A stretch of 64,000 bases of DNA, taken from assembly GCA_030524175.1 (NCBI GenBank), contig JAUNHC010000009.1, forward strand, positions 62,001-126,000, given 5' to 3'. The position numbers and the translations under genes were made by a program. Under the pieces are notes generated by a model, which was not told the origin of the DNA, did not search any database, and was given only the letters and a program-made list of their open reading frames with translations. Origin of the DNA: Eubacteriales bacterium (GTDB taxonomy: Bacteria; Bacillota; Clostridia; Lachnospirales; Lachnospiraceae). Positions 1 to 64,000 of this stretch are shown here, in pieces (position 1 is the stretch's first letter; every line of letters begins with the position of its first letter).

Positions 1-1
1 A

Positions 2-247
2 AAGTCTGTACAGGCAGAGGTCCGCTATGTCGTTCCAACTCCCGGAATCATCCGGTATTTGGGCGTGAAGGATAGTATAACACTTTATGCAGGGGCATAC
101 CAGCCTGTGCTGAATACTACAGATTTTGTGCGCAATGTGGATCTGGCCTGGGATATGGGAGAATTTTTGCTGGATAAGCTGGGATTAGGAGGAAAAGCAG
201 AGGAGTTTGCACAGAAGTTTAATAAAGTGAAGGAATTACTATTGTAA
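2..247 (+). CDS. C-terminal fragment of a Tad-locus protein (5' end outside window)
   Basis: An open frame enters the window at base 2 and stops with TAA at 245-247, leaving about 81 residues. I do not recognise the domain. The fragment is soluble-looking, with a short helix-rich, Lys/Glu-rich tail and no membrane segment. It ends 29 bases before the DUF5702 gene and so is probably part of the same Tad/Flp-pilus operon. A TadE/TadG-like secreted or pseudopilin protein is possible by position only. A TTG at 59 could be mistaken for a start, but the frame is open to the window edge. Confidence 0.5.
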   Translation, partial: KSVQAEVRYVVPTPGIIRYLGVKDSITLYAGAYQPVLNTTDFVRNVDLAWDMGEFLLDKLGLGGKAEEFAQKFNKVKELLL

Positions 248-276
248 CCATAAAGTATTCATGAGGAGGGAAGCAT

Positions 277-2790
277 ATGCGGAAATTTTGTGTAAGGGAC
301 AGGGGGGCTATCTCTGTATTTCTTACCCTTATTTTAGTGCCGGTTTTAATATTTTGCGGCGTAATCGTAGATGCTTCCCGCCTTTTTGCGTCTAAAACAG
401 TGATTTCCGGGGCAGGAGATCTGGCTATGAATGCAGCACTGGCTCAGTACGATAAGGATTTAAAGGATGACTACGGACTGATGGCCATGGCAAAGACACC
501 TGATTCTCCTTCTGTGATTGCAGGATTGGAGCAGTATTTTAGAGAGTCCTGTAATTCCTCTTATCTGAAAAATGAGAGTAAGGAAGGGCTGCGTTCAATG
601 ATACAGCTTGAATTGTCAGGAAACAATTTTCTGGCAAAAGGGGTGGAAGGCAGTTCACTGGCAGAGACCGGGGTACTGGAGCAGCAGATTATGGAGTATA
701 TGAAATTCCGTGGTCCTGTTTACATAGTTGATGAGATTATTGAGAAATTCAGAAATCTGCCCCTCAGTAATATGGATAAAAAACAGGATTATGTGAAGAA
801 GAAATCAGATTATGCTTCTAAGGCAACAGAGCTTGGAGAGCCGATGATGAACGCAAAGAATTCAGTGGATGCTCAGGAGGGTGCTGTCAGCCGGGTACTG
901 CAATATTTTGATGAAGCAGGAGACTGGACAGATACATACAGGGACAAATCTGTGTTCTGGCTGGCAGCAAAATCTTTGGAGAGATATTTGAATGGTCAGA
1001 CTGCGGCTTCTTTGGGACACGGTAACGAGCTGACAATAGAGGAGGTTCAGGAATACCTGTCCTATGAAGTGAATTGGAGTGAAGACAATACAGAGCTTGA
1101 TGCTGATACGTATAATAAAATGGTAATATTGCTGGCTTTATACCAGAGCAGGGACTCTCTGTCCTCCCAGATCACTGTGGATAACGGTTTTTCTGCTGAG
1201 GAGGTCAATGTCTTTCAAGGGATCAAAACAACTGTCAGCAGAAATATAAATGTGATGCTCAGGATTAATGACAGATTTGCAAAGGAGTACACAGATAATC
1301 TGTCAAAAATAGAAAGTGCTGCCGATGATATTATAAGAAATGGTAATGAAGCCATAAAGCAGTTAGATAAAGTAAAGGCTAAATGGAAAAAGGTTCAGAA
1401 AGCAAAAGAGGCGTACGAAGATTCCAAGGCGGAACTGGCAGCCGCGGGGGAAGAAGTCAGCGGCCTGGAGGATCAGGAAGAAAATATTGAGATTAATGAA
1501 CAGGACCTAGATGCTTTGAAGGAAAGCTTAAATGTAAATATACAAACTGCTCAAAATGTGAAAACACAGATAAAAGAGTTAAAGAAGGTTCCTGGAAATT
1601 TAAAAAAGCTGCAGGTGAGTGAATCGGAATCGGAATTACTTTTGGATTTATACCCTTCGTCTGCCATAAGCCAGTTTTGGGAAAATCATCAGAGTGAAAT
1701 CTGGAGTGGAGGAGATTTATCTATTGCCTTTTCAAGTCCGGTTAATACGAAATTTTACCAGGAACAGCTGGCAGATATAGATTCGGGTGCAGAGCGGGAA
1801 GAGGATAAGGCAAAGCAGAAGGAACAGCGGGATGAGGCAAAACATGCACAAGATAATTACAGTGAATTTCTTAAGACAATAGAAAACGCCCAAAATGAAA
1901 AGAATCTTAAAAATGACAGTGGAAACGGGATGAATTATCCAGAGGATTTCCCAAGCGGTGTGGTAAAAGCTTCTCCTTCAGCTGGTACTGCAGCAGGAAC
2001 TGTGGATGTGGGTGATGATAAGAAAAATGTGGAGGAATCTGCAAATAATATAGATTTAGTCACATCTATAGTAAACGGACTGGATGATCTGGGCGGCAGA
2101 ATGCTGGAGCAGGCATACCTGATGGAATATATCACAGAAATGTTTAACTGTCTTACCACTAAAGCAGATGAAAAAGCATTAAGCGGAGACAAGTTGAGCG
2201 GACATTTCATTTATAATGGCGAGATGGAATATATACTGTTCGGACATGCCGGCACAGCAGGAAATAAAACAAGATCAGTGGCACAGCTTTTTGCTCTGCG
2301 CCTTGCCATTGACAGTGTATATGTTTTTCTGGACAAAAACTTAAATATGGAGGCTGGGGCTGTTGCCCAGGGCATAGCTGCCGTTACAGGACAAATGTGG
2401 CTCTATCCGGTTGTGAAATATGGTTATCTGTTCTGCAGGGCACTGGCGCTTGCCGGAGGTGAAGTAATGCAGCTGGTCAGCGGTGAGGAGGCAAAGGTAT
2501 GGCCCGGTAATGAAAAGATAAAGCTTTCATATAAGGAATACCTGAAAATCTTTATTCTTCTTGACCTGATGGATGAAAGTAAAAAGAGAGACCTTGTGGC
2601 CCGTACTGGTGATTGTATTCAGTTAAATATACAGGAGCCTTTGAAAAATAAGTATACAATGCTGAGTTTAAGCGCCCAGGTGAAATCGTCAACTACCTTC
2701 TGGCCCAGAGTTCCGGAATTTCTCGGGCGGACAGGGGAAGCTTCGGATGGACGGAAGACATTACGGTACCAAGGGATATTGGCGTATTAG
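277..2790 (+). CDS. DUF5702-type Tad-locus membrane-anchored protein
   Basis: This 837-residue protein begins with a short basic stretch and one hydrophobic segment (about residues 11-35). A Val-Asp-Ala-Ser sequence follows, as is usual at the N-terminus of DUF5702 and TadG-like proteins in clostridial Tad loci. The rest is predicted extracytoplasmic and helical, with long charged, coiled-coil-like stretches at about 375-470 and 515-560. The start is set by GAGGAGGG six bases upstream. The next gene's ribosome site overlaps this stop codon, so the two are translationally linked. By family and context it is a surface or pilus-assembly component; its biochemical role is unknown. Confidence 0.75.
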   Translation: MRKFCVRDRGAISVFLTLILVPVLIFCGVIVDASRLFASKTVISGAGDLAMNAALAQYDKDLKDDYGLMAMAKTPDSPSVIAGLEQYFRESCNSSYLKNESKEGLRSMIQLELSGNNFLAKGVEGSSLAETGVLEQQIMEYMKFRGPVYIVDEIIEKFRNLPLSNMDKKQDYVKKKSDYASKATELGEPMMNAKNSVDAQEGAVSRVLQYFDEAGDWTDTYRDKSVFWLAAKSLERYLNGQTAASLGHGNELTIEEVQEYLSYEVNWSEDNTELDADTYNKMVILLALYQSRDSLSSQITVDNGFSAEEVNVFQGIKTTVSRNINVMLRINDRFAKEYTDNLSKIESAADDIIRNGNEAIKQLDKVKAKWKKVQKAKEAYEDSKAELAAAGEEVSGLEDQEENIEINEQDLDALKESLNVNIQTAQNVKTQIKELKKVPGNLKKLQVSESESELLLDLYPSSAISQFWENHQSEIWSGGDLSIAFSSPVNTKFYQEQLADIDSGAEREEDKAKQKEQRDEAKHAQDNYSEFLKTIENAQNEKNLKNDSGNGMNYPEDFPSGVVKASPSAGTAAGTVDVGDDKKNVEESANNIDLVTSIVNGLDDLGGRMLEQAYLMEYITEMFNCLTTKADEKALSGDKLSGHFIYNGEMEYILFGHAGTAGNKTRSVAQLFALRLAIDSVYVFLDKNLNMEAGAVAQGIAAVTGQMWLYPVVKYGYLFCRALALAGGEVMQLVSGEEAKVWPGNEKIKLSYKEYLKIFILLDLMDESKKRDLVARTGDCIQLNIQEPLKNKYTMLSLSAQVKSSTTFWPRVPEFLGRTGEASDGRKTLRYQGILAY

Positions 2791-2799
2791 GAGTGGCTT

Positions 2800-3510
2800 A
2801 TGAGAGAGAAAAATGAAAAGGGTTCTATTACTGTGGAGGCAGCTTTGTTTCTCCCTCTGTTTCTGTTTGCTTTTTTGAGTATTTACAACCTGGTGTATTT
2901 TACCAGAGCGCAGGTGATCATTCAATATGCAGCAGACCAGGCTGCCAAAGAGGTTGCCCAGTACAGTTACATATTGGAAAAAACAGGAATATTGGAATCT
3001 GTCAGCGATTTAAGCGGCAGAGCCTCTGAGTTTCAGAAGAATATGGAGAGTATTCAGGAAAATCTGGATATTATTCAGGCAGCGGCAGAAAGTGCCTTGA
3101 CAGGTGAGGACATCATACAAAATGGGGTAGAGGTAGGCAATGCGGCGAAGGATGTTTATGACAGTGTGGATACCTATGTGAAAGACCCAAAATCTTTTAT
3201 TAATGGAGCTGTCAGTGCACTAAAAAATGACATGGTGAACGGACTTTCTTCTTATATGGTTTCTACAGTTGCAAGGTCCTGTGTAAGACAGCAGATTTCT
3301 ATGGCAGGGGGAAGTGCAGATCCGGAGCGCTATCTGGAACGTTTGGGCGTCACAGGTGTGAGTTATGAAAAGACGAGCTGGTGTAAGGACGGAACAAGAG
3401 ACGTGAGGATAGTCATTGACTATGATATCAGCAGCCAGCTGCCTTTCTTTGAACTGGGCCCCCACCATTACCGCGTCTGCGGGTCCACCCGTGTCTGGTC
3501 CGGAATATAA
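2800..3510 (+). CDS. TadE-like pseudopilin/pilus assembly protein
   Basis: The 236-residue product has the TadE signature: a charged N-terminus, then G-S-I-T-V-E-A-A and a hydrophobic helix at about residues 9-32. The conserved Glu of that motif is present. A helical, Gln/Glu-rich extracytoplasmic region follows. The ribosome site AGGAG overlaps the preceding TAG stop, six bases before ATG. The neighbouring A24 peptidase could process it or the Flp pilin. TadE-like proteins are minor pseudopilins needed for Flp pilus assembly; that role is inferred from the family. Confidence 0.8.
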   Translation: MREKNEKGSITVEAALFLPLFLFAFLSIYNLVYFTRAQVIIQYAADQAAKEVAQYSYILEKTGILESVSDLSGRASEFQKNMESIQENLDIIQAAAESALTGEDIIQNGVEVGNAAKDVYDSVDTYVKDPKSFINGAVSALKNDMVNGLSSYMVSTVARSCVRQQISMAGGSADPERYLERLGVTGVSYEKTSWCKDGTRDVRIVIDYDISSQLPFFELGPHHYRVCGSTRVWSGI

Positions 3511-3523
3511 AGTGAGGATTTGG

Positions 3524-4075
3524 ATGAAAAGATTGTGGGAAGATAAAAAACAAGTTTTTATCATATTGATGGTTGTGGAGGCTGCGGGCATTTTAATGCT
3601 CACGAAATACGGATACCATTGGCTGAAAATTCTAAGATATTTGCTGCTCATGGGTTTTTTAGTCCCCCTGGCTTTTATCGATCATGAGAAAACAATCATA
3701 CCGAACAAAATACTTTTGGTGCTGTTTGGGATAAGAGTTGTGCTTTTAGGCGGAGAGATGCTTATGTTTCCGGACTACAGGAAAGATATCCTCTTGTCCT
3801 CAGGGGCCGGACTGGCGGTCGGCCTGGTTATTTTCTTACTGGCATATGTACTTTCAAGGAAAAGTATCGGCCTGGGGGATGTGAAACTGGCAGGGGTTCT
3901 GGGCTGGTATCTGGGGGCATCTCTGATTTGGTTTGACATAGTGGTGTGTCTGCTTCTGTCAGCTGTATTCTGTATCATCCAGTTAGCCCGGAAAAAATTA
4001 AGCCTGAAGGATTCGATTCCGCTGGCACCGTTTTTTTCTATTGGCACCATACTTATTTTACTGTTGGGTTTTTAG
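3524..4075 (+). CDS. A24-family prepilin peptidase (TadV/CpaA-like)
   Basis: A small polytopic membrane peptidase of 183 residues. Both catalytic aspartates expected for A24 enzymes are visible: Asp53 in F-I-D-H-E-K-T-I-I-P-N and Asp119 in the G-L-G-D-V-K-L motif. The length fits the minimal TadV/CpaA class, which lacks the N-methylation domain. I chose ATG 3524, which has AGTGAGG six bases upstream. A GTG at 3512 is also possible, and upstream in-frame starts lie inside the TadE gene. It should cleave the leader peptides of Flp pilin and pseudopilins at the membrane. Confidence 0.85.
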   Translation: MKRLWEDKKQVFIILMVVEAAGILMLTKYGYHWLKILRYLLLMGFLVPLAFIDHEKTIIPNKILLVLFGIRVVLLGGEMLMFPDYRKDILLSSGAGLAVGLVIFLLAYVLSRKSIGLGDVKLAGVLGWYLGASLIWFDIVVCLLLSAVFCIIQLARKKLSLKDSIPLAPFFSIGTILILLLGF

Positions 4076-4084
4076 GGAGAGGTT

Positions 4085-5374
4085 ATGAAAAAGTTAGTGA
4101 TAGCTGCTGTTTTTTTCCTTCTGAGCGCAGCCTGGTGGATCGCATTTACCGCTGCTGTGGAGAAGCCCGGGGAATACAAACAGTGTTTAGAACAGGCAAA
4201 AAAATATGAAGAAAAAGAAATATATTATGATGCCATTCTCGCCTATAAAAGAGCATTGGAATATAAGCCGGAGAATATGGGGATATACCTGAAAATTGCC
4301 GGGGCATACAGAAAGCTTGGGGATGGCAGCGGATTTGAAAACGTCTGCAATCAGGCCATAAACTTAGGCGGTGACAATGAGGAAGCGATTTTGACTCTGA
4401 CAGACTATTATCTGGAAACCGGGCGTACTGACGAAGCTGTTTCTCTGTTGAGGCGCCACATTGAGGAAAAGAAGGAAAATGGCGCTCTCCGTGCAAAGCT
4501 CCAGACTCTGGCAGGAGGCTACCACAAAACGGGTGGGGAATATGACGCTGTTTCCGCTGCCTGCGGACATTATATGTTTGTAAAAAAGGGTGAAGATTTC
4601 GGCATGATCGATGAGAACGGTTCGGTTGTCATACGTGCCCAGTATGAGGAACTGGGATTGTTTGGAGCCAATGGATTTGCCCCGGTTAAAAAAGACGGGC
4701 AGTGGTATTACATTGACACAAATAATTATAAAAGGCGTGTTCCGGACGAGGAATATGAATTTTTGGGTATTGTGAACCAGGATGTAATACCTGCCAGAAA
4801 GAATGGAAAATGGGGCTATCTCAATGAGGATTTCAAGGAGATGTCAAAGTTTGTTTTTGATGGTGCCACCCCTATATTGAACAATATTGGGGCAGTAAAA
4901 AAGGACGGAAAATGGGCGCTTGTAAATGAGAAGCTGGAACCCTTTACTGATTTCGGGTTCGACGAGGTGGTGACCGATGAATGGGGCTTTTGCTCCAGAA
5001 ACGGTGTTGTTTTTGTCAAGACGGGAGAGAGTTATTATCTTATCAACAGTGATGGTGTTGAAGTGGGAGAGACTTATGAAAAAGTGTCACCCTTTGTTTC
5101 TGAAAAACCGGCTGCTGTGATGCAGGCAGGGAAATGGGGCTTTGTTTCCTCTAAGGGGGAGAAAGCGCTGGAGTGTATGTTTGACGGGGCTAAAAGCTTT
5201 TCGGGTATAGGGTATGCACCAGTGAAAAGCGGTGATCGCTGGGGCTATATCAAGGGAAACGGAGACTTTGTAATAGAGCCCGTCTTTGACGGGGCCAAGG
5301 CTTTTAATTCCAAAGGCATAGCACCTGTGAAGAACAAGGATGTATGGCAGCTGATTCAGCTTGATATATATTGA
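4085..5374 (+). CDS. TPR and WG-repeat protein with N-terminal membrane anchor
   Basis: The 429-residue protein has an N-terminal hydrophobic segment (about residues 2-22) that may be a signal anchor. Tetratricopeptide-like helices follow (about 30-135), with the A-Y-K-R-A-L and K-P-E-N pattern. From about residue 160 to the end there are around seven WG repeats of the form K-x-G-K-W-G-Y/F-(V/I/L), each followed by an F-D-G/E-A segment. WG repeats probably form a beta-propeller-like binding surface, but no ligand is known. The gene starts nine bases after the peptidase stop with GGGAGAGG upstream. It begins the signalling half of the operon. Function is inferred only as a scaffold or sensor. 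Confidence 0.75.
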   Translation: MKKLVIAAVFFLLSAAWWIAFTAAVEKPGEYKQCLEQAKKYEEKEIYYDAILAYKRALEYKPENMGIYLKIAGAYRKLGDGSGFENVCNQAINLGGDNEEAILTLTDYYLETGRTDEAVSLLRRHIEEKKENGALRAKLQTLAGGYHKTGGEYDAVSAACGHYMFVKKGEDFGMIDENGSVVIRAQYEELGLFGANGFAPVKKDGQWYYIDTNNYKRRVPDEEYEFLGIVNQDVIPARKNGKWGYLNEDFKEMSKFVFDGATPILNNIGAVKKDGKWALVNEKLEPFTDFGFDEVVTDEWGFCSRNGVVFVKTGESYYLINSDGVEVGETYEKVSPFVSEKPAAVMQAGKWGFVSSKGEKALECMFDGAKSFSGIGYAPVKSGDRWGYIKGNGDFVIEPVFDGAKAFNSKGIAPVKNKDVWQLIQLDIY

Positions 5375-5386
5375 GGAGGAATAGGA

Positions 5387-6514
5387 ATGAATTTTACGTA
5401 TGATTTTGCAGGCAGCAACACCAGATTTATTTGCGATTCTGAGCCGGGAGAAGTGTTGGCACCAGACATATGGCAGAAGCTGCAAAGCGGCTCTGTGAAA
5501 TCTATGTTATTACCTGTGAGCCTGGAGGAAACATCTTCCGGGTGGCGGTTTGTATTTGATATTGAAGGGACTGTCAATATGCGTGCGTGGATGGATGCCG
5601 CATCTTATGATGAACGCTCTCTTATGCAGAAAAAGACAGAAAGAATTGTGGATAAGCTTCAAAACCAATCCATTGGCAAAGAGTTCCTGCTTTTGGAAGA
5701 GAAATTTCAATATGTTGATATCCATACAGAGGAGGTACGTTTTATCTGTATTCCCTTACAAAAAGAAAAGAAGGTTTCACAGAAGCCTTATATGGGAGAA
5801 ATGCATTTTTATTCCCAGGAAGAGCCGCCCTTGCCGCCTATTCCGCCCGCTCCTTCCGCCGGGTTGATATTCGAGGAAGAAGCTCTGGGAGATAAGAAGA
5901 AAAAACCTTTCTGGGCAAGAAAAAAAGATAAGGAAAAAAATATACCTGAGATATTTCCTTCAATAGATGAGACATGGGAAAATAAAGCGGAAAATCCTAT
6001 ACAAGAGTTTGGAGCATTGCCGCCTGCACCAGAACCTCCGGCACAGGACTTTTATGCCATGCCGGAGTGGAGAATGGAAACTCCGCTCCAGGAAGTGAAT
6101 GGAAAGGAAGAGTGGGAAACAGATGATGACGGAACCACATTGCTTCAGGAGGATGGTAATGACGGAACAGTATTGCTCAGAGCATTGCACAGGCCTCCGG
6201 CAGAACTGGTGAGAATACGGACTCAGGAGTGTTTCCGAATTAACAAAGATAGCTGTAAAATAGGAAAACGTGCAGCAACTGTGGATATTTGCATCAGAAA
6301 TAATCCTACTGTGAGCAGAGAACATTGTGTTATCCGGTACAATGACGGAGATTATTATCTGGAGGACTGTGGCTCGAGTAATTATACATATTTAGAGGGT
6401 GAGCGAGTCATACCGGGGCAGGCAGTGAGACTTTCTCACAGATGCGTTATCCGGATGTCCGATGAAGAATTTATATTTCAGGAGGATTCCGTTGAGGGGA
6501 GGAATAAAATATGA
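5387..6514 (+). CDS. FHA-domain protein with DUF6382-like N-terminus
   Basis: This 375-residue protein has an N-terminal globular domain (about 1-125) resembling DUF6382. A Pro-rich linker (about 145-245) includes a very basic Lys/Arg patch. The C-terminal FHA domain (about 285-370) carries the phosphothreonine-binding signature G-K-R, S-R-E-H and G-S-S-N. Just before the FHA domain are two acidic threonine motifs, D-G-T-T-L-L (248-253) and D-G-T-V-L-L (259-264). They look like kinase targets for intramolecular or partner FHA binding. The stop overlaps the next start by four bases (ATGA). The kinase two genes downstream is the obvious partner. Confidence 0.8.
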   Translation: MNFTYDFAGSNTRFICDSEPGEVLAPDIWQKLQSGSVKSMLLPVSLEETSSGWRFVFDIEGTVNMRAWMDAASYDERSLMQKKTERIVDKLQNQSIGKEFLLLEEKFQYVDIHTEEVRFICIPLQKEKKVSQKPYMGEMHFYSQEEPPLPPIPPAPSAGLIFEEEALGDKKKKPFWARKKDKEKNIPEIFPSIDETWENKAENPIQEFGALPPAPEPPAQDFYAMPEWRMETPLQEVNGKEEWETDDDGTTLLQEDGNDGTVLLRALHRPPAELVRIRTQECFRINKDSCKIGKRAATVDICIRNNPTVSREHCVIRYNDGDYYLEDCGSSNYTYLEGERVIPGQAVRLSHRCVIRMSDEEFIFQEDSVEGRNKI

Positions 6515-8559
6515 AATCTGAAAAGAAGCCCAATAAGAGAATTGAACCGAAAATTTTGCTGCCTGCCGGTGTGGGCGGACTTTGTATTATCGTGATACTT
6601 GTTGTTATTCTTTTTGTAACACCCCAGAACACAACAGCCGGACAATTGCAGAAAAAATTGGATTTAGGAAATAAATATCTGGCTTCTGCAGAATATGATA
6701 AAGCGGAAGTGGCATTCAGCCAGGCATTGGAAATTGATAAAAAATCACCGGATGCCGCCCTTGGGCTGGCTGAGGTATACAATGAAAAAAAGGAGCCGGA
6801 AAAGGCCTTGGAAGCTTTGAAAATTGTTTCCGGAAATATGGAAGCATTGACCTCCGGCGGCGCATCCTTTGACTCTACTGTTTGGAAACAGAAAAAACAA
6901 AATTATTCCAAAGTTTATGATAAAACACAGCAATTATTTATTGCGAAAGGGGACAAAGACAAGGCAAAAGAAACTGCGAAGCAGAAGGATGTTGTCATTA
7001 ATATAATTGTTGAGGTTGTCAGCCCCACAGGAACTCCGGTTCCTGAGGCAGAAATTGAAGAAATAGATAAAGATGACCTGGGATTAAGTGCAGATGGCAG
7101 CTACTTAGATACGCCTGACCCATTACCGGAAGAGGGATTGCCGGAAAATGTAACGCCGACACCAGAGGCAGACACATCAATACCGGAGGAAGAGACACAA
7201 ACGCCAGAGGCAGACATACCGGCACCAGAGACCTCAATGCCGGTACCGGAGGAAGTAACACCGGCACTGGAGGAAGTAACGCCGACACCGGAGACAGAGG
7301 CATCAATACCGGAGCCTGCAGCACCGACACCGGAGCGGGACGCCGCAATGCCCACACCCATACCGGAGGAAGTAACACCGACACCAGATGCAGTAACTCC
7401 CACACCGACACCAGATGCAGTAACTCCTACACCTACGCCGGAGGCTGTAACGCCCACACCCACACCAGAATTGGATCCGGATACACAAATCCCTATAGGA
7501 GAAGAGTATGTATATATTCCGGATGACGAAGAAGATTCATACTCAGCCACCCAAAGGGATTCAACGCCGGAGCCGTTACCTTTGCCGGAGGAGCCGATTC
7601 CGGATTATCAGGCAGGGGACAGGGCAGAGAATTCAGGGGAAGAAAACAACAGTACTGCAGAACAAATTGAATACTATACAGAAAATAATGAGGAAAGAAA
7701 CGCAGAGAAGGAGGAGATGCCAGCTGCTGGTGAAACCGCTGCTGCGGAGCCTGCAGCAGATGTATCACCGGAAGATCTACTCAGAAGCTATGCTGACAAT
7801 ACGATTCTGGCAGCAGCTTCCACAGCATCCTTCAGCGGAGCAGATGTCCCCTATGATTATTCTAATGATTCAGGGACAATGTCCGTGTTAAGCGGGATTT
7901 TAGGTATGCATATCGCAGATTTTAACGGGGATGGAGTTCCGGAAATGCTGGTAGTATCTATGCAGTCAGGCAGAATAGGGTTTGATATGTATAAAGTATC
8001 CGGCAATGATGTTTCCCTTGCTGCTTCCTCCACAGTCAGCAGCGGGTTTGGCAATGCATTGGATTCTGTCACCTACGGGGGAACACAGGAGTGTTTTATA
8101 AGGGATAACGGAAGTACCGTTGATGTCGGGACAGCAGAATACTATTTTGGGGCAGACGGAGGAGATGGAAACCCTGCGGCAAAGGCAACGCTAACCTTGT
8201 ACAATATTGCAGGAGACGGAAGTGCGCAAAAGTGTGCATCTGTGACAATCGTAAACGGAACAGCCGTTTACAGCGATGGTAATTTTGCAGACAGTGTGCA
8301 GGGAGGCAAAGACAGTTTTATTGAAAAACTGGCACCCGTGGGTTTGAGCGGTGCCTGGATCAGTGAGTCTGCCGATACGCTGGCAGGAATGGACTTGCTT
8401 AACAATCCTTTACAGGATATGGCTGGAGTGCCGGATCCGTTAAGCGGAGGGCTGGCAGGCAAGGAAAGCGGCGTACAGGATTTGGTTATTGTCAAAGCTC
8501 ATATGCCAGCAGGAAGCGGGAGCATGAATATGAGTATTGAGGATAACAGTACATTTTAA
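6511..8559 (+). CDS. membrane-anchored TPR protein with Pro/Thr-rich stalk
   Basis: The 682-residue product has one transmembrane helix (about residues 16-36), then a TPR-like region (about 45-120). A long low-complexity stretch (about 170-335) follows, built from P-E-x-x-x-P and T-P-T-P repeats. This is typical of a wall-spanning stalk. The C-terminal domain (about 425-682) contains an acidic D-F-N-G-D-G-V-P-E loop resembling a calcium-binding FG-GAP/VCBS element, and is presumably outside the cell. The start overlaps the FHA stop by four bases and the stop overlaps the kinase start by one base. It may be an extracellular sensor arm for the kinase; that is inference. Confidence 0.7.
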   Translation: MKSEKKPNKRIEPKILLPAGVGGLCIIVILVVILFVTPQNTTAGQLQKKLDLGNKYLASAEYDKAEVAFSQALEIDKKSPDAALGLAEVYNEKKEPEKALEALKIVSGNMEALTSGGASFDSTVWKQKKQNYSKVYDKTQQLFIAKGDKDKAKETAKQKDVVINIIVEVVSPTGTPVPEAEIEEIDKDDLGLSADGSYLDTPDPLPEEGLPENVTPTPEADTSIPEEETQTPEADIPAPETSMPVPEEVTPALEEVTPTPETEASIPEPAAPTPERDAAMPTPIPEEVTPTPDAVTPTPTPDAVTPTPTPEAVTPTPTPELDPDTQIPIGEEYVYIPDDEEDSYSATQRDSTPEPLPLPEEPIPDYQAGDRAENSGEENNSTAEQIEYYTENNEERNAEKEEMPAAGETAAAEPAADVSPEDLLRSYADNTILAAASTASFSGADVPYDYSNDSGTMSVLSGILGMHIADFNGDGVPEMLVVSMQSGRIGFDMYKVSGNDVSLAASSTVSSGFGNALDSVTYGGTQECFIRDNGSTVDVGTAEYYFGADGGDGNPAAKATLTLYNIAGDGSAQKCASVTIVNGTAVYSDGNFADSVQGGKDSFIEKLAPVGLSGAWISESADTLAGMDLLNNPLQDMAGVPDPLSGGLAGKESGVQDLVIVKAHMPAGSGSMNMSIEDNSTF

Positions 8560-10610
8560 TGGTGAAAGTGAAGAGAATGTCAATGGATATTTGGGATACA
8601 TACGAGATTATCGGGAAAATCGGTTCAGGAAATACAGGAGAGATATACAAAGCTTACCATAAAAATCTGGGAAAAGAAGTGGTGCTGAAAAAAATCAAGA
8701 CAGAGGTAAAAGATATTGTCAATAACAGAGGAGATGTGGATGTTCTGAAAAATCTCAGGCATTCCTGCCTGCCCCAGGTACTGGATTTTCTAAACGTAGA
8801 CGGGGATGTGTACACAGTAATGGATTACATTCCGGGAAACTCTTTTAAACAGTATCTGGACGCAGGCACTAAATTCCCGGAAAAATCAGTTATCATATGG
8901 ACAAAACAGATATGTGCCACCCTCAACTATCTGCATACCCAAAAACCACCTATTATTCACAGTGATTTAAAACCCGGGAATATTATGCTGATGCCTGACG
9001 GCAACATTTGCCTTATAGATTTCAATATTTCGTCCAGCCCTGACGGGGCCAGTGCCTGGGTGACAGGATATACCGGCGGTTATGCTGCACCGGAACAGGT
9101 ACAGGCCCTCAAGTATAATCAAAATCAACTGGACCGTTCCCACTGGAAGACAATAGATGTACGTGCTGATATTTACGGCCTTGGCGCCACTGTTTACCAT
9201 CTGCTTACAGGAAATATACCCCAGACGGATGATGACGGATATGTGGAGGATATACGCAGCTGCGGGATAAAAGTAAATGATATATTTGCATCCATTATCA
9301 TGAAGTGTCTGGAACCCAATCCTGACAGAAGATATCAGAGTGCGGAAGATCTTTTATTAGATCTGAGAAATATGAAGACCAAAGACAAGCGGTACAAGGA
9401 ATTGCTTCTGAAGCAAAAAGTTTCTTATGCGGCAGTGATTTGCGCCATGATCATTTGTGCGGGAATCACAGTAATTGGTTACTTTCGTATGGATGTGGAG
9501 AAACAGAAGCAGTATGAGCAATTGGTGCGAAAAGAAGCAGAGTGTATTTCCACAGGTGATTATGACAGCTTTGAAACCTATTTTCAGCGTGCAGTGAACC
9601 TGGTGCCGGAGCGTGCGGATGCATATTATCAAAAAGCACTGGCACTTTACCGTCAGCGGCAGTACGGTGATAGTATAGATTTTATCAACTCCGAGATATT
9701 GTCAAAGGAAGACACCCGCAAGAGTACTTCCATGTTGAATAATGTATATTATCTGCTGGGTAACTCTTATGAGAAGATGGAAAGTTATAAGCAGGCTGCA
9801 GCGTGTTATGAACAGGCCATAGAATTAAAGCCCGACAACAGTGATTATTACAGGGATTATGCAATTGCCCTGGCTTATTCAGGGCGGGATGAGGAAGCAA
9901 AAACAGCACTGGAAAATGCCCGGAAACAAGGACTGGATTCCGTGGAAATTGATTATGTCCAGGGTGAGATTTTCTACAATTCTTCAGATTATTCTACAGC
10001 CAAAGATATTTTTCTAAAGTGTTTGGACAAAGCAGAGGATGCATATATAAAGATGCGTTCCTGTATTATGGTTTGTAAATGCGTAGATAATATAGACCAC
10101 AGTGTAAGCGGCAATGATGAAAAAATCCAACTGCTGGAAAAGGCACGAAAAGAACTTCCGAAAGAGTATAACATCGGCGTTTTAGAACAGCTTGCCCAGG
10201 CTTACAGCGATATGGCAGCGGATACAGGAGACGTAACTTACAATGAGAAAGCAATTGCTGTATTTGAGCAAATACAAGAGCAGGGTATGGGTAGCTATGA
10301 TACGGACTATAATCTTTCAGTGCTTTACCAGAATATCCAGGATTATGCCCGGGCGGCAGAATTGTTGACAAAAATGATCAGCGATTACGGAGAAAATTAT
10401 AAAACATACAAAGCACTGGCATTTCTTGAAATAGCTAAACAGTCCCAGACTGTAAACGAACAGAGAAATTATGAAACCTTCCGCAAAAATTATTTGAAAG
10501 CAGAAGAACTATATCAAAAGCAGTTGGAGAATAATGCTAACGATGTGGAAATGGAGCGGCTGAAAGAGCTTTATGATCAGGCTGTACAAAACGGCTGGCT
10601 TAAAGGGTAA
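8559..10610 (+). CDS. transmembrane Ser/Thr protein kinase with C-terminal TPRs
   Basis: A Hanks-type kinase domain occupies about residues 15-275: glycine loop G-S-G-N-T-G, ATP lysine Lys44, catalytic loop H-S-D-L-K-P-G-N (134-141) and D-F-N at 154-156. The last replaces the usual D-F-G but keeps the metal-binding Asp. One transmembrane helix spans about 288-310. Roughly six TPR units follow (about 325-600), so the protein has 683 residues. ATG 8559 overlaps the upstream TAA (TAATG); an ATG at 8577 is an alternative. Its position after the FHA gene suggests it phosphorylates the FHA protein's threonine motifs and couples surface sensing to the Tad system. Confidence 0.85.
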   Translation: MVKVKRMSMDIWDTYEIIGKIGSGNTGEIYKAYHKNLGKEVVLKKIKTEVKDIVNNRGDVDVLKNLRHSCLPQVLDFLNVDGDVYTVMDYIPGNSFKQYLDAGTKFPEKSVIIWTKQICATLNYLHTQKPPIIHSDLKPGNIMLMPDGNICLIDFNISSSPDGASAWVTGYTGGYAAPEQVQALKYNQNQLDRSHWKTIDVRADIYGLGATVYHLLTGNIPQTDDDGYVEDIRSCGIKVNDIFASIIMKCLEPNPDRRYQSAEDLLLDLRNMKTKDKRYKELLLKQKVSYAAVICAMIICAGITVIGYFRMDVEKQKQYEQLVRKEAECISTGDYDSFETYFQRAVNLVPERADAYYQKALALYRQRQYGDSIDFINSEILSKEDTRKSTSMLNNVYYLLGNSYEKMESYKQAAACYEQAIELKPDNSDYYRDYAIALAYSGRDEEAKTALENARKQGLDSVEIDYVQGEIFYNSSDYSTAKDIFLKCLDKAEDAYIKMRSCIMVCKCVDNIDHSVSGNDEKIQLLEKARKELPKEYNIGVLEQLAQAYSDMAADTGDVTYNEKAIAVFEQIQEQGMGSYDTDYNLSVLYQNIQDYARAAELLTKMISDYGENYKTYKALAFLEIAKQSQTVNEQRNYETFRKNYLKAEELYQKQLENNANDVEMERLKELYDQAVQNGWLKG

Positions 10611-10648
10611 TTAAGCATGGATAAAAAATAATGGGAAGGAGAGCGGCC

Positions 10649-10789
10649 ATGAGTATCAACATAGGGACTATTATGTTTGCGGCAGGCATAGCCGGTATGA
10701 TCATATGTATGATAGTTTTGTATATACTGCCCAAGATATTTGAAAAACAGAGAAAAAAATTAATGGAAGAAATTGAAGCGGAAATCTGA
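10649..10789 (+). CDS. 46-residue single-pass membrane protein
   Basis: A short frame starts at ATG 10649 with GGAAGGAGAG just upstream and stops at TGA 10787. The peptide is one hydrophobic helix (about residues 5-28, rich in Ile, Met and Gly). A strongly charged tail of alternating Lys and Glu (about 31-46) follows. It lies 38 bases after the kinase stop with no terminator between, so it is probably the last gene of the signalling operon. No family is recognised. A good ribosome site and sensible membrane topology argue that it is real. Confidence 0.6.
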   Translation: MSINIGTIMFAAGIAGMIICMIVLYILPKIFEKQRKKLMEEIEAEI

Positions 10790-10845
10790 CTCTATAAGAA
10801 AATATCATACAAAATCGCACTGAATATTTTGGGGAAAATACACAA

Positions 10846-10874
10846 TAGACAAAAGGAATATATTTTGATATGCT
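10846..10874 (+). promoter_or_regulatory. predicted sigma-A promoter for licT-PTS-bgl
   Basis: TAGACA at 10846-10851 and TATGCT at 10869-10874 are separated by 17 bases. Transcription would begin near 10881, just before the first RAT sequence, as expected for an antiterminator-controlled leader. Confidence 0.55.
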
Positions 10875-10898
10875 AATCCTAGCTAAAGAAAGTGAATA

Positions 10899-10938
10899 GG
10901 ATTGTTACTGAAATATTTTATTATCGTCAGGCAAGACC
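10899..10938 (+). promoter_or_regulatory. RAT1, LicT/BglG-type ribonucleic antiterminator
   Basis: The two conserved RAT halves are present: GGATTGTTACTG (10899-10910) and CAGGCAAGACC (10928-10938). CTGA and TCAG close the apical stem. The 3' half overlaps the 5' arm of the following terminator, so the structures are mutually exclusive. Dephosphorylated or activated LicT would stabilise the RAT and allow read-through. Confidence 0.85.
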
Positions 10939-10977
10939 TATAGTATTTTATAGAAAATACTATTAGGTCTTTTTTTA
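10934..10977 (+). terminator. intrinsic terminator controlled by RAT1
   Basis: A long stem pairs 10934-10949 with 10954-10970 (one bulged base at 10964) around a four-base loop. It is followed by a run of seven T at 10970-10976. Its 5' arm shares bases with RAT1. Confidence 0.85.
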
Positions 10978-11048
10978 TTTTCATTGTGAGCTGATATGCA
11001 TTCGTACATCGGCATACAGGGGAATGAAGGAGGGAGAAATCAGGATCC

Positions 11049-11900
11049 ATGGTGATATCGAAGATACTAAACAATAATCTGGTGCTTTCCAGGGATGAGA
11101 AGGGAAGAGAGATAATTGTAAAGGGATGCGGAATCGCATTCCAAAAGAAAAGGGGAGCACAGATAGATGAAAGTAAGATTGAAAAAACATTTGTGCCTAA
11201 AAGTAAGAGCAACAGCCGCCAGATGCAGGAATATCTGCTTTCCATACCGGAGGAATATCTGGATTTTGTCCAGAGGCAGGTGGAGCGGGTGAAAAAGGAT
11301 TACGGGCTAAAACTCAATGACAGTATCTATCTGTCTTTGAGTGATCATATCCTGGGTTCGGTGAAGCGCTTTCGGGAAGGGATCATCCTTACAAATGTTC
11401 TTCTGGTGGATATCCGTCAGCTATACAGAACAGAATATCAAATGGGTGAGGAATTGCTGACAGAAATAAACAAAGCCTTTCACACAGATCTTTCGTTGGA
11501 TGAAGCCGGATTTCTTGCTCTGCATTTTGTAAATGCCCAGGAAGGAAGCAAAGGGGACAGTTACGAAATATCAGTGATAGTGAAGGAAATCCTGGAGATT
11601 GTAAAGCAGTATTATGACATGGAGGACTTTGATAATGACAGTATATATTATCAGCGTTTTCTTACTCATCTGAAATATTTTGCCCAGAGATATCTCCATA
11701 AGGAACTTCAGTATACAGAGGATACCAAACTGTTTGACATAGTAAAGGATCAGTGCAGGGAGGCGTATGGCTGTGTGAAGCTGATCTATCTTATGATGGA
11801 AGAAAAGCATCAGTATGCACTTACAGAAGAGGAAATGCTGTATTTGATGATCCATATACAGAAAATTACGGAGAAAAAGCCAAGACTGGATTGTTACTGA
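11049..11900 (+). CDS. licT: BglG/LicT-family transcription antiterminator
   Basis: The 283-residue protein has the usual layout: an N-terminal RNA-binding CAT domain (about 1-55, beginning M-V-I-S-K-I-L-N-N-N) and two PTS regulation domains (PRD1 about 65-170, PRD2 about 175-280). Histidines expected as phosphorylation sites are seen in S-D-H-I, L-A-L-H-F, F-L-T-H-L and L-M-I-H-I. The family binds RAT RNA and prevents termination when its beta-glucoside is present. The PTS proteins set its phosphorylation state. RAT1 precedes it, so it likely regulates itself. Its last codons form the 5' half of RAT2. ATG 11049 was preferred because it gives the canonical N-terminus, although the GGAGGG site is rather distant. 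Confidence 0.92.
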   Translation: MVISKILNNNLVLSRDEKGREIIVKGCGIAFQKKRGAQIDESKIEKTFVPKSKSNSRQMQEYLLSIPEEYLDFVQRQVERVKKDYGLKLNDSIYLSLSDHILGSVKRFREGIILTNVLLVDIRQLYRTEYQMGEELLTEINKAFHTDLSLDEAGFLALHFVNAQEGSKGDSYEISVIVKEILEIVKQYYDMEDFDNDSIYYQRFLTHLKYFAQRYLHKELQYTEDTKLFDIVKDQCREAYGCVKLIYLMMEEKHQYALTEEEMLYLMIHIQKITEKKPRLDCY

Positions 11901-11940
11901 GATGAGAATTTATTGTATTTTTCAGCGCTCAGGCAAGACC
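11888..11940 (+). promoter_or_regulatory. RAT2, second LicT-binding element overlapping the licT stop
   Basis: GGATTGTTACTG lies at 11888-11899, inside the last codons and stop of licT. AGGCAAGACC lies at 11931-11940. CTGAG and CTCAG pair, and an added inner stem (about 11902-11908 with 11917-11924) lengthens the apical part compared with RAT1. The final ACC feeds into the hairpin over the next ribosome site. Confidence 0.75.
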
Positions 11941-11968
11941 TTTAAAATAAACAATATTTTAAAGGAGG
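11939..11968 (+). promoter_or_regulatory. hairpin sequestering the PTS gene ribosome-binding site
   Basis: A perfect 10-bp stem pairs 11939-11948 with 11956-11965 around a 7-base loop. The 3' arm contains the first part of AAAGGAGG (11961-11968), the ribosome site for ATG 11978. There is no T tract, so this is not an intrinsic terminator. It is positioned where a terminator would normally compete with RAT2. Confidence 0.65.
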
Positions 11969-11977
11969 ACACAAAGA

Positions 11978-15317
<3,340 letters not shown>

Positions 15318-15384
15318 AGTTTTTGTCCGTTGTCTTAAACTTTCTCCATAAACTTTTCAGAAACAACTTTTCAGAAATACAAAA

Positions 15385-15418
15385 AGATGCTCCCTTCAAT
15401 GCAGAGAGCATCTTTTTT
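15385..15418 (+). terminator. intrinsic terminator of the licT-PTS-bgl operon
   Basis: An 8-bp stem AGATGCTC/GAGCATCT (15385-15392 with 15406-15413) has a 13-base loop and a six-T run. Confidence 0.85.
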
Positions 15419-15439
15419 GTTAAGTGATAATAGTCTGGC

Positions 15440-15480
15440 TAGTGCACTGATACATTCATATTCAGCGTCACAGCACACTA
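15440..15480. repeat. imperfect palindrome, copy 1 (TAGTGCACTG / CAGCACACTA arms)
   Basis: Arms TAGTGCACTG (15440-15449) and CAGCACACTA (15471-15480) recur exactly at 16147-16177. The arms pair except for two central positions. It lies just beyond the fucU stop. No T tract follows on either strand. Confidence 0.5.
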
Positions 15481-15513
15481 AAGCGTGTTTGAAAATTGAG
15501 TGACAGCCCTTGA

Positions 15514-15957
15514 TCAGTCGTTTATAACAACACCCTTCTGCAGCATCACATTTGCATAAAGGGCCTTCTCACCAGTAGAGATAATACAGTAAGCTGTCCT
15601 TGCCTCATCATAGAATGCAAATCTTTCAATATTTCCTACAGCCTTGTCTCCGCGCTCGTCATATTTGGCAACGATCTCTTTATAAGTGTCCCAGATAGGA
15701 GTCTCCACATCATCTCCGGGCATAACCTCCATCAGATTAACAGGATGCTCTACATATGTATCCAGAGGGAACAGCTTTAAAATAGCTTCCAGGATTTCCG
15801 GTACCCCATGTCCGTCGCAGCGGATGGTGATGGCGTTTTTTCCCATAGATTCTACAGGAAAATTACCGTCTGCAATGACAAGGCGGTCGCTGTGCCCCAT
15901 TTCGCACAATACTTTTAATAATTCCGGTGATAAAATTTCAGGAATTCCTTTTAACAT
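15514..15957 (-). CDS. fucU: RbsD/FucU-family sugar mutarotase
   Basis: The 147-residue protein matches the RbsD/FucU family from end to end: N-terminal M-L-K-G-I-P, catalytic His22 in G-H-S-D-R-L-V-I-A-D-G-N-F-P, and a C-terminal Y-A-N-V-M-L-Q-K-G-V. The length favours FucU over RbsD. It interconverts sugar anomers (L-fucose, or similar galacto-configured pyranoses) in the cytosol. AAAGGAG precedes the ATG. It is transcribed away from the aldolase operon, with the LacI operator and promoter between them, which suggests it serves the same sugar. No fucose isomerase or fuculose-phosphate aldolase is present here. Confidence 0.85.
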   Translation of the reverse strand: MLKGIPEILSPELLKVLCEMGHSDRLVIADGNFPVESMGKNAITIRCDGHGVPEILEAILKLFPLDTYVEHPVNLMEVMPGDDVETPIWDTYKEIVAKYDERGDKAVGNIERFAFYDEARTAYCIISTGEKALYANVMLQKGVVIND

Positions 15958-16056
15958 AATTTGTCTCCTTTCGAATAATAATCTAGCTTATAATTTACCG
16001 TTCTTTTGTAAAGATAGCAAGGTAATATTTTTCGATAAAAGATGAAATTTTTATGG

Positions 16057-16085
16057 TTGACAGAATGATGATTCAGAGGTATTAT
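16057..16085 (+). promoter_or_regulatory. strong predicted sigma-A promoter of the aldolase operon
   Basis: TTGACA (16057-16062) and TATTAT (16080-16085) have a 17-base spacer. The start site would be near 16092, at the upstream edge of the palindromic operator. Confidence 0.75.
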
Positions 16086-16091
16086 GAACTC

Positions 16092-16111
16092 AAACGGAAA
16101 CGTTTCGGTTT
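16092..16111. promoter_or_regulatory. LacI-family operator O1
   Basis: A 20-bp palindrome has a perfect GAAACGTTTC core (16097-16106) and one mismatched pair in the flanks. It covers about +1 to +20 of the predicted transcript, a classical repression position. The core is shared with the site at 18270-18283. The regulator is probably the LacI protein encoded at 17141-18157; a CcpA-type site is the alternative. Confidence 0.7.
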
Positions 16112-16132
16112 CGGATACAAAACACCAGAGGA

Positions 16133-16183
16133 ACAGGATAGTGTATTAGTGCACTGACACACTCTAGCAGCACACTATCCTGT
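16133..16183 (+). repeat. leader hairpin containing palindrome copy 2
   Basis: A perfect 12-bp inverted repeat ACAGGATAGTGT/ACACTATCCTGT (16133-16144 and 16172-16183) encloses a second copy of the TAGTGCACTG/CAGCACACTA palindrome (16147-16177). It lies in the untranslated leader, 45 bases before the aldolase start. No T tract follows, so it is not a terminator. It may stabilise or regulate the mRNA. Confidence 0.55.
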
Positions 16184-16227
16184 CCCGGATTTCACCCGCA
16201 GGGAATGCGGCACAGGAGGAAATTATA

Positions 16228-17079
16228 ATGCCATTAGCTACATCAAAAGAAATGTTATTAGATGCACAGAAGGGCGGCTATGCCGTAGGTGCCTTTAACG
16301 CAGAGAATATGGAAATGGTAAAGGCTATTATCCAGGCAGCAGAGGAGCTGAAAGCACCTGTGATGATTCAGACCACACCTTCCACAGTAAAATACGGAAC
16401 TCTTGAGACTTATGCTGCCATTGTTGCAGCAGAAGCGGCTAAGGCTTCCGTGCCGGTATGTCTGCATCTTGATCATGGCAGCAGCTTTGAACTGGCAGTA
16501 CAGGCTATGAAAGCAGGATACACATCAGTTATGATCGACGGCTCCAAGCTGGACTTTGAGGGAAATATTGAAGTGAGCAGAAAGGTTGCCGATGTTGCAG
16601 CCGCCCTGTATATTCCCTGTGAGGCTGAGCTTGGCAAGGTAGGCGGCAAGGAAGATGATTTAGAGGCAGAAGCTGATACAAACACAGATCCCAAGGAAGC
16701 AAAAGAGTTTGCGGAGAGAACCGGCGTCACCTCACTTGCAGTAGCCATCGGAACAGCACATGGCTTCTATGTAGGTACTCCGGTACTGGATAAAGAGCGC
16801 TTAAGCGAAATCCGTCAGGTGGTGGATATTCCTCTTGTGCTCCACGGTGCTTCCGGTCTTACAGACGAGGACGTGTCAGACTGTGTGAAACGGGGAATCT
16901 GCAAAGTGAATTTTGCCACAGAACTGCGCGCCGCATATTCTAAGGCTGTAAAAGAAGTATTTGAACAGGACGGCTCAACCATTGACCCCAAAGCATACGG
17001 AAAAGCAGGGATCGCAGCAGTAAAAGAGCTTGTAAAGAGCCGCATGAAAGTCTGCGGATGTGACGGCAAGGCAGAATAA
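16228..17079 (+). CDS. class II ketose-1,6-bisphosphate aldolase (FBA/GatY family)
   Basis: A 283-residue class II aldolase. Metal and substrate motifs are visible: H-L-D-H-G-S-S, E-A-E-L-G, A-I-G-T-A-H-G, L-V-L-H-G-A-S-G and K-V-N-F-A-T-E. It splits fructose or tagatose 1,6-bisphosphate into glyceraldehyde 3-phosphate and dihydroxyacetone phosphate. The GatD-like and LacC-like neighbours favour the tagatose substrate, but motifs alone do not separate GatY/KbaY from FbaA. AGGAGG precedes the ATG. It is the first gene of the operon, under operator O1 and the leader hairpin. Confidence 0.9.
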   Translation: MPLATSKEMLLDAQKGGYAVGAFNAENMEMVKAIIQAAEELKAPVMIQTTPSTVKYGTLETYAAIVAAEAAKASVPVCLHLDHGSSFELAVQAMKAGYTSVMIDGSKLDFEGNIEVSRKVADVAAALYIPCEAELGKVGGKEDDLEAEADTNTDPKEAKEFAERTGVTSLAVAIGTAHGFYVGTPVLDKERLSEIRQVVDIPLVLHGASGLTDEDVSDCVKRGICKVNFATELRAAYSKAVKEVFEQDGSTIDPKAYGKAGIAAVKELVKSRMKVCGCDGKAE

Positions 17080-17140
17080 GAAGTGTAATAAGACCAGCCG
17101 ATCATCCGGCAGCAAGTACATAACAGGCAGGGGGATATCC

Positions 17141-18157
17141 ATGGCAGCTACGATGAAAGACATTGCCAAACGTACAGGCCTTGGATTGGCCACAATTTCC
17201 TCTTATTTTAACGGCGGAAATGTACGTGAGAAAAACAGAAAGAAAATAGAAGAAGCCATTGAAGAACTGCACTATGAGGTCAATGAAGTGGCGCGGGGAC
17301 TGAAGACCAACGCTACCAAGACGATCGGCGTTGTCATCCCTGAGCTGGATATGATCTTTTGTACGGAAATCATTATCGGGATGGAGGATATCCTCCGCAG
17401 CCACGGATATGCCACGATCGTCTGTGACTGCCGGACCGATAAGAATCTGGAAAAGGAAGCCGTGGAGTTTCTCACAAGAAAGCGGGTGGACGGGATCATC
17501 AATATGCCCGTTGACGCAGGAGGAAATCATCTGAAAACCTTTCAGCGCACCGGGAAACCCATAGTTCTCATCGACCGTAAGATACAGGGGCTGTCCTGTG
17601 ACTGTGTTCTGGTAGATAATCTGAAGGCAGCAGAAAATGCTGTGGAGCTTCTTGTTGAAAACGGCCATAGAAATATCGGTATCATCGCTGGTCCAAGGGA
17701 CATTTATACAGCTCAGGAACGAATGGCGGGCTACTGCAAGGTCCTTAAAAAATATGACATCCCAGTACAGGAGTCCCTCATCTGCCATGGCGATTATACC
17801 ATCCAGGGAGGAGTCAAAGCTCTGGAAACCTTGATAAAGAAGAATCCCCATATGACAGCCGTGTTTGTAACCAACTATGAGATGACTATGGGGGCTGTGA
17901 TCGGCGTCAATGAACTGGGAATCCGTATTCCGGAACAGCTGTCCCTGATCGGATTTGACAACCTTCAGTTTGCAAGGGCCTGCAGTCCAAAGCTTACAGT
18001 GGTGGCCCAGCCCACAGAGGAAATAGCCAGGGAAGTGGCAAGGATCATGCTGGAGCGCCTTGGTGAGAATAAGCAAGAAGGCTGTCCGGAGGATTATACA
18101 ATAGAAAAATTGCAGACAGACATTTTTATGGGGAAATCCATTGGAAAGATTCATTGA
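17141..18157 (+). CDS. LacI-family transcriptional regulator
   Basis: The 338-residue protein has an N-terminal LacI helix-turn-helix (M-K-D-I-A-K-R-T-G-L-G-L-A-T-I-S, residues 5-20) with a hinge to about 60. A periplasmic-binding-protein-like effector domain follows, including I-G-F-D-N near the C-terminus. ATG 17141 has AGGGGGAT upstream; the frame's earlier start at 17060 lies inside the aldolase gene and would add a non-LacI N-terminus. Being inside the operon, it probably represses its own operon through O1 and O2. The inducer is presumably the sugar or a phosphorylated intermediate. Confidence 0.9.
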   Translation: MAATMKDIAKRTGLGLATISSYFNGGNVREKNRKKIEEAIEELHYEVNEVARGLKTNATKTIGVVIPELDMIFCTEIIIGMEDILRSHGYATIVCDCRTDKNLEKEAVEFLTRKRVDGIINMPVDAGGNHLKTFQRTGKPIVLIDRKIQGLSCDCVLVDNLKAAENAVELLVENGHRNIGIIAGPRDIYTAQERMAGYCKVLKKYDIPVQESLICHGDYTIQGGVKALETLIKKNPHMTAVFVTNYEMTMGAVIGVNELGIRIPEQLSLIGFDNLQFARACSPKLTVVAQPTEEIAREVARIMLERLGENKQEGCPEDYTIEKLQTDIFMGKSIGKIH

Positions 18158-18172
18158 ATTGCAGATAATAAA

Positions 18173-18221
18173 CCGCGTGCCGTGTTACTGTTCACTCTAT
18201 GACCGGTAACACGCTTCGCGG
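18173..18221. repeat. intergenic hairpin element with GTTACTG motif
   Basis: Nested arms CCGCG/CGCGG (18173-18177 and 18217-18221) and CGTGTTAC/GTAACACG (18181-18188 and 18206-18213) form a stem. A further CAGTAAC at 18226-18232 could pair with GTTACTG instead, so two structures compete. It sits between lacI and the kinase gene with no T tract. Confidence 0.5.
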
Positions 18222-18269
18222 TATACAGTAACCGTGCCGGCTCATCGCGCGGTATCTTAAGGCTAAAAA

Positions 18270-18283
18270 CCGAAACGTTTCGG
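18270..18283. promoter_or_regulatory. LacI-family operator O2
   Basis: A perfect 14-bp palindrome, CCGAAACGTTTCGG, lies 20 bases before the FGGY kinase start. It shares its GAAACGTTTC core with O1, which links the regulator to this second point in the same operon. Confidence 0.75.
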
Positions 18284-18303
18284 AATAATGGGGTGAAACA
18301 ATA

Positions 18304-19809
18304 ATGAAACCATATTTATTGGGAATTGATATTGGAACAAGTGCCTGTAAAGTGGCGGTATTTAACCGCACAGGCGAAGTGGTTGCTGCATCTAGCAAAG
18401 ATTATCCGGTTTACTATCCAAAGGAAGGCTGGGCGGAGCAAAATCCTGAAGAATGGTGGCAGGCTGTATGCCAGGCCTCCCGGGAGGTTTTGGAAAAGGG
18501 CAGGATCACACCGGAGGATATTGCAGGCATAGGGATTGACGGACAGAGCTGGTCAGCCATTGCTATTGACAAAGAGGGGAGAGTTCTCACCAACACTCCG
18601 ATCTGGATGGACACAAGAGCCCAGTCAATCTGCGATACACTCTTGGATACAGTTGGGGCAGATGAAATCTTTGAGGTTGCGGGAAATTCTCTTCAGCCAT
18701 CCTATACCACTGCGAAAATTCTGTGGTATAAAGAAAATCTCCCGGAGATTTACGGAAAAATACATAAAATCCTTCAGTCCAACAGCTACATTGCTTTTAA
18801 GCTCACTGACGCCATTTCCCAGGATGTCTCCCAGGGGTATGGTCTCCATTGCTTTGATATGCGCCATGGGATGTGGGATGAGGAAATGTGCAGAAAGCTT
18901 GGGATTCCTATGGAGTTTCTGCCGGAAGTAGTTCCCTGTGACTATGTGGTAGGCACGGTAACCGATCGGGCAGCAGAGGAAAGCGGACTGGCTGTGGGAA
19001 CACCTGTGGTGGCAGGAGGACTTGACGCAGCCTGCGGAACACTGGGGGCCGGGGTGATCCATCCGGGAGAAACACAGGAGCAGGGCGGACAGGCCGGCGG
19101 AATGAGCATCTGTATGGATAATTATAAGGCTGACCCGCGGCTGATCCTGGGCTTTCATGTAGTTCCCGGCCAATGGCTCCTTCAGGGTGGAACTACCGGA
19201 GGGGGCGGTGTGATGCGCTGGTTTGAACGGGAATTTGCAGATTACGAGAGACAGATGCAGGAAACAACAGGAAAATCATCCCTGGACCAGCTTAACGAAA
19301 TCGGGGAAAAAACGGCCCCGGGAAGTGACGGCGTTGTTTTTCTTCCCTATATGGCAGGAGAACGGTCACCCATCTGGAATCCCCATGCAAAAGGGGTTTT
19401 CTACGGACTGGATTTTTCCAAGACAAAGGGTCATATGCTGCGTGCCTGTATGGAGGGGGTAGCACTTTCCCTTCGCCATAACCTGGAGATCGCAGAGGAA
19501 GCAGGGGCAAAAGTGGAAGTGCTGAGAGCCATGGGCGGCTCGGCAAATTCCCTGTTGTGGACCCAGATCAAATCAGATGTGACAGGTAAGCCTATTGTAG
19601 TACCTTCCTCAGATACCGCCACAACTTTGGGGGCCGCTATTCTGGCAGGTGTAGGAGTAGGATTCTACGACAGCTATGAGGAGGCAGTGGCGCTTACGGT
19701 CAAAGAGACAAGAAGCCATACACCTGATCCGGAAAACAAGAATGTGTATGATAAGACATATGAAACCTACCTGAAACTGTACGAATCATTAAAGAGCCTG
19801 ATGAAATAA
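18304..19809 (+). CDS. FGGY-family carbohydrate kinase (xylulokinase-like)
   Basis: A 501-residue FGGY kinase. The N-terminal phosphate loop G-I-D-I-G-T-S-A-C-K, the substrate region around W-M-D-T-R-A and the C-terminal G-G-S-A-N-S and A-T-T-L-G-A-A segments fit the xylulokinase subgroup. FGGY enzymes phosphorylate free sugars or polyols at a terminal hydroxyl using ATP. In this operon a plausible substrate is a hexitol or ketose whose product feeds the GatD-like dehydrogenase. No xylose isomerase is nearby, so xylulokinase is not assumed. The ribosome site GGGGTG is moderate. Operator O2 is directly upstream. Confidence 0.85.
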   Translation: MKPYLLGIDIGTSACKVAVFNRTGEVVAASSKDYPVYYPKEGWAEQNPEEWWQAVCQASREVLEKGRITPEDIAGIGIDGQSWSAIAIDKEGRVLTNTPIWMDTRAQSICDTLLDTVGADEIFEVAGNSLQPSYTTAKILWYKENLPEIYGKIHKILQSNSYIAFKLTDAISQDVSQGYGLHCFDMRHGMWDEEMCRKLGIPMEFLPEVVPCDYVVGTVTDRAAEESGLAVGTPVVAGGLDAACGTLGAGVIHPGETQEQGGQAGGMSICMDNYKADPRLILGFHVVPGQWLLQGGTTGGGGVMRWFEREFADYERQMQETTGKSSLDQLNEIGEKTAPGSDGVVFLPYMAGERSPIWNPHAKGVFYGLDFSKTKGHMLRACMEGVALSLRHNLEIAEEAGAKVEVLRAMGGSANSLLWTQIKSDVTGKPIVVPSSDTATTLGAAILAGVGVGFYDSYEEAVALTVKETRSHTPDPENKNVYDKTYETYLKLYESLKSLMK

Positions 19810-19872
19810 GTTACTAAAATAAGCAGACAAAAGATCTGCGTTACACCACCAGTAAGAGGAGGAATTACAAGC

Positions 19873-20922
19873 ATGAAAGCAGCAGTAGTAGTAGCAAATG
19901 AAGATGTCCGTTACCAGGATGTAGAAGAACCACAGGTAAAACCAGGCTATATTAAAGTAAAAGTAAAAGCATCCGGTATCTGCGGCTCTGATATTCCACG
20001 TGTGTTACATAACGGAGTGCATTTTTATCCAATCGTTCTGGGACATGAATTTTCCGGTGACGTGGTGGAGACAGGAGAAGGCGTCACAAAGGTTAAAGTG
20101 GGGGACCGTGTTTCCGGGGCACCTCTTCTTCCCTGTATGAAATGTGATGACTGCCAGAACGGAAATTTTTCCCTGTGCAAGCACTACAGCTTCATCGGTT
20201 CCAGAGAGCAGGGCAGCAACGCCGAATACGTGGTACTTCCGGAGCAGAATGCCGTACCCTTCGATTCATCCATTCCTTATGAGCAAGGTGCTATGTTTGA
20301 GCCATCCACAGTTGCTCTTCACGGCCTTTTACAGAACGATTATCAGGGGGGAGAATATGTGGCGATCCTCGGGGGCGGAACTATCGGTATGTTTACCATG
20401 CAGTGGGCAAAAATTTTCGGCTCAAAGAAAGTAGTGGTATTCGATATCAGCGAGGAACGTCTTGAATTGGCAAAACGCCTTGGCGCTGATGAAGTGATCA
20501 ATACTTCCAAAGAAAATTATATGGAAGAAGCCATGGCGGTTACAGGAGGAAAAGGCTACGGATATGTTTACGAGACAGCAGGACAGGTTCCAACCATGCA
20601 CATGGCCTTTGAACTGGCGGGAAACAAAGCTCACGTATGCTTTATCGGAACGCCTCACGTAGACTTGACCTTCACCCCGAAGCAGTGGGAAAATATGAAC
20701 CGCAAAGAGTTTAAACTCACAGGTTCCTGGATGTCCTACAGCTCTCCCTTCCCAGGAAAAGAGTGGGAGCTTACCGCACATTATTTTGCCACAGGCCAGC
20801 TGAAATTTGATCCTGGTTTTATTTATAAAAAAATGCCTATGAGCCAGGCACAGGAAGCCTTCCAGCTGTATAAAACACCTGGGCTGGTGAAAGGTAAGAT
20901 TCTTCTTGTGAATGAAGAATAG
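19873..20922 (+). CDS. zinc-dependent polyol-phosphate dehydrogenase (GatD-like)
   Basis: A 349-residue medium-chain dehydrogenase. Catalytic zinc ligands are in G-I-C-G-S-D and G-H-E-F-S-G. Four structural-zinc cysteines lie in L-P-C-M-K-C-D-D-C and S-L-C. The cofactor fold has G-G-G-T-I-G. The overall pattern, including the P-F-P-G-K-E-W-E-L segment near the end, resembles galactitol-1-phosphate 5-dehydrogenase, which makes tagatose 6-phosphate with NAD+. The ribosome site AGAGGAGG is strong. The kinase before it and the sugar-phosphate kinase after it fit a phosphorylated polyol substrate. Sorbitol or threonine dehydrogenase relatives are alternatives. Confidence 0.85.
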   Translation: MKAAVVVANEDVRYQDVEEPQVKPGYIKVKVKASGICGSDIPRVLHNGVHFYPIVLGHEFSGDVVETGEGVTKVKVGDRVSGAPLLPCMKCDDCQNGNFSLCKHYSFIGSREQGSNAEYVVLPEQNAVPFDSSIPYEQGAMFEPSTVALHGLLQNDYQGGEYVAILGGGTIGMFTMQWAKIFGSKKVVVFDISEERLELAKRLGADEVINTSKENYMEEAMAVTGGKGYGYVYETAGQVPTMHMAFELAGNKAHVCFIGTPHVDLTFTPKQWENMNRKEFKLTGSWMSYSSPFPGKEWELTAHYFATGQLKFDPGFIYKKMPMSQAQEAFQLYKTPGLVKGKILLVNEE

Positions 20923-20934
20923 GAGGACAGATCC

Positions 20935-21867
20935 ATGATTTTGACAGTTACACTGAATGCAGCCATTGATAAGCGGTATGTGGTTGAGGGCTACAAAGTA
21001 GGAGAGGTGAACCGCGTTAAGGAGTGTGCCTATACTCCTGGGGGAAAAGGACTGAATGTTTCCAAACCGGCGGCAATTTCCGGTGCACAGGTAGTTGCTA
21101 CAGGCTTTGTGGGCGGTCATGCAGGAAATTACATAGAAGCTTCCCTGGAACCCTTCCATATAAAGAGTGCTTTTTATCACCTGGAGGCGGAGAGCCGGTC
21201 CTGTATTAACATCTGGGATGAAGTAAATCATCAGCAGACGGAATTTCTGGAGCCGGGCTTCACGGTGAGTGAAGATGATTTTCTGGGATTCATAGAGAAG
21301 TTCAAGAGTCTTGTTAAAGATGCAGATGTTGTGGCAATGTCCGGAAGCGTGCCAAAAGGACTTGACGGTACTGCTTACCAGAAACTTGTGCAGATTGTAA
21401 AGGCTGCCGGCAAAAAAGTGATTCTTGATACCAGCGGAAAGCTTCTGGAGATGGGAATCCAGGCCTGCCCCACCATGATCAAGCCAAATATAGATGAAAT
21501 CAGGATGCTTACCGGAAAGAGCTGTGATAATATGGACGATATTATTCAGGCGGCAAAGGAAATCCACAGCCGGGGAGTAGAAATCGTGGCAGTTTCCCTT
21601 GGTGGAGACGGAGCCTTTGTGGTGTGTGATGAGGGCATTTATCAGGCAAAGGTCCCGAAAATTGATGCCGTAAATACTGTGGGATGCGGTGATTCCATGA
21701 TTGCGGGGTTTGCGCTGGGATTAAGTGAAGGTCTGCCCATTGAAGAGGTGTTGAGAAAAGCCAGTGCTATTTCTGCAGCAGCAGCACTTCGTGAAGAGAC
21801 AGGATTTTATGTGAAGGAAGATATGGAACGCCTCTTCCCCCAGATTCAAATTATGAAACTGAACTGA
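20935..21867 (+). CDS. PfkB-family ketose-phosphate kinase (LacC/FruK-like)
   Basis: A 310-residue PfkB kinase of the 1-phosphofructokinase/tagatose-6-phosphate kinase branch. It has N-terminal T-L-N-A-A-I-D, G-G-K-G-L-N-V, and the anion hole and catalytic Asp in G-C-G-D-S (the usual G-A/S-G-D-S with Cys). It would make fructose or tagatose 1,6-bisphosphate for the aldolase at the start of the operon. The upstream stop codon overlaps its ribosome site (TAGGAGG). The branch does not separate fructose-1-phosphate from tagatose-6-phosphate; the GatD neighbour favours the latter. Confidence 0.88.
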   Translation: MILTVTLNAAIDKRYVVEGYKVGEVNRVKECAYTPGGKGLNVSKPAAISGAQVVATGFVGGHAGNYIEASLEPFHIKSAFYHLEAESRSCINIWDEVNHQQTEFLEPGFTVSEDDFLGFIEKFKSLVKDADVVAMSGSVPKGLDGTAYQKLVQIVKAAGKKVILDTSGKLLEMGIQACPTMIKPNIDEIRMLTGKSCDNMDDIIQAAKEIHSRGVEIVAVSLGGDGAFVVCDEGIYQAKVPKIDAVNTVGCGDSMIAGFALGLSEGLPIEEVLRKASAISAAAALREETGFYVKEDMERLFPQIQIMKLN

Positions 21868-21903
21868 TAAACATGTTGTAAAGACAAAAAAAGGAGAAAA
21901 AAT

Positions 21904-22911
21904 ATGGGTGAATTTATTAATCCGGCAATTGTGCCGAAAGCAAAACTTTATATGGGAGATGAAATTCCGGGTATAGGAATGGGAACCTTCGGTTCCGACA
22001 GATTCAGTGCAGAAGAAGTATCTGCCGCAGTAGCAGGTGCCATCCGCTGCGGATACCGCATGTTTGACTGTGCTGCATGCTATGGAAACGAAGAACAGAT
22101 CGGAGAGGTTTTCAAGGCGGCATTTGATGAGGGTGTTGTGGAAAGAAAAGAACTTTATATCATGACAAAGGTCTGGAATGATATGCACGAAAGAGTGGAA
22201 GAATCCTGCAGAAAGAGCATTGCAGATCTTAAGTGTGACTACATAGATTTATTCTTTATCCACTGGCCGTTTCCAAATTATCATGCACCCCATTGCGATG
22301 TAGATTCCAGAAATCCAGATTCCAGGCCATTTAGTGTGGATGAATTTGTAAATACGTACAGACAGTGCGAAGAACTTGTGGAAAAAGGTCTGGTGCGCCA
22401 CATTGGAATATCAAATATGACGATTCCAAAGCTGGAAGCAGTTCTGCCTTTGCTGAAGATCAAACCCGCTGCATGTGAAATGGAATTTCACCCATGCTTC
22501 CAGCAGCAGGAAATTTTTGACTATCTGAACGAGCATGGTATCCAGCCAATCGGATATATGCCTCTTGGCTCACCAAAAAGGCCGGAGCGTGATATGATGC
22601 CGGAGGATATCGCTGACCTTGAAATGCCTGAAATGCAGGAGATTGCAAAAGCCCATGGAGTTCATCCGGCGCTCATTGCATTAAAGTGGGCAAGCCAGAG
22701 AGGACAGATCCCAATTCCTTTCTCTATCCATGAGAAAAATTATATTAGCAATCTGAAATGTCTTACAGAAGATCCTCTTACCCAGGAGGAGATGGCGAAG
22801 ATCGCTACTCTTGAGCGGGGAAACAGGCTTGTAAAAGGCCAGGTATTCCTGTGGGAAGGTGCCAACGACTGGCATGACCTTTGGGATGAGGATGGAGTGA
22901 TCGTAAAATAA
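21904..22911 (+). CDS. aldo/keto reductase
   Basis: A 335-residue AKR with the full catalytic tetrad visible: Asp and Tyr in F-D-C-A-A-C-Y-G-N-E, Lys in M-T-K-V-W-N and His in F-I-H-W-P. Position as last gene of the operon, before a strong terminator, implies a role in the same pathway. AKRs of this shape reduce aldoses to alditols with NAD(P)H. Here that could supply the polyol for the kinase and dehydrogenase, or it could dispose of a toxic aldehyde. AAAGGAG precedes the ATG. Confidence 0.85.
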   Translation: MGEFINPAIVPKAKLYMGDEIPGIGMGTFGSDRFSAEEVSAAVAGAIRCGYRMFDCAACYGNEEQIGEVFKAAFDEGVVERKELYIMTKVWNDMHERVEESCRKSIADLKCDYIDLFFIHWPFPNYHAPHCDVDSRNPDSRPFSVDEFVNTYRQCEELVEKGLVRHIGISNMTIPKLEAVLPLLKIKPAACEMEFHPCFQQQEIFDYLNEHGIQPIGYMPLGSPKRPERDMMPEDIADLEMPEMQEIAKAHGVHPALIALKWASQRGQIPIPFSIHEKNYISNLKCLTEDPLTQEEMAKIATLERGNRLVKGQVFLWEGANDWHDLWDEDGVIVK

Positions 22912-23006
22912 ATAATATTTTTGTGCCCCTGTGCGGTTTGGAACGGACGTCAAACAGCGTGTAAATATAAGGTGTATAGCACTGGGGTGTGATATGGAAT
23001 AAGATA

Positions 23007-23047
23007 AGCCGGCGAAGATAAGAGCATTCTCTTCGCCGGCTGTTTTT
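23007..23047 (+). terminator. strong intrinsic terminator of the aldolase-AKR operon
   Basis: A 12-bp GC-rich stem pairs 23007-23018 with 23030-23041 around an 11-base loop, followed by TGTTTTT. The 95 bases between the AKR stop and this stem hold no gene. Confidence 0.9.
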
Positions 23048-23120
23048 GTCAAGGATCATACCATAGCCGGACAGCAGAAATCTCCGATAAATACTGTCCC
23101 CGGAAATTTCTCCGTATTTT

Positions 23121-23507
23121 TTACAAATACTGACTAAACTCTACCTTCTCCTTATTCGGTCCTTCAATGGTAAAGAATTTGACTCCATTTGTCCAGAAGG
23201 GCAGATAATGAATCTCATCCTCCAGGGTATTTAATCCTCTTGAGCACACTACCTCATAAACCTTCTCAATATCAGTCACATCAATGGCTACATGCTCTAT
23301 GCCGCCATAGCACATAGCTGCGTCATCACTTTCATAAGCCTCGATCACCAGGTTGCCCAGTTTAAGAAAATTTACTTTTTTCCCTTCATTTTCTGTGGCG
23401 AGGGCAATATCAAATCCAAGCTCAGTGTAGAACAGAAGAGTTTCCTCCATATCCTTTGTGGGAATACCAAGATGCTGGATTCCGGTAGCATAATCTGAAA
23501 TTTTCAT
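23121..23507 (-). CDS. VOC-superfamily (glyoxalase-like) protein
   Basis: A 128-residue single VOC unit with two beta-alpha-beta-beta-beta modules. The first begins I-Q-H-L-G-I-P-T and contains V-I-E-A-Y-E; the second begins I-E-H-V-A-I-D-V and ends K-V-E-F-S-Q. The His/Glu positions fit a metal-binding lactoylglutathione-lyase-like or epimerase-like enzyme. Substrate is unknown. It is a lone gene on the minus strand with AAAGGGGA upstream. It could be unrelated housekeeping, or detoxify methylglyoxal arising from triose-phosphate-heavy catabolism next door. Confidence 0.8.
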   Translation of the reverse strand: MKISDYATGIQHLGIPTKDMEETLLFYTELGFDIALATENEGKKVNFLKLGNLVIEAYESDDAAMCYGGIEHVAIDVTDIEKVYEVVCSRGLNTLEDEIHYLPFWTNGVKFFTIEGPNKEKVEFSQYL

Positions 23508-23914
23508 ATAAATCCCCTTTCCCGGCTATGTGCCGGTTTTTATTTTGTTTTTGAGCGGCAGCAATATCCTCAGGCAAAAGGAAAAGACTGATCCCAAGAA
23601 CAAGGCGGCGCTTTCTTATTTACAGAATAACATAGTTAGTCCATCATGAAAAGAAGCAGCGTAAAACTTTTTACAGCATTACTTTGGCGTTACTGTTCGC
23701 TGATAATATAGGAAGTGTTTTCATGTATATATACAAAAATACCGGGATATACGGTATGGTCTCTGACGGTAAATCAGAATAAATTGTAAATTCACATAAA
23801 ACATGTTACCATAGAACAAGCAGAAGAAAGCGGAGACAAAGTTTTCAGCAGAGGAAAGACGCTGAAACGTCTGTCCCGGCAAAAGAGCAGAAAACAGGGG
23901 GAACAAAAGAGCCT
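23508..23914. other. 407-base intergenic region between VOC gene and sensing operon
   Basis: No gene was found. GTTACTGTTC at 23689-23698 matches the motif at 18184. A small dyad, TACCG/CGGTA, lies around 23740-23756. TTGTAA and TACCAT near 23783-23811 with about 17 bases between them are a weak promoter candidate for the regulator gene. Confidence 0.35.
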
Positions 23915-25534
23915 ATGTATCGTATATTACTTGTAGATGATGAAATCCTGGTGCGTGATGCCATCAGGGAGAATATAGACTGGACGGGGTTGGACTGCGA
24001 GCTTGTAGGCGACTGCCAGAACGGGCAGGAGGCTGCAGAATTTGTGAAAAAGAATCCGGTGGATATCGTTCTGACCGATATCTGTATGCCTTACATGGAC
24101 GGTATGGAGCTGAGTCATTTTCTCCATGATAATTACCCTGATATAGTCATCGTTATTTTCAGCGGATTCGGAGAATTTGAATATGCAAAAAAAGCAATCC
24201 AGTACAATGTGAGTGAATATATGCTCAAGCCCATCACGGCTATGGAACTTACCGGAGTTATCAACAAGATGAAAGAGAAGGTGGATCAGTGTAAGGCAGA
24301 GAGAGCCAAAATTGAGAATCTTACAAAAGCCTCGGAAAACTATCGTAAAAATGCCCATATTATCCGTTCAAAGGCAATTGAGGCTCTGGTGAATTGTACC
24401 TGTGACGTAAAAGAGAGTTTGGAACAGCTTAAGGGTATGGGGATCAATCTTGATGCATCCAGTTACAGAGTGGCTGTATTTGATATGGATCTATACTCCG
24501 GTATGTATCAGCTGGATGTGGAGAAACGCCAGGAAAGTGCATTGATGGCATTTGTCCTGTACAACGTGAGCAATGAAATCGTCAGCCGGGAAGGGGCCGG
24601 CCTGGCATATCAGGAGGGCAGCAGCCGTGTATGTGTCTTGTTTCAGGGAAACCGCACCAAGGAATTCGCAGACAGGATAAAAGCGGTGTGCCGGGAAATA
24701 CAGCAGAAGGTAAAAGAAGTGATCGGTATTGAAGTTTCTATGGGGATCGGAAGCTGGGTAAGATGTCCGGAACAGCTTCTTCTGTCCCATGATCTTGCGG
24801 AGAAAGCCCTTCAGTACCGTTATCTTCTTGGAGGCAACCTGCTTATGGATATGGAGGAATGCCGGACAGATCAGAGTATTTCGCTGGAGGATTCTCTGAA
24901 TAAGTTTATAAATGCGGTGAAGACAGGGAAAAAGGAAAGCATGGAGCTGTCTCTGGCAAAAATGGAGGAGGATATCAAAGGAGCGCTGGTGGATAAGAGC
25001 CGTGCCTGTATCTATCTCCAGCAGATCATCAGGGCAGTGGGAAGTGCCTGTATGGCAGTGGTGACAGATATTGACTCGATTGTCCGTGGCAGGGAGGAAC
25101 TCCTTCAGAAGGTTACAGAGCAGAAAACTTTTCAGCAGGCAATCGGTTTGGTGAAGGAATATGCCGCCAGGGCTTTTGAGGAACTGCTGAACTTAAACAG
25201 CTCCAGCGGTCAGCGCCAGGCATTGCTGGCTCTTGATTACATACAGAATAACTATATGGACCCGGAACTCAGCCTCAACAGTATCTGTTCCTATTTAAAT
25301 ATCAGTACCAGCTATTTCAGTACAATTTTTAAAGACGTACTGGGAGAGACCTTCATGGAGGTGCTGATCCGGACAAGGATGGAGAAGGCAAAGGAACTGT
25401 TGATAAATACTACGCTGAAAAATTATGAAATCGCTGAAAAGGTAGGATTTTCAGATCCCCATTATTTTGGGATTTCTTTTAAGAAAATGACAGGGAAAAC
25501 TCCTACGGAATATGCCAGGGAGAAACGAAGATGA
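23915..25534 (+). CDS. YesN-type response regulator (REC + AraC HTH)
   Basis: A 539-residue regulator. The N-terminal receiver has the acidic V-D-D-E motif, phospho-acceptor Asp55 in L-T-D-I-C-M-P and Lys in L-K-P. A long central region (about 125-425) with no clear domain follows. The C-terminal AraC/XylS double helix-turn-helix (about 435-535) ends F-S-D-P-H-Y-F-G-I-S-F-K-K-M-T-G. Such proteins activate sugar-transport genes after phosphorylation by a YesM kinase. Its stop overlaps the kinase start by four bases. Likely targets include the ABC transporter promoter near 28490. Confidence 0.9.
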   Translation: MYRILLVDDEILVRDAIRENIDWTGLDCELVGDCQNGQEAAEFVKKNPVDIVLTDICMPYMDGMELSHFLHDNYPDIVIVIFSGFGEFEYAKKAIQYNVSEYMLKPITAMELTGVINKMKEKVDQCKAERAKIENLTKASENYRKNAHIIRSKAIEALVNCTCDVKESLEQLKGMGINLDASSYRVAVFDMDLYSGMYQLDVEKRQESALMAFVLYNVSNEIVSREGAGLAYQEGSSRVCVLFQGNRTKEFADRIKAVCREIQQKVKEVIGIEVSMGIGSWVRCPEQLLLSHDLAEKALQYRYLLGGNLLMDMEECRTDQSISLEDSLNKFINAVKTGKKESMELSLAKMEEDIKGALVDKSRACIYLQQIIRAVGSACMAVVTDIDSIVRGREELLQKVTEQKTFQQAIGLVKEYAARAFEELLNLNSSSGQRQALLALDYIQNNYMDPELSLNSICSYLNISTSYFSTIFKDVLGETFMEVLIRTRMEKAKELLINTTLKNYEIAEKVGFSDPHYFGISFKKMTGKTPTEYAREKRR

Positions 25535-27393
25535 AGGATACAAAATTGAAAAGCGGTATTCTGGGATATTTTAAAAGTATTCAGAGTGCTATATTTCTGG
25601 CCGTGTCTGTGCTGGTACTCTCTGCTGTTGTTATTGTAACGGCAGTATCGCTGCGCTATACCAGAAATTCAATTTCCGAGAATTCTGAAGTATACACTCA
25701 GACTATCATCAGACAGATGAATCAGAACATTGATTCTTACATTAATTATATGGAAAATATAGCATCTGTGGTTTCCGACAGCGATGATGTACAAAAGTTT
25801 CTGTTTGCCGATTACGGTCAGGAGGATAATCGTAAACGGCTGTTGGAACAGTTCAACACTATTTTGAACGGCAGGGACGATATTAAAAATCTGGGGATCC
25901 TTTGTGTGGAAAATGGTTCAGGTAAGACAGACACTAAGGATGCAGCCCGGGATATAAATCAGGATTCTGAGCCGGAAGTACGAGCTCTCATTAATTACGG
26001 TTTCCAAAAAGTAAATCCGGACCTGAATATTGCGGATCTTGAGTGGTATAGAGATGCGGTTGAAGGCACCAGTAATTCGGTCCTTACTTCCTCTCATGTA
26101 CAGCATGTGGTCAGTGGAGAGCGGCCGTGGGTGATCACTCTCAGCCGTGGTATCCGTAACAATACAGGAAGTGGGGTCAGAGAAGGCGTATTTTTTATTG
26201 ACTTAAATTACAGCGCGATCAGTGAGCTGTGTGACCAGAATACGATCGGAGAAAAAGGGTATGTTTTTATTCTGGACCAGAATGGGAACATCGTTTATCA
26301 CCCCCAGCAGCAGCAGCTTTATAATGAACTTCAGACGGAAAATATCGACCTTGTCATGAACGCGGATTCAGATACCGTTGTTACTGGCGGAGATAACGGC
26401 AAGCTCTATGCAATTTCACGTTCAGAGAAAACAGGCTGGACAGTGGTAGGCTGTATGAATACCCAGGAGCTTTTTAACGGCAGCACCCAGGCACAGAGTA
26501 TTTATATGATAACGGCTGTGGTTCTGGTGATCATAGCTTTGCTGCTTTCCAGTTTTATTGCCAGAAATATTACTTTGCCTATCCAGAGGCTGGGAGCTTC
26601 TATGGCAAAGGTTCAGGAAGGTGATTTCAGCGAGGTTGATGTGGAAGTCTCTTCAAAAAATGAGATCGGAAGCCTGACAAGGTCATTTAATGTAATGACT
26701 CACCGTATACAGGATTTGATGGACCAAAATGTTCATGAACAGGAACAAAAGCGTAAAAGTGAATTGAAAGCACTCCAGTCACAGATCAATCCGCATTTTC
26801 TTTACAATACCCTGGATTCTATCATATGGATGGCAGAGGGAAAAAAGAATGAGGAAGTAGTATTGATGACAGCATCACTGGCACGGCTTCTGCGGCAGAG
26901 TATCAGCAATGAAGATGAAGTGGTGCCTATCTACCAGGAGGTGGAATATGCCAGAAGTTATCTTACCATTCAGAAAATGCGGTATAAGGACAAGCTGGAG
27001 TTTCAGATTGATGTGGAGCCGTCTATTAAGCATATTATGATCATTAAACTGGTACTTCAGCCCATCATAGAAAATGCCATTTACCACGGCCTTAAGTATA
27101 AGGAAAGTAAGGGCCTTCTCATTCTGCGGGGGTATGAGGAAGGAAGAAATGTGGTTCTGCAGATCATTGACAATGGTGTGGGCATGGATGAAGAGACGGT
27201 AGAGCATATTTTTCAGCGGCATAAAGTCAACTATCATTCTAACGGTGTGGGTGTATACAATGTTCAGAAAAGGCTGCAGCTTTATTATGGAAGTGATTAT
27301 GGGATTGCCTACAGCAGTGAGAAGGGAAAGGGGACTACGGTGACGATAACCATTCCCAAGGAACAGGAGGGATATGACCATGAAACAGTATAA
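25531..27393 (+). CDS. YesM-type sensor histidine kinase
   Basis: A 620-residue kinase with a transmembrane helix (about 18-40), an extracytoplasmic Cache-like sensor (about 45-315), a second helix (about 322-344) and a HAMP domain. The His_kinase dimerisation motif S-Q-I-N-P-H-F-L-Y-N has His422. The ATPase domain ends with D-N-G-V-G-M and G-K-G-T-T-V. It should phosphorylate the co-transcribed YesN regulator. The next gene encodes a membrane-anchored sugar-binding protein that may deliver the ligand signal to the Cache domain. The start overlaps the regulator stop (ATGA). Confidence 0.9.
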   Translation: MKDTKLKSGILGYFKSIQSAIFLAVSVLVLSAVVIVTAVSLRYTRNSISENSEVYTQTIIRQMNQNIDSYINYMENIASVVSDSDDVQKFLFADYGQEDNRKRLLEQFNTILNGRDDIKNLGILCVENGSGKTDTKDAARDINQDSEPEVRALINYGFQKVNPDLNIADLEWYRDAVEGTSNSVLTSSHVQHVVSGERPWVITLSRGIRNNTGSGVREGVFFIDLNYSAISELCDQNTIGEKGYVFILDQNGNIVYHPQQQQLYNELQTENIDLVMNADSDTVVTGGDNGKLYAISRSEKTGWTVVGCMNTQELFNGSTQAQSIYMITAVVLVIIALLLSSFIARNITLPIQRLGASMAKVQEGDFSEVDVEVSSKNEIGSLTRSFNVMTHRIQDLMDQNVHEQEQKRKSELKALQSQINPHFLYNTLDSIIWMAEGKKNEEVVLMTASLARLLRQSISNEDEVVPIYQEVEYARSYLTIQKMRYKDKLEFQIDVEPSIKHIMIIKLVLQPIIENAIYHGLKYKESKGLLILRGYEEGRNVVLQIIDNGVGMDEETVEHIFQRHKVNYHSNGVGVYNVQKRLQLYYGSDYGIAYSSEKGKGTTVTITIPKEQEGYDHETV

Positions 27394-28396
27394 AAAATGG
27401 CTCAGGTTGGGTATCCTTTTATGTCTGGTGGGGATCCTCGTATGTGCCGTCTCCTATTGGCAACAGCAAAAAAGCAGTAAAAGATGGGAGCTGGTGTATA
27501 TTCCGAAGACAGTTGACGGGACCAATGATTTTTGGACCTCTCTTATCTCAGGAACAAGAATGGCAGCAAAAGAATACAATGCAGAAATCGAAGTGATCGC
27601 ACCTGACAGAGAGCAGGATGTGGAACGGCAGAATGAAATTTTAAGGCAGGCGATCGAAGACAAACCTGATGCGATCCTGATTTCACCCTCAAGCTTTACT
27701 GCCTCTGATGAATTGCTGCGCCAGGCTAAGGATAAGGGGATTCCTCTCACATTCATTGACTCCTATACTTCCGAGGATATACAAGATCTGACGGTTGCCA
27801 CGGATAATCTCGAGGTGGGGAAGAAGCTTGGGGAATTTGCCAGGGAAATGCTTGATGAGGATTCTCAGGTTGCTATAGTTGAGCATGTCAAAGGGGTGTC
27901 CACTGCCATTGAGAGAGAGGAAGGCTTCCGGGAAGGTCTGGGGGATTTAGAGAAAAATATTGTGGAAGTAGTATATTGCAATTCTTCCTATGAGAAATCA
28001 TATGAACTTACAATGGATCTGTTGGAGAAATATCCTAATTTAAAAATGATTGCAGGCTTGAACGAGTATTCATCTGTGGGAGCTGCCCGTGCCGTTAAGG
28101 CCGCCGGGGCGAAGGACCGTGTGAAAATTGTGGGAGTGGACAGTTCTCAGGAGGCTGTACAGCTGATGGAACAAGGAGTGTTCCGGGGCCTGGTAGTGCA
28201 GAAAGCTTTCAAGATGGGCTACGTAGGGGTGCGTGATACAATACGTATGCTCAACGGAGAAAAGGTAGTAGATAATGTTGATTCCGGTTCCCAGCTGGTG
28301 ACCCCGGAGAACATGTACAACAGTGAGATTGAGAAGCTTTTGTTTCCCTTTAACACTGTAAAGCAGTCTACAGACACTGAGGAAGAACGGCAGTGA
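27380..28396 (+). CDS. membrane-anchored periplasmic-type sugar-binding protein (sensor accessory)
   Basis: A 338-residue type I periplasmic-binding-protein fold, like ribose- or galactose-binding proteins, with I-A-G-L-N-E and V-G-V-D-S-S segments. One N-terminal hydrophobic helix lies at about residues 8-26. The single Cys region (G-I-L-V-C-A) is a poor lipobox, so a non-cleaved anchor is likely. AGGAGGG spacing favours ATG 27380 over ATG 27374. It overlaps the kinase gene and is followed by a terminator, separating it from the transporter. It therefore most likely feeds ligand information to the YesM kinase, as known for XylFII-LytS systems. Confidence 0.8.
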   Translation: MKQYKKWLRLGILLCLVGILVCAVSYWQQQKSSKRWELVYIPKTVDGTNDFWTSLISGTRMAAKEYNAEIEVIAPDREQDVERQNEILRQAIEDKPDAILISPSSFTASDELLRQAKDKGIPLTFIDSYTSEDIQDLTVATDNLEVGKKLGEFAREMLDEDSQVAIVEHVKGVSTAIEREEGFREGLGDLEKNIVEVVYCNSSYEKSYELTMDLLEKYPNLKMIAGLNEYSSVGAARAVKAAGAKDRVKIVGVDSSQEAVQLMEQGVFRGLVVQKAFKMGYVGVRDTIRMLNGEKVVDNVDSGSQLVTPENMYNSEIEKLLFPFNTVKQSTDTEEERQ

Positions 28397-28406
28397 TGCT
28401 GTGAGT

Positions 28407-28452
28407 AAAAAGGTTAAAAATTTACGGTATCGTAAATTTTTAACCTTTTTTT
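28407..28452 (+). terminator. intrinsic terminator of the sensing trio
   Basis: A long perfect stem pairs 28410-28426 with 28431-28447 around loop GTAT, followed by seven T. It separates the sensor operon from the transporter operon. Confidence 0.9.
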
Positions 28453-28457
28453 AGAAG

Positions 28458-28494
28458 ATATTCCATTAAAATTTTTACAGATAAGACATATAAT
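28458..28494 (+). promoter_or_regulatory. activator-type promoter of the dual-permease ABC operon
   Basis: A perfect TATAAT (28489-28494) lacks a good -35 box, as expected for an activated promoter. ATATTCCATT at 28458-28467 lies 21 bases before the -10. The same decamer with the same spacing occurs before the CUT1 operon (39997-40006). Confidence 0.5.
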
Positions 28495-28593
28495 ATTCAC
28501 AGTTGAAAGCCATACAGTCAGACTCAAGGAAGACTTTTAAAAAGTATTGAGGGCTGTAGGGCTAAATTTGAGGAAAGGAATGGAGGGAGAAGA

Positions 28594-30087
28594 GTGGGAG
28601 AAGTTATCTTAACCATGAAAGGCATCGATAAATCCTTTCCGGGTGTACATGCTCTTGACCATGTAGACTTAGAAGTAAGGAAAGGCGAAGTCCATGCACT
28701 GATGGGAGAGAACGGAGCCGGGAAATCCACATTGATGAAAGTCCTGACAGGTATTTATTCCAAAGATTCGGGAACGATTACCTACGAAGGAAAAGAAGTG
28801 GAGTTTACCAACCCCCGTGAAGCCCAGGCGGCAGGGATCGTCATCGTGCATCAGGAGCTGAATATGATGAACCACCTGACCGTGGCTCAGAATATATTCA
28901 TCGGCCGTGAGATGATGAGCGGAAAGCTGATCAACGACAGTAAGATGAACGAAGAAGCCAAGAAGCTGTTCCGGCAGCTGAATATCGATATTGACCCGAC
29001 AGAGAAGATGGGGAACCTGACTGTGGGCAAGCAGCAGATGTGCGAGATCGCGAAAGCGATATCCCATGAGGCGAAGGTGATCGTGTTTGACGAGCCGTCG
29101 GCAGCGCTGACAGAAGCAGAGATCGATGAGCTGTTCAAGATCATCCGGGACCTGCGTGACAAGCAGCTGGGGATCGTATACATATCCCACCGTATGGACG
29201 AGATCAAGGTCATCACAGACCGTGTGACGGTCATGCGTGACGGAGGTTACGTGGGGACCCTGATCACTAAGGACAGCACGAAGGACGATATCATCAATAT
29301 GATGGTAGGGCGTGTCATCTATGAAGATCCGAAGACGGAGAGCACGGTGGCGCCGGATGCCCCGGTAGTGCTGAAGGTGGAACATTTAAATGCAGGAAAG
29401 ATGGTACAGGATGTAAGCTTTGAACTCCATAAAGGAGAGATCCTGGGATTCTCAGGACTGATGGGAGCAGGGCGTACAGAGACCGCGAGGGCACTGTTCG
29501 GAGCAGACCCGAAAGAAAGCGGAGAGATATATGTGAACGGCAAGAAGGTGGACATCAAGTCACCGATGGATGCAGTAAAATGCGGGATCGGATATCTGTC
29601 CGAGGACCGGAAGAGATATGGTATCGTTGTGGCGAAGAGCGTGGCAGAGAACTCAACCATGGCGAGCCTTGAGAATTTCATGAGCGGGATCTTCATCAAC
29701 AAGAAGAAAGAAGCGAAGATCGCGCAGGAATATGTGGAATCTCTGAAGACGAAGACGCCTGGGGTGGACCAGCTGGTGGTAAACCTGTCAGGAGGAAACC
29801 AGCAGAAGGTAGTCATTGCGAAATGGCTGGTGCGCAACTGCGACATCCTGATATTCGACGAGCCGACGCGAGGGATCGATGTAGGAGCGAAGAGTGAGAT
29901 CTACCATCTGATGAATGAACTGGTAGCAGAAGGAAAGTCGATCATCATGATTTCCTCTGAGATGACAGAAATTTTAAGAATGAGTGACCGTATCGTGGTA
30001 ATGTGCGAGGGAAAGAAGACAGGAGAGATAGATATCTCTGAGGCAACCCAGGAGAACATCATGCATGCGGCAACCCTTAGAAATTAG
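28594..30087 (+). CDS. RbsA/MglA-type sugar ABC ATPase, copy 1
   Basis: A 497-residue tandem ATPase. The first half has Walker A G-E-N-G-A-G-K-S-T and Walker B V-F-D-E-P-S. The second half has the S-G-G-N-Q-Q-K signature and I-F-D-E-P-T-R-G-I-D. It powers a CUT2-type monosaccharide importer from the cytoplasmic face. The start is GTG 28594 with GGAGG seven bases upstream. Its translated product is identical to that of copy 2. The DNA from codon 15 to the stop differs at only one base, while nine of the first 42 bases differ: eight are synonymous and the ninth turns the start GTG into ATG. The body uses more G/C-ending codons than the permease genes around it. Confidence 0.95.
   Translation: MGEVILTMKGIDKSFPGVHALDHVDLEVRKGEVHALMGENGAGKSTLMKVLTGIYSKDSGTITYEGKEVEFTNPREAQAAGIVIVHQELNMMNHLTVAQNIFIGREMMSGKLINDSKMNEEAKKLFRQLNIDIDPTEKMGNLTVGKQQMCEIAKAISHEAKVIVFDEPSAALTEAEIDELFKIIRDLRDKQLGIVYISHRMDEIKVITDRVTVMRDGGYVGTLITKDSTKDDIINMMVGRVIYEDPKTESTVAPDAPVVLKVEHLNAGKMVQDVSFELHKGEILGFSGLMGAGRTETARALFGADPKESGEIYVNGKKVDIKSPMDAVKCGIGYLSEDRKRYGIVVAKSVAENSTMASLENFMSGIFINKKKEAKIAQEYVESLKTKTPGVDQLVVNLSGGNQQKVVIAKWLVRNCDILIFDEPTRGIDVGAKSEIYHLMNELVAEGKSIIMISSEMTEILRMSDRIVVMCEGKKTGEIDISEATQENIMHAATLRN
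28636..30087 (+). repeat. 1452-bp near-perfect repeat, copy A
   Basis: Identical to 31166-32617 except T at 30033 versus C at 32563. The offset is exactly 2530 bases, in direct orientation. The boundary lies after codon 14 of the ATPase gene and at the stop codon. Confidence 0.95.
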
Positions 30088-30098
30088 GAGGAAGAGAA

Positions 30099-31088
30099 AT
30101 GGAAAATTTTAAGAACAGTCCATTGGTTAAGAAAATTGGTTTTAACCGAATTGTTTTGTGCGGCGTTTTGCTACTGATGTACATCATATTTGCGATTGTC
30201 AGCCCTACATTCCTTAGTTATTCCCGTATTTTAAGTGCATTAAACTATGCATACTTTCTGGGATTCCTGGCTTTGGGCGTTACCTTTGTAATCGCGACGG
30301 GCGGAATTGACTTTTCTATCGGACCGGTTATGTTCTGTGCAGCTCTGATGGGCGGACGTCTTCTGGTTAAGGACGGTGTTCCGGTTATCGTAGCATTGCT
30401 GGCATGTCTTCTGGTTGGTTTTGTGTTTGGTGTGATCAACGGCTATCTGGTTGCATATATGGGACTTCCGTCATTTATTTCATCCATGGCCCTGATGATG
30501 CTAGCCAAAGGTGTTGGCTCTGTATTTACACAGACACAGAGTATAAGCTGGCCTCAGGGAACTGATCCCAATGGTCTTGGATGGTTCCGTAATCTGATCA
30601 AGATGAAGGTTGGCGGTGTGGATATTCCCACAGGCCTTATATGGCTTTTGATCGTGGCAGTGATCTGCGCGATCATCCTGAATAATACAAAGATAGGACG
30701 GTACATCCTTTGTCTTGGAAGCAACAAGGAAGCTGTACGTCTTTCCGGTGTAAATGTTAAGAAATGGGAAATGATCGCATTTATCATCAGCGGTACTTTG
30801 GCAGGTATGGCAGCCATTGCTTATGTAAGTGCTTATACGACTGTAACTCCCAGCGGCGGTGACATCTTTAATAATGATGCTATTGCAAGCTGTGTTATGG
30901 GAGGTACCTCCATGTCGGGCGGACTTGCCTCCATTGGCGGTAGTATCATTGGTGTTATGATTATCTCACTTTTGCAGGAAGGTATTCTGGCAATGGGATT
31001 CCAGAAGGATTATCAATATATTATCACTGGTATTATCGTCCTTTTGGCAGTATTTGCCGATGTACGAAGCAGAAGAAGAAAGAATTGA
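30099..31088 (+). CDS. RbsC-type sugar ABC permease, first paralogue
   Basis: A 329-residue polytopic permease with about nine hydrophobic segments. It contains the family motifs G-G-I-D-F-S-I-G near residue 65, G-S-N-K-E-A-V-R-L-S-G-V-N-V in the cytoplasmic loop and G-G-T-S-M-S-G-G in the C-terminal half. It forms a CUT2 import channel with an RbsA-type ATPase. The upstream stop overlaps its AGGAGG. Its sequence is clearly different from the second permease at 32632, although both follow the same ATPase. Confidence 0.92.
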   Translation: MENFKNSPLVKKIGFNRIVLCGVLLLMYIIFAIVSPTFLSYSRILSALNYAYFLGFLALGVTFVIATGGIDFSIGPVMFCAALMGGRLLVKDGVPVIVALLACLLVGFVFGVINGYLVAYMGLPSFISSMALMMLAKGVGSVFTQTQSISWPQGTDPNGLGWFRNLIKMKVGGVDIPTGLIWLLIVAVICAIILNNTKIGRYILCLGSNKEAVRLSGVNVKKWEMIAFIISGTLAGMAAIAYVSAYTTVTPSGGDIFNNDAIASCVMGGTSMSGGLASIGGSIIGVMIISLLQEGILAMGFQKDYQYIITGIIVLLAVFADVRSRRRKN

Positions 31089-31123
31089 TCATCTTATCTT
31101 AGAAAGGACGTATAGGTGAAGAC

Positions 31124-32617
31124 ATGGGTGAAGTCATTTTAACAATGAAAGGAATAGATAAGTCTTTTCCGGGTGTACATGCTCTTGACCATGTAGACTT
31201 AGAAGTAAGGAAAGGCGAAGTCCATGCACTGATGGGAGAGAACGGAGCCGGGAAATCCACATTGATGAAAGTCCTGACAGGTATTTATTCCAAAGATTCG
31301 GGAACGATTACCTACGAAGGAAAAGAAGTGGAGTTTACCAACCCCCGTGAAGCCCAGGCGGCAGGGATCGTCATCGTGCATCAGGAGCTGAATATGATGA
31401 ACCACCTGACCGTGGCTCAGAATATATTCATCGGCCGTGAGATGATGAGCGGAAAGCTGATCAACGACAGTAAGATGAACGAAGAAGCCAAGAAGCTGTT
31501 CCGGCAGCTGAATATCGATATTGACCCGACAGAGAAGATGGGGAACCTGACTGTGGGCAAGCAGCAGATGTGCGAGATCGCGAAAGCGATATCCCATGAG
31601 GCGAAGGTGATCGTGTTTGACGAGCCGTCGGCAGCGCTGACAGAAGCAGAGATCGATGAGCTGTTCAAGATCATCCGGGACCTGCGTGACAAGCAGCTGG
31701 GGATCGTATACATATCCCACCGTATGGACGAGATCAAGGTCATCACAGACCGTGTGACGGTCATGCGTGACGGAGGTTACGTGGGGACCCTGATCACTAA
31801 GGACAGCACGAAGGACGATATCATCAATATGATGGTAGGGCGTGTCATCTATGAAGATCCGAAGACGGAGAGCACGGTGGCGCCGGATGCCCCGGTAGTG
31901 CTGAAGGTGGAACATTTAAATGCAGGAAAGATGGTACAGGATGTAAGCTTTGAACTCCATAAAGGAGAGATCCTGGGATTCTCAGGACTGATGGGAGCAG
32001 GGCGTACAGAGACCGCGAGGGCACTGTTCGGAGCAGACCCGAAAGAAAGCGGAGAGATATATGTGAACGGCAAGAAGGTGGACATCAAGTCACCGATGGA
32101 TGCAGTAAAATGCGGGATCGGATATCTGTCCGAGGACCGGAAGAGATATGGTATCGTTGTGGCGAAGAGCGTGGCAGAGAACTCAACCATGGCGAGCCTT
32201 GAGAATTTCATGAGCGGGATCTTCATCAACAAGAAGAAAGAAGCGAAGATCGCGCAGGAATATGTGGAATCTCTGAAGACGAAGACGCCTGGGGTGGACC
32301 AGCTGGTGGTAAACCTGTCAGGAGGAAACCAGCAGAAGGTAGTCATTGCGAAATGGCTGGTGCGCAACTGCGACATCCTGATATTCGACGAGCCGACGCG
32401 AGGGATCGATGTAGGAGCGAAGAGTGAGATCTACCATCTGATGAATGAACTGGTAGCAGAAGGAAAGTCGATCATCATGATTTCCTCTGAGATGACAGAA
32501 ATTTTAAGAATGAGTGACCGTATCGTGGTAATGTGCGAGGGAAAGAAGACAGGAGAGATAGACATCTCTGAGGCAACCCAGGAGAACATCATGCATGCGG
32601 CAACCCTTAGAAATTAG
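31124..32617 (+). CDS. RbsA/MglA-type sugar ABC ATPase, copy 2
   Basis: Same 497-residue product as the gene at 28594, with identical Walker and signature motifs in both halves. It starts with ATG instead of GTG. Its first 14 codons differ from copy 1 only at synonymous third positions and at the start codon, while the rest is one base from identical. It lies 35 bases after the first permease and 14 bases before the second. The pattern looks like recent gene conversion between two older tandem copies, not a fresh whole-gene duplication. Which permease each copy serves cannot differ at protein level. Confidence 0.95.
   Translation: MGEVILTMKGIDKSFPGVHALDHVDLEVRKGEVHALMGENGAGKSTLMKVLTGIYSKDSGTITYEGKEVEFTNPREAQAAGIVIVHQELNMMNHLTVAQNIFIGREMMSGKLINDSKMNEEAKKLFRQLNIDIDPTEKMGNLTVGKQQMCEIAKAISHEAKVIVFDEPSAALTEAEIDELFKIIRDLRDKQLGIVYISHRMDEIKVITDRVTVMRDGGYVGTLITKDSTKDDIINMMVGRVIYEDPKTESTVAPDAPVVLKVEHLNAGKMVQDVSFELHKGEILGFSGLMGAGRTETARALFGADPKESGEIYVNGKKVDIKSPMDAVKCGIGYLSEDRKRYGIVVAKSVAENSTMASLENFMSGIFINKKKEAKIAQEYVESLKTKTPGVDQLVVNLSGGNQQKVVIAKWLVRNCDILIFDEPTRGIDVGAKSEIYHLMNELVAEGKSIIMISSEMTEILRMSDRIVVMCEGKKTGEIDISEATQENIMHAATLRN
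31166..32617 (+). repeat. 1452-bp near-perfect repeat, copy B
   Basis: Direct partner of 28636-30087. The only mismatch noticed over its length is at 32563. The flanking bases on both sides diverge at once. Confidence 0.95.
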
Positions 32618-32631
32618 AGGAGGAGAGAGAG

Positions 32632-33636
32632 ATGGCAGGAAAAGAGAAAAAGGGTAATGCTTTTACCAATAATCCTATTGTAAAAGCCATTGGTACCCAA
32701 AAAATTGTTGTAGTTTTAGTTATCATTGTATTGGCGCTGTTTTTCAGCATCAAGAGCCCGGCTTTCCGGCAGTATGCAACTTTAGTCAGCATTTTTGATT
32801 ATTCTTATTATATCAGCTTTATGGCGATCGGTGTTACCTTCTGTCTGATTACCGGTGGTGTAGACCTTTCCATTGGTACAGGTATGATATGTTACGGTCT
32901 GTTTGGCGGATATCTCATTACCCATAAGGGAATGCCGGTAGTTGTAGGCCTTTTGGCAACGATCGTCCTGGGCCTTTTGATCGGCCTTTTAAATGCAGTG
33001 TTAGTTGCGGTGATGGATTTGCCGCCGTTTATAGCAACGCTGGGAGCCATGATGATCACCCGTGGCCTTGGTTCGGTACTCACCGGAAGTATGAGTATCA
33101 CCTGGCCTCCGGCATCAGCAGATCAGGGATGGTTCAGAAGTATATTTAAAATGAATGTAGGCGGCAGAATGCTGCCTGTGGGATTCCTTTTGGTTTTGAT
33201 TCTGGTGTTCCTGATGTCAATTTTCCTGAACAAGTCAAGACCGGGCCGTTACATCATCGCTATCGGCAGTAATAAAGAAGCAACAAGGCTTTCCGGTGTG
33301 AATGTTGTGAAATATCAGGGATTGGCATATGTGATCTCAGGTCTCTTCGCAGGACTTGCAGGTATTGCTTATGCATCTACATTCCAGGCTATTGCACCTG
33401 GTACTGGTGCAGGACTTGAGTTGGACGCTATTGCGGGTGCCATCATCGGCGGAACTTCCATGACAGGTGGTGTGGGAACTATTTCAGGAACCCTCCTTGG
33501 TGTATTCGTAATGTCACTGTTAAAAACAGGTCTTCCGTATATCGGCCTTCAGGCTAACTGGCAGCAGATCATCACAGGATTGATCCTGATCCTGGCAATC
33601 TTTATCGATGTATTAAAGAATAAGAAGACTGCATGA
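32632..33636 (+). CDS. RbsC-type sugar ABC permease, second paralogue
   Basis: A 334-residue CUT2 permease with the same architecture as the one at 30099: G-G-V-D-L-S-I-G, G-S-N-K-E-A-T-R-L-S-G-V-N-V and G-G-T-S-M-T-G-G. The two are diverged paralogues, not recent copies. A heteromeric channel from the two permeases, each monomer contacting an identical ATPase, is one explanation. Alternatively, two homodimeric transporters share one ATPase type. AGGAGG precedes the ATG. It is followed by a binding-protein gene. Confidence 0.92.
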   Translation: MAGKEKKGNAFTNNPIVKAIGTQKIVVVLVIIVLALFFSIKSPAFRQYATLVSIFDYSYYISFMAIGVTFCLITGGVDLSIGTGMICYGLFGGYLITHKGMPVVVGLLATIVLGLLIGLLNAVLVAVMDLPPFIATLGAMMITRGLGSVLTGSMSITWPPASADQGWFRSIFKMNVGGRMLPVGFLLVLILVFLMSIFLNKSRPGRYIIAIGSNKEATRLSGVNVVKYQGLAYVISGLFAGLAGIAYASTFQAIAPGTGAGLELDAIAGAIIGGTSMTGGVGTISGTLLGVFVMSLLKTGLPYIGLQANWQQIITGLILILAIFIDVLKNKKTA

Positions 33637-33680
33637 TCTAAGATTCATACAGACTTCCGCAGGCTTACTTTTCAAAGATA

Positions 33681-33702
33681 TGTACCGCCGAAACGGTTTA
33701 CA
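33681..33702. promoter_or_regulatory. CG-rich dyad before the binding-protein gene
   Basis: Outer bases TGTACCG and CGGTTTACA form an imperfect dyad around CCGAAA. It resembles half of the LacI operators O1/O2 or a catabolite site. The match is partial and no clear promoter accompanies it. Confidence 0.3.
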
Positions 33703-33743
33703 TATACAAAAACTATATAATCTTTATAAGGAGGATTACAAAC

Positions 33744-34820
33744 ATGACAAGAAAGAAATTAATGAGCGTTGCATTATGTGCAGCAATGGTGGGAACCATG
33801 GTAGGCGCAACAAGCGTATCCGCAGCAGATTATTCAGACCTGAGCATTGAAATCGTATCTAAAGGCTTCCAGCATCAGTATTGGCAGGCAGTTAAAAAAG
33901 GTGCTGAGCTGAAAGCAGAAGAATTAGGATGCAAGATCAACTTTGTAGGACCGAACTCTGAGTCTGACTATGCAGACCAGGTACAGATGCTTAATAACGC
34001 TATCAATGCAAAACCAGGCGCAATTGCTTTAGCTGCTCTTGATACCCAGTCTTGCCTTGATGCCATCAACACAGCTATGGGAGAAGGAATCCCGATCATC
34101 GGATTTGACTCTGGTGTTCCGGATGCTCCGGAAGGCTCTGTAGTTGCAAACGCTTCCACAGATAACTATGCAGCAGGTGAGCTTGCAGCAGAAAAAGCTT
34201 ACGAAGTGCTGAAAGACAGAATCGCTAATGCAGAAGGTACTGTAAGAATCGGTGTTATGGGTCAGGATGCTGTTTCTGAGTCCGTGGTTAACCGTGGTCT
34301 TGGTTTCATCGACAAAATCGGTGAGCTTGCTATTGCTGACGGAAAGACTATTAAACTGGAAGGCAATGACAGATATGTAAACGATGCAAAAGTTGAATCT
34401 ACTGATGACGGAAATGTAGTTATTGAGACACTTGTTCCTTCACAGGTTACTTCTGAGCTGTCCTCCATCGACTGCCAGACTCTGTTAAATAAAGACGACA
34501 TCATCTGCATCTATGGCTCCAACCAGCATTCCGGTGAAGCTATGGTAACAGGTAATGAAAACCTTATGAAATTCGGCCAGGGCGAAGATCAGGTTCTCGG
34601 TGTAGCATTTGACTCCGGTGCTGTTATCAAAGCTGCTGTAGCTGACGGAACATTCTTAGGCGCTATTACTCAGGCTCCTGTAGCAATGGGCCAAACAGTT
34701 GTTGAACTGGCTTGCAAAGCTGCAAAAGGCGAAGAAGTAGCAGACGTTGATACTGGATGCCAGTGGTATACAGCAGACAACATGGAAGATCCTGAAATCG
34801 CACAGAACCTGTACGACTAA
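33744..34820 (+). CDS. sugar-binding protein of the dual-permease ABC importer
   Basis: A 358-residue type I binding protein. An N-terminal signal sequence (about 1-28) ends T-S-V-S-A-A. The ligand lobes contain the typical A-L-D-T-Q and I-G-F-D-S-G segments. The signal lacks a convincing lipobox (V-A-L-C), so it may be secreted or held by an uncleaved helix, unusual for a Gram-positive importer. The strong AAGGAGG site suggests high expression relative to the membrane subunits. It completes the CUT2 operon, whose ligand is unidentified; rhamnulokinase next door suggests a deoxysugar or ketose. Confidence 0.9.
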   Translation: MTRKKLMSVALCAAMVGTMVGATSVSAADYSDLSIEIVSKGFQHQYWQAVKKGAELKAEELGCKINFVGPNSESDYADQVQMLNNAINAKPGAIALAALDTQSCLDAINTAMGEGIPIIGFDSGVPDAPEGSVVANASTDNYAAGELAAEKAYEVLKDRIANAEGTVRIGVMGQDAVSESVVNRGLGFIDKIGELAIADGKTIKLEGNDRYVNDAKVESTDDGNVVIETLVPSQVTSELSSIDCQTLLNKDDIICIYGSNQHSGEAMVTGNENLMKFGQGEDQVLGVAFDSGAVIKAAVADGTFLGAITQAPVAMGQTVVELACKAAKGEEVADVDTGCQWYTADNMEDPEIAQNLYD

Positions 34821-34862
34821 TGAGCGCTGAAGCAACTGAGCTCATGTAAACATGATAAAGAG

Positions 34863-34892
34863 AATCCCTGGCCGTCAGGCCGGGGATTTTCA
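34863..34892 (+). terminator. weak terminator or attenuator before rhaB
   Basis: The stem pairs 34863-34873 with 34878-34888 around GTCA, followed by only a short T-rich tail. Partial read-through into rhaB is plausible because no separate promoter is obvious. Confidence 0.55.
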
Positions 34893-34949
34893 TTCCAGGC
34901 CGGTACAGGCCGGTTTTTCCAATGGTATTTTACAGGGAGGATGAAATAA

Positions 34950-36425
34950 ATGACAAAGCGTGTACTTGCATTTGACTTTGGCGCATCCAGCGGGCGCGCC
35001 ATGATTGGTATTTATAACGGCGAAACCATCGAAATAGAAGAGATCCATCGCTTTTCCAATGACCCTGTCATTGTAAACGGTGTTATGTATTGGGATACCC
35101 TTCGCCTGCTCTATGAGATCAAGCAGGGAATCATCAAGGCAAAACATGCAGGTGGTTTTGACAGTATTGGTATTGATACATGGGGTGTGGATTTTGGCCT
35201 TCTGGATAAAGACGGAAGACTTCTGGAGAACCCGATCCATTATCGTGATGAGCGGACAAAAGGTATGGTGGAAGAGAGTTTTGAGCTTCTGCCAAAGGAT
35301 GAATTCTACAAGATCACCGGCCTGCAGTTTATGGAACTGAACACTGTATTCCAGCTTCTTTCCCTGGCAAAGGAACGTCCGGAAATACTGGAGCGCACAG
35401 ACAAGCTGCTTCTCACCCCGGATCTGTTCGCATACTTCCTGACAGGAATCAAGAGTACGGAATATTCCATTGCTTCTACTACCCAGCTTCTGGATGCCAG
35501 GGAGCGTAACTGGTCAAAAAGAGTATTGGATGCTCTGGGAATCCCGGAACATATATTTACAGACATTGTACCTTGCGGAACAGTTATCGGCCAGTTAAGC
35601 GATGAAATCTGTGAGGAGCTTGGTGTGGAAAAGGTAGATGTTGTATCCGTAGCCTCCCATGATACGCAGAGCGCCCTCATTGCTGTACCTGCCAAGGAGA
35701 AAGATTTCATTTTCCTCAGCAGCGGTACCTGGTCACTTCTTGGAACAGAGCTGGATGCACCTATTATCAATGAGAAATCCGAGAAATATAATGTGACAAA
35801 TGAAGGCGGCTGTGAGTATAAAGCAAGCTTCCTGAAAAATATCATTGGCACCTGGCTGATCCAGGAGAGCCGCAGGCAGTGGATACGGGAAGGGCAGGAG
35901 TACGGCTTTGGCGAGCTGGAGGCCATGGCGAAGCAGGAGAAACCTCTCCAGAGCTTTATTGACCCGGATGCACCGGAATTTGTTCCCGCAGGAAACATTC
36001 CCCGCCGTATCCGTGAATTCTGTAAGAATTCCGGACAGCCTCAGCCGGAATCCATCGCACAGGTGGTACGCTGTATTGATGAAAGTCTTGCCATGAAATA
36101 CCGCATGGCTCTTGAAGAGATTGAAGACTGTACCGGGAAGCACTATGATACCATATATGTAGTTGGAGGCGGAACCCAGAGTAAGCTTCTCTGCCAGTTT
36201 ACAGCCAATGCCTGCGGACGCAGGGTAGTGGCAGGCCCTATTGAAGCAACGGTTCTCGGAAATCTTGTACTTCAGCTTGTGGCTGCCAAGGATGTAAAAG
36301 AAATTGACGGCCTTCAGGCTGCCAGAGACTTGATCGCCCGTTCCTCTGTGATCGATACCTACGAGCCGGAGGACAGAGAGATTTGGGACGCTGCATTTGA
36401 GACATTTAAAAATATAATCGCATAA
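34950..36425 (+). CDS. rhaB: rhamnulokinase-type FGGY kinase
   Basis: A 491-residue kinase with RhaB hallmarks: D-F-G-A-S-S-G-R near the N-terminus, I-D-T-W-G-V-D-F-G, H-Y-R-D-E-R, S-S-G-T-W-S and V-G-G-G-T-Q. It phosphorylates L-rhamnulose (some members also L-fuculose) at C1. No rhamnose isomerase or rhamnulose-1-phosphate aldolase is in the window. Either these lie elsewhere or the substrate differs. GGGAGG precedes the ATG. A bidirectional-looking terminator follows the stop. Confidence 0.88.
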   Translation: MTKRVLAFDFGASSGRAMIGIYNGETIEIEEIHRFSNDPVIVNGVMYWDTLRLLYEIKQGIIKAKHAGGFDSIGIDTWGVDFGLLDKDGRLLENPIHYRDERTKGMVEESFELLPKDEFYKITGLQFMELNTVFQLLSLAKERPEILERTDKLLLTPDLFAYFLTGIKSTEYSIASTTQLLDARERNWSKRVLDALGIPEHIFTDIVPCGTVIGQLSDEICEELGVEKVDVVSVASHDTQSALIAVPAKEKDFIFLSSGTWSLLGTELDAPIINEKSEKYNVTNEGGCEYKASFLKNIIGTWLIQESRRQWIREGQEYGFGELEAMAKQEKPLQSFIDPDAPEFVPAGNIPRRIREFCKNSGQPQPESIAQVVRCIDESLAMKYRMALEEIEDCTGKHYDTIYVVGGGTQSKLLCQFTANACGRRVVAGPIEATVLGNLVLQLVAAKDVKEIDGLQAARDLIARSSVIDTYEPEDREIWDAAFETFKNIIA

Positions 36426-36431
36426 TCGTAA

Positions 36432-36465
36432 AGCGGCAGGTGTTTAGTCCTGCCGCTATTTATAT
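36432..36465. terminator. terminator between convergent rhaB and yesN-type genes
   Basis: A 9-bp stem AGCGGCAGG/CCTGCCGCT (36432-36440 and 36449-36457) is followed by ATTTATAT on the plus strand. A-T richness on the other side is limited, so action on the minus strand is uncertain. Confidence 0.65.
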
Positions 36466-36509
36466 ACCAGAAAAGCTTTTCGATTTTTGCTTCACGTGAT
36501 GTAATGAAT

Positions 36510-38057
36510 TTATTTTTTTAAAGTCTTAATATATTCACTTGGAGACAAACCGATTTCTTTTTTGAATTTCTTGCTGAAATAGCCTGCATTATTAAAGCCT
36601 GTTTTTTCCGCCACATAAGTCACGTTGATCACTCCATTCTGAAAGAATTCCACTGCTTTTTCTATACGCAGGTTATTGAGATAATCATTGATGGTCATAT
36701 GTTTATCTCGTTTAAAACAGGCACAGAGGTAGCTGTAATTCAGGAAAAGCGCATCCGACAGCAGAGGGATTGAGAATTCGGGATTTGAATAATTTTCCTG
36801 AATAAAGGTCTCTATTTTCGCTGTTACCCCGGAGTCAGCGGCAGACGTGAGTAAAAAGTTCTGCATTGCGGCTGTATAAATTTTTATGATCCAGTTTTTA
36901 ATATCTCTTACATCTGTCATGCCGTTCAGTATATCAAGAATACTGTCAGAGCTGTTCAGGACGGAAACGGGCATGGACAGCCGGGTGCTTAAGGTATCTA
37001 CCAGCATATGTACCAGCTCAATAGTGTTAAATATTAAAGAGTGGAACATATATTCCCCAGGTAAAAAGGAATCATAGAATTCTGTGAGAAGACGCTGTGT
37101 TCCGGAAATATTTTTTTCCAGGACACAGGCTTTTAGCCGGTGCTGGAGTTTGGCCTCCACTTTCTGATATCCCCCGGCGTTATCCAGTTCATCGTAAAAG
37201 GTAATTCCTTTTTTCAGCAGACAATTATTCCGGAGTGCAATGATTGCCTCATTGTAAGAGCGATATACCAGATTTAAGCTGGAACATTGAGTTCCGATTC
37301 CTACATGGGGAGAGTAATTCAATTTCTTTAATTCTCGTATACAGGATTCGAGAAATTCCACAAGGGCTTTTTTGTCTGAGGAGTCAAGGATTAAAAATAT
37401 TCTTTTTTGGGAATCACAGCAGCAGATGTAATTCCGGAAGGGAAATACACCGGATATTTCTTTGAAATCATCAGAGCCAAGGGGCATGGAGGTCTGTATC
37501 ACGGCAATACAATAGGCTTTGTAATCCAGGATGAAATCTTCCGGAGCCAGTATGTCCTGATCATCGTAAACAGCTTTATATACAGCAGAGCTGCAGCTTA
37601 TGAGATCATTGTAATACTGCTCTAAGAGACGCTCCTTTTTTTCCAGTTCCAGGTCGGAGATTCTTTTGCTCAGTGACTCTGTGGAGCATATTTCATTTCC
37701 CAGTTCCACTAATGTGTCCATAAGAAGGATGTAATCAATGGGTTTCAAAATATAATCATATACTCCAAGCCTTAAAGCCTGCTGGGCATAGCTGAATTCA
37801 TTGTAGCCTGTAAGGATAATACAGCGGCATGGTATTTTGTTTTCCTGGAGGCGGCGGATCAGCTCCAGTCCGTCGTAAATAGGCATATTGATATCCACAA
37901 TGGCGATGTCAGGGCGCAGTACCATAATGTCTTCCAGAGCAGACTTTCCGTTATTCGCTTCCCCCACAACCTCAAATCCATGGTCCTCCCACGGCAGATT
38001 CCGCCGCAAAGAGGTTCTGACATAAAATTCATCATCCACCAGATATACTTTCATCAT
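36510..38057 (-). CDS. YesN-type response regulator (REC + AraC HTH)
   Basis: A 515-residue regulator. The receiver domain at 1-120 has L-V-D-D-E, phospho-Asp in I-V-D-I-N-M-P and L-K-P-I-D. A central region of unknown fold lies at about 130-400, and a C-terminal AraC HTH at about 410-513 ends F-S-K-K-F-K-K-E-I-G-L-S-P-S-E-Y. The gene begins inside the 3' end of the kinase gene (26-base overlap), implying coupled translation. Divergence from the CUT1 transporter operon suggests it activates that promoter through the repeats at 39974-40003. Confidence 0.9.
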   Translation of the reverse strand: MMKVYLVDDEFYVRTSLRRNLPWEDHGFEVVGEANNGKSALEDIMVLRPDIAIVDINMPIYDGLELIRRLQENKIPCRCIILTGYNEFSYAQQALRLGVYDYILKPIDYILLMDTLVELGNEICSTESLSKRISDLELEKKERLLEQYYNDLISCSSAVYKAVYDDQDILAPEDFILDYKAYCIAVIQTSMPLGSDDFKEISGVFPFRNYICCCDSQKRIFLILDSSDKKALVEFLESCIRELKKLNYSPHVGIGTQCSSLNLVYRSYNEAIIALRNNCLLKKGITFYDELDNAGGYQKVEAKLQHRLKACVLEKNISGTQRLLTEFYDSFLPGEYMFHSLIFNTIELVHMLVDTLSTRLSMPVSVLNSSDSILDILNGMTDVRDIKNWIIKIYTAAMQNFLLTSAADSGVTAKIETFIQENYSNPEFSIPLLSDALFLNYSYLCACFKRDKHMTINDYLNNLRIEKAVEFFQNGVINVTYVAEKTGFNNAGYFSKKFKKEIGLSPSEYIKTLKK

Positions 38058-39810
38058 AAAAATCTCCTTTCAGATCATGTACAGCCGGAAATGTAAGCGT
38101 CACGCAGGTGTATTCGTTTTCCACACTGTCAATGTGCAGCTCTGCCTGATTGCCGCAGAAAATATTGAGACGCTTCAGAACGCTGGCTATTCCAAAATAA
38201 TTGTCTATCTCTTTATCCTGAGAAATGGAGTCCATAATTTCCTGAATCTTTTCATTGCTGATCCCTTTTCCCGTATCAAATATTTCAAACACAAGCATAT
38301 TCTCCTTTAAGTATCCTGAAACGCTGAGGATACCGGGACTTCCTTTTTCCTTGAGGCCGTGGTAGATGGCGTTTTCGATCAATGGCTGTAGAGTCAGTTT
38401 GGGAATGGCATAATCATGGATATCCGGAGTGAAGGAGAGTGTGTAATCCATAAATTCAATATACCGCAGCCGCTGAAGACGAAGATAATGCTCCATCAGA
38501 TCAATTTCCTGGGAGATACGTACCACATTTGCACCATTGTTGAGAGAGATTCTGTAAAAGCTTGCAAGGTTTGACACTACTTCAATGGATTCGTCCTTTA
38601 GATCACAGCGGATCATACTGTTGATGGTTTCCAACATATTGTACAGAAAATGAGGTTTTACCTGCTCCTGGATAAGCTGGAACTGGATCTGCTGTTTCAC
38701 TTTATAGTTGCGTTTTATGGTTTTTAACAGATTTTGTATGGTGTCCAGCAGGGTGTTGAAGGTAATTCCCAGTTCGGCAACTTCATCTTTTCCTTTCACC
38801 TTTACTCTGGTGTCAAAATCCCCGGTGTTTGTTTTGTCCATTGCCTTTTTCAGTTTCGAAACAGGCTTTGTAATGTAACGGGAAAGAATGAGGGCGGACA
38901 ATAATGAGAAGATAAGCTCATAAATTCCGATAAACAAAGTATGTGTCACATTGGGCATTACCTGTTGTTTTAAATCCTCGTAGGAGGAAATGATCACAAG
39001 CTGAAAACCAAGGCGGCTGTAGTTTTTGGTGGTGACCACTAAGGCTCCCTCGTTTGTGTTGACAATCACACTGCTTTCTGCAAGAAGGTAGCCGTAATTC
39101 ACATTGTACATCTGAAAAATGCTCATATAATAGGGTACCTCATTTTTGCTTGCAGTAATACGTTCGGATTCCAATATGAGGGTACCGTCGTTAAAAGGAG
39201 AAAGCATTTCCTGAAGATGGACGGTAGGCACATAGAGCAGCAGGTAGCCCAGCAATTCCGACCTGTCATTGCGGACAGGAACAAAATGAGCGATAACACG
39301 CTGGACTTCATTTCGGGAGGCAAATTCAATTGAAAAGGTGGGAGTCCAGGCCGAGGTCGCATTTTCCATTCTTTTCAGATATGTAGGATTAAAAAACCAG
39401 GCAAGTCTGTCTTTGTTCAGGTCATTTTCATACAAAAATCTCCCGTTCTTATCCATAAAACTAATGTGGCTCACAGAAGAAAAATTAGCACTGTAATTTT
39501 CCAGCTTATGGGATAACTTTTCGTAATCGCTGACCTGGATATGAGGAGATTCTAAGGCGGGAACCAGGTAATCCTGCGACAGATCTGACAGTATCTGCTG
39601 CCCCAGGTTTTCCACGGAATCCAGGTAGAGTGACATAGTGGAAGTAAGGGACGACAGATCCTTTAAATCAGATAAGCGCTTTTGCTCCAGCATCATTTCA
39701 TTTGTGTATTTCTCTGAAGTGTAGGACATGAGGATAATTGGCAATGCCATGAGCAAAAAGATTAAGAAAAAACATTTTATCCACATGGAATGAAGATTGA
39801 ATTTTTTCAT
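38032..39810 (-). CDS. YesM-type sensor histidine kinase
   Basis: A 592-residue kinase with two transmembrane helices (about 11-31 and 285-310) flanking an extracytoplasmic Cache-like sensor. HAMP follows, then the E-Q-V-K-P-H-F-L-Y-N phosphoacceptor motif and an ATPase domain with L-Q-P-L-I-E-N-A and D-T-G-K-G-I. It pairs with the overlapping YesN gene. Unlike the pair at 23915-27393 it has no binding-protein partner of its own. The sensed signal is probably an oligosaccharide related to the CUT1 substrate. Confidence 0.9.
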   Translation of the reverse strand: MKKFNLHSMWIKCFFLIFLLMALPIILMSYTSEKYTNEMMLEQKRLSDLKDLSSLTSTMSLYLDSVENLGQQILSDLSQDYLVPALESPHIQVSDYEKLSHKLENYSANFSSVSHISFMDKNGRFLYENDLNKDRLAWFFNPTYLKRMENATSAWTPTFSIEFASRNEVQRVIAHFVPVRNDRSELLGYLLLYVPTVHLQEMLSPFNDGTLILESERITASKNEVPYYMSIFQMYNVNYGYLLAESSVIVNTNEGALVVTTKNYSRLGFQLVIISSYEDLKQQVMPNVTHTLFIGIYELIFSLLSALILSRYITKPVSKLKKAMDKTNTGDFDTRVKVKGKDEVAELGITFNTLLDTIQNLLKTIKRNYKVKQQIQFQLIQEQVKPHFLYNMLETINSMIRCDLKDESIEVVSNLASFYRISLNNGANVVRISQEIDLMEHYLRLQRLRYIEFMDYTLSFTPDIHDYAIPKLTLQPLIENAIYHGLKEKGSPGILSVSGYLKENMLVFEIFDTGKGISNEKIQEIMDSISQDKEIDNYFGIASVLKRLNIFCGNQAELHIDSVENEYTCVTLTFPAVHDLKGDFYDESISGG

Positions 39811-39973
39811 AAAAATCCTCCTGATTTGTGATGAAATATTATACAGCAGTTCATGGAAACCGGCGTCCGGATCTGTGGGGTCATGAGCTGCAGGATGATC
39901 TAAAAGGATGCCAAAATTATACCATAAATAAAAGACAGGATGTGGGATGAAACAGAAAATTCAAAAACATGCG

Positions 39974-40033
39974 AGAATATTACAAACCCATATAGAATAT
40001 TCCATTTGTTTTTTGAGTGCTGAAGGTTATAGT
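39974..40033 (+). promoter_or_regulatory. direct repeats and activator-type promoter of the CUT1 operon
   Basis: AGAATATTAC (39974-39983) and AGAATATTCC (39994-40003) lie 20 bases apart, about two helical turns, as expected for an AraC-type dimer. A TATAGT box at 40028-40033 lacks a strong -35, and the second repeat would overlap that position. The remaining 285 bases between the divergent operons hold no gene. Confidence 0.5.
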
Positions 40034-40095
40034 ATAGATACAAGAAAAACAGACAAAAACATTGCAGTGAACCTGCAGAAAAAGGAGGAAAAGAA

Positions 40096-41394
40096 ATGAG
40101 AAAAAGACTGGCAGCATCTTTATTGGCAGCAAGTATGGCGGTAATGACCGTAATTGGAGGAAGCGGTGTAAACATAGTTTCTGCAGCTGAAAAAGCTCCA
40201 AAATCTGATGTCACATTGACACTTGCAATGTGCGGAGACGGAACTACAAAAGAATCCCTGGACGAACTTCTTGGGGAGTATACGGAGCAGACAGGGGTTA
40301 AGGTGGAGACTATTTTCATTGCGTCAGACTGGGGGAACTATTGTACAAAGATCCAGACTATGGTAGGAGGCGGCGAAGACCTTGACTGTGCTATTCTGGC
40401 CATTGAAGGTGTGAGCAAATTTATCGGAATGGATATTGCAGCCCCCATTGATGACTGGATCGAAGCAAACCCTGAGCTTGCGGAAAACGTGATCAACGAT
40501 ACAAATCCTGAGCATCAGAAGGTATTCCAAAAAGACGGCAAGACCTATGCACTGCCTTTTTCTTTTAACAACGTTTTGATGCATTTTAATACCGACAGAT
40601 TGGAAGAAGCGGGACTGGAGCTGCCTCCGGCAGACTGGGATAAGGAAATGTTTCTGGAATACTGCGAAAAGCTTACAACAGAAAAAGATGGTGTGAAGCA
40701 GTATGCTGTTGCCCTTCCTTATGGAGAATATTTCTGCACAGAAGCATGGCTTATCAACAACAATGGAGCATATATGAATGAGGATTTCACAGAATCCACC
40801 ATCAATTCACCGGAATCTGTAGAAATGTTCCAGTTAATGCAGGACTTGATTTATAAGTATGGATATGCACCGGTTCCCGAAGAGAATGTAAGTGCCATTG
40901 AGCAGCTGATGAATGGTCAGTGCGCTATGGGATCCTGGGGAAGATGGCCAACAGCAAATTATATTGCAAGTGATTTTGACAGCGTTGCCGTACAGTATCT
41001 CCCAAGTTTTAAGAAAAACCAGCAGATTTTCGGTGTTGACGGAATCTTTACCATTGCCAGCTCCAAACATCTGGAAGAAGCAAAAGATCTGGCAGGATGG
41101 ATGTCCCAGCAGGATTTTGCAGGAAAGTATCTGACAGCAGGAAATATTCCGGCGCTGAATTCTTTGGCCCAGGAGAAAATTGACAGTCTCGGCCTTCCGG
41201 AAAATTGCGAGATTTTCTACAAGGATTCCAATACTACAGATTATAAATCCGTCAGCGCACCGCCTCAGTATACAGAATGTTCTTATATAGTAACAACTGC
41301 ACTTTCTGAAATTTTAGTGAATCAGGCAGATGTCCAGGAAACTTTGGACCAAGCTGCAGAAGAAATGAATGAGATTCTGGAGGAAAACAGATAA
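40096..41394 (+). CDS. CUT1 ABC extracellular solute-binding protein
   Basis: A 432-residue family 1 solute-binding protein. It has an N-terminal signal (about 1-30, ending V-S-A-A-E) and the typical Y-A-L-P-F-S-F-N-N hinge region near residue 150. No lipobox Cys is evident, so anchoring is unclear. The ligand is likely an oligosaccharide or glycoside, given the GH116 enzyme in the same operon. AAGGAGG precedes the ATG. It is the first gene of a four-gene operon controlled by the divergent two-component pair. Confidence 0.9.
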   Translation: MRKRLAASLLAASMAVMTVIGGSGVNIVSAAEKAPKSDVTLTLAMCGDGTTKESLDELLGEYTEQTGVKVETIFIASDWGNYCTKIQTMVGGGEDLDCAILAIEGVSKFIGMDIAAPIDDWIEANPELAENVINDTNPEHQKVFQKDGKTYALPFSFNNVLMHFNTDRLEEAGLELPPADWDKEMFLEYCEKLTTEKDGVKQYAVALPYGEYFCTEAWLINNNGAYMNEDFTESTINSPESVEMFQLMQDLIYKYGYAPVPEENVSAIEQLMNGQCAMGSWGRWPTANYIASDFDSVAVQYLPSFKKNQQIFGVDGIFTIASSKHLEEAKDLAGWMSQQDFAGKYLTAGNIPALNSLAQEKIDSLGLPENCEIFYKDSNTTDYKSVSAPPQYTECSYIVTTALSEILVNQADVQETLDQAAEEMNEILEENR

Positions 41395-41453
41395 CGCTGT
41401 AAGTTGGTTCTGTTAAGAGCGCAGCGATTCTGAGATGGAGAGGTGAAGGCTAT

Positions 41454-42371
41454 ATGAAAGCAGCGGGCGGAACGATAGAGGAGCTGAGAAGAAAAAAGGC
41501 CAGGCGGAATAATGTGGCAGGATACATGTTTCTGGCTCCCACACTGATATTGTTTTTGGGGTTTATTTTAATACCTATTTTACTGTCCTCAGTGTTGTCC
41601 TTTTTTAAATATAACTTAATCACAGATGCTAAATTTGTGGGACTGGACAACATTATAAAATTTTTTAATGACAAGGGTGTCATGAACTCCTTTGGAAATA
41701 CCTTTAAGTTTCTGGTGATCTTAGTGCCCATACATTGTGTACTGGGTGTTGTCCTTGCATTTTTGGTATACCGTGCAAAAAGATTCCAGTTCTTTTTCAG
41801 AACAGCAATCTATTTCCCAACAGTAGTGACCACAGCTTCTGTGGCACTGGCCTGGGGATATATGTTCGCCACGGACACAGGTGTGATCAATTACTTTGTG
41901 AGAATGCTCGGAGGAAGCAATATCCCGTGGCTGACAAACAAGACCTTTGTCTATGTCACGATTGCATTGTTCAGCTTCTGGAAGTTTATAGGGACTACGT
42001 TTTTATACTATTTTATCGGTTTGCAGAATATTCCGGATGTGTATTACGAGGCAGCTCAAATTGACGGAAGCAGTACCCTGCATACTTTTATCCATGTGAC
42101 GCTTCCTCTTTTGACACCTACCATATTCTTCGTCATGATAACAAATATAGTAGGGGTATTCCAGATATTTGACGAGCCGTTTTTGCTGACAAACGGAGGT
42201 CCCGGGTCTGCAACAAAAACAGTTGCCCTGGAAATTTACCAGACAGCATTCAAGGAGATGAATATCGGATATGGAGCAATGATTTCGTTTGTACTGTTTC
42301 TGATCATTCTTGTAATTACGATCGTACAGTATGTAGGCCAGAATAAGTGGGTGGTGTATGACTATGAGTAA
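41454..42371 (+). CDS. CUT1 ABC permease (MalF/UgpA-like)
   Basis: A 305-residue permease with six hydrophobic segments. The cytoplasmic EAA loop reads Y-Y-E-A-A-Q-I-D-G-S-S-T near residues 200-212. This loop docks the ATPase. No ATP-binding gene is present in this operon, so a shared MsmX/MsmK-type ATPase elsewhere on the chromosome is expected. The gene starts 59 bases after the binding-protein stop with a GA-rich ribosome site, and its end overlaps the next permease. Confidence 0.92.
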   Translation: MKAAGGTIEELRRKKARRNNVAGYMFLAPTLILFLGFILIPILLSSVLSFFKYNLITDAKFVGLDNIIKFFNDKGVMNSFGNTFKFLVILVPIHCVLGVVLAFLVYRAKRFQFFFRTAIYFPTVVTTASVALAWGYMFATDTGVINYFVRMLGGSNIPWLTNKTFVYVTIALFSFWKFIGTTFLYYFIGLQNIPDVYYEAAQIDGSSTLHTFIHVTLPLLTPTIFFVMITNIVGVFQIFDEPFLLTNGGPGSATKTVALEIYQTAFKEMNIGYGAMISFVLFLIILVITIVQYVGQNKWVVYDYE

Positions 42372-43197
42372 AATGAAAGCAAAAATGCCCCAGATAATAT
42401 TGATTGTATTTTTATTTGCATTATGCCTGATCATGCTGGCGCCTTTCGCATGGATCATTTCCACATCCCTCCGGCTGCCGGCAGAATCCTTTAAACTGCC
42501 GCCGCAGTTTTTTCCCACAAGTTTTCACTATCAGAACTATGTGGATGTTTTTACTTCCTTTCCATTTGCAAGATGTATTTTCAACAGTTTGAAAATCGCA
42601 GTCATTGTGGTAGCTGCAAATATCATTATTACCACAATGGCAGGATATGCCTTTGCCAGAATTCCTTTTAAAGGAAAGAATGTGGTCTTTATGCTTATTT
42701 TGGCAGGGATGATGATCCCAACACAGGCGAAGCTGATTCCCACTTACATTGTCATGTCAAAGCTGGGACTTGTGGGAACACATTCCGCCCTTATCCTGCC
42801 GGCTCTCATAAGCCCAATCAACATTTTCTTTGTCCGACAGTTTATGATGACCATACCCTCAAGTTACGAGGAGGCGGCATATATTGACGGTGCAGGAAGA
42901 GTGAAAATATGGTGGAGTATTTTCGTCCCCATGTCAAAATCAGTGATCGTCATGGTGTCGCTGCTGTCCTTTCTGGCGTCCTGGAACGACTTTATCAATC
43001 CGCTGATTTTCTTATCAAAATATGAGATGATGACCTTGCCGCTTGGACTCAAAACATTGAGCGGTGCTATGAACACGGGAAGTGCCTCTATTGTTCTGGC
43101 AGGAGTTGCAGTATCTCTCGTTGTGCCTACGCTTTTATACATATTCGGACAGAAGCATATTTTAAAAAGTGTTGTGATGTCAGGGCTGAAAACCTGA
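42358..43197 (+). CDS. CUT1 ABC permease (MalG/UgpE-like)
   Basis: A 279-residue permease with six hydrophobic helices. The EAA loop S-Y-E-E-A-A-Y-I-D-G-A-G-R lies near residues 170-182. It overlaps the MalF-like gene by 14 bases; ATG 42364 six bases later is equally possible as the start. With the preceding permease it forms the heterodimeric channel of the oligosaccharide importer. Confidence 0.92.
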   Translation: MTMSKMKAKMPQIILIVFLFALCLIMLAPFAWIISTSLRLPAESFKLPPQFFPTSFHYQNYVDVFTSFPFARCIFNSLKIAVIVVAANIIITTMAGYAFARIPFKGKNVVFMLILAGMMIPTQAKLIPTYIVMSKLGLVGTHSALILPALISPINIFFVRQFMMTIPSSYEEAAYIDGAGRVKIWWSIFVPMSKSVIVMVSLLSFLASWNDFINPLIFLSKYEMMTLPLGLKTLSGAMNTGSASIVLAGVAVSLVVPTLLYIFGQKHILKSVVMSGLKT

Positions 43198-43223
43198 CAC
43201 ACCGCTTAACAGAAGGGAAAATA

Positions 43224-45671
43224 ATGAATATGAAAAAAAATAACTGGAAACGGGAACGTACCATTCAGGATAACACCAAGGTTTATACAAACAAAGATCT
43301 TGCTTTCCGTGCACTTCTGGGAGGTATCGGGACAGGAAATATCTCTCTGGATGCAGGAGGAAGGTTATGTGATTTTGAAGTGATGAATCACCCGGATAAA
43401 GGGCTGAAAATCCCTTATACCTTTTTCGCACTATGGGCGAAATTTGGTCAGGAAGAACCAAGGGCTCTTGTTCTGGAAGCAAAGCATGAAGGGGTGAGCA
43501 GCCGGGCGCTGGGACACCCCACAGGGGAGCTTCTCGGTCTGCCCAGGTTTGACGAATCTGTTGTAAAAACAAATTACCCTTTCTATTCCCTGGAATTCAG
43601 GAAAAGGAATCTTCCCCTTGAAGTACGCCTGGAGGCAGTTTCTCCTTTTATTCCTCTGGATGAAGTGAATTCCGGAATCCCTGCTTTCCGTATGAAGTAT
43701 ACGGTTGCAAACAAAGGAGACAAAAAGGCAGCAGTGTCTGTCAGCGGAACTATGTACAATTTTGCCGGAATGAGTCATTATAACGGATATGACCAGCTCA
43801 TTCAGAACGGACAGCCTTATAATAAAAAATTTGAGGAATGGGGTGTATCCGGCATCTATATGAGCACCAAAGGCCAGGAGGAAAATGATGTAACCTACGG
43901 AAGTCTTGCCATTGCAACGGCAAATAAAAATGTAACCAGTAAGCCTTTGTGGCAGTTTGGAAGCTGGTGGGACGGAGCAGAGGAATTCTGGCAGGATTTC
44001 CGGGAGGATGGCAGGCTTAAGGAAGATACAGCCTCAGACGCAGTAGGCTCAAACATCAAGGGCACAGAGTCCAATCGTTACGTAGGCTCAGTTGCGGCTA
44101 TGGAGGAGATCGGACCGGGAGAGGAAAAAGAGTTTGTCTTCTATATCTCCTGGGATTTTCCAAACAGATACGGCTGGTGGCCGGACGGGCATCATATGCT
44201 TGAAGACGGTAGTGACAAAAAGATCTGGCACAATTACTACAGCACACTGTGGAAAAATGCAGCGGAGACCATAGGATATTTCCGTGAGAACGAAGCAATG
44301 CTTATGGAAAAAAGCCGGCTTTTTGCAGATGCCCTTTACAGCACGACACTGCCGGCAGATGTGATTGAATCTCTGGTATCAGCGATCACTGTAATAAGGT
44401 CCAACACATGTTTCCGTATTGAGGACGGCAGGTTTTTCGGGTGGGAAGGATGCTTCGAACATGCAGGAAGCTGTCCCGGTACCTGTACCCATGTGTGGAA
44501 TTATGCCCAGGCACTGGCTTTTCTGTTCCCGAAGCTGGAACGCAGTGCAAGGTATACAGAATTTTTACAGGAGACAGATGAGACGGGCAATATGGCGTTT
44601 CGGGCAAAAAGGCTGCTGGATGGTGAAAAATGGGATATGCTGCCGGCAGCGGACGGACAGCTTGGCTGTATCATGAGAGTATACCGGGAATGGAAGCTTT
44701 CCGGGGATGATAAATTTCTGCAGGACGTGTGGGATAAGGTGGTTCAGGCCATGGACTATTCGCTGAGAACCTGGGACCCGGACGGAGATTTTGTCATGGA
44801 GGAGCTTCAGCATAATACTTATGACATTGAATTTTACGGATTGAATTCCCTTACGAATTCCATTTTGTACGGCGCTCTTTGGGCATGCAAAGAAATGGCG
44901 GAATATCTTGGAGATACAAAGCGGGCTGCATTTTATGGAGAAGGTGTGCTGCGGGGCAGTGAAAAAATGGACAAGGAGCTGTGGAACGGCAGCTATTATG
45001 AGCAAAAAATCAGTGATGAGGATCTGAATAAATACAGGTATCAGTATGGAAAGGGCTGTCTTTCAGACCAGCTTCTGGGGCAGGAACTGGCACATTTGTA
45101 CGGTCTGGGCTATATTCTTCCTAAGGAGCATGTGGCCAAGTCTGTCAAGGCTGTGTACGACTATAATTTTAAAGAAAGTCTGGAAGGCCACGAGAGCGTT
45201 CAGAGAACGTATGCTTTTGAAGATGAAGGCGGACTGCTGCTGTGTTCATGGCCCTTGGGAGGCAGGCCGAAACAGCCCTTTGTGTACAGCGATGAGGTGT
45301 GGACAGGAATTGAGTATCAGGTGGCAGTCCATCTGATATATGAAGGTTTTACTCAGGAAGCACTGGAGATGATAAATGTGCTCAGGAAACGATATGACGG
45401 GACGAGAAGAAGTCCGTATAATGAGATAGAGTGCGGAAATCACTATACCCGTTCGATGGCAGCGTGGGGACTGCTGGTATCTCTGTCAGGCTATGAATTT
45501 GATCTGACCCAAAATAAGGTATCCTTTTCACCGCGTATCAATCAGGAGGATTTTACATGTTTCTATTCCAACGGAACTTCCTGGGGAGTTTACCAGCAGA
45601 AATTCAATGATAAGGGAACCATGGAAAAAGAACTGATTTCACTGTGGGGCAGTGAAAACCAGCTGGTTTAA
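43224..45671 (+). CDS. GH116-family beta-glycosidase
   Basis: An 815-residue cytosolic protein without a signal sequence. It has an N-terminal beta-sandwich (about 1-330, starting with the R-A-L-L-G-G-I-G-T-G-N motif) and a C-terminal (alpha/alpha)6 barrel. The conserved E-L-Q-H-N-T-Y-D-I-E-F segment, expected to carry the nucleophile Glu, and S-D-E-V-W-T-G-I-E-Y are visible. GH116 members are retaining beta-glucosidases, beta-xylosidases or glucosylceramidases. It probably hydrolyses the glycoside imported by the CUT1 system. It is the last gene of the operon, 26 bases after the permease. Confidence 0.87.
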   Translation: MNMKKNNWKRERTIQDNTKVYTNKDLAFRALLGGIGTGNISLDAGGRLCDFEVMNHPDKGLKIPYTFFALWAKFGQEEPRALVLEAKHEGVSSRALGHPTGELLGLPRFDESVVKTNYPFYSLEFRKRNLPLEVRLEAVSPFIPLDEVNSGIPAFRMKYTVANKGDKKAAVSVSGTMYNFAGMSHYNGYDQLIQNGQPYNKKFEEWGVSGIYMSTKGQEENDVTYGSLAIATANKNVTSKPLWQFGSWWDGAEEFWQDFREDGRLKEDTASDAVGSNIKGTESNRYVGSVAAMEEIGPGEEKEFVFYISWDFPNRYGWWPDGHHMLEDGSDKKIWHNYYSTLWKNAAETIGYFRENEAMLMEKSRLFADALYSTTLPADVIESLVSAITVIRSNTCFRIEDGRFFGWEGCFEHAGSCPGTCTHVWNYAQALAFLFPKLERSARYTEFLQETDETGNMAFRAKRLLDGEKWDMLPAADGQLGCIMRVYREWKLSGDDKFLQDVWDKVVQAMDYSLRTWDPDGDFVMEELQHNTYDIEFYGLNSLTNSILYGALWACKEMAEYLGDTKRAAFYGEGVLRGSEKMDKELWNGSYYEQKISDEDLNKYRYQYGKGCLSDQLLGQELAHLYGLGYILPKEHVAKSVKAVYDYNFKESLEGHESVQRTYAFEDEGGLLLCSWPLGGRPKQPFVYSDEVWTGIEYQVAVHLIYEGFTQEALEMINVLRKRYDGTRRSPYNEIECGNHYTRSMAAWGLLVSLSGYEFDLTQNKVSFSPRINQEDFTCFYSNGTSWGVYQQKFNDKGTMEKELISLWGSENQLV

Positions 45672-45697
45672 CAAACATATATAAGCAATCAGACGAT

Positions 45698-45744
45698 AAG
45701 GCTTTCTATGACAAAGATCCGATCATAGGAAGCCTTTTATTTTG
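45698..45744 (+). terminator. intrinsic terminator of the CUT1-GH116 operon
   Basis: A 14-bp stem with one G-T pair (45698-45711 with 45723-45736), an 11-base loop and a T-rich tail. Confidence 0.85.
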
Positions 45745-45814
45745 TTCTGTATTCCATTAAATATCAACCAAACGGGCAGGCCTCTTTTTGTGAAAAAATA
45801 CAATGAAATGTACA

Positions 45815-45843
45815 TTGACATTGGAGAGAAGATATCGTATATT
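45815..45843 (+). promoter_or_regulatory. strong predicted sigma-A promoter of the glycyl radical locus
   Basis: TTGACA (45815-45820) and TATATT (45838-45843) have a 17-base spacer. The start site would be near 45850. Confidence 0.75.
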
Positions 45844-45883
45844 AAAAATAGTAACAACGTTTGAAATTTCTTTTTTTAATACA

Positions 45884-45910
45884 AATTGGTATTATATCAC
45901 AATACCAATT
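45884..45910. promoter_or_regulatory. 10-bp inverted repeat, candidate GntR operator
   Basis: AATTGGTATT (45884-45893) and AATACCAATT (45901-45910) are perfect inverted repeats with a 7-base spacer. They lie about 35-60 bases into the predicted transcript, just before the activase ribosome site. The T-T-G-G-T-A-T half-site resembles known GntR-family operators. The GntR gene in the same operon is the likely partner; an RNA hairpin role is the alternative. Confidence 0.55.
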
Positions 45911-45923
45911 ATGGGAGAATAAA

Positions 45924-46796
45924 ATGAAACTGAAAGTATTTCAAAAAGGATTTAATTATTCCCAGGACGGCCGGGGAAACCGATTGATCTATCACCTCCA
46001 GGGCTGTAATATGCACTGTCCCTGGTGCTCCAATCCCGAGGGGATTTCCGTGTGCGGTGTGCTCTTTGTGGAGAAGGAGTGGCTGGATGAAAATTCCTGT
46101 CCCAAAGGAGCAGTGCGGGACAGCGTGCTGGACAGGAACATGTGCAAGCAGTGTGAAGATGTTCCCTGCATCACGGGAAGACGTCAGAAAGGGATCCGCC
46201 TATCCTGCAAAGAGTACGAAGTGGATACCATTGTGAGAGAATGTGTGGACAGTAAGCCCATGTTTTTTGACGGCGGCGGTGTCACTCTCACAGGGGGAGA
46301 GATCACTCTTCAGTTCCAGGCGGTGAAGGAGCTGTTGGAAAAACTTCATCAGGCTGAGATCCATACGGCTATTGAGAGTAATGGCTCCCACCCCGGAATG
46401 GAAGAATATCTTCCGCTGGTGGATGAGTGGATCATGGATTTGAAGCATTATGACAACAGGAAGCATATGGAATGGGTGGGAGTGCCAAACACCTGGGTGA
46501 TCAATAATATCCGCATGGCAGCAGAGCGCCACCCGGATGTATTGATCCGAATTCCTCTCATACCAGGTTTTAACGACAGCAGGGAGGAAGCGGAGGGCTT
46601 TACAGAGTTCCTGAAATCTTGTGGGATAAGGCAAAATGTGAGAGTGGAGCTTTTAAGCTATCATGAGTTCGGAAAAGGAAAATGGGAACAATGCGGTTTT
46701 ACATATACTATGAAGCCTGGCAGGATATCACCGGAGACAGTGGACTATTTAGAGAATAAGCTGAGACAAGAAGGAATCAATGTTGTCCGTACTTGA
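45924..46796 (+). CDS. glycyl-radical-enzyme activating protein (radical SAM)
   Basis: A 290-residue activase. The radical SAM cluster is Cys28, Cys32 and Cys35 in G-C-N-M-H-C-P-W-C. Additional cysteines at about 56-80 (S-C-P-K-G, M-C-K-Q-C, V-P-C) suggest one auxiliary ferredoxin-like cluster. G-G-G-V-T-L-T-G-G-E is the SAM-binding motif. It installs the glycyl radical on the enzyme encoded at 46879. ATG 45924 has GGGAGA upstream; the frame extends back to 45861 without a good ribosome site and would read through the inverted repeat. Confidence 0.93.
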   Translation: MKLKVFQKGFNYSQDGRGNRLIYHLQGCNMHCPWCSNPEGISVCGVLFVEKEWLDENSCPKGAVRDSVLDRNMCKQCEDVPCITGRRQKGIRLSCKEYEVDTIVRECVDSKPMFFDGGGVTLTGGEITLQFQAVKELLEKLHQAEIHTAIESNGSHPGMEEYLPLVDEWIMDLKHYDNRKHMEWVGVPNTWVINNIRMAAERHPDVLIRIPLIPGFNDSREEAEGFTEFLKSCGIRQNVRVELLSYHEFGKGKWEQCGFTYTMKPGRISPETVDYLENKLRQEGINVVRT

Positions 46797-46813
46797 AAAA
46801 TTGCGCATATAAC

Positions 46814-46843
46814 GTAACAGGGCAGGCTTGCCTGAACTGTTAC
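46814..46843 (+). repeat. hairpin between activase and glycyl radical enzyme
   Basis: GTAACAG/CTGTTAC (46814-46820 and 46837-46843) enclose a second 5-bp stem CAGGC/GCCTG. There is no T tract. It may set the ratio of activase to enzyme by mRNA processing or stability. Confidence 0.5.
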
Positions 46844-46878
46844 CACATAACAAAGGGAAACGAAAGGAGATCAATACT

Positions 46879-49269
46879 ATGAAAATTCAGGAATTGTACA
46901 ATGCAAATGAAATCACACAGCTTGCCAAGGACCGTTTCCAGGAGGAGCGTTCCCTAAATCATCTGGAGGGATGGTTTCTGGCAAGAGAAATCGCCATGAA
47001 CTGCGATGAAATTTACAAAAATGAGCCGGACAGTATCCGGATCGCTAAGACTCAGCTTGAAGTGGTGAAGAGACTTCCCTTGACGCTTGGCAGCTATCAT
47101 GTTTTTGCCGGAACCCAGGATGATGCCTTTGCCCGCTCATACGCGCTGATCAACCCTGCATTCCAGGTAAGTTCCTTCACAGGTTACTGTGATCCAACAG
47201 CAGTATTTGGGGATATTGATCCCATTGGAGACATTACAGAGGAACGTATTGCACATGTCAAAGAGTATTATACGAAAAATGAGTTTGCAAAGGTTCTCAC
47301 TGCTGCCTACGCTCCGGCGGAGAAGTATACAAAGGAGGCTGTTTTCTTCATAGAGCAGGTAACCGGGCATGTGATACCGGACGTACGTCATCTCCTTGAA
47401 AAAGGTGTACGCTTTGTTCAGGAAGAGATCAAGGAAAAACAGAAGGAGTCTCAGGATGCCCGGAAGAAACAGTATTATGAGGCCATGGGCATATCTCTGG
47501 AGGCAGTTCTTGTCCTTGCTGCCAGATATGCATCCCTTGCCACAGAGAAAGCCAATGCAGCACAGGGAAAAGAAAGAGAGAGGTACCTTCTCATGGCAGA
47601 AACTTTACAGAAGGTTCCGGCAGAGGGAGCAGAGGATCTTTATGAGGCGATCCAGTCCTTCCTTCTTATCTGGCAGGCAATGTGCCTGGAACAGGCACCC
47701 AATCCCTTCGCTTTTTCTGTGGGAAATGCAGACCGTATCTTTGAGCCTTACAGGGCGAAAGAGGATACAGACAGGGATATGGCAGCATCACTTTTGAAGC
47801 ATATGCTGGTATTTTATAATGTGGCGGACAGAAGCTGGGCAATTTCCCAGAATCTTATTATCGGAGGAAGAGATGTTCAGGGAAATGATCTGACGAATCC
47901 TACTTCCTATGCCCTCCTGGATGCTTATTTTGACATGAACCTGCCACAGCCTATCCTTTCAGTGAAACTGCATAAGAATACTCCAGATAAACTGTATGAA
48001 GAGATGGGACGTTTCTTCTTTACCCCAGGTGTGCTTACCCCTTCCCTTTTCAACGACGACTCACTTTTTGAAATCCTCAGAGCCAACGGTGTGGCGGAAG
48101 AGGATCTGCCCGATTATTCCGTAGCCGGCTGCCAGGAGCCGCTTATTATGGGAAAGGACAATGGAAATACCACCAATAGCTGGCTGAACATGCCGAAGGT
48201 TCTGGAACTTGTTCTCCAGGGCGGGAAATCTGAGATTACCGGAGAACAGATCGGAAAGACGAGAGAAGCCCTGGGTTACACCAGCAGCCTGGAACTTCTG
48301 AAAAATATCAGGGAAGTATTTTATAAAGAGCTTGACTATTATGTGGATGAGATGGTAGAAGCTGCAAACAATGCTTCACGTGCCATCGGACTTTACCAGG
48401 TGCCTTTCCTTTCTGCAATGATGGGAGGCATTGAGTCAGGAATTGATATGAGAGATACGAAACAGCAGGGGACCAAATATAACGGAAGCGGCTGCCTCAT
48501 TCACGGCCTGAGTGTGATGGCGGATTCCTTCATTGCCATTGATACGCTCCTTGAGGAGCGTCCCCAGGATGCTGACCGCCTTCTGGATGCACTGCGCACC
48601 AATTTTGAGCAGGATGAGGAACTGCATCAGTACCTGCTGGAATGTGATAAATACGGCAACAACATCCCACGGGTAGACCAGGAGGCAAAGGAGATCGCAG
48701 AACGGGTATCTGCTATGGTCGCTTCCAAGAAGAATTATCTGGGAAATCCCTTCCGGCCGGATTATGCAACTCCATCCACCCATCTGATGTACGGTTACTG
48801 GGTAGGGGCAACCCCTGACGGAAGGCAGGCAAGAGAGATGCTGAATTACGGCGTGGATCCTTTATACGGAGAAGCTTCCGGAGGTCTTGGAATGCGTATG
48901 CTCTCCAACCGGTATCTGCCTTTCGAAAAAATGGTGGGCGGTTATGCATCACACTTTGGGATCAATCCAGGGTATTTCCGTGGAAAGAGTCTTGAAGAAA
49001 AGGGATTGGAATTTAAGAATAAAATCTTTAATCCTCTGTTCTTTAACCAATATGATGAAGAGAAAATATCACCCTTCTATCTTTATGTAAATGTTACAAC
49101 ACCTGATATGCTTCGCAAGGTGCTGGCGGAACCGAAAAAATATGCTCCAAGCGGTGTGTATATTGTGCGTATTCACGGAACCTTCGTGAATTTCCTGGAT
49201 CTTTCTCCGGAAATCCAGGAGGATATCATCAAGCGTCTTGACCCCGGCTCAACCGAAATGAGTGCCTGA
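46879..49269 (+). CDS. glycyl radical enzyme of the PflD/YbiW-like dehydratase-lyase group
   Basis: A 796-residue glycyl radical enzyme. The thiyl-radical cysteine is Cys418 in A-G-C-Q-E-P, the G-C-x-E pattern of eliminating enzymes (diol dehydratase, choline lyase), not the Cys-Cys of pyruvate formate-lyase. The radical glycine is Gly767 in R-I-H-G-T-F-V-N-F, where most relatives have R-V-x-G-Y. AAAGGAG sits before ATG 46879; an upstream TTG at 46828 is rejected. The neighbours (activase, two FGGY kinases, FSA-type aldolase) point to a phosphorylated sugar or polyol substrate. E. coli pflD and ybiW have similar neighbourhoods. Precise reaction unknown. Confidence 0.88.
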   Translation: MKIQELYNANEITQLAKDRFQEERSLNHLEGWFLAREIAMNCDEIYKNEPDSIRIAKTQLEVVKRLPLTLGSYHVFAGTQDDAFARSYALINPAFQVSSFTGYCDPTAVFGDIDPIGDITEERIAHVKEYYTKNEFAKVLTAAYAPAEKYTKEAVFFIEQVTGHVIPDVRHLLEKGVRFVQEEIKEKQKESQDARKKQYYEAMGISLEAVLVLAARYASLATEKANAAQGKERERYLLMAETLQKVPAEGAEDLYEAIQSFLLIWQAMCLEQAPNPFAFSVGNADRIFEPYRAKEDTDRDMAASLLKHMLVFYNVADRSWAISQNLIIGGRDVQGNDLTNPTSYALLDAYFDMNLPQPILSVKLHKNTPDKLYEEMGRFFFTPGVLTPSLFNDDSLFEILRANGVAEEDLPDYSVAGCQEPLIMGKDNGNTTNSWLNMPKVLELVLQGGKSEITGEQIGKTREALGYTSSLELLKNIREVFYKELDYYVDEMVEAANNASRAIGLYQVPFLSAMMGGIESGIDMRDTKQQGTKYNGSGCLIHGLSVMADSFIAIDTLLEERPQDADRLLDALRTNFEQDEELHQYLLECDKYGNNIPRVDQEAKEIAERVSAMVASKKNYLGNPFRPDYATPSTHLMYGYWVGATPDGRQAREMLNYGVDPLYGEASGGLGMRMLSNRYLPFEKMVGGYASHFGINPGYFRGKSLEEKGLEFKNKIFNPLFFNQYDEEKISPFYLYVNVTTPDMLRKVLAEPKKYAPSGVYIVRIHGTFVNFLDLSPEIQEDIIKRLDPGSTEMSA

Positions 49270-49281
49270 GGGGGAGATGGC

Positions 49282-50298
49282 TTGGAAGAACAGAATCTTT
49301 ATCAGAATGTGAAAAAGAAAATCTGCAGGATGATCTATGAAGATATTTACCAGGACGGCGACTTGATCCCGCCGGAGCGTAAACTCTCTGAGGAGCTGGG
49401 GGTGAGCAGGGTAACTGTGCGCAAAGCCCTCAAGCTTCTGGAGGAGGAACATATCATTGAGCGTATCCAGGGAAGCGGAACAAGGATTGCCCTGCAGTAC
49501 GGTGCCAGGGAGGGGAATATGGATATCATTACCCTTGTTGCACCTGCCCAGAACGCCTTTTTTTCCAGGTTTATCGATGCATTCCAGACTACGGCGGAGG
49601 AGAAGGATTCTCTGGTGCTTTTTAAGCAGAAGCCTGGAAATATGTCATTGGAAAAGTGTTTATACCAGATATATGAGAAGGATCTGCGCAATGTGGTCCT
49701 CTGGCTTGAGGATATGGAGCTGACGTCAGAGGCATTGAGGAAACTGCGGGGCCTGGGGATGAATATTGTTCTCTTTGACACTACCTTTAAAAGCGCTTAT
49801 GCAGACGCGGTATGTGTGGACAACAGCGATGCCGTGAAGCGCCTGTACCAGGTATTGACGGATAAGGGCTGCAGCAAGATAGGATTTGTGGGCTGGGATG
49901 AAAAACGTGTAAGAAGTGTGCGGATCCGTGAACAGGAATTTTGCCGTCTGGCCCCGGAAGCTCCGGTGTGCCGGATGTCCTGGGACTATAGAAACAGACT
50001 GGACGAAATGTCCATGGAGGAAGTGGAAGAAAAGGTACAAGGCCTTTCCGGCTGTGACGGCATCATTTACAGTGTGGCGGAGCTGGGTATCCCCTTTGAG
50101 CGCAAGGCTAAAGAAAAAGGGATCGTTCACAGGTCAGCCATGATAGATGTACTTCCGGGGGCTGAGCAGCTTGGGATTACGGCTATGGAACAGGATTTCC
50201 AGGGGATGTCGGAGAAAATTTTTGACTGCCTGAAGCGTCAGAACCAGGGCGGAAGTGCCTGGAAAGCAGGAGTCTACCAGGTAAAGGGAAAACTGTGA
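49282..50298 (+). CDS. GntR-family regulator with periplasmic-binding-like sensor domain
   Basis: A 338-residue regulator. The N-terminal GntR winged helix (about 1-72) contains P-P-E-R-K-L-S-E-E-L-G-V-S-R-V-T-V-R-K-A-L. A LacI/AraR-like ligand-binding domain follows. The start is TTG 49282 preceded by GGGGGAGA; no in-frame ATG lies before the HTH, so TTG is the likely real start. It begins 12 bases after the radical-enzyme stop. AraR-like proteins are sugar-responsive repressors. The inverted repeat at 45884-45910 is the best operator candidate. Confidence 0.87.
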   Translation: MEEQNLYQNVKKKICRMIYEDIYQDGDLIPPERKLSEELGVSRVTVRKALKLLEEEHIIERIQGSGTRIALQYGAREGNMDIITLVAPAQNAFFSRFIDAFQTTAEEKDSLVLFKQKPGNMSLEKCLYQIYEKDLRNVVLWLEDMELTSEALRKLRGLGMNIVLFDTTFKSAYADAVCVDNSDAVKRLYQVLTDKGCSKIGFVGWDEKRVRSVRIREQEFCRLAPEAPVCRMSWDYRNRLDEMSMEEVEEKVQGLSGCDGIIYSVAELGIPFERKAKEKGIVHRSAMIDVLPGAEQLGITAMEQDFQGMSEKIFDCLKRQNQGGSAWKAGVYQVKGKL

Positions 50299-50336
50299 AA
50301 CATAGTTTCTGATATAGTAGGATAAGGAGAAATCAT

Positions 50337-51698
50337 ATGCGTGCAATGGGAATCGATATGGGAACCACCACGATCAGTGTGATCATCATTGACGGTGAAA
50401 GTGGGGAACTGATAAAAAGCAGGACCATTCCTCACAATGCTTTTATGAACGGGGAACTGCCCTCCAGCCGTATCCAGGATCCGGATAAGCTTCTGCTTCT
50501 GGTGCAGCAGGCAGTGGAGGAAATGACAGGTGAATGCGGTGTTCCTGACAGTATAGGAATGACGGGACAAATGCATGGGGTCTTGTATGTGGATGAGGAG
50601 GGAAAGGCAGTAAGTCCTCTTTATACATGGCAGGACGGAAGCGGCAATGAGAGAATGGAAGACGGCAGGACTTATGCCCAGGCTCTCCTGGAGTCAGCCG
50701 GGGCAGCCGCCGCAGGATATGGACTTACCACACATTTTTATCTTCAGAAAAACGGCAGGATACCAGGCCGGGCAAAGAAGATGACAACCATCAGCGATTA
50801 TATTGCCATGAGATTATGCGGCAGTAAGGAGCCTGTGATCGCCATGGATATGGCTGCCAGCTGGGGCTGTTTTGATCTGGAAAAGGGTGAGTTTTTCCTG
50901 GACAAACTTGAAAATACAGGGGTGGATATCTCTTATCTGCCCAAGGTGACAAAGGGACATGGAGTGATGGGAAATACTCCGTCGGGGATTCCGGTGACAG
51001 TGTCTATGGGAGATAATCAGGCCAGTGTTCTTGGTTCTGTCCGGGATTTATCGGATACGGTTCTGGTGAATATCGGGACAGGAAGCCAGGTTTCCTTTGG
51101 CACAGAGAAATTTCATGATGCCCAGGGGTCCATAGAGCTGCGCCCCTGTACAGAAAAACTGTATCTCATGGCCGGGTCAGGCCTGTGCGGAGGGAGAGCC
51201 TATGCTATGCTTGAACAGTTCTACCGGGAAGCATCAGGAAAGAGTAAGGATCAGGAGCTTTATTCCGTCATGGAGGCACAGGCCAGAGATTTCCTGAAAG
51301 CCTACGGAAAAGAAAATGCCTGGAAGATCAGGACTACCTTTTCCGGGACAAGAAGTAATCCCCAGGAGAGAGGCAGTATCCGCGACATCAGTGTGGAAAA
51401 CTTCCATCCCGGTGCAATGACAGTGGGGATGATCCAGGGAATCCTGGAGGAACTGTATGAAATGTACGGAGAAATGTGCCGTATGACAGGAACCAAGGCA
51501 GTTCGGCTGGTAGGCTCAGGAAACGGTGTCAGGAAAAATCCCCTGATGCGTGAGCTTGCCGAGTCTCTGTTCGGCATGAAGATGAATATCCCTGTGTGTA
51601 AAGAAGAAGCTGCTTATGGGGCCGCCTTACAGTCCCTGGCAGCAGCCGGGCTTTACGGATCCATGTCTGAATTACAGCAGAAAATCAAATATTTATGA
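50337..51698 (+). CDS. FGGY-family kinase resembling sedoheptulokinases
   Basis: A 453-residue FGGY kinase, shorter than the xylulokinase-like ones here. The N-terminus reads G-I-D-M-G-T-T-T-I-S. S-I-G-M-T-G-Q-M-H-G-V and Y-T-W-Q-D-G are close to the sedoheptulokinase (SHPK) pattern. The phosphate motif N-I-G-T-G-S-Q and the C-terminal G-S-G-N-G-V and A-A-Y-G-A-A segments are present. It should phosphorylate a ketose or cyclic polyol at its terminal carbon, making the substrate for the radical enzyme or for the aldolase. AAGGAG precedes the ATG. It is co-directional with all genes from 45924. Confidence 0.8.
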   Translation: MRAMGIDMGTTTISVIIIDGESGELIKSRTIPHNAFMNGELPSSRIQDPDKLLLLVQQAVEEMTGECGVPDSIGMTGQMHGVLYVDEEGKAVSPLYTWQDGSGNERMEDGRTYAQALLESAGAAAAGYGLTTHFYLQKNGRIPGRAKKMTTISDYIAMRLCGSKEPVIAMDMAASWGCFDLEKGEFFLDKLENTGVDISYLPKVTKGHGVMGNTPSGIPVTVSMGDNQASVLGSVRDLSDTVLVNIGTGSQVSFGTEKFHDAQGSIELRPCTEKLYLMAGSGLCGGRAYAMLEQFYREASGKSKDQELYSVMEAQARDFLKAYGKENAWKIRTTFSGTRSNPQERGSIRDISVENFHPGAMTVGMIQGILEELYEMYGEMCRMTGTKAVRLVGSGNGVRKNPLMRELAESLFGMKMNIPVCKEEAAYGAALQSLAAAGLYGSMSELQQKIKYL

Positions 51699-51738
51699 TG
51701 CCGGGATCACGAAGTGCAGAGAAATTCCAAGGTATCAG

Positions 51739-51760
51739 GGGGTAAAATACCTTTTGCCCC
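51739..51760 (+). other. small hairpin before the aldolase gene
   Basis: GGGGTAAAA and TTTTGCCCC (51739-51747 and 51752-51760) pair, with one G-T, around loop TACC. There is no T tract, and the aldolase ribosome site follows 20 bases later. Confidence 0.4.
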
Positions 51761-51793
51761 AAACATCGTATATAACAAATGGAGGAAAAGAAC

Positions 51794-52465
51794 ATGGAAA
51801 TTTTATTGGATACAGCGAACCTGGAGCAGATCAGAAAATATGTGGATTTATATGAAATCACCGGAGTGACGTCCAATCCAACAATCATTTCAAAGGAAAA
51901 AGCTGATTTTTGGCCTCTTCTTACGGAGATTAAGAAGGTAATAGGCGATAAACAGCTTCACGTACAGGTGACAGCAGATACCTGGGAGGAAATGCTTAAG
52001 GAAGCAGACTGCATCCGTGAGAGACTGGGAAAAGACACTTATATCAAAGTCCCCACCATTGAACAGGGTATCTGTGCCATGAAGCATTTAAAAGCAGCAG
52101 GTGCCAATGTGACAGCCACTGCCGTATATACTACACAGCAGGCTATGATGGCAGCCAGCGCAGGAGCTGACTATGTAGCACCGTATTTTAACCGCATGAA
52201 CAATTTGAATGTGGACAGCAAAAAGGTGATCGGGGATATGGCTCAGCTCTTCCGTACCCATAACAAGCCTACAAAGATTCTTGCAGCCAGCTTCAAGAAT
52301 ACAGAGCAGGTAATGGATGCCCTTACAGTGGGTGCCCAGGCAGTTACTGTATCCGTTGACCTTCTCACTACTATGGTGAAAAATGCTATCATTGATTTTG
52401 CTGTGGATGGGTTTAAGAAGGATTGGATCGATACTTATGGCGATAAGAAAATATATGAATTATAG
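51794..52465 (+). CDS. fructose-6-phosphate-aldolase-type protein (FSA/TalC family)
   Basis: A 223-residue TIM-barrel class I aldolase. The Schiff-base lysine is Lys85 in Y-I-K-V-P. Gln58 and Tyr131 (V-A-P-Y-F-N-R) occupy the positions of E. coli FsaA Gln59 and Tyr131. True small transaldolases have Glu at the first position, so aldolase activity is favoured. It would split fructose 6-phosphate or a deoxy analogue into glyceraldehyde 3-phosphate and a C3 ketone. ATG 51794 is chosen because GGAGG (51781-51785) lies upstream; ATG 51779 overlaps that site. FSA genes also neighbour glycyl radical enzymes in E. coli. Confidence 0.85.
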   Translation: MEILLDTANLEQIRKYVDLYEITGVTSNPTIISKEKADFWPLLTEIKKVIGDKQLHVQVTADTWEEMLKEADCIRERLGKDTYIKVPTIEQGICAMKHLKAAGANVTATAVYTTQQAMMAASAGADYVAPYFNRMNNLNVDSKKVIGDMAQLFRTHNKPTKILAASFKNTEQVMDALTVGAQAVTVSVDLLTTMVKNAIIDFAVDGFKKDWIDTYGDKKIYEL

Positions 52466-52651
52466 TAACTGTTCAGTACAGGACTGTGCTTTTACTGCAC
52501 AGTCCGTGCGGAAACGTTGAACTGCTACTTATAATGTTTTTCCGGCTGCGTCCGGTTCATAAAAGGTACTGCTGATCCGCAGGTTTTCAGGTGTCTATAT
52601 ACCTGCAGAGAGCTTCTGCGGGCAGCAATAAAAATTTAGGAGGTAACATTT
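52466..52651 (+). other. structured intergenic leader before second FGGY kinase
   Basis: No gene was found. GGACTGTGC/GCACAGTCC (52481-52489 and 52497-52505) forms a perfect 9-bp stem, itself inside a longer imperfect inverted repeat that starts GTAACTGTTC (52465-52474). Further on, CCGCAG/CTGCGG (about 52576 and 52616) encloses CAGGT/ACCTG. No T tract follows either structure. GGAAACGTT at 52510-52518 is a partial LacI- or cre-like site. Confidence 0.4.
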
Positions 52652-54160
52652 ATGAGCAGATATTTGCTTGCACATGATATCGGCACATCGGGAAATAAGG
52701 CATCTCTGTTTTCTGTAGAGGGAGAGTTGGTGAAAAGCACAGTTGCCCCTTATGAGACAAATTACCAGTCCGGAGGGATCGCAGAACAGGAACCCCGGGA
52801 CTGGTGGAATGCTGTCTGCTGCTCCACCAGGGAAATTATGAGTGGTATTGCTCCTGAGGATGTGGCGGCGGTATCTTTTTCAGGCCAGATGCAGTGCTGT
52901 CTCGTGGTTGATAAACAGGGACAGGTGCTGCGTCCTGCCATGATATGGGCAGACCAGCGGGCAGAACCACAGGCAAAAAAGCTTAGAGAAGCTTTTGATG
53001 AACGTTATGCCTATGAGCTGCTGGGGCACCGCCTCAGCCCTTCATACAGCATAGAAAAGCTTATGTGGATCAAGGACAATGAGCCGGAAATTTTCAGGAA
53101 TACATATAAAATGCTCCAGGTAAAGGACTATATTATCTATCGCATGACCGGTAAATTCGTCACAGATTATTCCGATGCATCAGGAACCAATGCCCTGGAT
53201 TTAGAGAACTTATGCTGGTCACAGGAGATTCTGGACGCAGCACAAATAGACATAGATAAGCTTCCGGAGCTGCACAATTCCACAGATGTGATAGGCACCT
53301 TGACAGAGGAGGCGGCAGCGGCACTGGGTCTTACAACAATGACTAAAGTTGTATGCGGAGGAGGAGATGGTCCCTGTTCTGCGCTGGGAGCCGGGTGCAT
53401 AGAAAAAGACCAGATGTTTCTCACCTTTGGAACCTCTGCCTGGATAGGCGGTACCACTGATAAGAAATTCCTGGATGAAGATCAGGTTTTCTTCTGCTTC
53501 GCCCATGTTATACCGGGGCGCTATATGCCCTGCGGCACTATGCAGTCTGCCGGAAGCGCTTACTCATATGCCAGAAATACCTTCTGCCAGGAGGAAATCC
53601 GTAAGGCGCAAGAGGAGGGGAAAAGCTCCTGGGAACTTATTAATGAAATGGTGGAAAATTCTCCTGCAGGGGCAAAAGGACTACTCTTCCTTCCCTACCT
53701 CACAGGGGAACGGGCCCCAAGATGGAATCCTGATGCATCAGGCAGCTTCCAGGGAATCCGTATGTATCATCAGAGGGAAGATTATATACGGGCGGTTGTG
53801 GAAGGCGTTGCCATGAATCTGGAACTGATCCTTAATGCGTACAGAAAATATCTTGATATCGACAGTATGATCCTCACAGGAGGCGGCGCCAAGGGTGACA
53901 TTGTGGCACAGATCCTTTCTGATGTGATGTCTGCAGAGCTTGTCAGGCCGGATCATGTTGAGGAAGCAACTTCCATTGCGGCTGCCGTGATCGCTGGTGT
54001 GGGCTGCGGTATTTATGAAGATTTTACTGCCATCAAAAGCTTCCTGAAGTTTGGAAATCCTGTAGTGCCAGATAAAAGCAATGAAGAAGTTTACTCCAAG
54101 GCAAAAAAACTTTTTGACGATGTCTATGAAGCGTTAAAACCGCTGTATGCACGGTTTTAG
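52652..54160 (+). CDS. FGGY-family carbohydrate kinase (xylulokinase-like)
   Basis: A 502-residue FGGY kinase with H-D-I-G-T-S-G-N-K at the N-terminus, F-S-G-Q-M-Q, I-W-A-D-Q-R-A, T-F-G-T-S-A-W and T-G-G-G-A-K-G. It belongs to the xylulokinase/erythritol-kinase-like branch and differs from the kinase at 50337. It is the last gene of the radical-enzyme region, after a 186-base structured gap, and is followed by a terminator. It may phosphorylate the locus substrate or a side product. AGGAGG precedes the ATG. Confidence 0.85.
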   Translation: MSRYLLAHDIGTSGNKASLFSVEGELVKSTVAPYETNYQSGGIAEQEPRDWWNAVCCSTREIMSGIAPEDVAAVSFSGQMQCCLVVDKQGQVLRPAMIWADQRAEPQAKKLREAFDERYAYELLGHRLSPSYSIEKLMWIKDNEPEIFRNTYKMLQVKDYIIYRMTGKFVTDYSDASGTNALDLENLCWSQEILDAAQIDIDKLPELHNSTDVIGTLTEEAAAALGLTTMTKVVCGGGDGPCSALGAGCIEKDQMFLTFGTSAWIGGTTDKKFLDEDQVFFCFAHVIPGRYMPCGTMQSAGSAYSYARNTFCQEEIRKAQEEGKSSWELINEMVENSPAGAKGLLFLPYLTGERAPRWNPDASGSFQGIRMYHQREDYIRAVVEGVAMNLELILNAYRKYLDIDSMILTGGGAKGDIVAQILSDVMSAELVRPDHVEEATSIAAAVIAGVGCGIYEDFTAIKSFLKFGNPVVPDKSNEEVYSKAKKLFDDVYEALKPLYARF

Positions 54161-54165
54161 CAGAT

Positions 54166-54213
54166 AAAAAACCGATGGTTTTGGCTGAATTCAGCCTGTG
54201 CCATCGGTTTTTC
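54166..54213 (+). terminator. intrinsic terminator after the glycyl radical region
   Basis: AAAAACCGATGG pairs with CCATCGGTTTTT (54167-54178 with 54201-54212). A nested GGCTG/CAGCC hairpin lies inside and T residues close the 3' arm. Confidence 0.85.
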
Positions 54214-54310
54214 TATATACCAGGAAAGCACTCCCCATTGTTCTCTCAAATCCGCATCTGTACAATAATATAAAAAGCAATAAAAAGCTATAGAAAATGC
54301 ATTTCCCTGC

Positions 54311-54339
54311 TTGATTATTCATAAAAATAATGATATAAT
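54311..54339 (+). promoter_or_regulatory. strong predicted sigma-A promoter of the Liv operon
   Basis: TTGATT (54311-54316) and TATAAT (54334-54339) have a 17-base spacer and an extended TG upstream of the -10. The start would be near 54346. Confidence 0.75.
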
Positions 54340-54406
54340 TTGGGAAATGTTCGGTGGACAAATACAAATGTCCTTGCGAAAAGAACAAAGAGGGAGGCTA
54401 TATTCT

Positions 54407-55582
54407 ATGAAAAAAAGCTTAATATCTGTTTTACTCACAACAGCAGTAGCAGCATCAATGGTTATTGGATCGGCAGTGCCGGCATTTGCAGCAGACACGG
54501 TAAAAATCGGTGTTTACGAGCCTGCATCAGGTGATAACGGGGCGGGCGGCAAGCAGGAGACTCTTGGTATCCAGTATGCAAACAGTATTGCACCTACCGT
54601 GGAGATCGGCGGAACAGAATACAATGTTGAACTGAAGGTAGTGGATAATGAGTCATCCAATGACAAGGGACCGTCTGCGGCAGCATCACTTGTGAGCGAG
54701 GGCGTTTCTATTGTACTTGGTTCCTACGGCTCCGGCGTTTCCATTGCAGCATCGGATATATTCAAAGAGGGCGGAGTTCCGGCTATGGGCGTTACCTGTA
54801 CCAATCCTCAGGTTACTCAGGGAAATACTCATTATTTCCGTATCTGTTTCCTTGACCCGTTCCAGGGTACCGTACTTGCCAACTTCGCAAATGAGAAATT
54901 CGAAGCCAAGAAAGCCTATGTCCTGACAAAATTAGGAGATGACTACTCCACTGGCCTTGGACATTACTTCACAAAAGCCTTCGAAGAGCTTGGAGGAGAA
55001 GTGATTGCCGAGACATTCCCGGAAGGCAATAGTGATTTTGCTTCCTATATAACTTCTGCCAAGAATGCAGACGCAAGTGTTTTCTTTGCACCTGTATCCA
55101 CAGAAGCAGCAGCTCTTATTATTGAGCAGGCATCCGCACAGGGGATGGAGATTCCCATTATGGCAGGCGATACCTGGGATTCAAACGTTATCTTAAGTGC
55201 AGCCAAAGGCAAAAACGTTCAGGTTTATGTCACCACTTTCTACCAGGAAGGCGGAAATCCTGAGTTTGATGAGGGTATGAAGGAATTTATCAATGCAGAT
55301 TCCACAGCCAAGGCCAACAACGGCGGTGACGATACTATTTCTGCAGTATCTGCAATGGGATACGATGCTTATTTCGTGGCCCTGGAGGCCCTGAAGGCAG
55401 CCGGAAGCACTGATCCGGCAGCAGTGAACGAGGCTCTGTGGGATGTTACATACGAGGGCGTTTGCGGTAAGGTTGAGTTCGATGACGAAAACGGCGATGC
55501 AATGCGCAACACTGCTTATGTAAAGAGTGCAAACACAGAGACTGGTGCATGGGAATTCGTTGGAGAACAGAGCATCAAATAG
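54407..55582 (+). CDS. Liv-type ABC substrate-binding protein
   Basis: A 391-residue leucine-binding-protein-like (Peripla_BP_6) receptor. It has a signal sequence (about 1-28, A-V-P-A-F-A-A) and the typical start V-K-I-G-V-Y-E-P-A-S-G. No lipobox is seen. ATG 54407 has GAGGGAGG upstream; the frame reaches back to 54311 but would include the promoter. The family binds branched-chain amino acids, amides, or sometimes other small polar compounds; the ligand is not readable. It is the first gene of a complete five-gene Liv operon. Confidence 0.88.
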   Translation: MKKSLISVLLTTAVAASMVIGSAVPAFAADTVKIGVYEPASGDNGAGGKQETLGIQYANSIAPTVEIGGTEYNVELKVVDNESSNDKGPSAAASLVSEGVSIVLGSYGSGVSIAASDIFKEGGVPAMGVTCTNPQVTQGNTHYFRICFLDPFQGTVLANFANEKFEAKKAYVLTKLGDDYSTGLGHYFTKAFEELGGEVIAETFPEGNSDFASYITSAKNADASVFFAPVSTEAAALIIEQASAQGMEIPIMAGDTWDSNVILSAAKGKNVQVYVTTFYQEGGNPEFDEGMKEFINADSTAKANNGGDDTISAVSAMGYDAYFVALEALKAAGSTDPAAVNEALWDVTYEGVCGKVEFDDENGDAMRNTAYVKSANTETGAWEFVGEQSIK

Positions 55583-55613
55583 AACCGGACGAAAAATAAA
55601 ATACAGGAATCAT

Positions 55614-55639
55614 GGGGCGGGCAGGAATTGTCCCGCCTC
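55614..55639 (+). other. stem-loop between binding protein and permease genes
   Basis: A GC-rich 8-bp stem (55614-55621 with 55632-55639) is followed by a T-containing but weak tail. It probably lets the binding protein be made in excess over the membrane subunits. Confidence 0.5.
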
Positions 55640-55666
55640 TGATTTTGATTGTAAGGGAGGATTTCT

Positions 55667-56551
55667 ATGGAGTGGTTCAGCAGAAACCTGCCGTATTTGC
55701 TGGCAGGTGTTTCGGTTGGCGGTCAGTATGCGCTGATTGCCATTGGGTATACCATGGTATATGGTATCCTGCGTCTGATCAACTTTGCCCACGGCGATAT
55801 TTTTATGGTGGCAGGTTTGATCATGGTTTACACATCGGCTACTTTGCCAATGTATGTTTCCATACCAATTGTTTTGATAGCAACAGTGCTTCTTGGTTTT
55901 GTGATTGAGCGTGTGGCATATAAGCCTCTGCGTTCAGCACCCCGTATGTCCATTATGATTTCTGCAATCGGTGTCTCTTATCTGCTGCAGAATCTGGCGT
56001 TGTACATAACAGGCGGCCTGGCACAGCAGTATCCGGCTATTCCCTGGGTCAGCGATACCGTCCAGGTATTTGGGGCAACCACGAAACGTGTGACTGTGAT
56101 CACGCCTATTCTTACCATAATCCTGGTGGTGGCGTTGGTTATGCTGATCAAGTATACAAAGATAGGTATGGCCATGAGAGCGGCTTCAAAGGATTTTGAG
56201 ACGTCTCAGCTTATGGGGATTAAAATTAATTCCGTTATCAGTATGACTTTTATCATCGGCTCATTTTTAGCAGCAGTGGGCAGCCTTTTGTTCTTTACCA
56301 ATTACACAGGTGTGACGCCTATTGCCGGGGCTATGCCGGGGCTGAAGGCGTTTGTGGCTGCGGTATTCGGAGGGATCGGATCGATTCCCGGCGCAGTTAT
56401 CGGCGCATTTATCATCGGCATTTGTGAGAATATCATCAAGGGTATGGGATGGACTACTTTTTCCGATGCATTTACCTTCGCCCTGCTGATCATTATTCTT
56501 ATTGCCAAGCCAACAGGCCTTTTCGGTGAAAAAGAGACAGATAAAGTATAA
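55667..56551 (+). CDS. livH: Liv-type ABC permease LivH
   Basis: A 294-residue permease with about eight hydrophobic segments. It has the LivH-type motifs Q-Y-A-L-I-A-I-G-Y-T-M-V-Y-G near the start and a loop with M-R-A-A-S-K-D. G-G-I-G-S-I-P-G-A lies in the C-terminal part. It forms the channel with LivM. AGGGAGG precedes the ATG, and it is 12 bases ahead of livM. Confidence 0.92.
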   Translation: MEWFSRNLPYLLAGVSVGGQYALIAIGYTMVYGILRLINFAHGDIFMVAGLIMVYTSATLPMYVSIPIVLIATVLLGFVIERVAYKPLRSAPRMSIMISAIGVSYLLQNLALYITGGLAQQYPAIPWVSDTVQVFGATTKRVTVITPILTIILVVALVMLIKYTKIGMAMRAASKDFETSQLMGIKINSVISMTFIIGSFLAAVGSLLFFTNYTGVTPIAGAMPGLKAFVAAVFGGIGSIPGAVIGAFIIGICENIIKGMGWTTFSDAFTFALLIIILIAKPTGLFGEKETDKV

Positions 56552-56563
56552 GGAGGCGTTATC

Positions 56564-57649
56564 ATGACAAAGAAAAAAGAGACGATCATTAACGCAGCCT
56601 TAATCGCTGCGCTGCTGATTGTATTGTTTATTATGGAACAGGTGCTGCCCCCGACGGCAATGATTTTTACTGTTCTGAAAAAGGGTGCCATTTATGCCCT
56701 GGTGGCAGTTTCCATGAACCTGCTCAACGGATTCACAGGCTTGTTTTCTCTGGGACAGGCAGGCTTTATGCTTCTGGGAGCTTATACCTACGGAGTTCTC
56801 ACCATACCTGCAGATCAGAGGATCAATGTTTATCAGTATTTTGACGGGGGTGTGATCCAGTTTGCAGTACCGGTTATCATAGCTCTGATAGCAGCCGGTG
56901 TGGTGGCTGCCGTGTTCGCTTTTTTTATCGGGCTTCCTGTGCTCCGGTTAAAGAGTGACTATCTGGCAATAGCTACTTTAGGATTTGCAGAAATCATCCG
57001 TGCTATTTTCCAGTGGGATAAGCTGGGACCTCTGACAAACGGATCCAACCTGCTGAGGAATTATCCTACCTTTAAAAGCGTGATCTATCCTTTTGTGGTA
57101 TCAGGTATCTGCATTGCTGTCATTGTAATGCTGATCAATTCTACCTATGGAAGGGCCTTCAAGGCTATCCGTGACGATGAGGTGGCAGCTGAGGCCATGG
57201 GTATTAATCTGGCACACCATAAGAGAATGGCCTTTGTGATCAGTTCCTTTTTTGCCGGGATTTCAGGTGCACTTCTGGCCATGTATCAGACAACTATCCA
57301 GGCATCCATGTTTAAATCAGCAATGACCTATGAGATTCTTCTTATCGTGGTGATCGGAGGAATTGGTTCTGTGACAGGAAGCTGTATCAGTTCCTTCCTG
57401 TTTATCATCTGTTCAGAGTGGCTGCTGCGTTTTCTGGACAATGACACCTTCATCGGCAGCTTCCATGTGCCCCTTCTGCGTGCAGGCTTCCGTAAAGTGG
57501 TATTTTCCATTATTATCATGATCATTGTGCTGTTCTTCCGAAAGGGTATTATGGGTACACGTGAATTCTCTGTGAGGGGGATTTATAACTTCTTCACAGG
57601 TAAGTCCAGGAAGAAAAAAGTACCGGAGGGAGGTGGCTCCAATGAATAA
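56564..57649 (+). CDS. livM: Liv-type ABC permease LivM
   Basis: A 361-residue permease with around ten hydrophobic segments. It includes N-G-F-T-G-L-F-S-L-G-Q-A-G-F, the cytoplasmic loop R-A-F-K-A-I-R-D-D-E-V-A-A-E-A-M-G-I and G-G-I-G-S-V-T-G-S. A basic C-terminal tail follows. It pairs with LivH. The last codons overlap the start of livG by eight bases, and AAGGAGG precedes the ATG. Confidence 0.92.
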   Translation: MTKKKETIINAALIAALLIVLFIMEQVLPPTAMIFTVLKKGAIYALVAVSMNLLNGFTGLFSLGQAGFMLLGAYTYGVLTIPADQRINVYQYFDGGVIQFAVPVIIALIAAGVVAAVFAFFIGLPVLRLKSDYLAIATLGFAEIIRAIFQWDKLGPLTNGSNLLRNYPTFKSVIYPFVVSGICIAVIVMLINSTYGRAFKAIRDDEVAAEAMGINLAHHKRMAFVISSFFAGISGALLAMYQTTIQASMFKSAMTYEILLIVVIGGIGSVTGSCISSFLFIICSEWLLRFLDNDTFIGSFHVPLLRAGFRKVVFSIIIMIIVLFFRKGIMGTREFSVRGIYNFFTGKSRKKKVPEGGGSNE

Positions 57650-58481
57650 TGTACTGAAAGCAGAGAATATAACCATGCAGTTCGGCGGTGTCATTGCCGT
57701 GGACAATGTGAACATTGAGGTAAATAAGGGGGAAATCGTTTCTCTTATCGGTCCTAATGGTGCAGGAAAGACCACTGCCTTCAATGTTATCACAGGCGTT
57801 TATGCCCCCACAAACGGTGCCGTGTATTTTAACGGGGAAAAGGTAATTGAAAATCACCCCCAGGGGAAAATGAAAAAAATGTACCAGGGACAGAACAACG
57901 GCAAATATACAGGTGTCACTGCCCCTACTCCTGACAAGATCACAAAGCTTGGTATTGCCCGGACTTTTCAGAATATACGTTTGTTTAAGAGCCAGACAGT
58001 ATTTGAGAATATTTTGATAGCTAAGCATCTCAGACGTACCAGTAATCTTTTTAGTGCTACCTTCCATCTGAATGGGAAAGAGGAGGCAGAGATGCGCCGG
58101 GAGACGGAAGAGCTGCTGAGAATCCTTGAATTGGAGGAGGTGCGTGATGAGCTTGCAACCTCTCTTCCCTACGGTAAACAGCGCCGTCTGGAAATTGCCA
58201 GGGCGCTTGCCACGAAACCCAGCCTTCTCCTTCTTGACGAGCCGGCAGCCGGCATGAATCCACAGGAAACAGATGAGCTGACAGCATTTATCGGCAGGAT
58301 CAGGGATGATTTCGGTCTGACTATTTTTATGATCGAGCACCACATGGATTTGGTAATGGAGATTTCCGACAGGATTTATGTACTGGATTTCGGAAAGCTC
58401 ATCGCGGAGGGAACTCCCGGTGAGGTGCAGAACAATCCGCGGGTTATTGAAGCATATCTGGGAGGTGCCGTTGATGAGTAA
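57642..58481 (+). CDS. livG: Liv-type ABC ATPase LivG
   Basis: A 279-residue ATPase with Walker A G-P-N-G-A-G-K-T-T, I-A-R-T-F-Q-N, a variant signature L-P-Y-G-K-Q-R-R and Walker B L-L-D-E-P-A-A-G-M-N. About 20 extra residues (roughly 73-95, Lys/Gly/Gln-rich) precede I-A-R-T-F-Q-N compared with E. coli LivG. ATG 57642 with GGAGG upstream is preferred to GTG 57633. It overlaps livM upstream and livF downstream by eight bases each. Confidence 0.9.
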   Translation: MNNVLKAENITMQFGGVIAVDNVNIEVNKGEIVSLIGPNGAGKTTAFNVITGVYAPTNGAVYFNGEKVIENHPQGKMKKMYQGQNNGKYTGVTAPTPDKITKLGIARTFQNIRLFKSQTVFENILIAKHLRRTSNLFSATFHLNGKEEAEMRRETEELLRILELEEVRDELATSLPYGKQRRLEIARALATKPSLLLLDEPAAGMNPQETDELTAFIGRIRDDFGLTIFMIEHHMDLVMEISDRIYVLDFGKLIAEGTPGEVQNNPRVIEAYLGGAVDE

Positions 58482-59199
58482 TATATTGGAAGTAAAGAAT
58501 CTGAGCGTATCCTACGGCGGTATTAAGGCTGTTAAGAATATAAGCTTTGAGGTTCCCCAGGGGGAGATCGTAACCCTTATCGGAGCCAACGGTGCGGGAA
58601 AAAGCTCTACGCTGCGGTCTATTGTAGGGCTTGTAAAGCCGTCATCCGGAAGTATTATCCTAAACGGTAAAGAAATTGCAGGAAAGTCCCCGGATGCCAT
58701 TGTTTCCCAGGGGGTAACCCTTGTGCCGGAGGGCCGCAGGGTGTTTGCAGACCTCACTGTTTTGGAAAACCTGAAGGTGGGGGCTTACATGCGTAAGGAC
58801 AATATTGAAGAGGACATAAAGTGGTGCTACGACTTGTTCCCAAGACTTAAGGAACGCCACTGGCAGCTTTCCGGAACCTTGTCAGGGGGTGAGCAGCAGA
58901 TGCTGGCTATCGCCCGCGCATTGATGAGCCGTCCGAAAATCATTATGATGGATGAACCGTCTCTTGGCCTGGCTCCGCTGATCGTCCAGGGAGTTTTCGA
59001 TATCATCCGGGAAATCAACAAGCAGGGCGTGACCATCCTTCTGGTGGAGCAGAATGCCAATATGGCTCTACATGCTGCTCACCACGGATATGTTATGGAA
59101 ACAGGAAACATTACCCTGTCCGGTACCGGCAAGGAGCTGGCGGAAAATGAGTCCGTCAAGGCAGCTTATCTGGGCAAGGCAAAAGCGAAAAAGAAATAA
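58474..59199 (+). CDS. livF: Liv-type ABC ATPase LivF
   Basis: A 241-residue ATPase with Walker A G-A-N-G-A-G-K-S-S, L-V-P-E-G-R-R-V-F, signature L-S-G-G-E-Q-Q-M and Walker B M-M-D-E-P-S-L-G-L-A-P. ATG 58474 is preceded by GGGAGGTG and overlaps the livG stop by eight bases; earlier in-frame starts lie in livG. A strong terminator follows, so the Liv operon is closed and complete. Confidence 0.93.
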   Translation: MSNILEVKNLSVSYGGIKAVKNISFEVPQGEIVTLIGANGAGKSSTLRSIVGLVKPSSGSIILNGKEIAGKSPDAIVSQGVTLVPEGRRVFADLTVLENLKVGAYMRKDNIEEDIKWCYDLFPRLKERHWQLSGTLSGGEQQMLAIARALMSRPKIIMMDEPSLGLAPLIVQGVFDIIREINKQGVTILLVEQNANMALHAAHHGYVMETGNITLSGTGKELAENESVKAAYLGKAKAKKK

Positions 59200-59203
59200 A
59201 AAG

Positions 59204-59247
59204 GGAACCGGAGTTCAAGTGAATAACTGGACTCCGGTTCCTTTTTT
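59204..59247 (+). terminator. intrinsic terminator of the Liv operon
   Basis: An 11-bp stem GGAACCGGAGT/ACTCCGGTTCC (59204-59214 with 59231-59241) with a 16-base loop and six T. Confidence 0.9.
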
Positions 59248-59283
59248 GCGCACATTCAGGCTGCAGGCAGATTCCTCTTTGTT

Positions 59284-60309
59284 TTACAGGATTTCTCTGC
59301 TGATGATTTCAATTGGAATTTCATAATAATAATTGCTGGGAGTGTGCATTTTAATGAGGTGGTCAAAGAGCTGTTTTACAATCTGATAGCCCTGTTCTCT
59401 GGCATTCTGGGAAATAACGAAATCAATGATCCCTTCCTTTAAAAGTGTTTCCGTCTCTGGCACCAGATCATGGCTGATGATCTTTACCGGACGTGTCACA
59501 TTGGCCACCGCAAGTGCATTTCTAACACCGTCGCTTCCGCTTCCGGAAAGATAAAATCCACTTAAATCAGGGTATTTGTTAAGATAGCTTAACGCAATAC
59601 GGAATGCCTCTTCTTTCTTGTCCTGGTTCTCCTTTACATCTACGATGGAGATGCCGTTGTCATGCTCATTCAGACGCGTCTGGAACCCTTTTAATCTGTC
59701 AGGATGACAGGAAAGTGTTTTGGAGCTGATGATAATGCCTACTTTACCACCCTCCGGCAGCAGCTTCTCCATGAGGCCTGCGGCTACTGCACCGGCCTTC
59801 ACATGATTCTGTCCTACATACCGGAAACCATGGATTTCCTCAAGGGGGGAATTAAAAGTAAGAATCTTGATCCCCTTTTTCTGCATTTGATGAATTTTAT
59901 TGATCACTTGAGGACTGTTCAGGGGCAGCAGGGCAAGTCCTGCTATATTCATATTTTCCAGTTCGATCAAAATGCTGATAAGCTCTGCGGGTTCGAGGGT
60001 GGTAAGCATCTTTACCTCCACCTCAAAGCCGAAGGATGCAAATTCCTTCTCAGCTTTCTGGATTCCGCTTAAGAGTACCTGGATGAAGGGATTGTAATCA
60101 GGTGTGAGGATCACACCTACTTTCATAGGATTTTTGCTGAGGACTAACGCTTTTCCGATGAGATTGGGGTGATAATCAACATTTTCTATGATGGCCTGCA
60201 CGCGGTCCTTCGTTTCTTTTTTTACTCCCGGGCGGTTGTGGATGACTTTATCCACTGTGGCCCTGGACACATTGGCTAACTTTGCTATTTCATTTATAGT
60301 AACAGACAT
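59284..60309 (-). CDS. LacI-family regulator of the ketose-epimerase operon
   Basis: A 341-residue LacI protein. The HTH reads T-I-N-E-I-A-K-L-A-N-V-S-R-A-T-V-D-K-V, followed by a hinge to about residue 60 and a RbsB-like effector domain. It diverges from the 60745 operon. Three near-identical 12-bp sites in the 435-base gap are its likely operators, one just downstream of the operon promoter. The inducer would be a ketohexose or its phosphate, given the epimerase and kinase. It could also control the Liv operon end-on, but no site is seen there. Confidence 0.9.
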   Translation of the reverse strand: MSVTINEIAKLANVSRATVDKVIHNRPGVKKETKDRVQAIIENVDYHPNLIGKALVLSKNPMKVGVILTPDYNPFIQVLLSGIQKAEKEFASFGFEVEVKMLTTLEPAELISILIELENMNIAGLALLPLNSPQVINKIHQMQKKGIKILTFNSPLEEIHGFRYVGQNHVKAGAVAAGLMEKLLPEGGKVGIIISSKTLSCHPDRLKGFQTRLNEHDNGISIVDVKENQDKKEEAFRIALSYLNKYPDLSGFYLSGSGSDGVRNALAVANVTRPVKIISHDLVPETETLLKEGIIDFVISQNAREQGYQIVKQLFDHLIKMHTPSNYYYEIPIEIISREIL

Positions 60310-60488
60310 ATGCTTACTCCTTTATGCTGACAAAAAACATGTGTACCACGGTACAAGATAACCCTGAAGATACTACGAGATGGCATGCCCAGTTATCACT
60401 ATATTTTTTGAAATGTGTTTGTCTAAATTTTATCATAAAGGAACTAATCGGGCAAGTAGTATAGTTCTCTAAATTCCATTTTTTTCTT

Positions 60489-60500
60489 TTGTGCTCGTGT
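60489..60500 (-). promoter_or_regulatory. putative LacI operator site 1
   Basis: TTGTGCTCGTGT on the plus strand, the exact reverse complement of site 2. It lies 180 bases before the lacI start and may serve autoregulation. Confidence 0.55.
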
Positions 60501-60574
60501 AAAAATAACAATCCACTAAGAAATAAAAAATAACAGGAAAAATTTTGTACAAATTCAAAGGATTAAGTTTGTAG

Positions 60575-60586
60575 ACACGAGCACAA
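60575..60586 (+). promoter_or_regulatory. putative LacI operator site 2
   Basis: ACACGAGCACAA, identical to site 1 in the other orientation and 11/12 to site 3. It lies upstream of the operon promoter. A second weak promoter (TTGACA at 60595) follows it. Confidence 0.55.
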
Positions 60587-60668
60587 AAAGGGGGTTGACA
60601 TTAAAAAACACCAAAATAATGTGTAAAACTACCAAATAATACAGGTATTAAATGTAAAAACTAGATAA

Positions 60669-60697
60669 TTGACACAAGGATACAAAACTGCTATTAT
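60669..60697 (+). promoter_or_regulatory. strong predicted sigma-A promoter of the epimerase operon
   Basis: TTGACA (60669-60674) and TATTAT (60692-60697) with a 17-base spacer. The start would be near 60704, directly before operator site 3. Confidence 0.75.
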
Positions 60698-60707
60698 TTA
60701 ATAAAGA

Positions 60708-60719
60708 GCACGAGCACAA
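60708..60719 (+). promoter_or_regulatory. putative LacI operator site 3
   Basis: GCACGAGCACAA at about +5 to +16 of the predicted transcript, where a bound repressor would block initiation. It matches sites 1 and 2. Confidence 0.65.
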
Positions 60720-60744
60720 TTTTAAAGCGAAGGAGAAAGACACT

Positions 60745-61623
60745 ATGAAATATGGAATTGGATATGCTTATTGGGGCACAACCTGGGACTGTGATTTAGA
60801 AAAATATAAAAAGGTGGCAAAAAAACTTGCGGATTTTGGTTTTACCATGTTTGAAATCAGTGCGGATCACCTTTATCACATGAACGAGAAGGAACTGACC
60901 GAAATGGCAGCCATAGGTAAGGAGTACGGTCTCACCTTTTCCACTAACAGCGGACCTGCCAAAGAGTACGACTTATCTTCAGGAGAGGAAGCAGTGAGAA
61001 GCAACGGACTCAACTACTTCAAGCAGATAGTGAAGAACATGGATGCGATCAAATCCCCGGTGCTTGCCGGTGCCATTTATTCCTTCTGGCCCAGTGATTT
61101 TGCACAGACAGATAAAGCCGCGGCGTGGGAACGCAGTATCCCGCTTCTTCGTGAATTGGGAAATGTGGCTGAGGGATACGGCATTGAATGTGCACTTGAG
61201 GTTCTCAACAGAAATGAGACATACATACTGACAGACTGTAAGGAAGCCATAGATTACTGCAATCAGGTGGGAAGTAAAGCGGTCAATATCCTGCTGGATA
61301 CTTACCATATGAATATTGAGGAAGACAATATGTGTGATGCCATCCGCCTTGCTGGAGATATGCTGGGTCACTTCCATGTAGGAGAAGCAAACAGAAAGCT
61401 TCCGGGAATGAATAACAGCATTGACTGGGACAGTGTGGGAAAAACGCTTAGAGATATCAATTATGATAAAGGCGTGGTTATGGAGCCGTTCTTGCTGTCA
61501 GGCGGGGCAGTGGGGAGCAGTATCAGAGTTTGGAGAGATTTAAGCAATAATGCTGACGAGGCTATGATGGATGAATATCTGAAAAAATCCCTTGCCTTTC
61601 TTAAAAGCAAATGTGAGGGCTGA
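60745..61623 (+). CDS. D-tagatose/D-allulose 3-epimerase-family enzyme
   Basis: A 292-residue TIM-barrel protein of the xylose-isomerase-like superfamily. Metal ligands are visible: Glu152 in L-E-V-L-N-R, Asp185 in L-L-D-T-Y-H-M, His211 in H-F-H-V-G-E and Glu247 in V-M-E-P-F. They match the Glu-Asp-His-Glu set of D-allulose (psicose) 3-epimerases nearly residue for residue. It interconverts D-allulose with D-fructose or D-tagatose with D-sorbose. The PfkB kinase next door could then phosphorylate the product. AAGGAG precedes the ATG. It is the first gene of the LacI-controlled operon. Confidence 0.88.
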   Translation: MKYGIGYAYWGTTWDCDLEKYKKVAKKLADFGFTMFEISADHLYHMNEKELTEMAAIGKEYGLTFSTNSGPAKEYDLSSGEEAVRSNGLNYFKQIVKNMDAIKSPVLAGAIYSFWPSDFAQTDKAAAWERSIPLLRELGNVAEGYGIECALEVLNRNETYILTDCKEAIDYCNQVGSKAVNILLDTYHMNIEEDNMCDAIRLAGDMLGHFHVGEANRKLPGMNNSIDWDSVGKTLRDINYDKGVVMEPFLLSGGAVGSSIRVWRDLSNNADEAMMDEYLKKSLAFLKSKCEG

Positions 61624-61640
61624 GAACAGGAGGCAAAGAA

Positions 61641-62579
61641 ATGGCAGAAGTTTGGATCATGGGCGAAATGATAGTGGAAATCATGAGAGCTCAGGAAGAT
61701 ATGCCCCTTGACAAACCGGGGCTGTTTAAAGGACCGTACCCCAGCGGTGCGCCGGCCATCTTCATTGATACAGTGGCAAGGCTTGGACACAGTGCAGGGA
61801 TTTTAGGTGGCGTAGGTAAGGACGATTTTGGCAAATGCCTTGTGGAGAGACTGAAAGGTGACGGTGTAGACTGCTCACAGGTTATTGAAAGCGAAACATG
61901 TGCCACAGGTGCGGCCTTTGTCACATATTTCTCTGATGGCTCTAGAAAATTCATATTCCACATGGGAAATACCCCGGCAGCGGATCCTAAAATGCCCCAG
62001 GCATCAGTTCTTGAGGGAGTGAAGTATTTTCATATTATGGGTTGTTCCCTGGCGGCCAAAAAGGAATTTGGGGATGAAATTTTAAAGACGATGCGTCTGG
62101 CTAAAAGTCTTGGGGCGAAGATTTCCTTTGACCCCAACATCAGGAAGGAATTGCTTTCAGATGGATCTTCTTTCGATATGGTTAAGGAAGTGGTGGCAAA
62201 TACCTCTGTCTTTCTTCCAGGAGTGGAAGAATTGCTGATGATAACAAATAAGGAGACAGTGGAAGAGGCTGTGGAATGCTGCTTTGAGAATCCCAACCTG
62301 GAAATCCTGGCCTTAAAGAGAGGCTCTAAGGGATGCAAGGTTTATACAAGAGAGGAAACCATAGAGATGGGAGTATATCCCATAGAAGCGGTAGATGCAA
62401 CAGGAGCAGGGGACAGCTTTGACGGAGCTTTCATCAGCGGCTTGCTGGAAGGGAAATCTATCCCGGAAATCCTAAGGATGGCTTCTGCAGCAGGGGCCTT
62501 GAATACAGCGGCCTTCGGACCGATGGAGGGCAGAATAAATCAGAAGACCATACAGTCGATGATTGATGCCAATGCTTAA
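61641..62579 (+). CDS. PfkB-family sugar kinase (fructokinase/KDG-kinase-like)
   Basis: A 312-residue ribokinase-family enzyme with G-E-M-I-V-E near the start, G-G-V-G-K-D-D-F-G and the catalytic D-A-T-G-A-G-D-S-F-D-G-A motif near residue 250. The branch covers fructokinases and 2-keto-3-deoxygluconate kinases. Next to a ketose 3-epimerase, fructokinase (or allulose kinase) activity is the simplest reading, sending the sugar into glycolysis as a 6-phosphate. AGGAGG precedes the ATG, 17 bases after the epimerase stop. Confidence 0.88.
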   Translation: MAEVWIMGEMIVEIMRAQEDMPLDKPGLFKGPYPSGAPAIFIDTVARLGHSAGILGGVGKDDFGKCLVERLKGDGVDCSQVIESETCATGAAFVTYFSDGSRKFIFHMGNTPAADPKMPQASVLEGVKYFHIMGCSLAAKKEFGDEILKTMRLAKSLGAKISFDPNIRKELLSDGSSFDMVKEVVANTSVFLPGVEELLMITNKETVEEAVECCFENPNLEILALKRGSKGCKVYTREETIEMGVYPIEAVDATGAGDSFDGAFISGLLEGKSIPEILRMASAAGALNTAAFGPMEGRINQKTIQSMIDANA

Positions 62580-62600
62580 ATATCGGCAGATGGAGGGACT

Positions 62601-64000
62601 ATGAGCGAAGAGATTAAATTAGAGTTACGGAACATATCAAAAAGCTTTCCGGGTGTAAAAGCCCTGGACGGGGTAAGTATTGTCCTGAAAAAAGGAACGG
62701 TTCACGCTGTGGTGGGAGAAAACGGAGCAGGTAAGTCAACATTGATGAAGATTATCAACGGCTTATATCAGCGGGACAGCGGACAGGTACTCCTGGATGG
62801 AAAAGAGGTACATTTCTCCGGCCCCATGGAGTCATCGGCAGCGGGAGTTGCCATGATCTACCAGGAATTGAACTTCTTTCCGGAGCTTACAATTGCAGAA
62901 AATATTTATATGAAGCGTCAGCCCACCAAGGGAGGCTGCGTAAGCTGGAAGAAAATGGTGGAAATGGCTCAGAAAATTCTTGATGAAAATGATCTGCCTT
63001 ATGACCCCAGAATGAAAATAAAGGATTTGCCTATTGCCAGTATTCAAATGTTGGAAATTGTAAAGGCGGTAGCCTTTAATGCACAGGTGATCATTATGGA
63101 TGAACCTACCTCTTCTATTTCCAATAAAGAAGTGCAGATGCTGTTCGACAAAATCAACCATTTAAGAAAAAAGGGAATCAGTTTCCTTTACATAAGTCAT
63201 AAAATGGAAGAAATCTTTAAGATTGCGGATGACATTACTATTATCCGTGACGGAAAGAGCATCATCAGCGGTCCGGTTCATGAATTTACAGAAGATTCTA
63301 TCATTGCCCATATGGTAGGGCGTTCTATTGAGAATGTCTATCCAAAGGAGATCATCCCTGTGGGAGACGTGGCATTTGAAGCTAAGAATCTCAGCAGCAA
63401 AGGCATGTTTGAGGATGTTTCCATGAATGTGAGAAAAGGTGAGATCGTGGGAATGGCCGGACTGGTAGGTGCAGGCAGAAGTGAGGTGTGCAGGGCGATT
63501 TTCGGGCTGGATCATCTGGATTCGGGCGAGATCACACTCTGCGGAAAGCCCTATACTCCAAAGGATGTCACCCACGCCATCAAAAATAAGATTCTCATGA
63601 TTACAGAAGACCGAAAAAAAGAGGGCATTATCGGGGTCAGGAGCTGCCGTGAGAATATTACGCTCACCAGCCATCATATCAGAAAAGGCGTATTCATGAA
63701 TCTGAAGCAGGAAGTGAAGGAAGCACAGGAGATGTCAGAGATGCTTAAGGTAAGATTTGCCGGGATTGAGACACCCATCGGCTCCTTAAGCGGCGGTAAT
63801 CAGCAGAAGGTGCTTCTGGCACGCTGGCTGATGCTTGACAGTGATCTGCTGATCCTGGATGAGCCTACCCGTGGTATCGACGTGGGCGCTAAACTGGAAA
63901 TTTATAATATCATGACAGACCTGGCAAAAAAAGGATATGCAATTTTAATGATTTCCTCTGAATTACCGGAGCTTTTAGGGATGTGTGACAGAATTTATGT
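62601..64000 (+). CDS. RbsA/MglA-type sugar ABC ATPase, 3' end outside window
   Basis: A frame opens at ATG 62601 with GGAGGG upstream and stays open to the window edge, giving 466 residues of an expected 490-500. Both ATPase halves are present: Walker A G-E-N-G-A-G-K-S-T, Walker B I-M-D-E-P-T-S and the second-half S-G-G-N-Q-Q-K and L-D-E-P-T-R-G-I-D. It is a diverged paralogue of the pair at 28594/31124, not part of that repeat. It presumably continues into permease and binding-protein genes that import the ketose used by this operon. Confidence 0.93.
   Translation, partial: MSEEIKLELRNISKSFPGVKALDGVSIVLKKGTVHAVVGENGAGKSTLMKIINGLYQRDSGQVLLDGKEVHFSGPMESSAAGVAMIYQELNFFPELTIAENIYMKRQPTKGGCVSWKKMVEMAQKILDENDLPYDPRMKIKDLPIASIQMLEIVKAVAFNAQVIIMDEPTSSISNKEVQMLFDKINHLRKKGISFLYISHKMEEIFKIADDITIIRDGKSIISGPVHEFTEDSIIAHMVGRSIENVYPKEIIPVGDVAFEAKNLSSKGMFEDVSMNVRKGEIVGMAGLVGAGRSEVCRAIFGLDHLDSGEITLCGKPYTPKDVTHAIKNKILMITEDRKKEGIIGVRSCRENITLTSHHIRKGVFMNLKQEVKEAQEMSEMLKVRFAGIETPIGSLSGGNQQKVLLARWLMLDSDLLILDEPTRGIDVGAKLEIYNIMTDLAKKGYAILMISSELPELLGMCDRIY

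Follow-up and report, generated by a model that had tools for sequence, protein, structure and literature searches.

A six-gene sugar operon around a glycyl radical enzyme family with an unusual radical motif, predicted from a Lachnospiraceae genome

A glycyl radical enzyme (GRE) gene lying with an activase, two FGGY kinases and an FSA-type aldolase raises the question of which sugar the enzyme acts on and by what chemistry. An excerpt of PMC11574389 states that many abundant gut GREs are without known function. We analyzed this locus in a window of 64,000 nucleotides from an Eubacteriales bacterium (contig JAUNHC010000009.1, positions 62,001 to 126,000). The gene order and coordinates given by the first-pass annotation were borne out by the open reading frames, by profile matches and by recurrence in two other genomes. 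The features, all on the + strand, are as follows.

45815..45843, +, promoter-like site 5′ of the activase gene (11/12 consensus positions)
45924..46796, +, activase, radical SAM protein with CX3CX2C (TIGR02494)
46879..49269, +, GRE, 796 aa (Pfam PFL-like, 377 bits)
49282..50298, +, GntR-type regulator (PF00392, 67 bits)
50337..51698, +, KIN1, FGGY kinase (FGGY_N/FGGY_C)
51794..52465, +, FSA-type aldolase (NF009299)
52466..52525, +, multicopy palindromic repeat in the gap between FSA and KIN2 (14 further genome places, 92–95%)
52652..54160, +, KIN2, xylulokinase-like FGGY kinase (TIGR01312)

The order activase-GRE-GntR-KIN1-FSA-KIN2 recurred unchanged at locus L018 of Blautia schinkii DSM 10518 and at L019 of a Blautia MAG, with 64–91% protein identity, the L018 GRE being 88% identical; thus, the six-gene arrangement is not due to chance. 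As judged by sequence, the cluster is confirmed as a real six-gene sugar operon around the GRE, encoding an activase, a GRE with the thiyl Cys and Glu, FGGY kinases and an FSA. The GRE family comprised 66 further loci, drawn from Clostridia and from bacteria of the Victivallis type. An activase-like ORF lay no more than 5 kb from the GRE in 59 of these 66 loci and a labelled FGGY kinase in 58, and a GntR-type regulator was nearby in 43. The conserved partners of the GRE are therefore the activase and an FGGY kinase, which supports the earlier proposal of a radical-based operon for sugar catabolism that uses ATP-dependent kinases. Among the six operon genes, there was no PTS gene that would make a 6-phosphate.

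The activase scored 192.9 bits with the glycyl-radical-activase model TIGR02494 (cut-off 174.35), and CX3CX2C was present in 57 of 63 activase-labelled ORFs across all mapped loci. The regulator showed a weak RbsR match over residues 82–224, and its C-terminal half is possibly sugar-binding. The promoter candidate at 45815..45843 is weak, because the region was no richer in such sites than shuffled sequences (14 versus 13.1). The gap preceding KIN2 (52466–52651), annotated as structured, indeed folded well (z −3.42 for 52466–52645), but its first 56–63 bases are those of the multicopy repeat, and the corresponding gap in L018 and L019 is 15 bases. The gap is thus most simply explained as an insertion, and the repeat probably lies outside the pathway. 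Nothing between 45600 and 54500 reached an Rfam gathering score.

The best start of the GRE is the ATG at 46879, which follows an AAAGGAG site. The GRE alignment had 67 rows, and 66 of these 67 include the C-terminus. The GCQE thiyl site was kept in 67/67 rows (Cys418 and Glu420, in GCQEP, in the window GRE), and the window GRE also has His164, Thr431-Thr432 and Gly767, the last in RIHGTF. This R-I-H-G-T-F sequence replaced the usual R-V-x-G-[YWF] in all 66 rows with a C-terminus, Gly767 being kept in each, and the RIHGT loop departed from that of every comparison GRE examined. The PFL-like barrel domain and fold, the C-x-E thiyl Cys of eliminases and the dedicated activase are features of the glycyl radical superfamily that the GRE shares. 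It departs from the canonical form of the C-terminal glycyl domain: Pfam Gly_radical (PF01228) did not match the window GRE at E ≤ 0.001, and searches with this model overlook the family. The Arg and Gly of the motif persist, and alignments to bigger GRE models, TIGR01774 among them, reach residue 787; RIHGTF is thus a variant motif rather than a sign of an absent glycyl domain.

The first-pass annotation had placed the GRE with the PflD/YbiW type. The window GRE was only 23.3% identical to YbiW and 26.8% to PflD, whereas these two share 39% with each other, compared with 23–27% for the window GRE against either. In the tree, one branch with support 100/99 separated the GRE family (30 rows) from the lyase group (5 rows). 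The identity values, the tree and the RIHGTF loop place the GRE outside the YbiW/PflD group of 1,5-anhydrohexitol 6-phosphate lyases, and by these sequence comparisons the GRE is a separate family with an unusual radical motif, distinct from the known 1,5-anhydroglucitol enzyme. The top fold matches were diol dehydratases (1r8w, 5i2g, 9rco; 23–24% identity in fold alignments). We take His164, His281, Ser282 and Asp447 (GDH numbering) to be key residues of glycerol/propanediol dehydratase. His164 was kept in 65/65 rows reaching that position; position 281 was F/Y and 282 was A in 66/66 rows, and 447 was T in 67/67. These replacements speak against a B12-independent glycerol/1,2-propanediol dehydratase.

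Ketoses are among the substrates of FGGY kinases. KIN1, which may resemble sedoheptulokinase as the annotation proposed, scored 113.9 against the xylulokinase model (XylB, TIGR01312), far below its cut-off of 380.25; KIN2 exceeded this cut-off (394.8) and was 80% identical in L018 and L019. A KIN1-type gene was near the GRE in 47 of 66 loci. Among 176 genomes of the order, only five had KIN1 at E ≤ 1e-40, and four of these five carry the GRE family, so the KIN1 substrate is probably no common sugar; in one genome (G173), KIN1 is located away from any GRE. KIN1, the FGGY kinase of the core module, is probably a ketose kinase. The FSA exceeded the cut-off of NF009299 (264.2 versus 214), fell under those of NF009296 (201 versus 306) and TIGR00875 (185.5 versus 245.95), and aligned with the solved FSA 9v4b; an alternative longer ORF starts 15 bases upstream of 51794. 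An FSA gene was nearby in only 7/66 loci, and was co-directional with the GRE in L018, L019 and L083, in the last of which it lies between GRE and KIN1.

A mannose-6-phosphate-isomerase-like gene lay 5 kb or less from the GRE in 23 of 66 loci, a count that excludes L088 and the L104 fusion; one isomerase-like protein is encoded at 14731–15783 of L092. In L104, KIN1 is fused to a mannose-6-phosphate-isomerase-like domain, suggesting that the KIN1 and isomerase steps are consecutive. Lyxose isomerase was near the GRE in three loci, a mannose-isomerase-like gene under its cut-off lay more than 5 kb out in L031 and its L022 relative, and mutarotases (GalM or DUF4432) were near in seven. In 38/66 loci, nothing within 5 kb was labelled as an isomerase, L088 and L104 being counted here on the basis of labels alone; the window operon contains no isomerase gene. 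In L105, a GmhA-like gene (TIGR00441, 141.8 bits, cut-off 209.45) directly follows the GRE and precedes a ROK-family gene, and no FGGY kinase was labelled near this GRE; we read this as the reverse order of the isomerase and kinase steps. L094 and L107 have polyol-dehydrogenase-type genes rather than an isomerase, which points to an imported polyol. Elsewhere in the window's own genome, an isomerase-like gene sits next to a GH38 gene, and a lyxose isomerase gene has as its neighbour a GH2 gene encoding a mannosidase domain; no KIN1-type genes were seen at these two mannosidase loci. In L084 and L086, GH38-type genes are also part of the presumed GRE operons.

We infer the substrate and chemistry of the GRE. 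The reading that we favor, possible rather than probable, is an operon for anaerobic sugar catabolism with a new family of GRE C–O eliminases at its core, which would feed in a manno-configured aldose, mannose or a manno-heptose. The activase would put the radical on Gly767, and Cys418 would abstract a hydrogen from a carbinol carbon, upon which the adjacent C–O bond would break. Most likely, the aldose would leave a conjugate as the eliminated group; dehydration of the aldose side chain by the GRE is the less likely option. Given the dedicated kinase, manno-heptose would fit better than mannose. A free-sugar isomerase, for which candidates in this genome sit at other loci, would form the 2-ketose. 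KIN1 would phosphorylate it, and the ketose phosphate would enter central metabolism; in operons of the window type, FSA could help by splitting it.

The strictly kept catalytic residues, the near-constant activase, the frequent FGGY kinase and the rarity of KIN1 support this pathway, as do the manno/lyxo-type isomerases that recur beside the GRE, the L104 fusion, the L105 gene order, the mutarotases, the own-genome isomerases next to mannosidase-type genes and the Arg lost from the isomerase-like protein. It is weakened by the loci without an isomerase label, by the lack of an isomerase gene in the window operon, by the rarity of FSA, by the single GmhA-like gene under its cut-off, by the polyol-dehydrogenase-type genes of L094 and L107 and by the off-GRE KIN1 in G173. 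These genomes may also be generally rich in mannosidase genes. It is unlikely, though worth stating, that the GRE with its RIHGT loop uses radical elimination to break an ether or glycosidic linkage of a sugar and expels a manno-configured sugar, as a radical alternative to glycoside hydrolysis.

Somewhat less likely still, the substrate is a mannose–polyol conjugate. The GRE would eliminate on the polyol half to give a deoxyketose for KIN1 and then FSA, and the isomerase would take the freed mannose. The FSA gene of the window operon, the one that separates GRE and KIN1 in L083, the GH38-type genes of L084 and L086, and the lack of KIN1-type genes at the two mannosidase loci would agree with this. 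However, the L104 fusion places KIN1 in the isomerase branch, as does its absence in L105 beside the GmhA-like gene, and no conserved gene would serve a further product.

We give slightly less weight to a route in which the GRE acts on unphosphorylated 1,5-anhydroglucitol or 1,5-anhydromannitol and opens the ring to give 1-deoxyfructose, which KIN1 and then FSA would convert to glyceraldehyde 3-phosphate and hydroxyacetone. The FSA score above one curated cut-off and the use of ketoses by FGGY kinases favor it, as does the action of known GREs on the corresponding 6-phosphates, described in an excerpt of PMC12441222. The anhydroglucitol substrate had been proposed from the FSA, and the scarcity of FSA among relatives speaks against it, as do the recurring aldose isomerases and mutarotases, neither of which a 1-deoxyketose needs. 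A pentose or polyol route appears a shade more doubtful: the GRE would act on a pentitol or ketopentose, and D-lyxose, D-arabitol and D-xylulose would be used via isomerase, dehydrogenases and xylulokinase-like kinases. Some members do have a lyxose isomerase, zinc and short-chain dehydrogenases, a psicose-type epimerase or xylulokinase-like kinases nearby, but xylulose can be used without radical chemistry, KIN1 falls far short of the xylulokinase cut-off, and the own-genome isomerases adjoin mannosidase-type genes. That the RIHGT loop is not activatable and the protein has another role is very improbable, because Gly767, the thiyl Cys and Glu, and the nearby activase are kept as described, despite the aberrant loop and the failed Gly_radical match.

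The near-dedicated kinase, the recurrent isomerases and the aldolase of some lineages reduce the possible substrates to a list that can be tested. Should the manno-sugar link prove right, the operon would represent a new radical step in the sugar use of gut anaerobes. The altered loop also lends itself to asking which residues near the glycyl radical are important.

Among known systems, the YbiW and PflD loci are similar in having a GRE with its activase, an FSA nearby (in E. coli as well, as the annotation stated), a sugar setting and the C-x-E thiyl site. The ring-opening chemistry that the annotation gave for them was right according to an excerpt of a 2025 review (PMC12441222), by which they convert 1,5-anhydroglucitol-6-phosphate and 1,5-anhydromannitol-6-phosphate to 1-deoxyfructose-6-phosphate. 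The window operon differs from them in its RIHGTF loop, its lack of a PTS gene, and its FGGY kinase and manno-type isomerase partners. Unlike choline TMA-lyase CutC, the window GRE scored 151.5 with TIGR04394 (cut-off 1050) and is surrounded by sugar genes. The isomerase-like partner resembles type I ManA, matching 1qwr by phmmer at 8.8e-15, whereas its Pfam cupin domain scored 25.4 bits (cut-off 27) and, in the printed rows, the Arg of E. coli ManA LRAGLTPK is replaced, which fits a free sugar as the substrate.

The operon occupies the following positions in the window, gene for gene as the first-pass annotation had it, and family scans were concordant.

45924-46796, activase
46879-49269, glycyl radical enzyme (GRE)
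49282-50298, GntR-type regulator
50337-51698, first FGGY kinase (KIN1), a divergent FGGY protein in family scans
51794-52465, FSA-type aldolase (FSA), passing one of three FSA models
52652-54160, second FGGY kinase (KIN2), xylulokinase by score

A short palindromic repeat between FSA and KIN2 (52466-52525) recurs at 14 further places in the genome (92-95%). A GH116 gene and a sugar ABC importer (40096-45671) lie directly upstream of the operon. Downstream, a second sugar island (60745-64000, continued in contig locus L044 to about window position 72100) begins with psicose-type epimerase and PfkB kinase genes (Pfam). A ribose-type importer and zinc and short-chain dehydrogenases follow, and then class II aldolase, rhamnulokinase-like and RhaA-like genes, all named by eye from their starts.

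The GRE belongs to an unassigned family with a variant radical motif. In an alignment of 67 rows (the window and 66 loci; L029, L107 and L149 partial), Cys418, Glu420, Thr431 and Thr432 were invariant throughout. Among rows long enough to show them, Ala278 and the radical motif R-I-H-G-T-F were present in 66/66 and His164 in 65/65. Comparison GREs carry RV[ASCW]G[YFW] at the radical motif, and His281, Ser282 and Asp447 of glycerol dehydratase are replaced by Phe/Tyr, Ala and Thr in the aligned family. Among the papers listed by literature searches, none described such an operon.

Counting the window's own genome, orthologs were detected in 8/392, 21/397, 14/391 and 1/348 genomes of the order, family, class and phylum samples, which overlap. 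In the order sample, 11 genomes matched at E ≤ 1e-60, three of them with another kind of enzyme (30-32% identity). No match came from six further members of the window's genus in this sample, and thus the GRE is an accessory trait. A genome-contig search gave 16 loci, one just 25% identical. The closest named relative is from Blautia schinkii (88%), and among genomes from the class to which a Victivallis MAG belongs, 19 of 197 had the GRE (49-55% identity). The gene was in two pieces in two genomes, G809:C86 (L078, L079), with internal stops, and G950:C6 (L077, L080), reflecting either a frame break or an assembly error.

Gene maps covered 53 loci in one set and 20 in another, with L030 common to both. 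Neighbors within 5 kb of the GRE, labeled by best BLAST match above 55 bits, were counted at 66 loci, several truncated by contig ends and some close kin; L037 and L106, which lie on the contigs of L032 and L029, respectively, were left out, as were L033, L041, L042 and L043, which lack an ortholog. Activase was present at 59/66 loci, a KIN1-type kinase at 47, a KIN1- or KINx-type kinase at 56, and any labeled FGGY kinase at 58. GntR-type regulators were found at 43 loci (50 including ROK-family proteins), mannose-6-P-isomerase-like genes at 23, FSA and GalM or DUF4432 at seven each, lyxose isomerase at three, and psicose-type epimerase at two. Outside these counts, L104 (11088-13646) encodes KIN1 fused to a mannose-6-phosphate-isomerase-like protein (852 aa), L088 has an isomerase-like gene, L022 and L031 mannose-isomerase-like genes (the latter scoring 385 against a cut-off of 600), and L135 GalM. 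L137 and L139 have a class II aldolase followed by lyxose isomerase, bounded by contig ends where an isomerase-like gene could be hidden. URO-D-family proteins occur near the GRE in three lineages (L085, 2618-3547; L105, 4283-5419; L148, 12606-13781, a weak match). In L035, L098 and L103, the GRE, kinase and GntR genes precede an FMN-dependent dehydrogenase and genes resembling nrdD/nrdG by eye.

The single isomerase-like gene of the window's genome is located elsewhere, adjoining GH38 and DHDPS-family genes, with a GH92 gene past a divergent regulator. Two lyxose isomerases occupy other loci, one adjoining a GH2 gene that carries a mannosidase domain, the other accompanied by a ribose-type importer. 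GH38-type genes lie inside putative GRE operons at L084, L086 and L148; that of L084 (6334-9732) encodes an alpha-mannosidase with a fused aldo-keto reductase domain and adjoins KIN1. DHDPS-family genes lie at L160 (8595-13853, beside the own-genome isomerase-like gene) and upstream of KIN1 at L143 (4842-5741). In the rows inspected, the Arg of E. coli ManA LRAGLTPK is replaced by Q or E in the isomerase-like protein, which we read as a probable shift to free sugars. KIN1 was not found in the own-genome mannosidase loci. It occurred in 5/176 genomes, four of them with the GRE, and because it is so rare, a less usual ketose, for instance a heptulose, is favored as its substrate over fructose.

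At L105, a GmhA-like SIS protein is encoded 13 bases after the GRE, followed by a ROK-family gene (both 2637-4286), with no FGGY kinase label within 5 kb of the GRE. GmhA isomerizes sedoheptulose 7-phosphate to manno-heptose 7-phosphate and back. A kinase-then-isomerase order at L105 would reverse isomerase-then-KIN1 and yield the same end product; this is a single locus, and its GmhA-like protein scores 141.8 against the TIGR00441 cut-off of 209.45. The L104 fusion and the L105 exception place KIN1 in the isomerase's branch, in which the isomerase would convert an aldose to a ketose and KIN1 would phosphorylate the ketose; the GRE must therefore supply that branch. Because an intact C1-C2 end is required by the isomerase, and a GmhA-like step would call for a phosphate at the far end, the best fit would be a GRE that frees the sugar as the leaving group of a conjugate. 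Side-chain dehydration of the sugar is a possible alternative GRE step. We tentatively propose, with every chemical step inferred, that the GRE may feed a manno-type aldose to the isomerase/KIN1 branch; that the GRE represents a distinct family, set in a sugar-catabolic module, stands on much firmer ground. Rival schemes are a two-half model, with mannose joined to a polyol, an anhydrohexitol pathway and a pentose route.

The GRE does not group with the anhydrohexitol-6-phosphate lyases YbiW and PflD. The window GRE is 23.3% identical to E. coli YbiW and 26.8% to PflD, which share 38.6% with each other, and in a 39-row tree its family and the YbiW/PflD group fall on opposite sides of one branch (100/99). 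Loci L041-L043 encode canonical RVAGY enzymes (41-44% identity to PflD), two of the three with FSA, and no KIN1 or isomerase-like match was found in the 16-18 kb examined. They look like the anhydrohexitol pathway of YbiW/PflD, as described in a review (PMC12441222), and that pathway is therefore distinct from the GRE system of the window.
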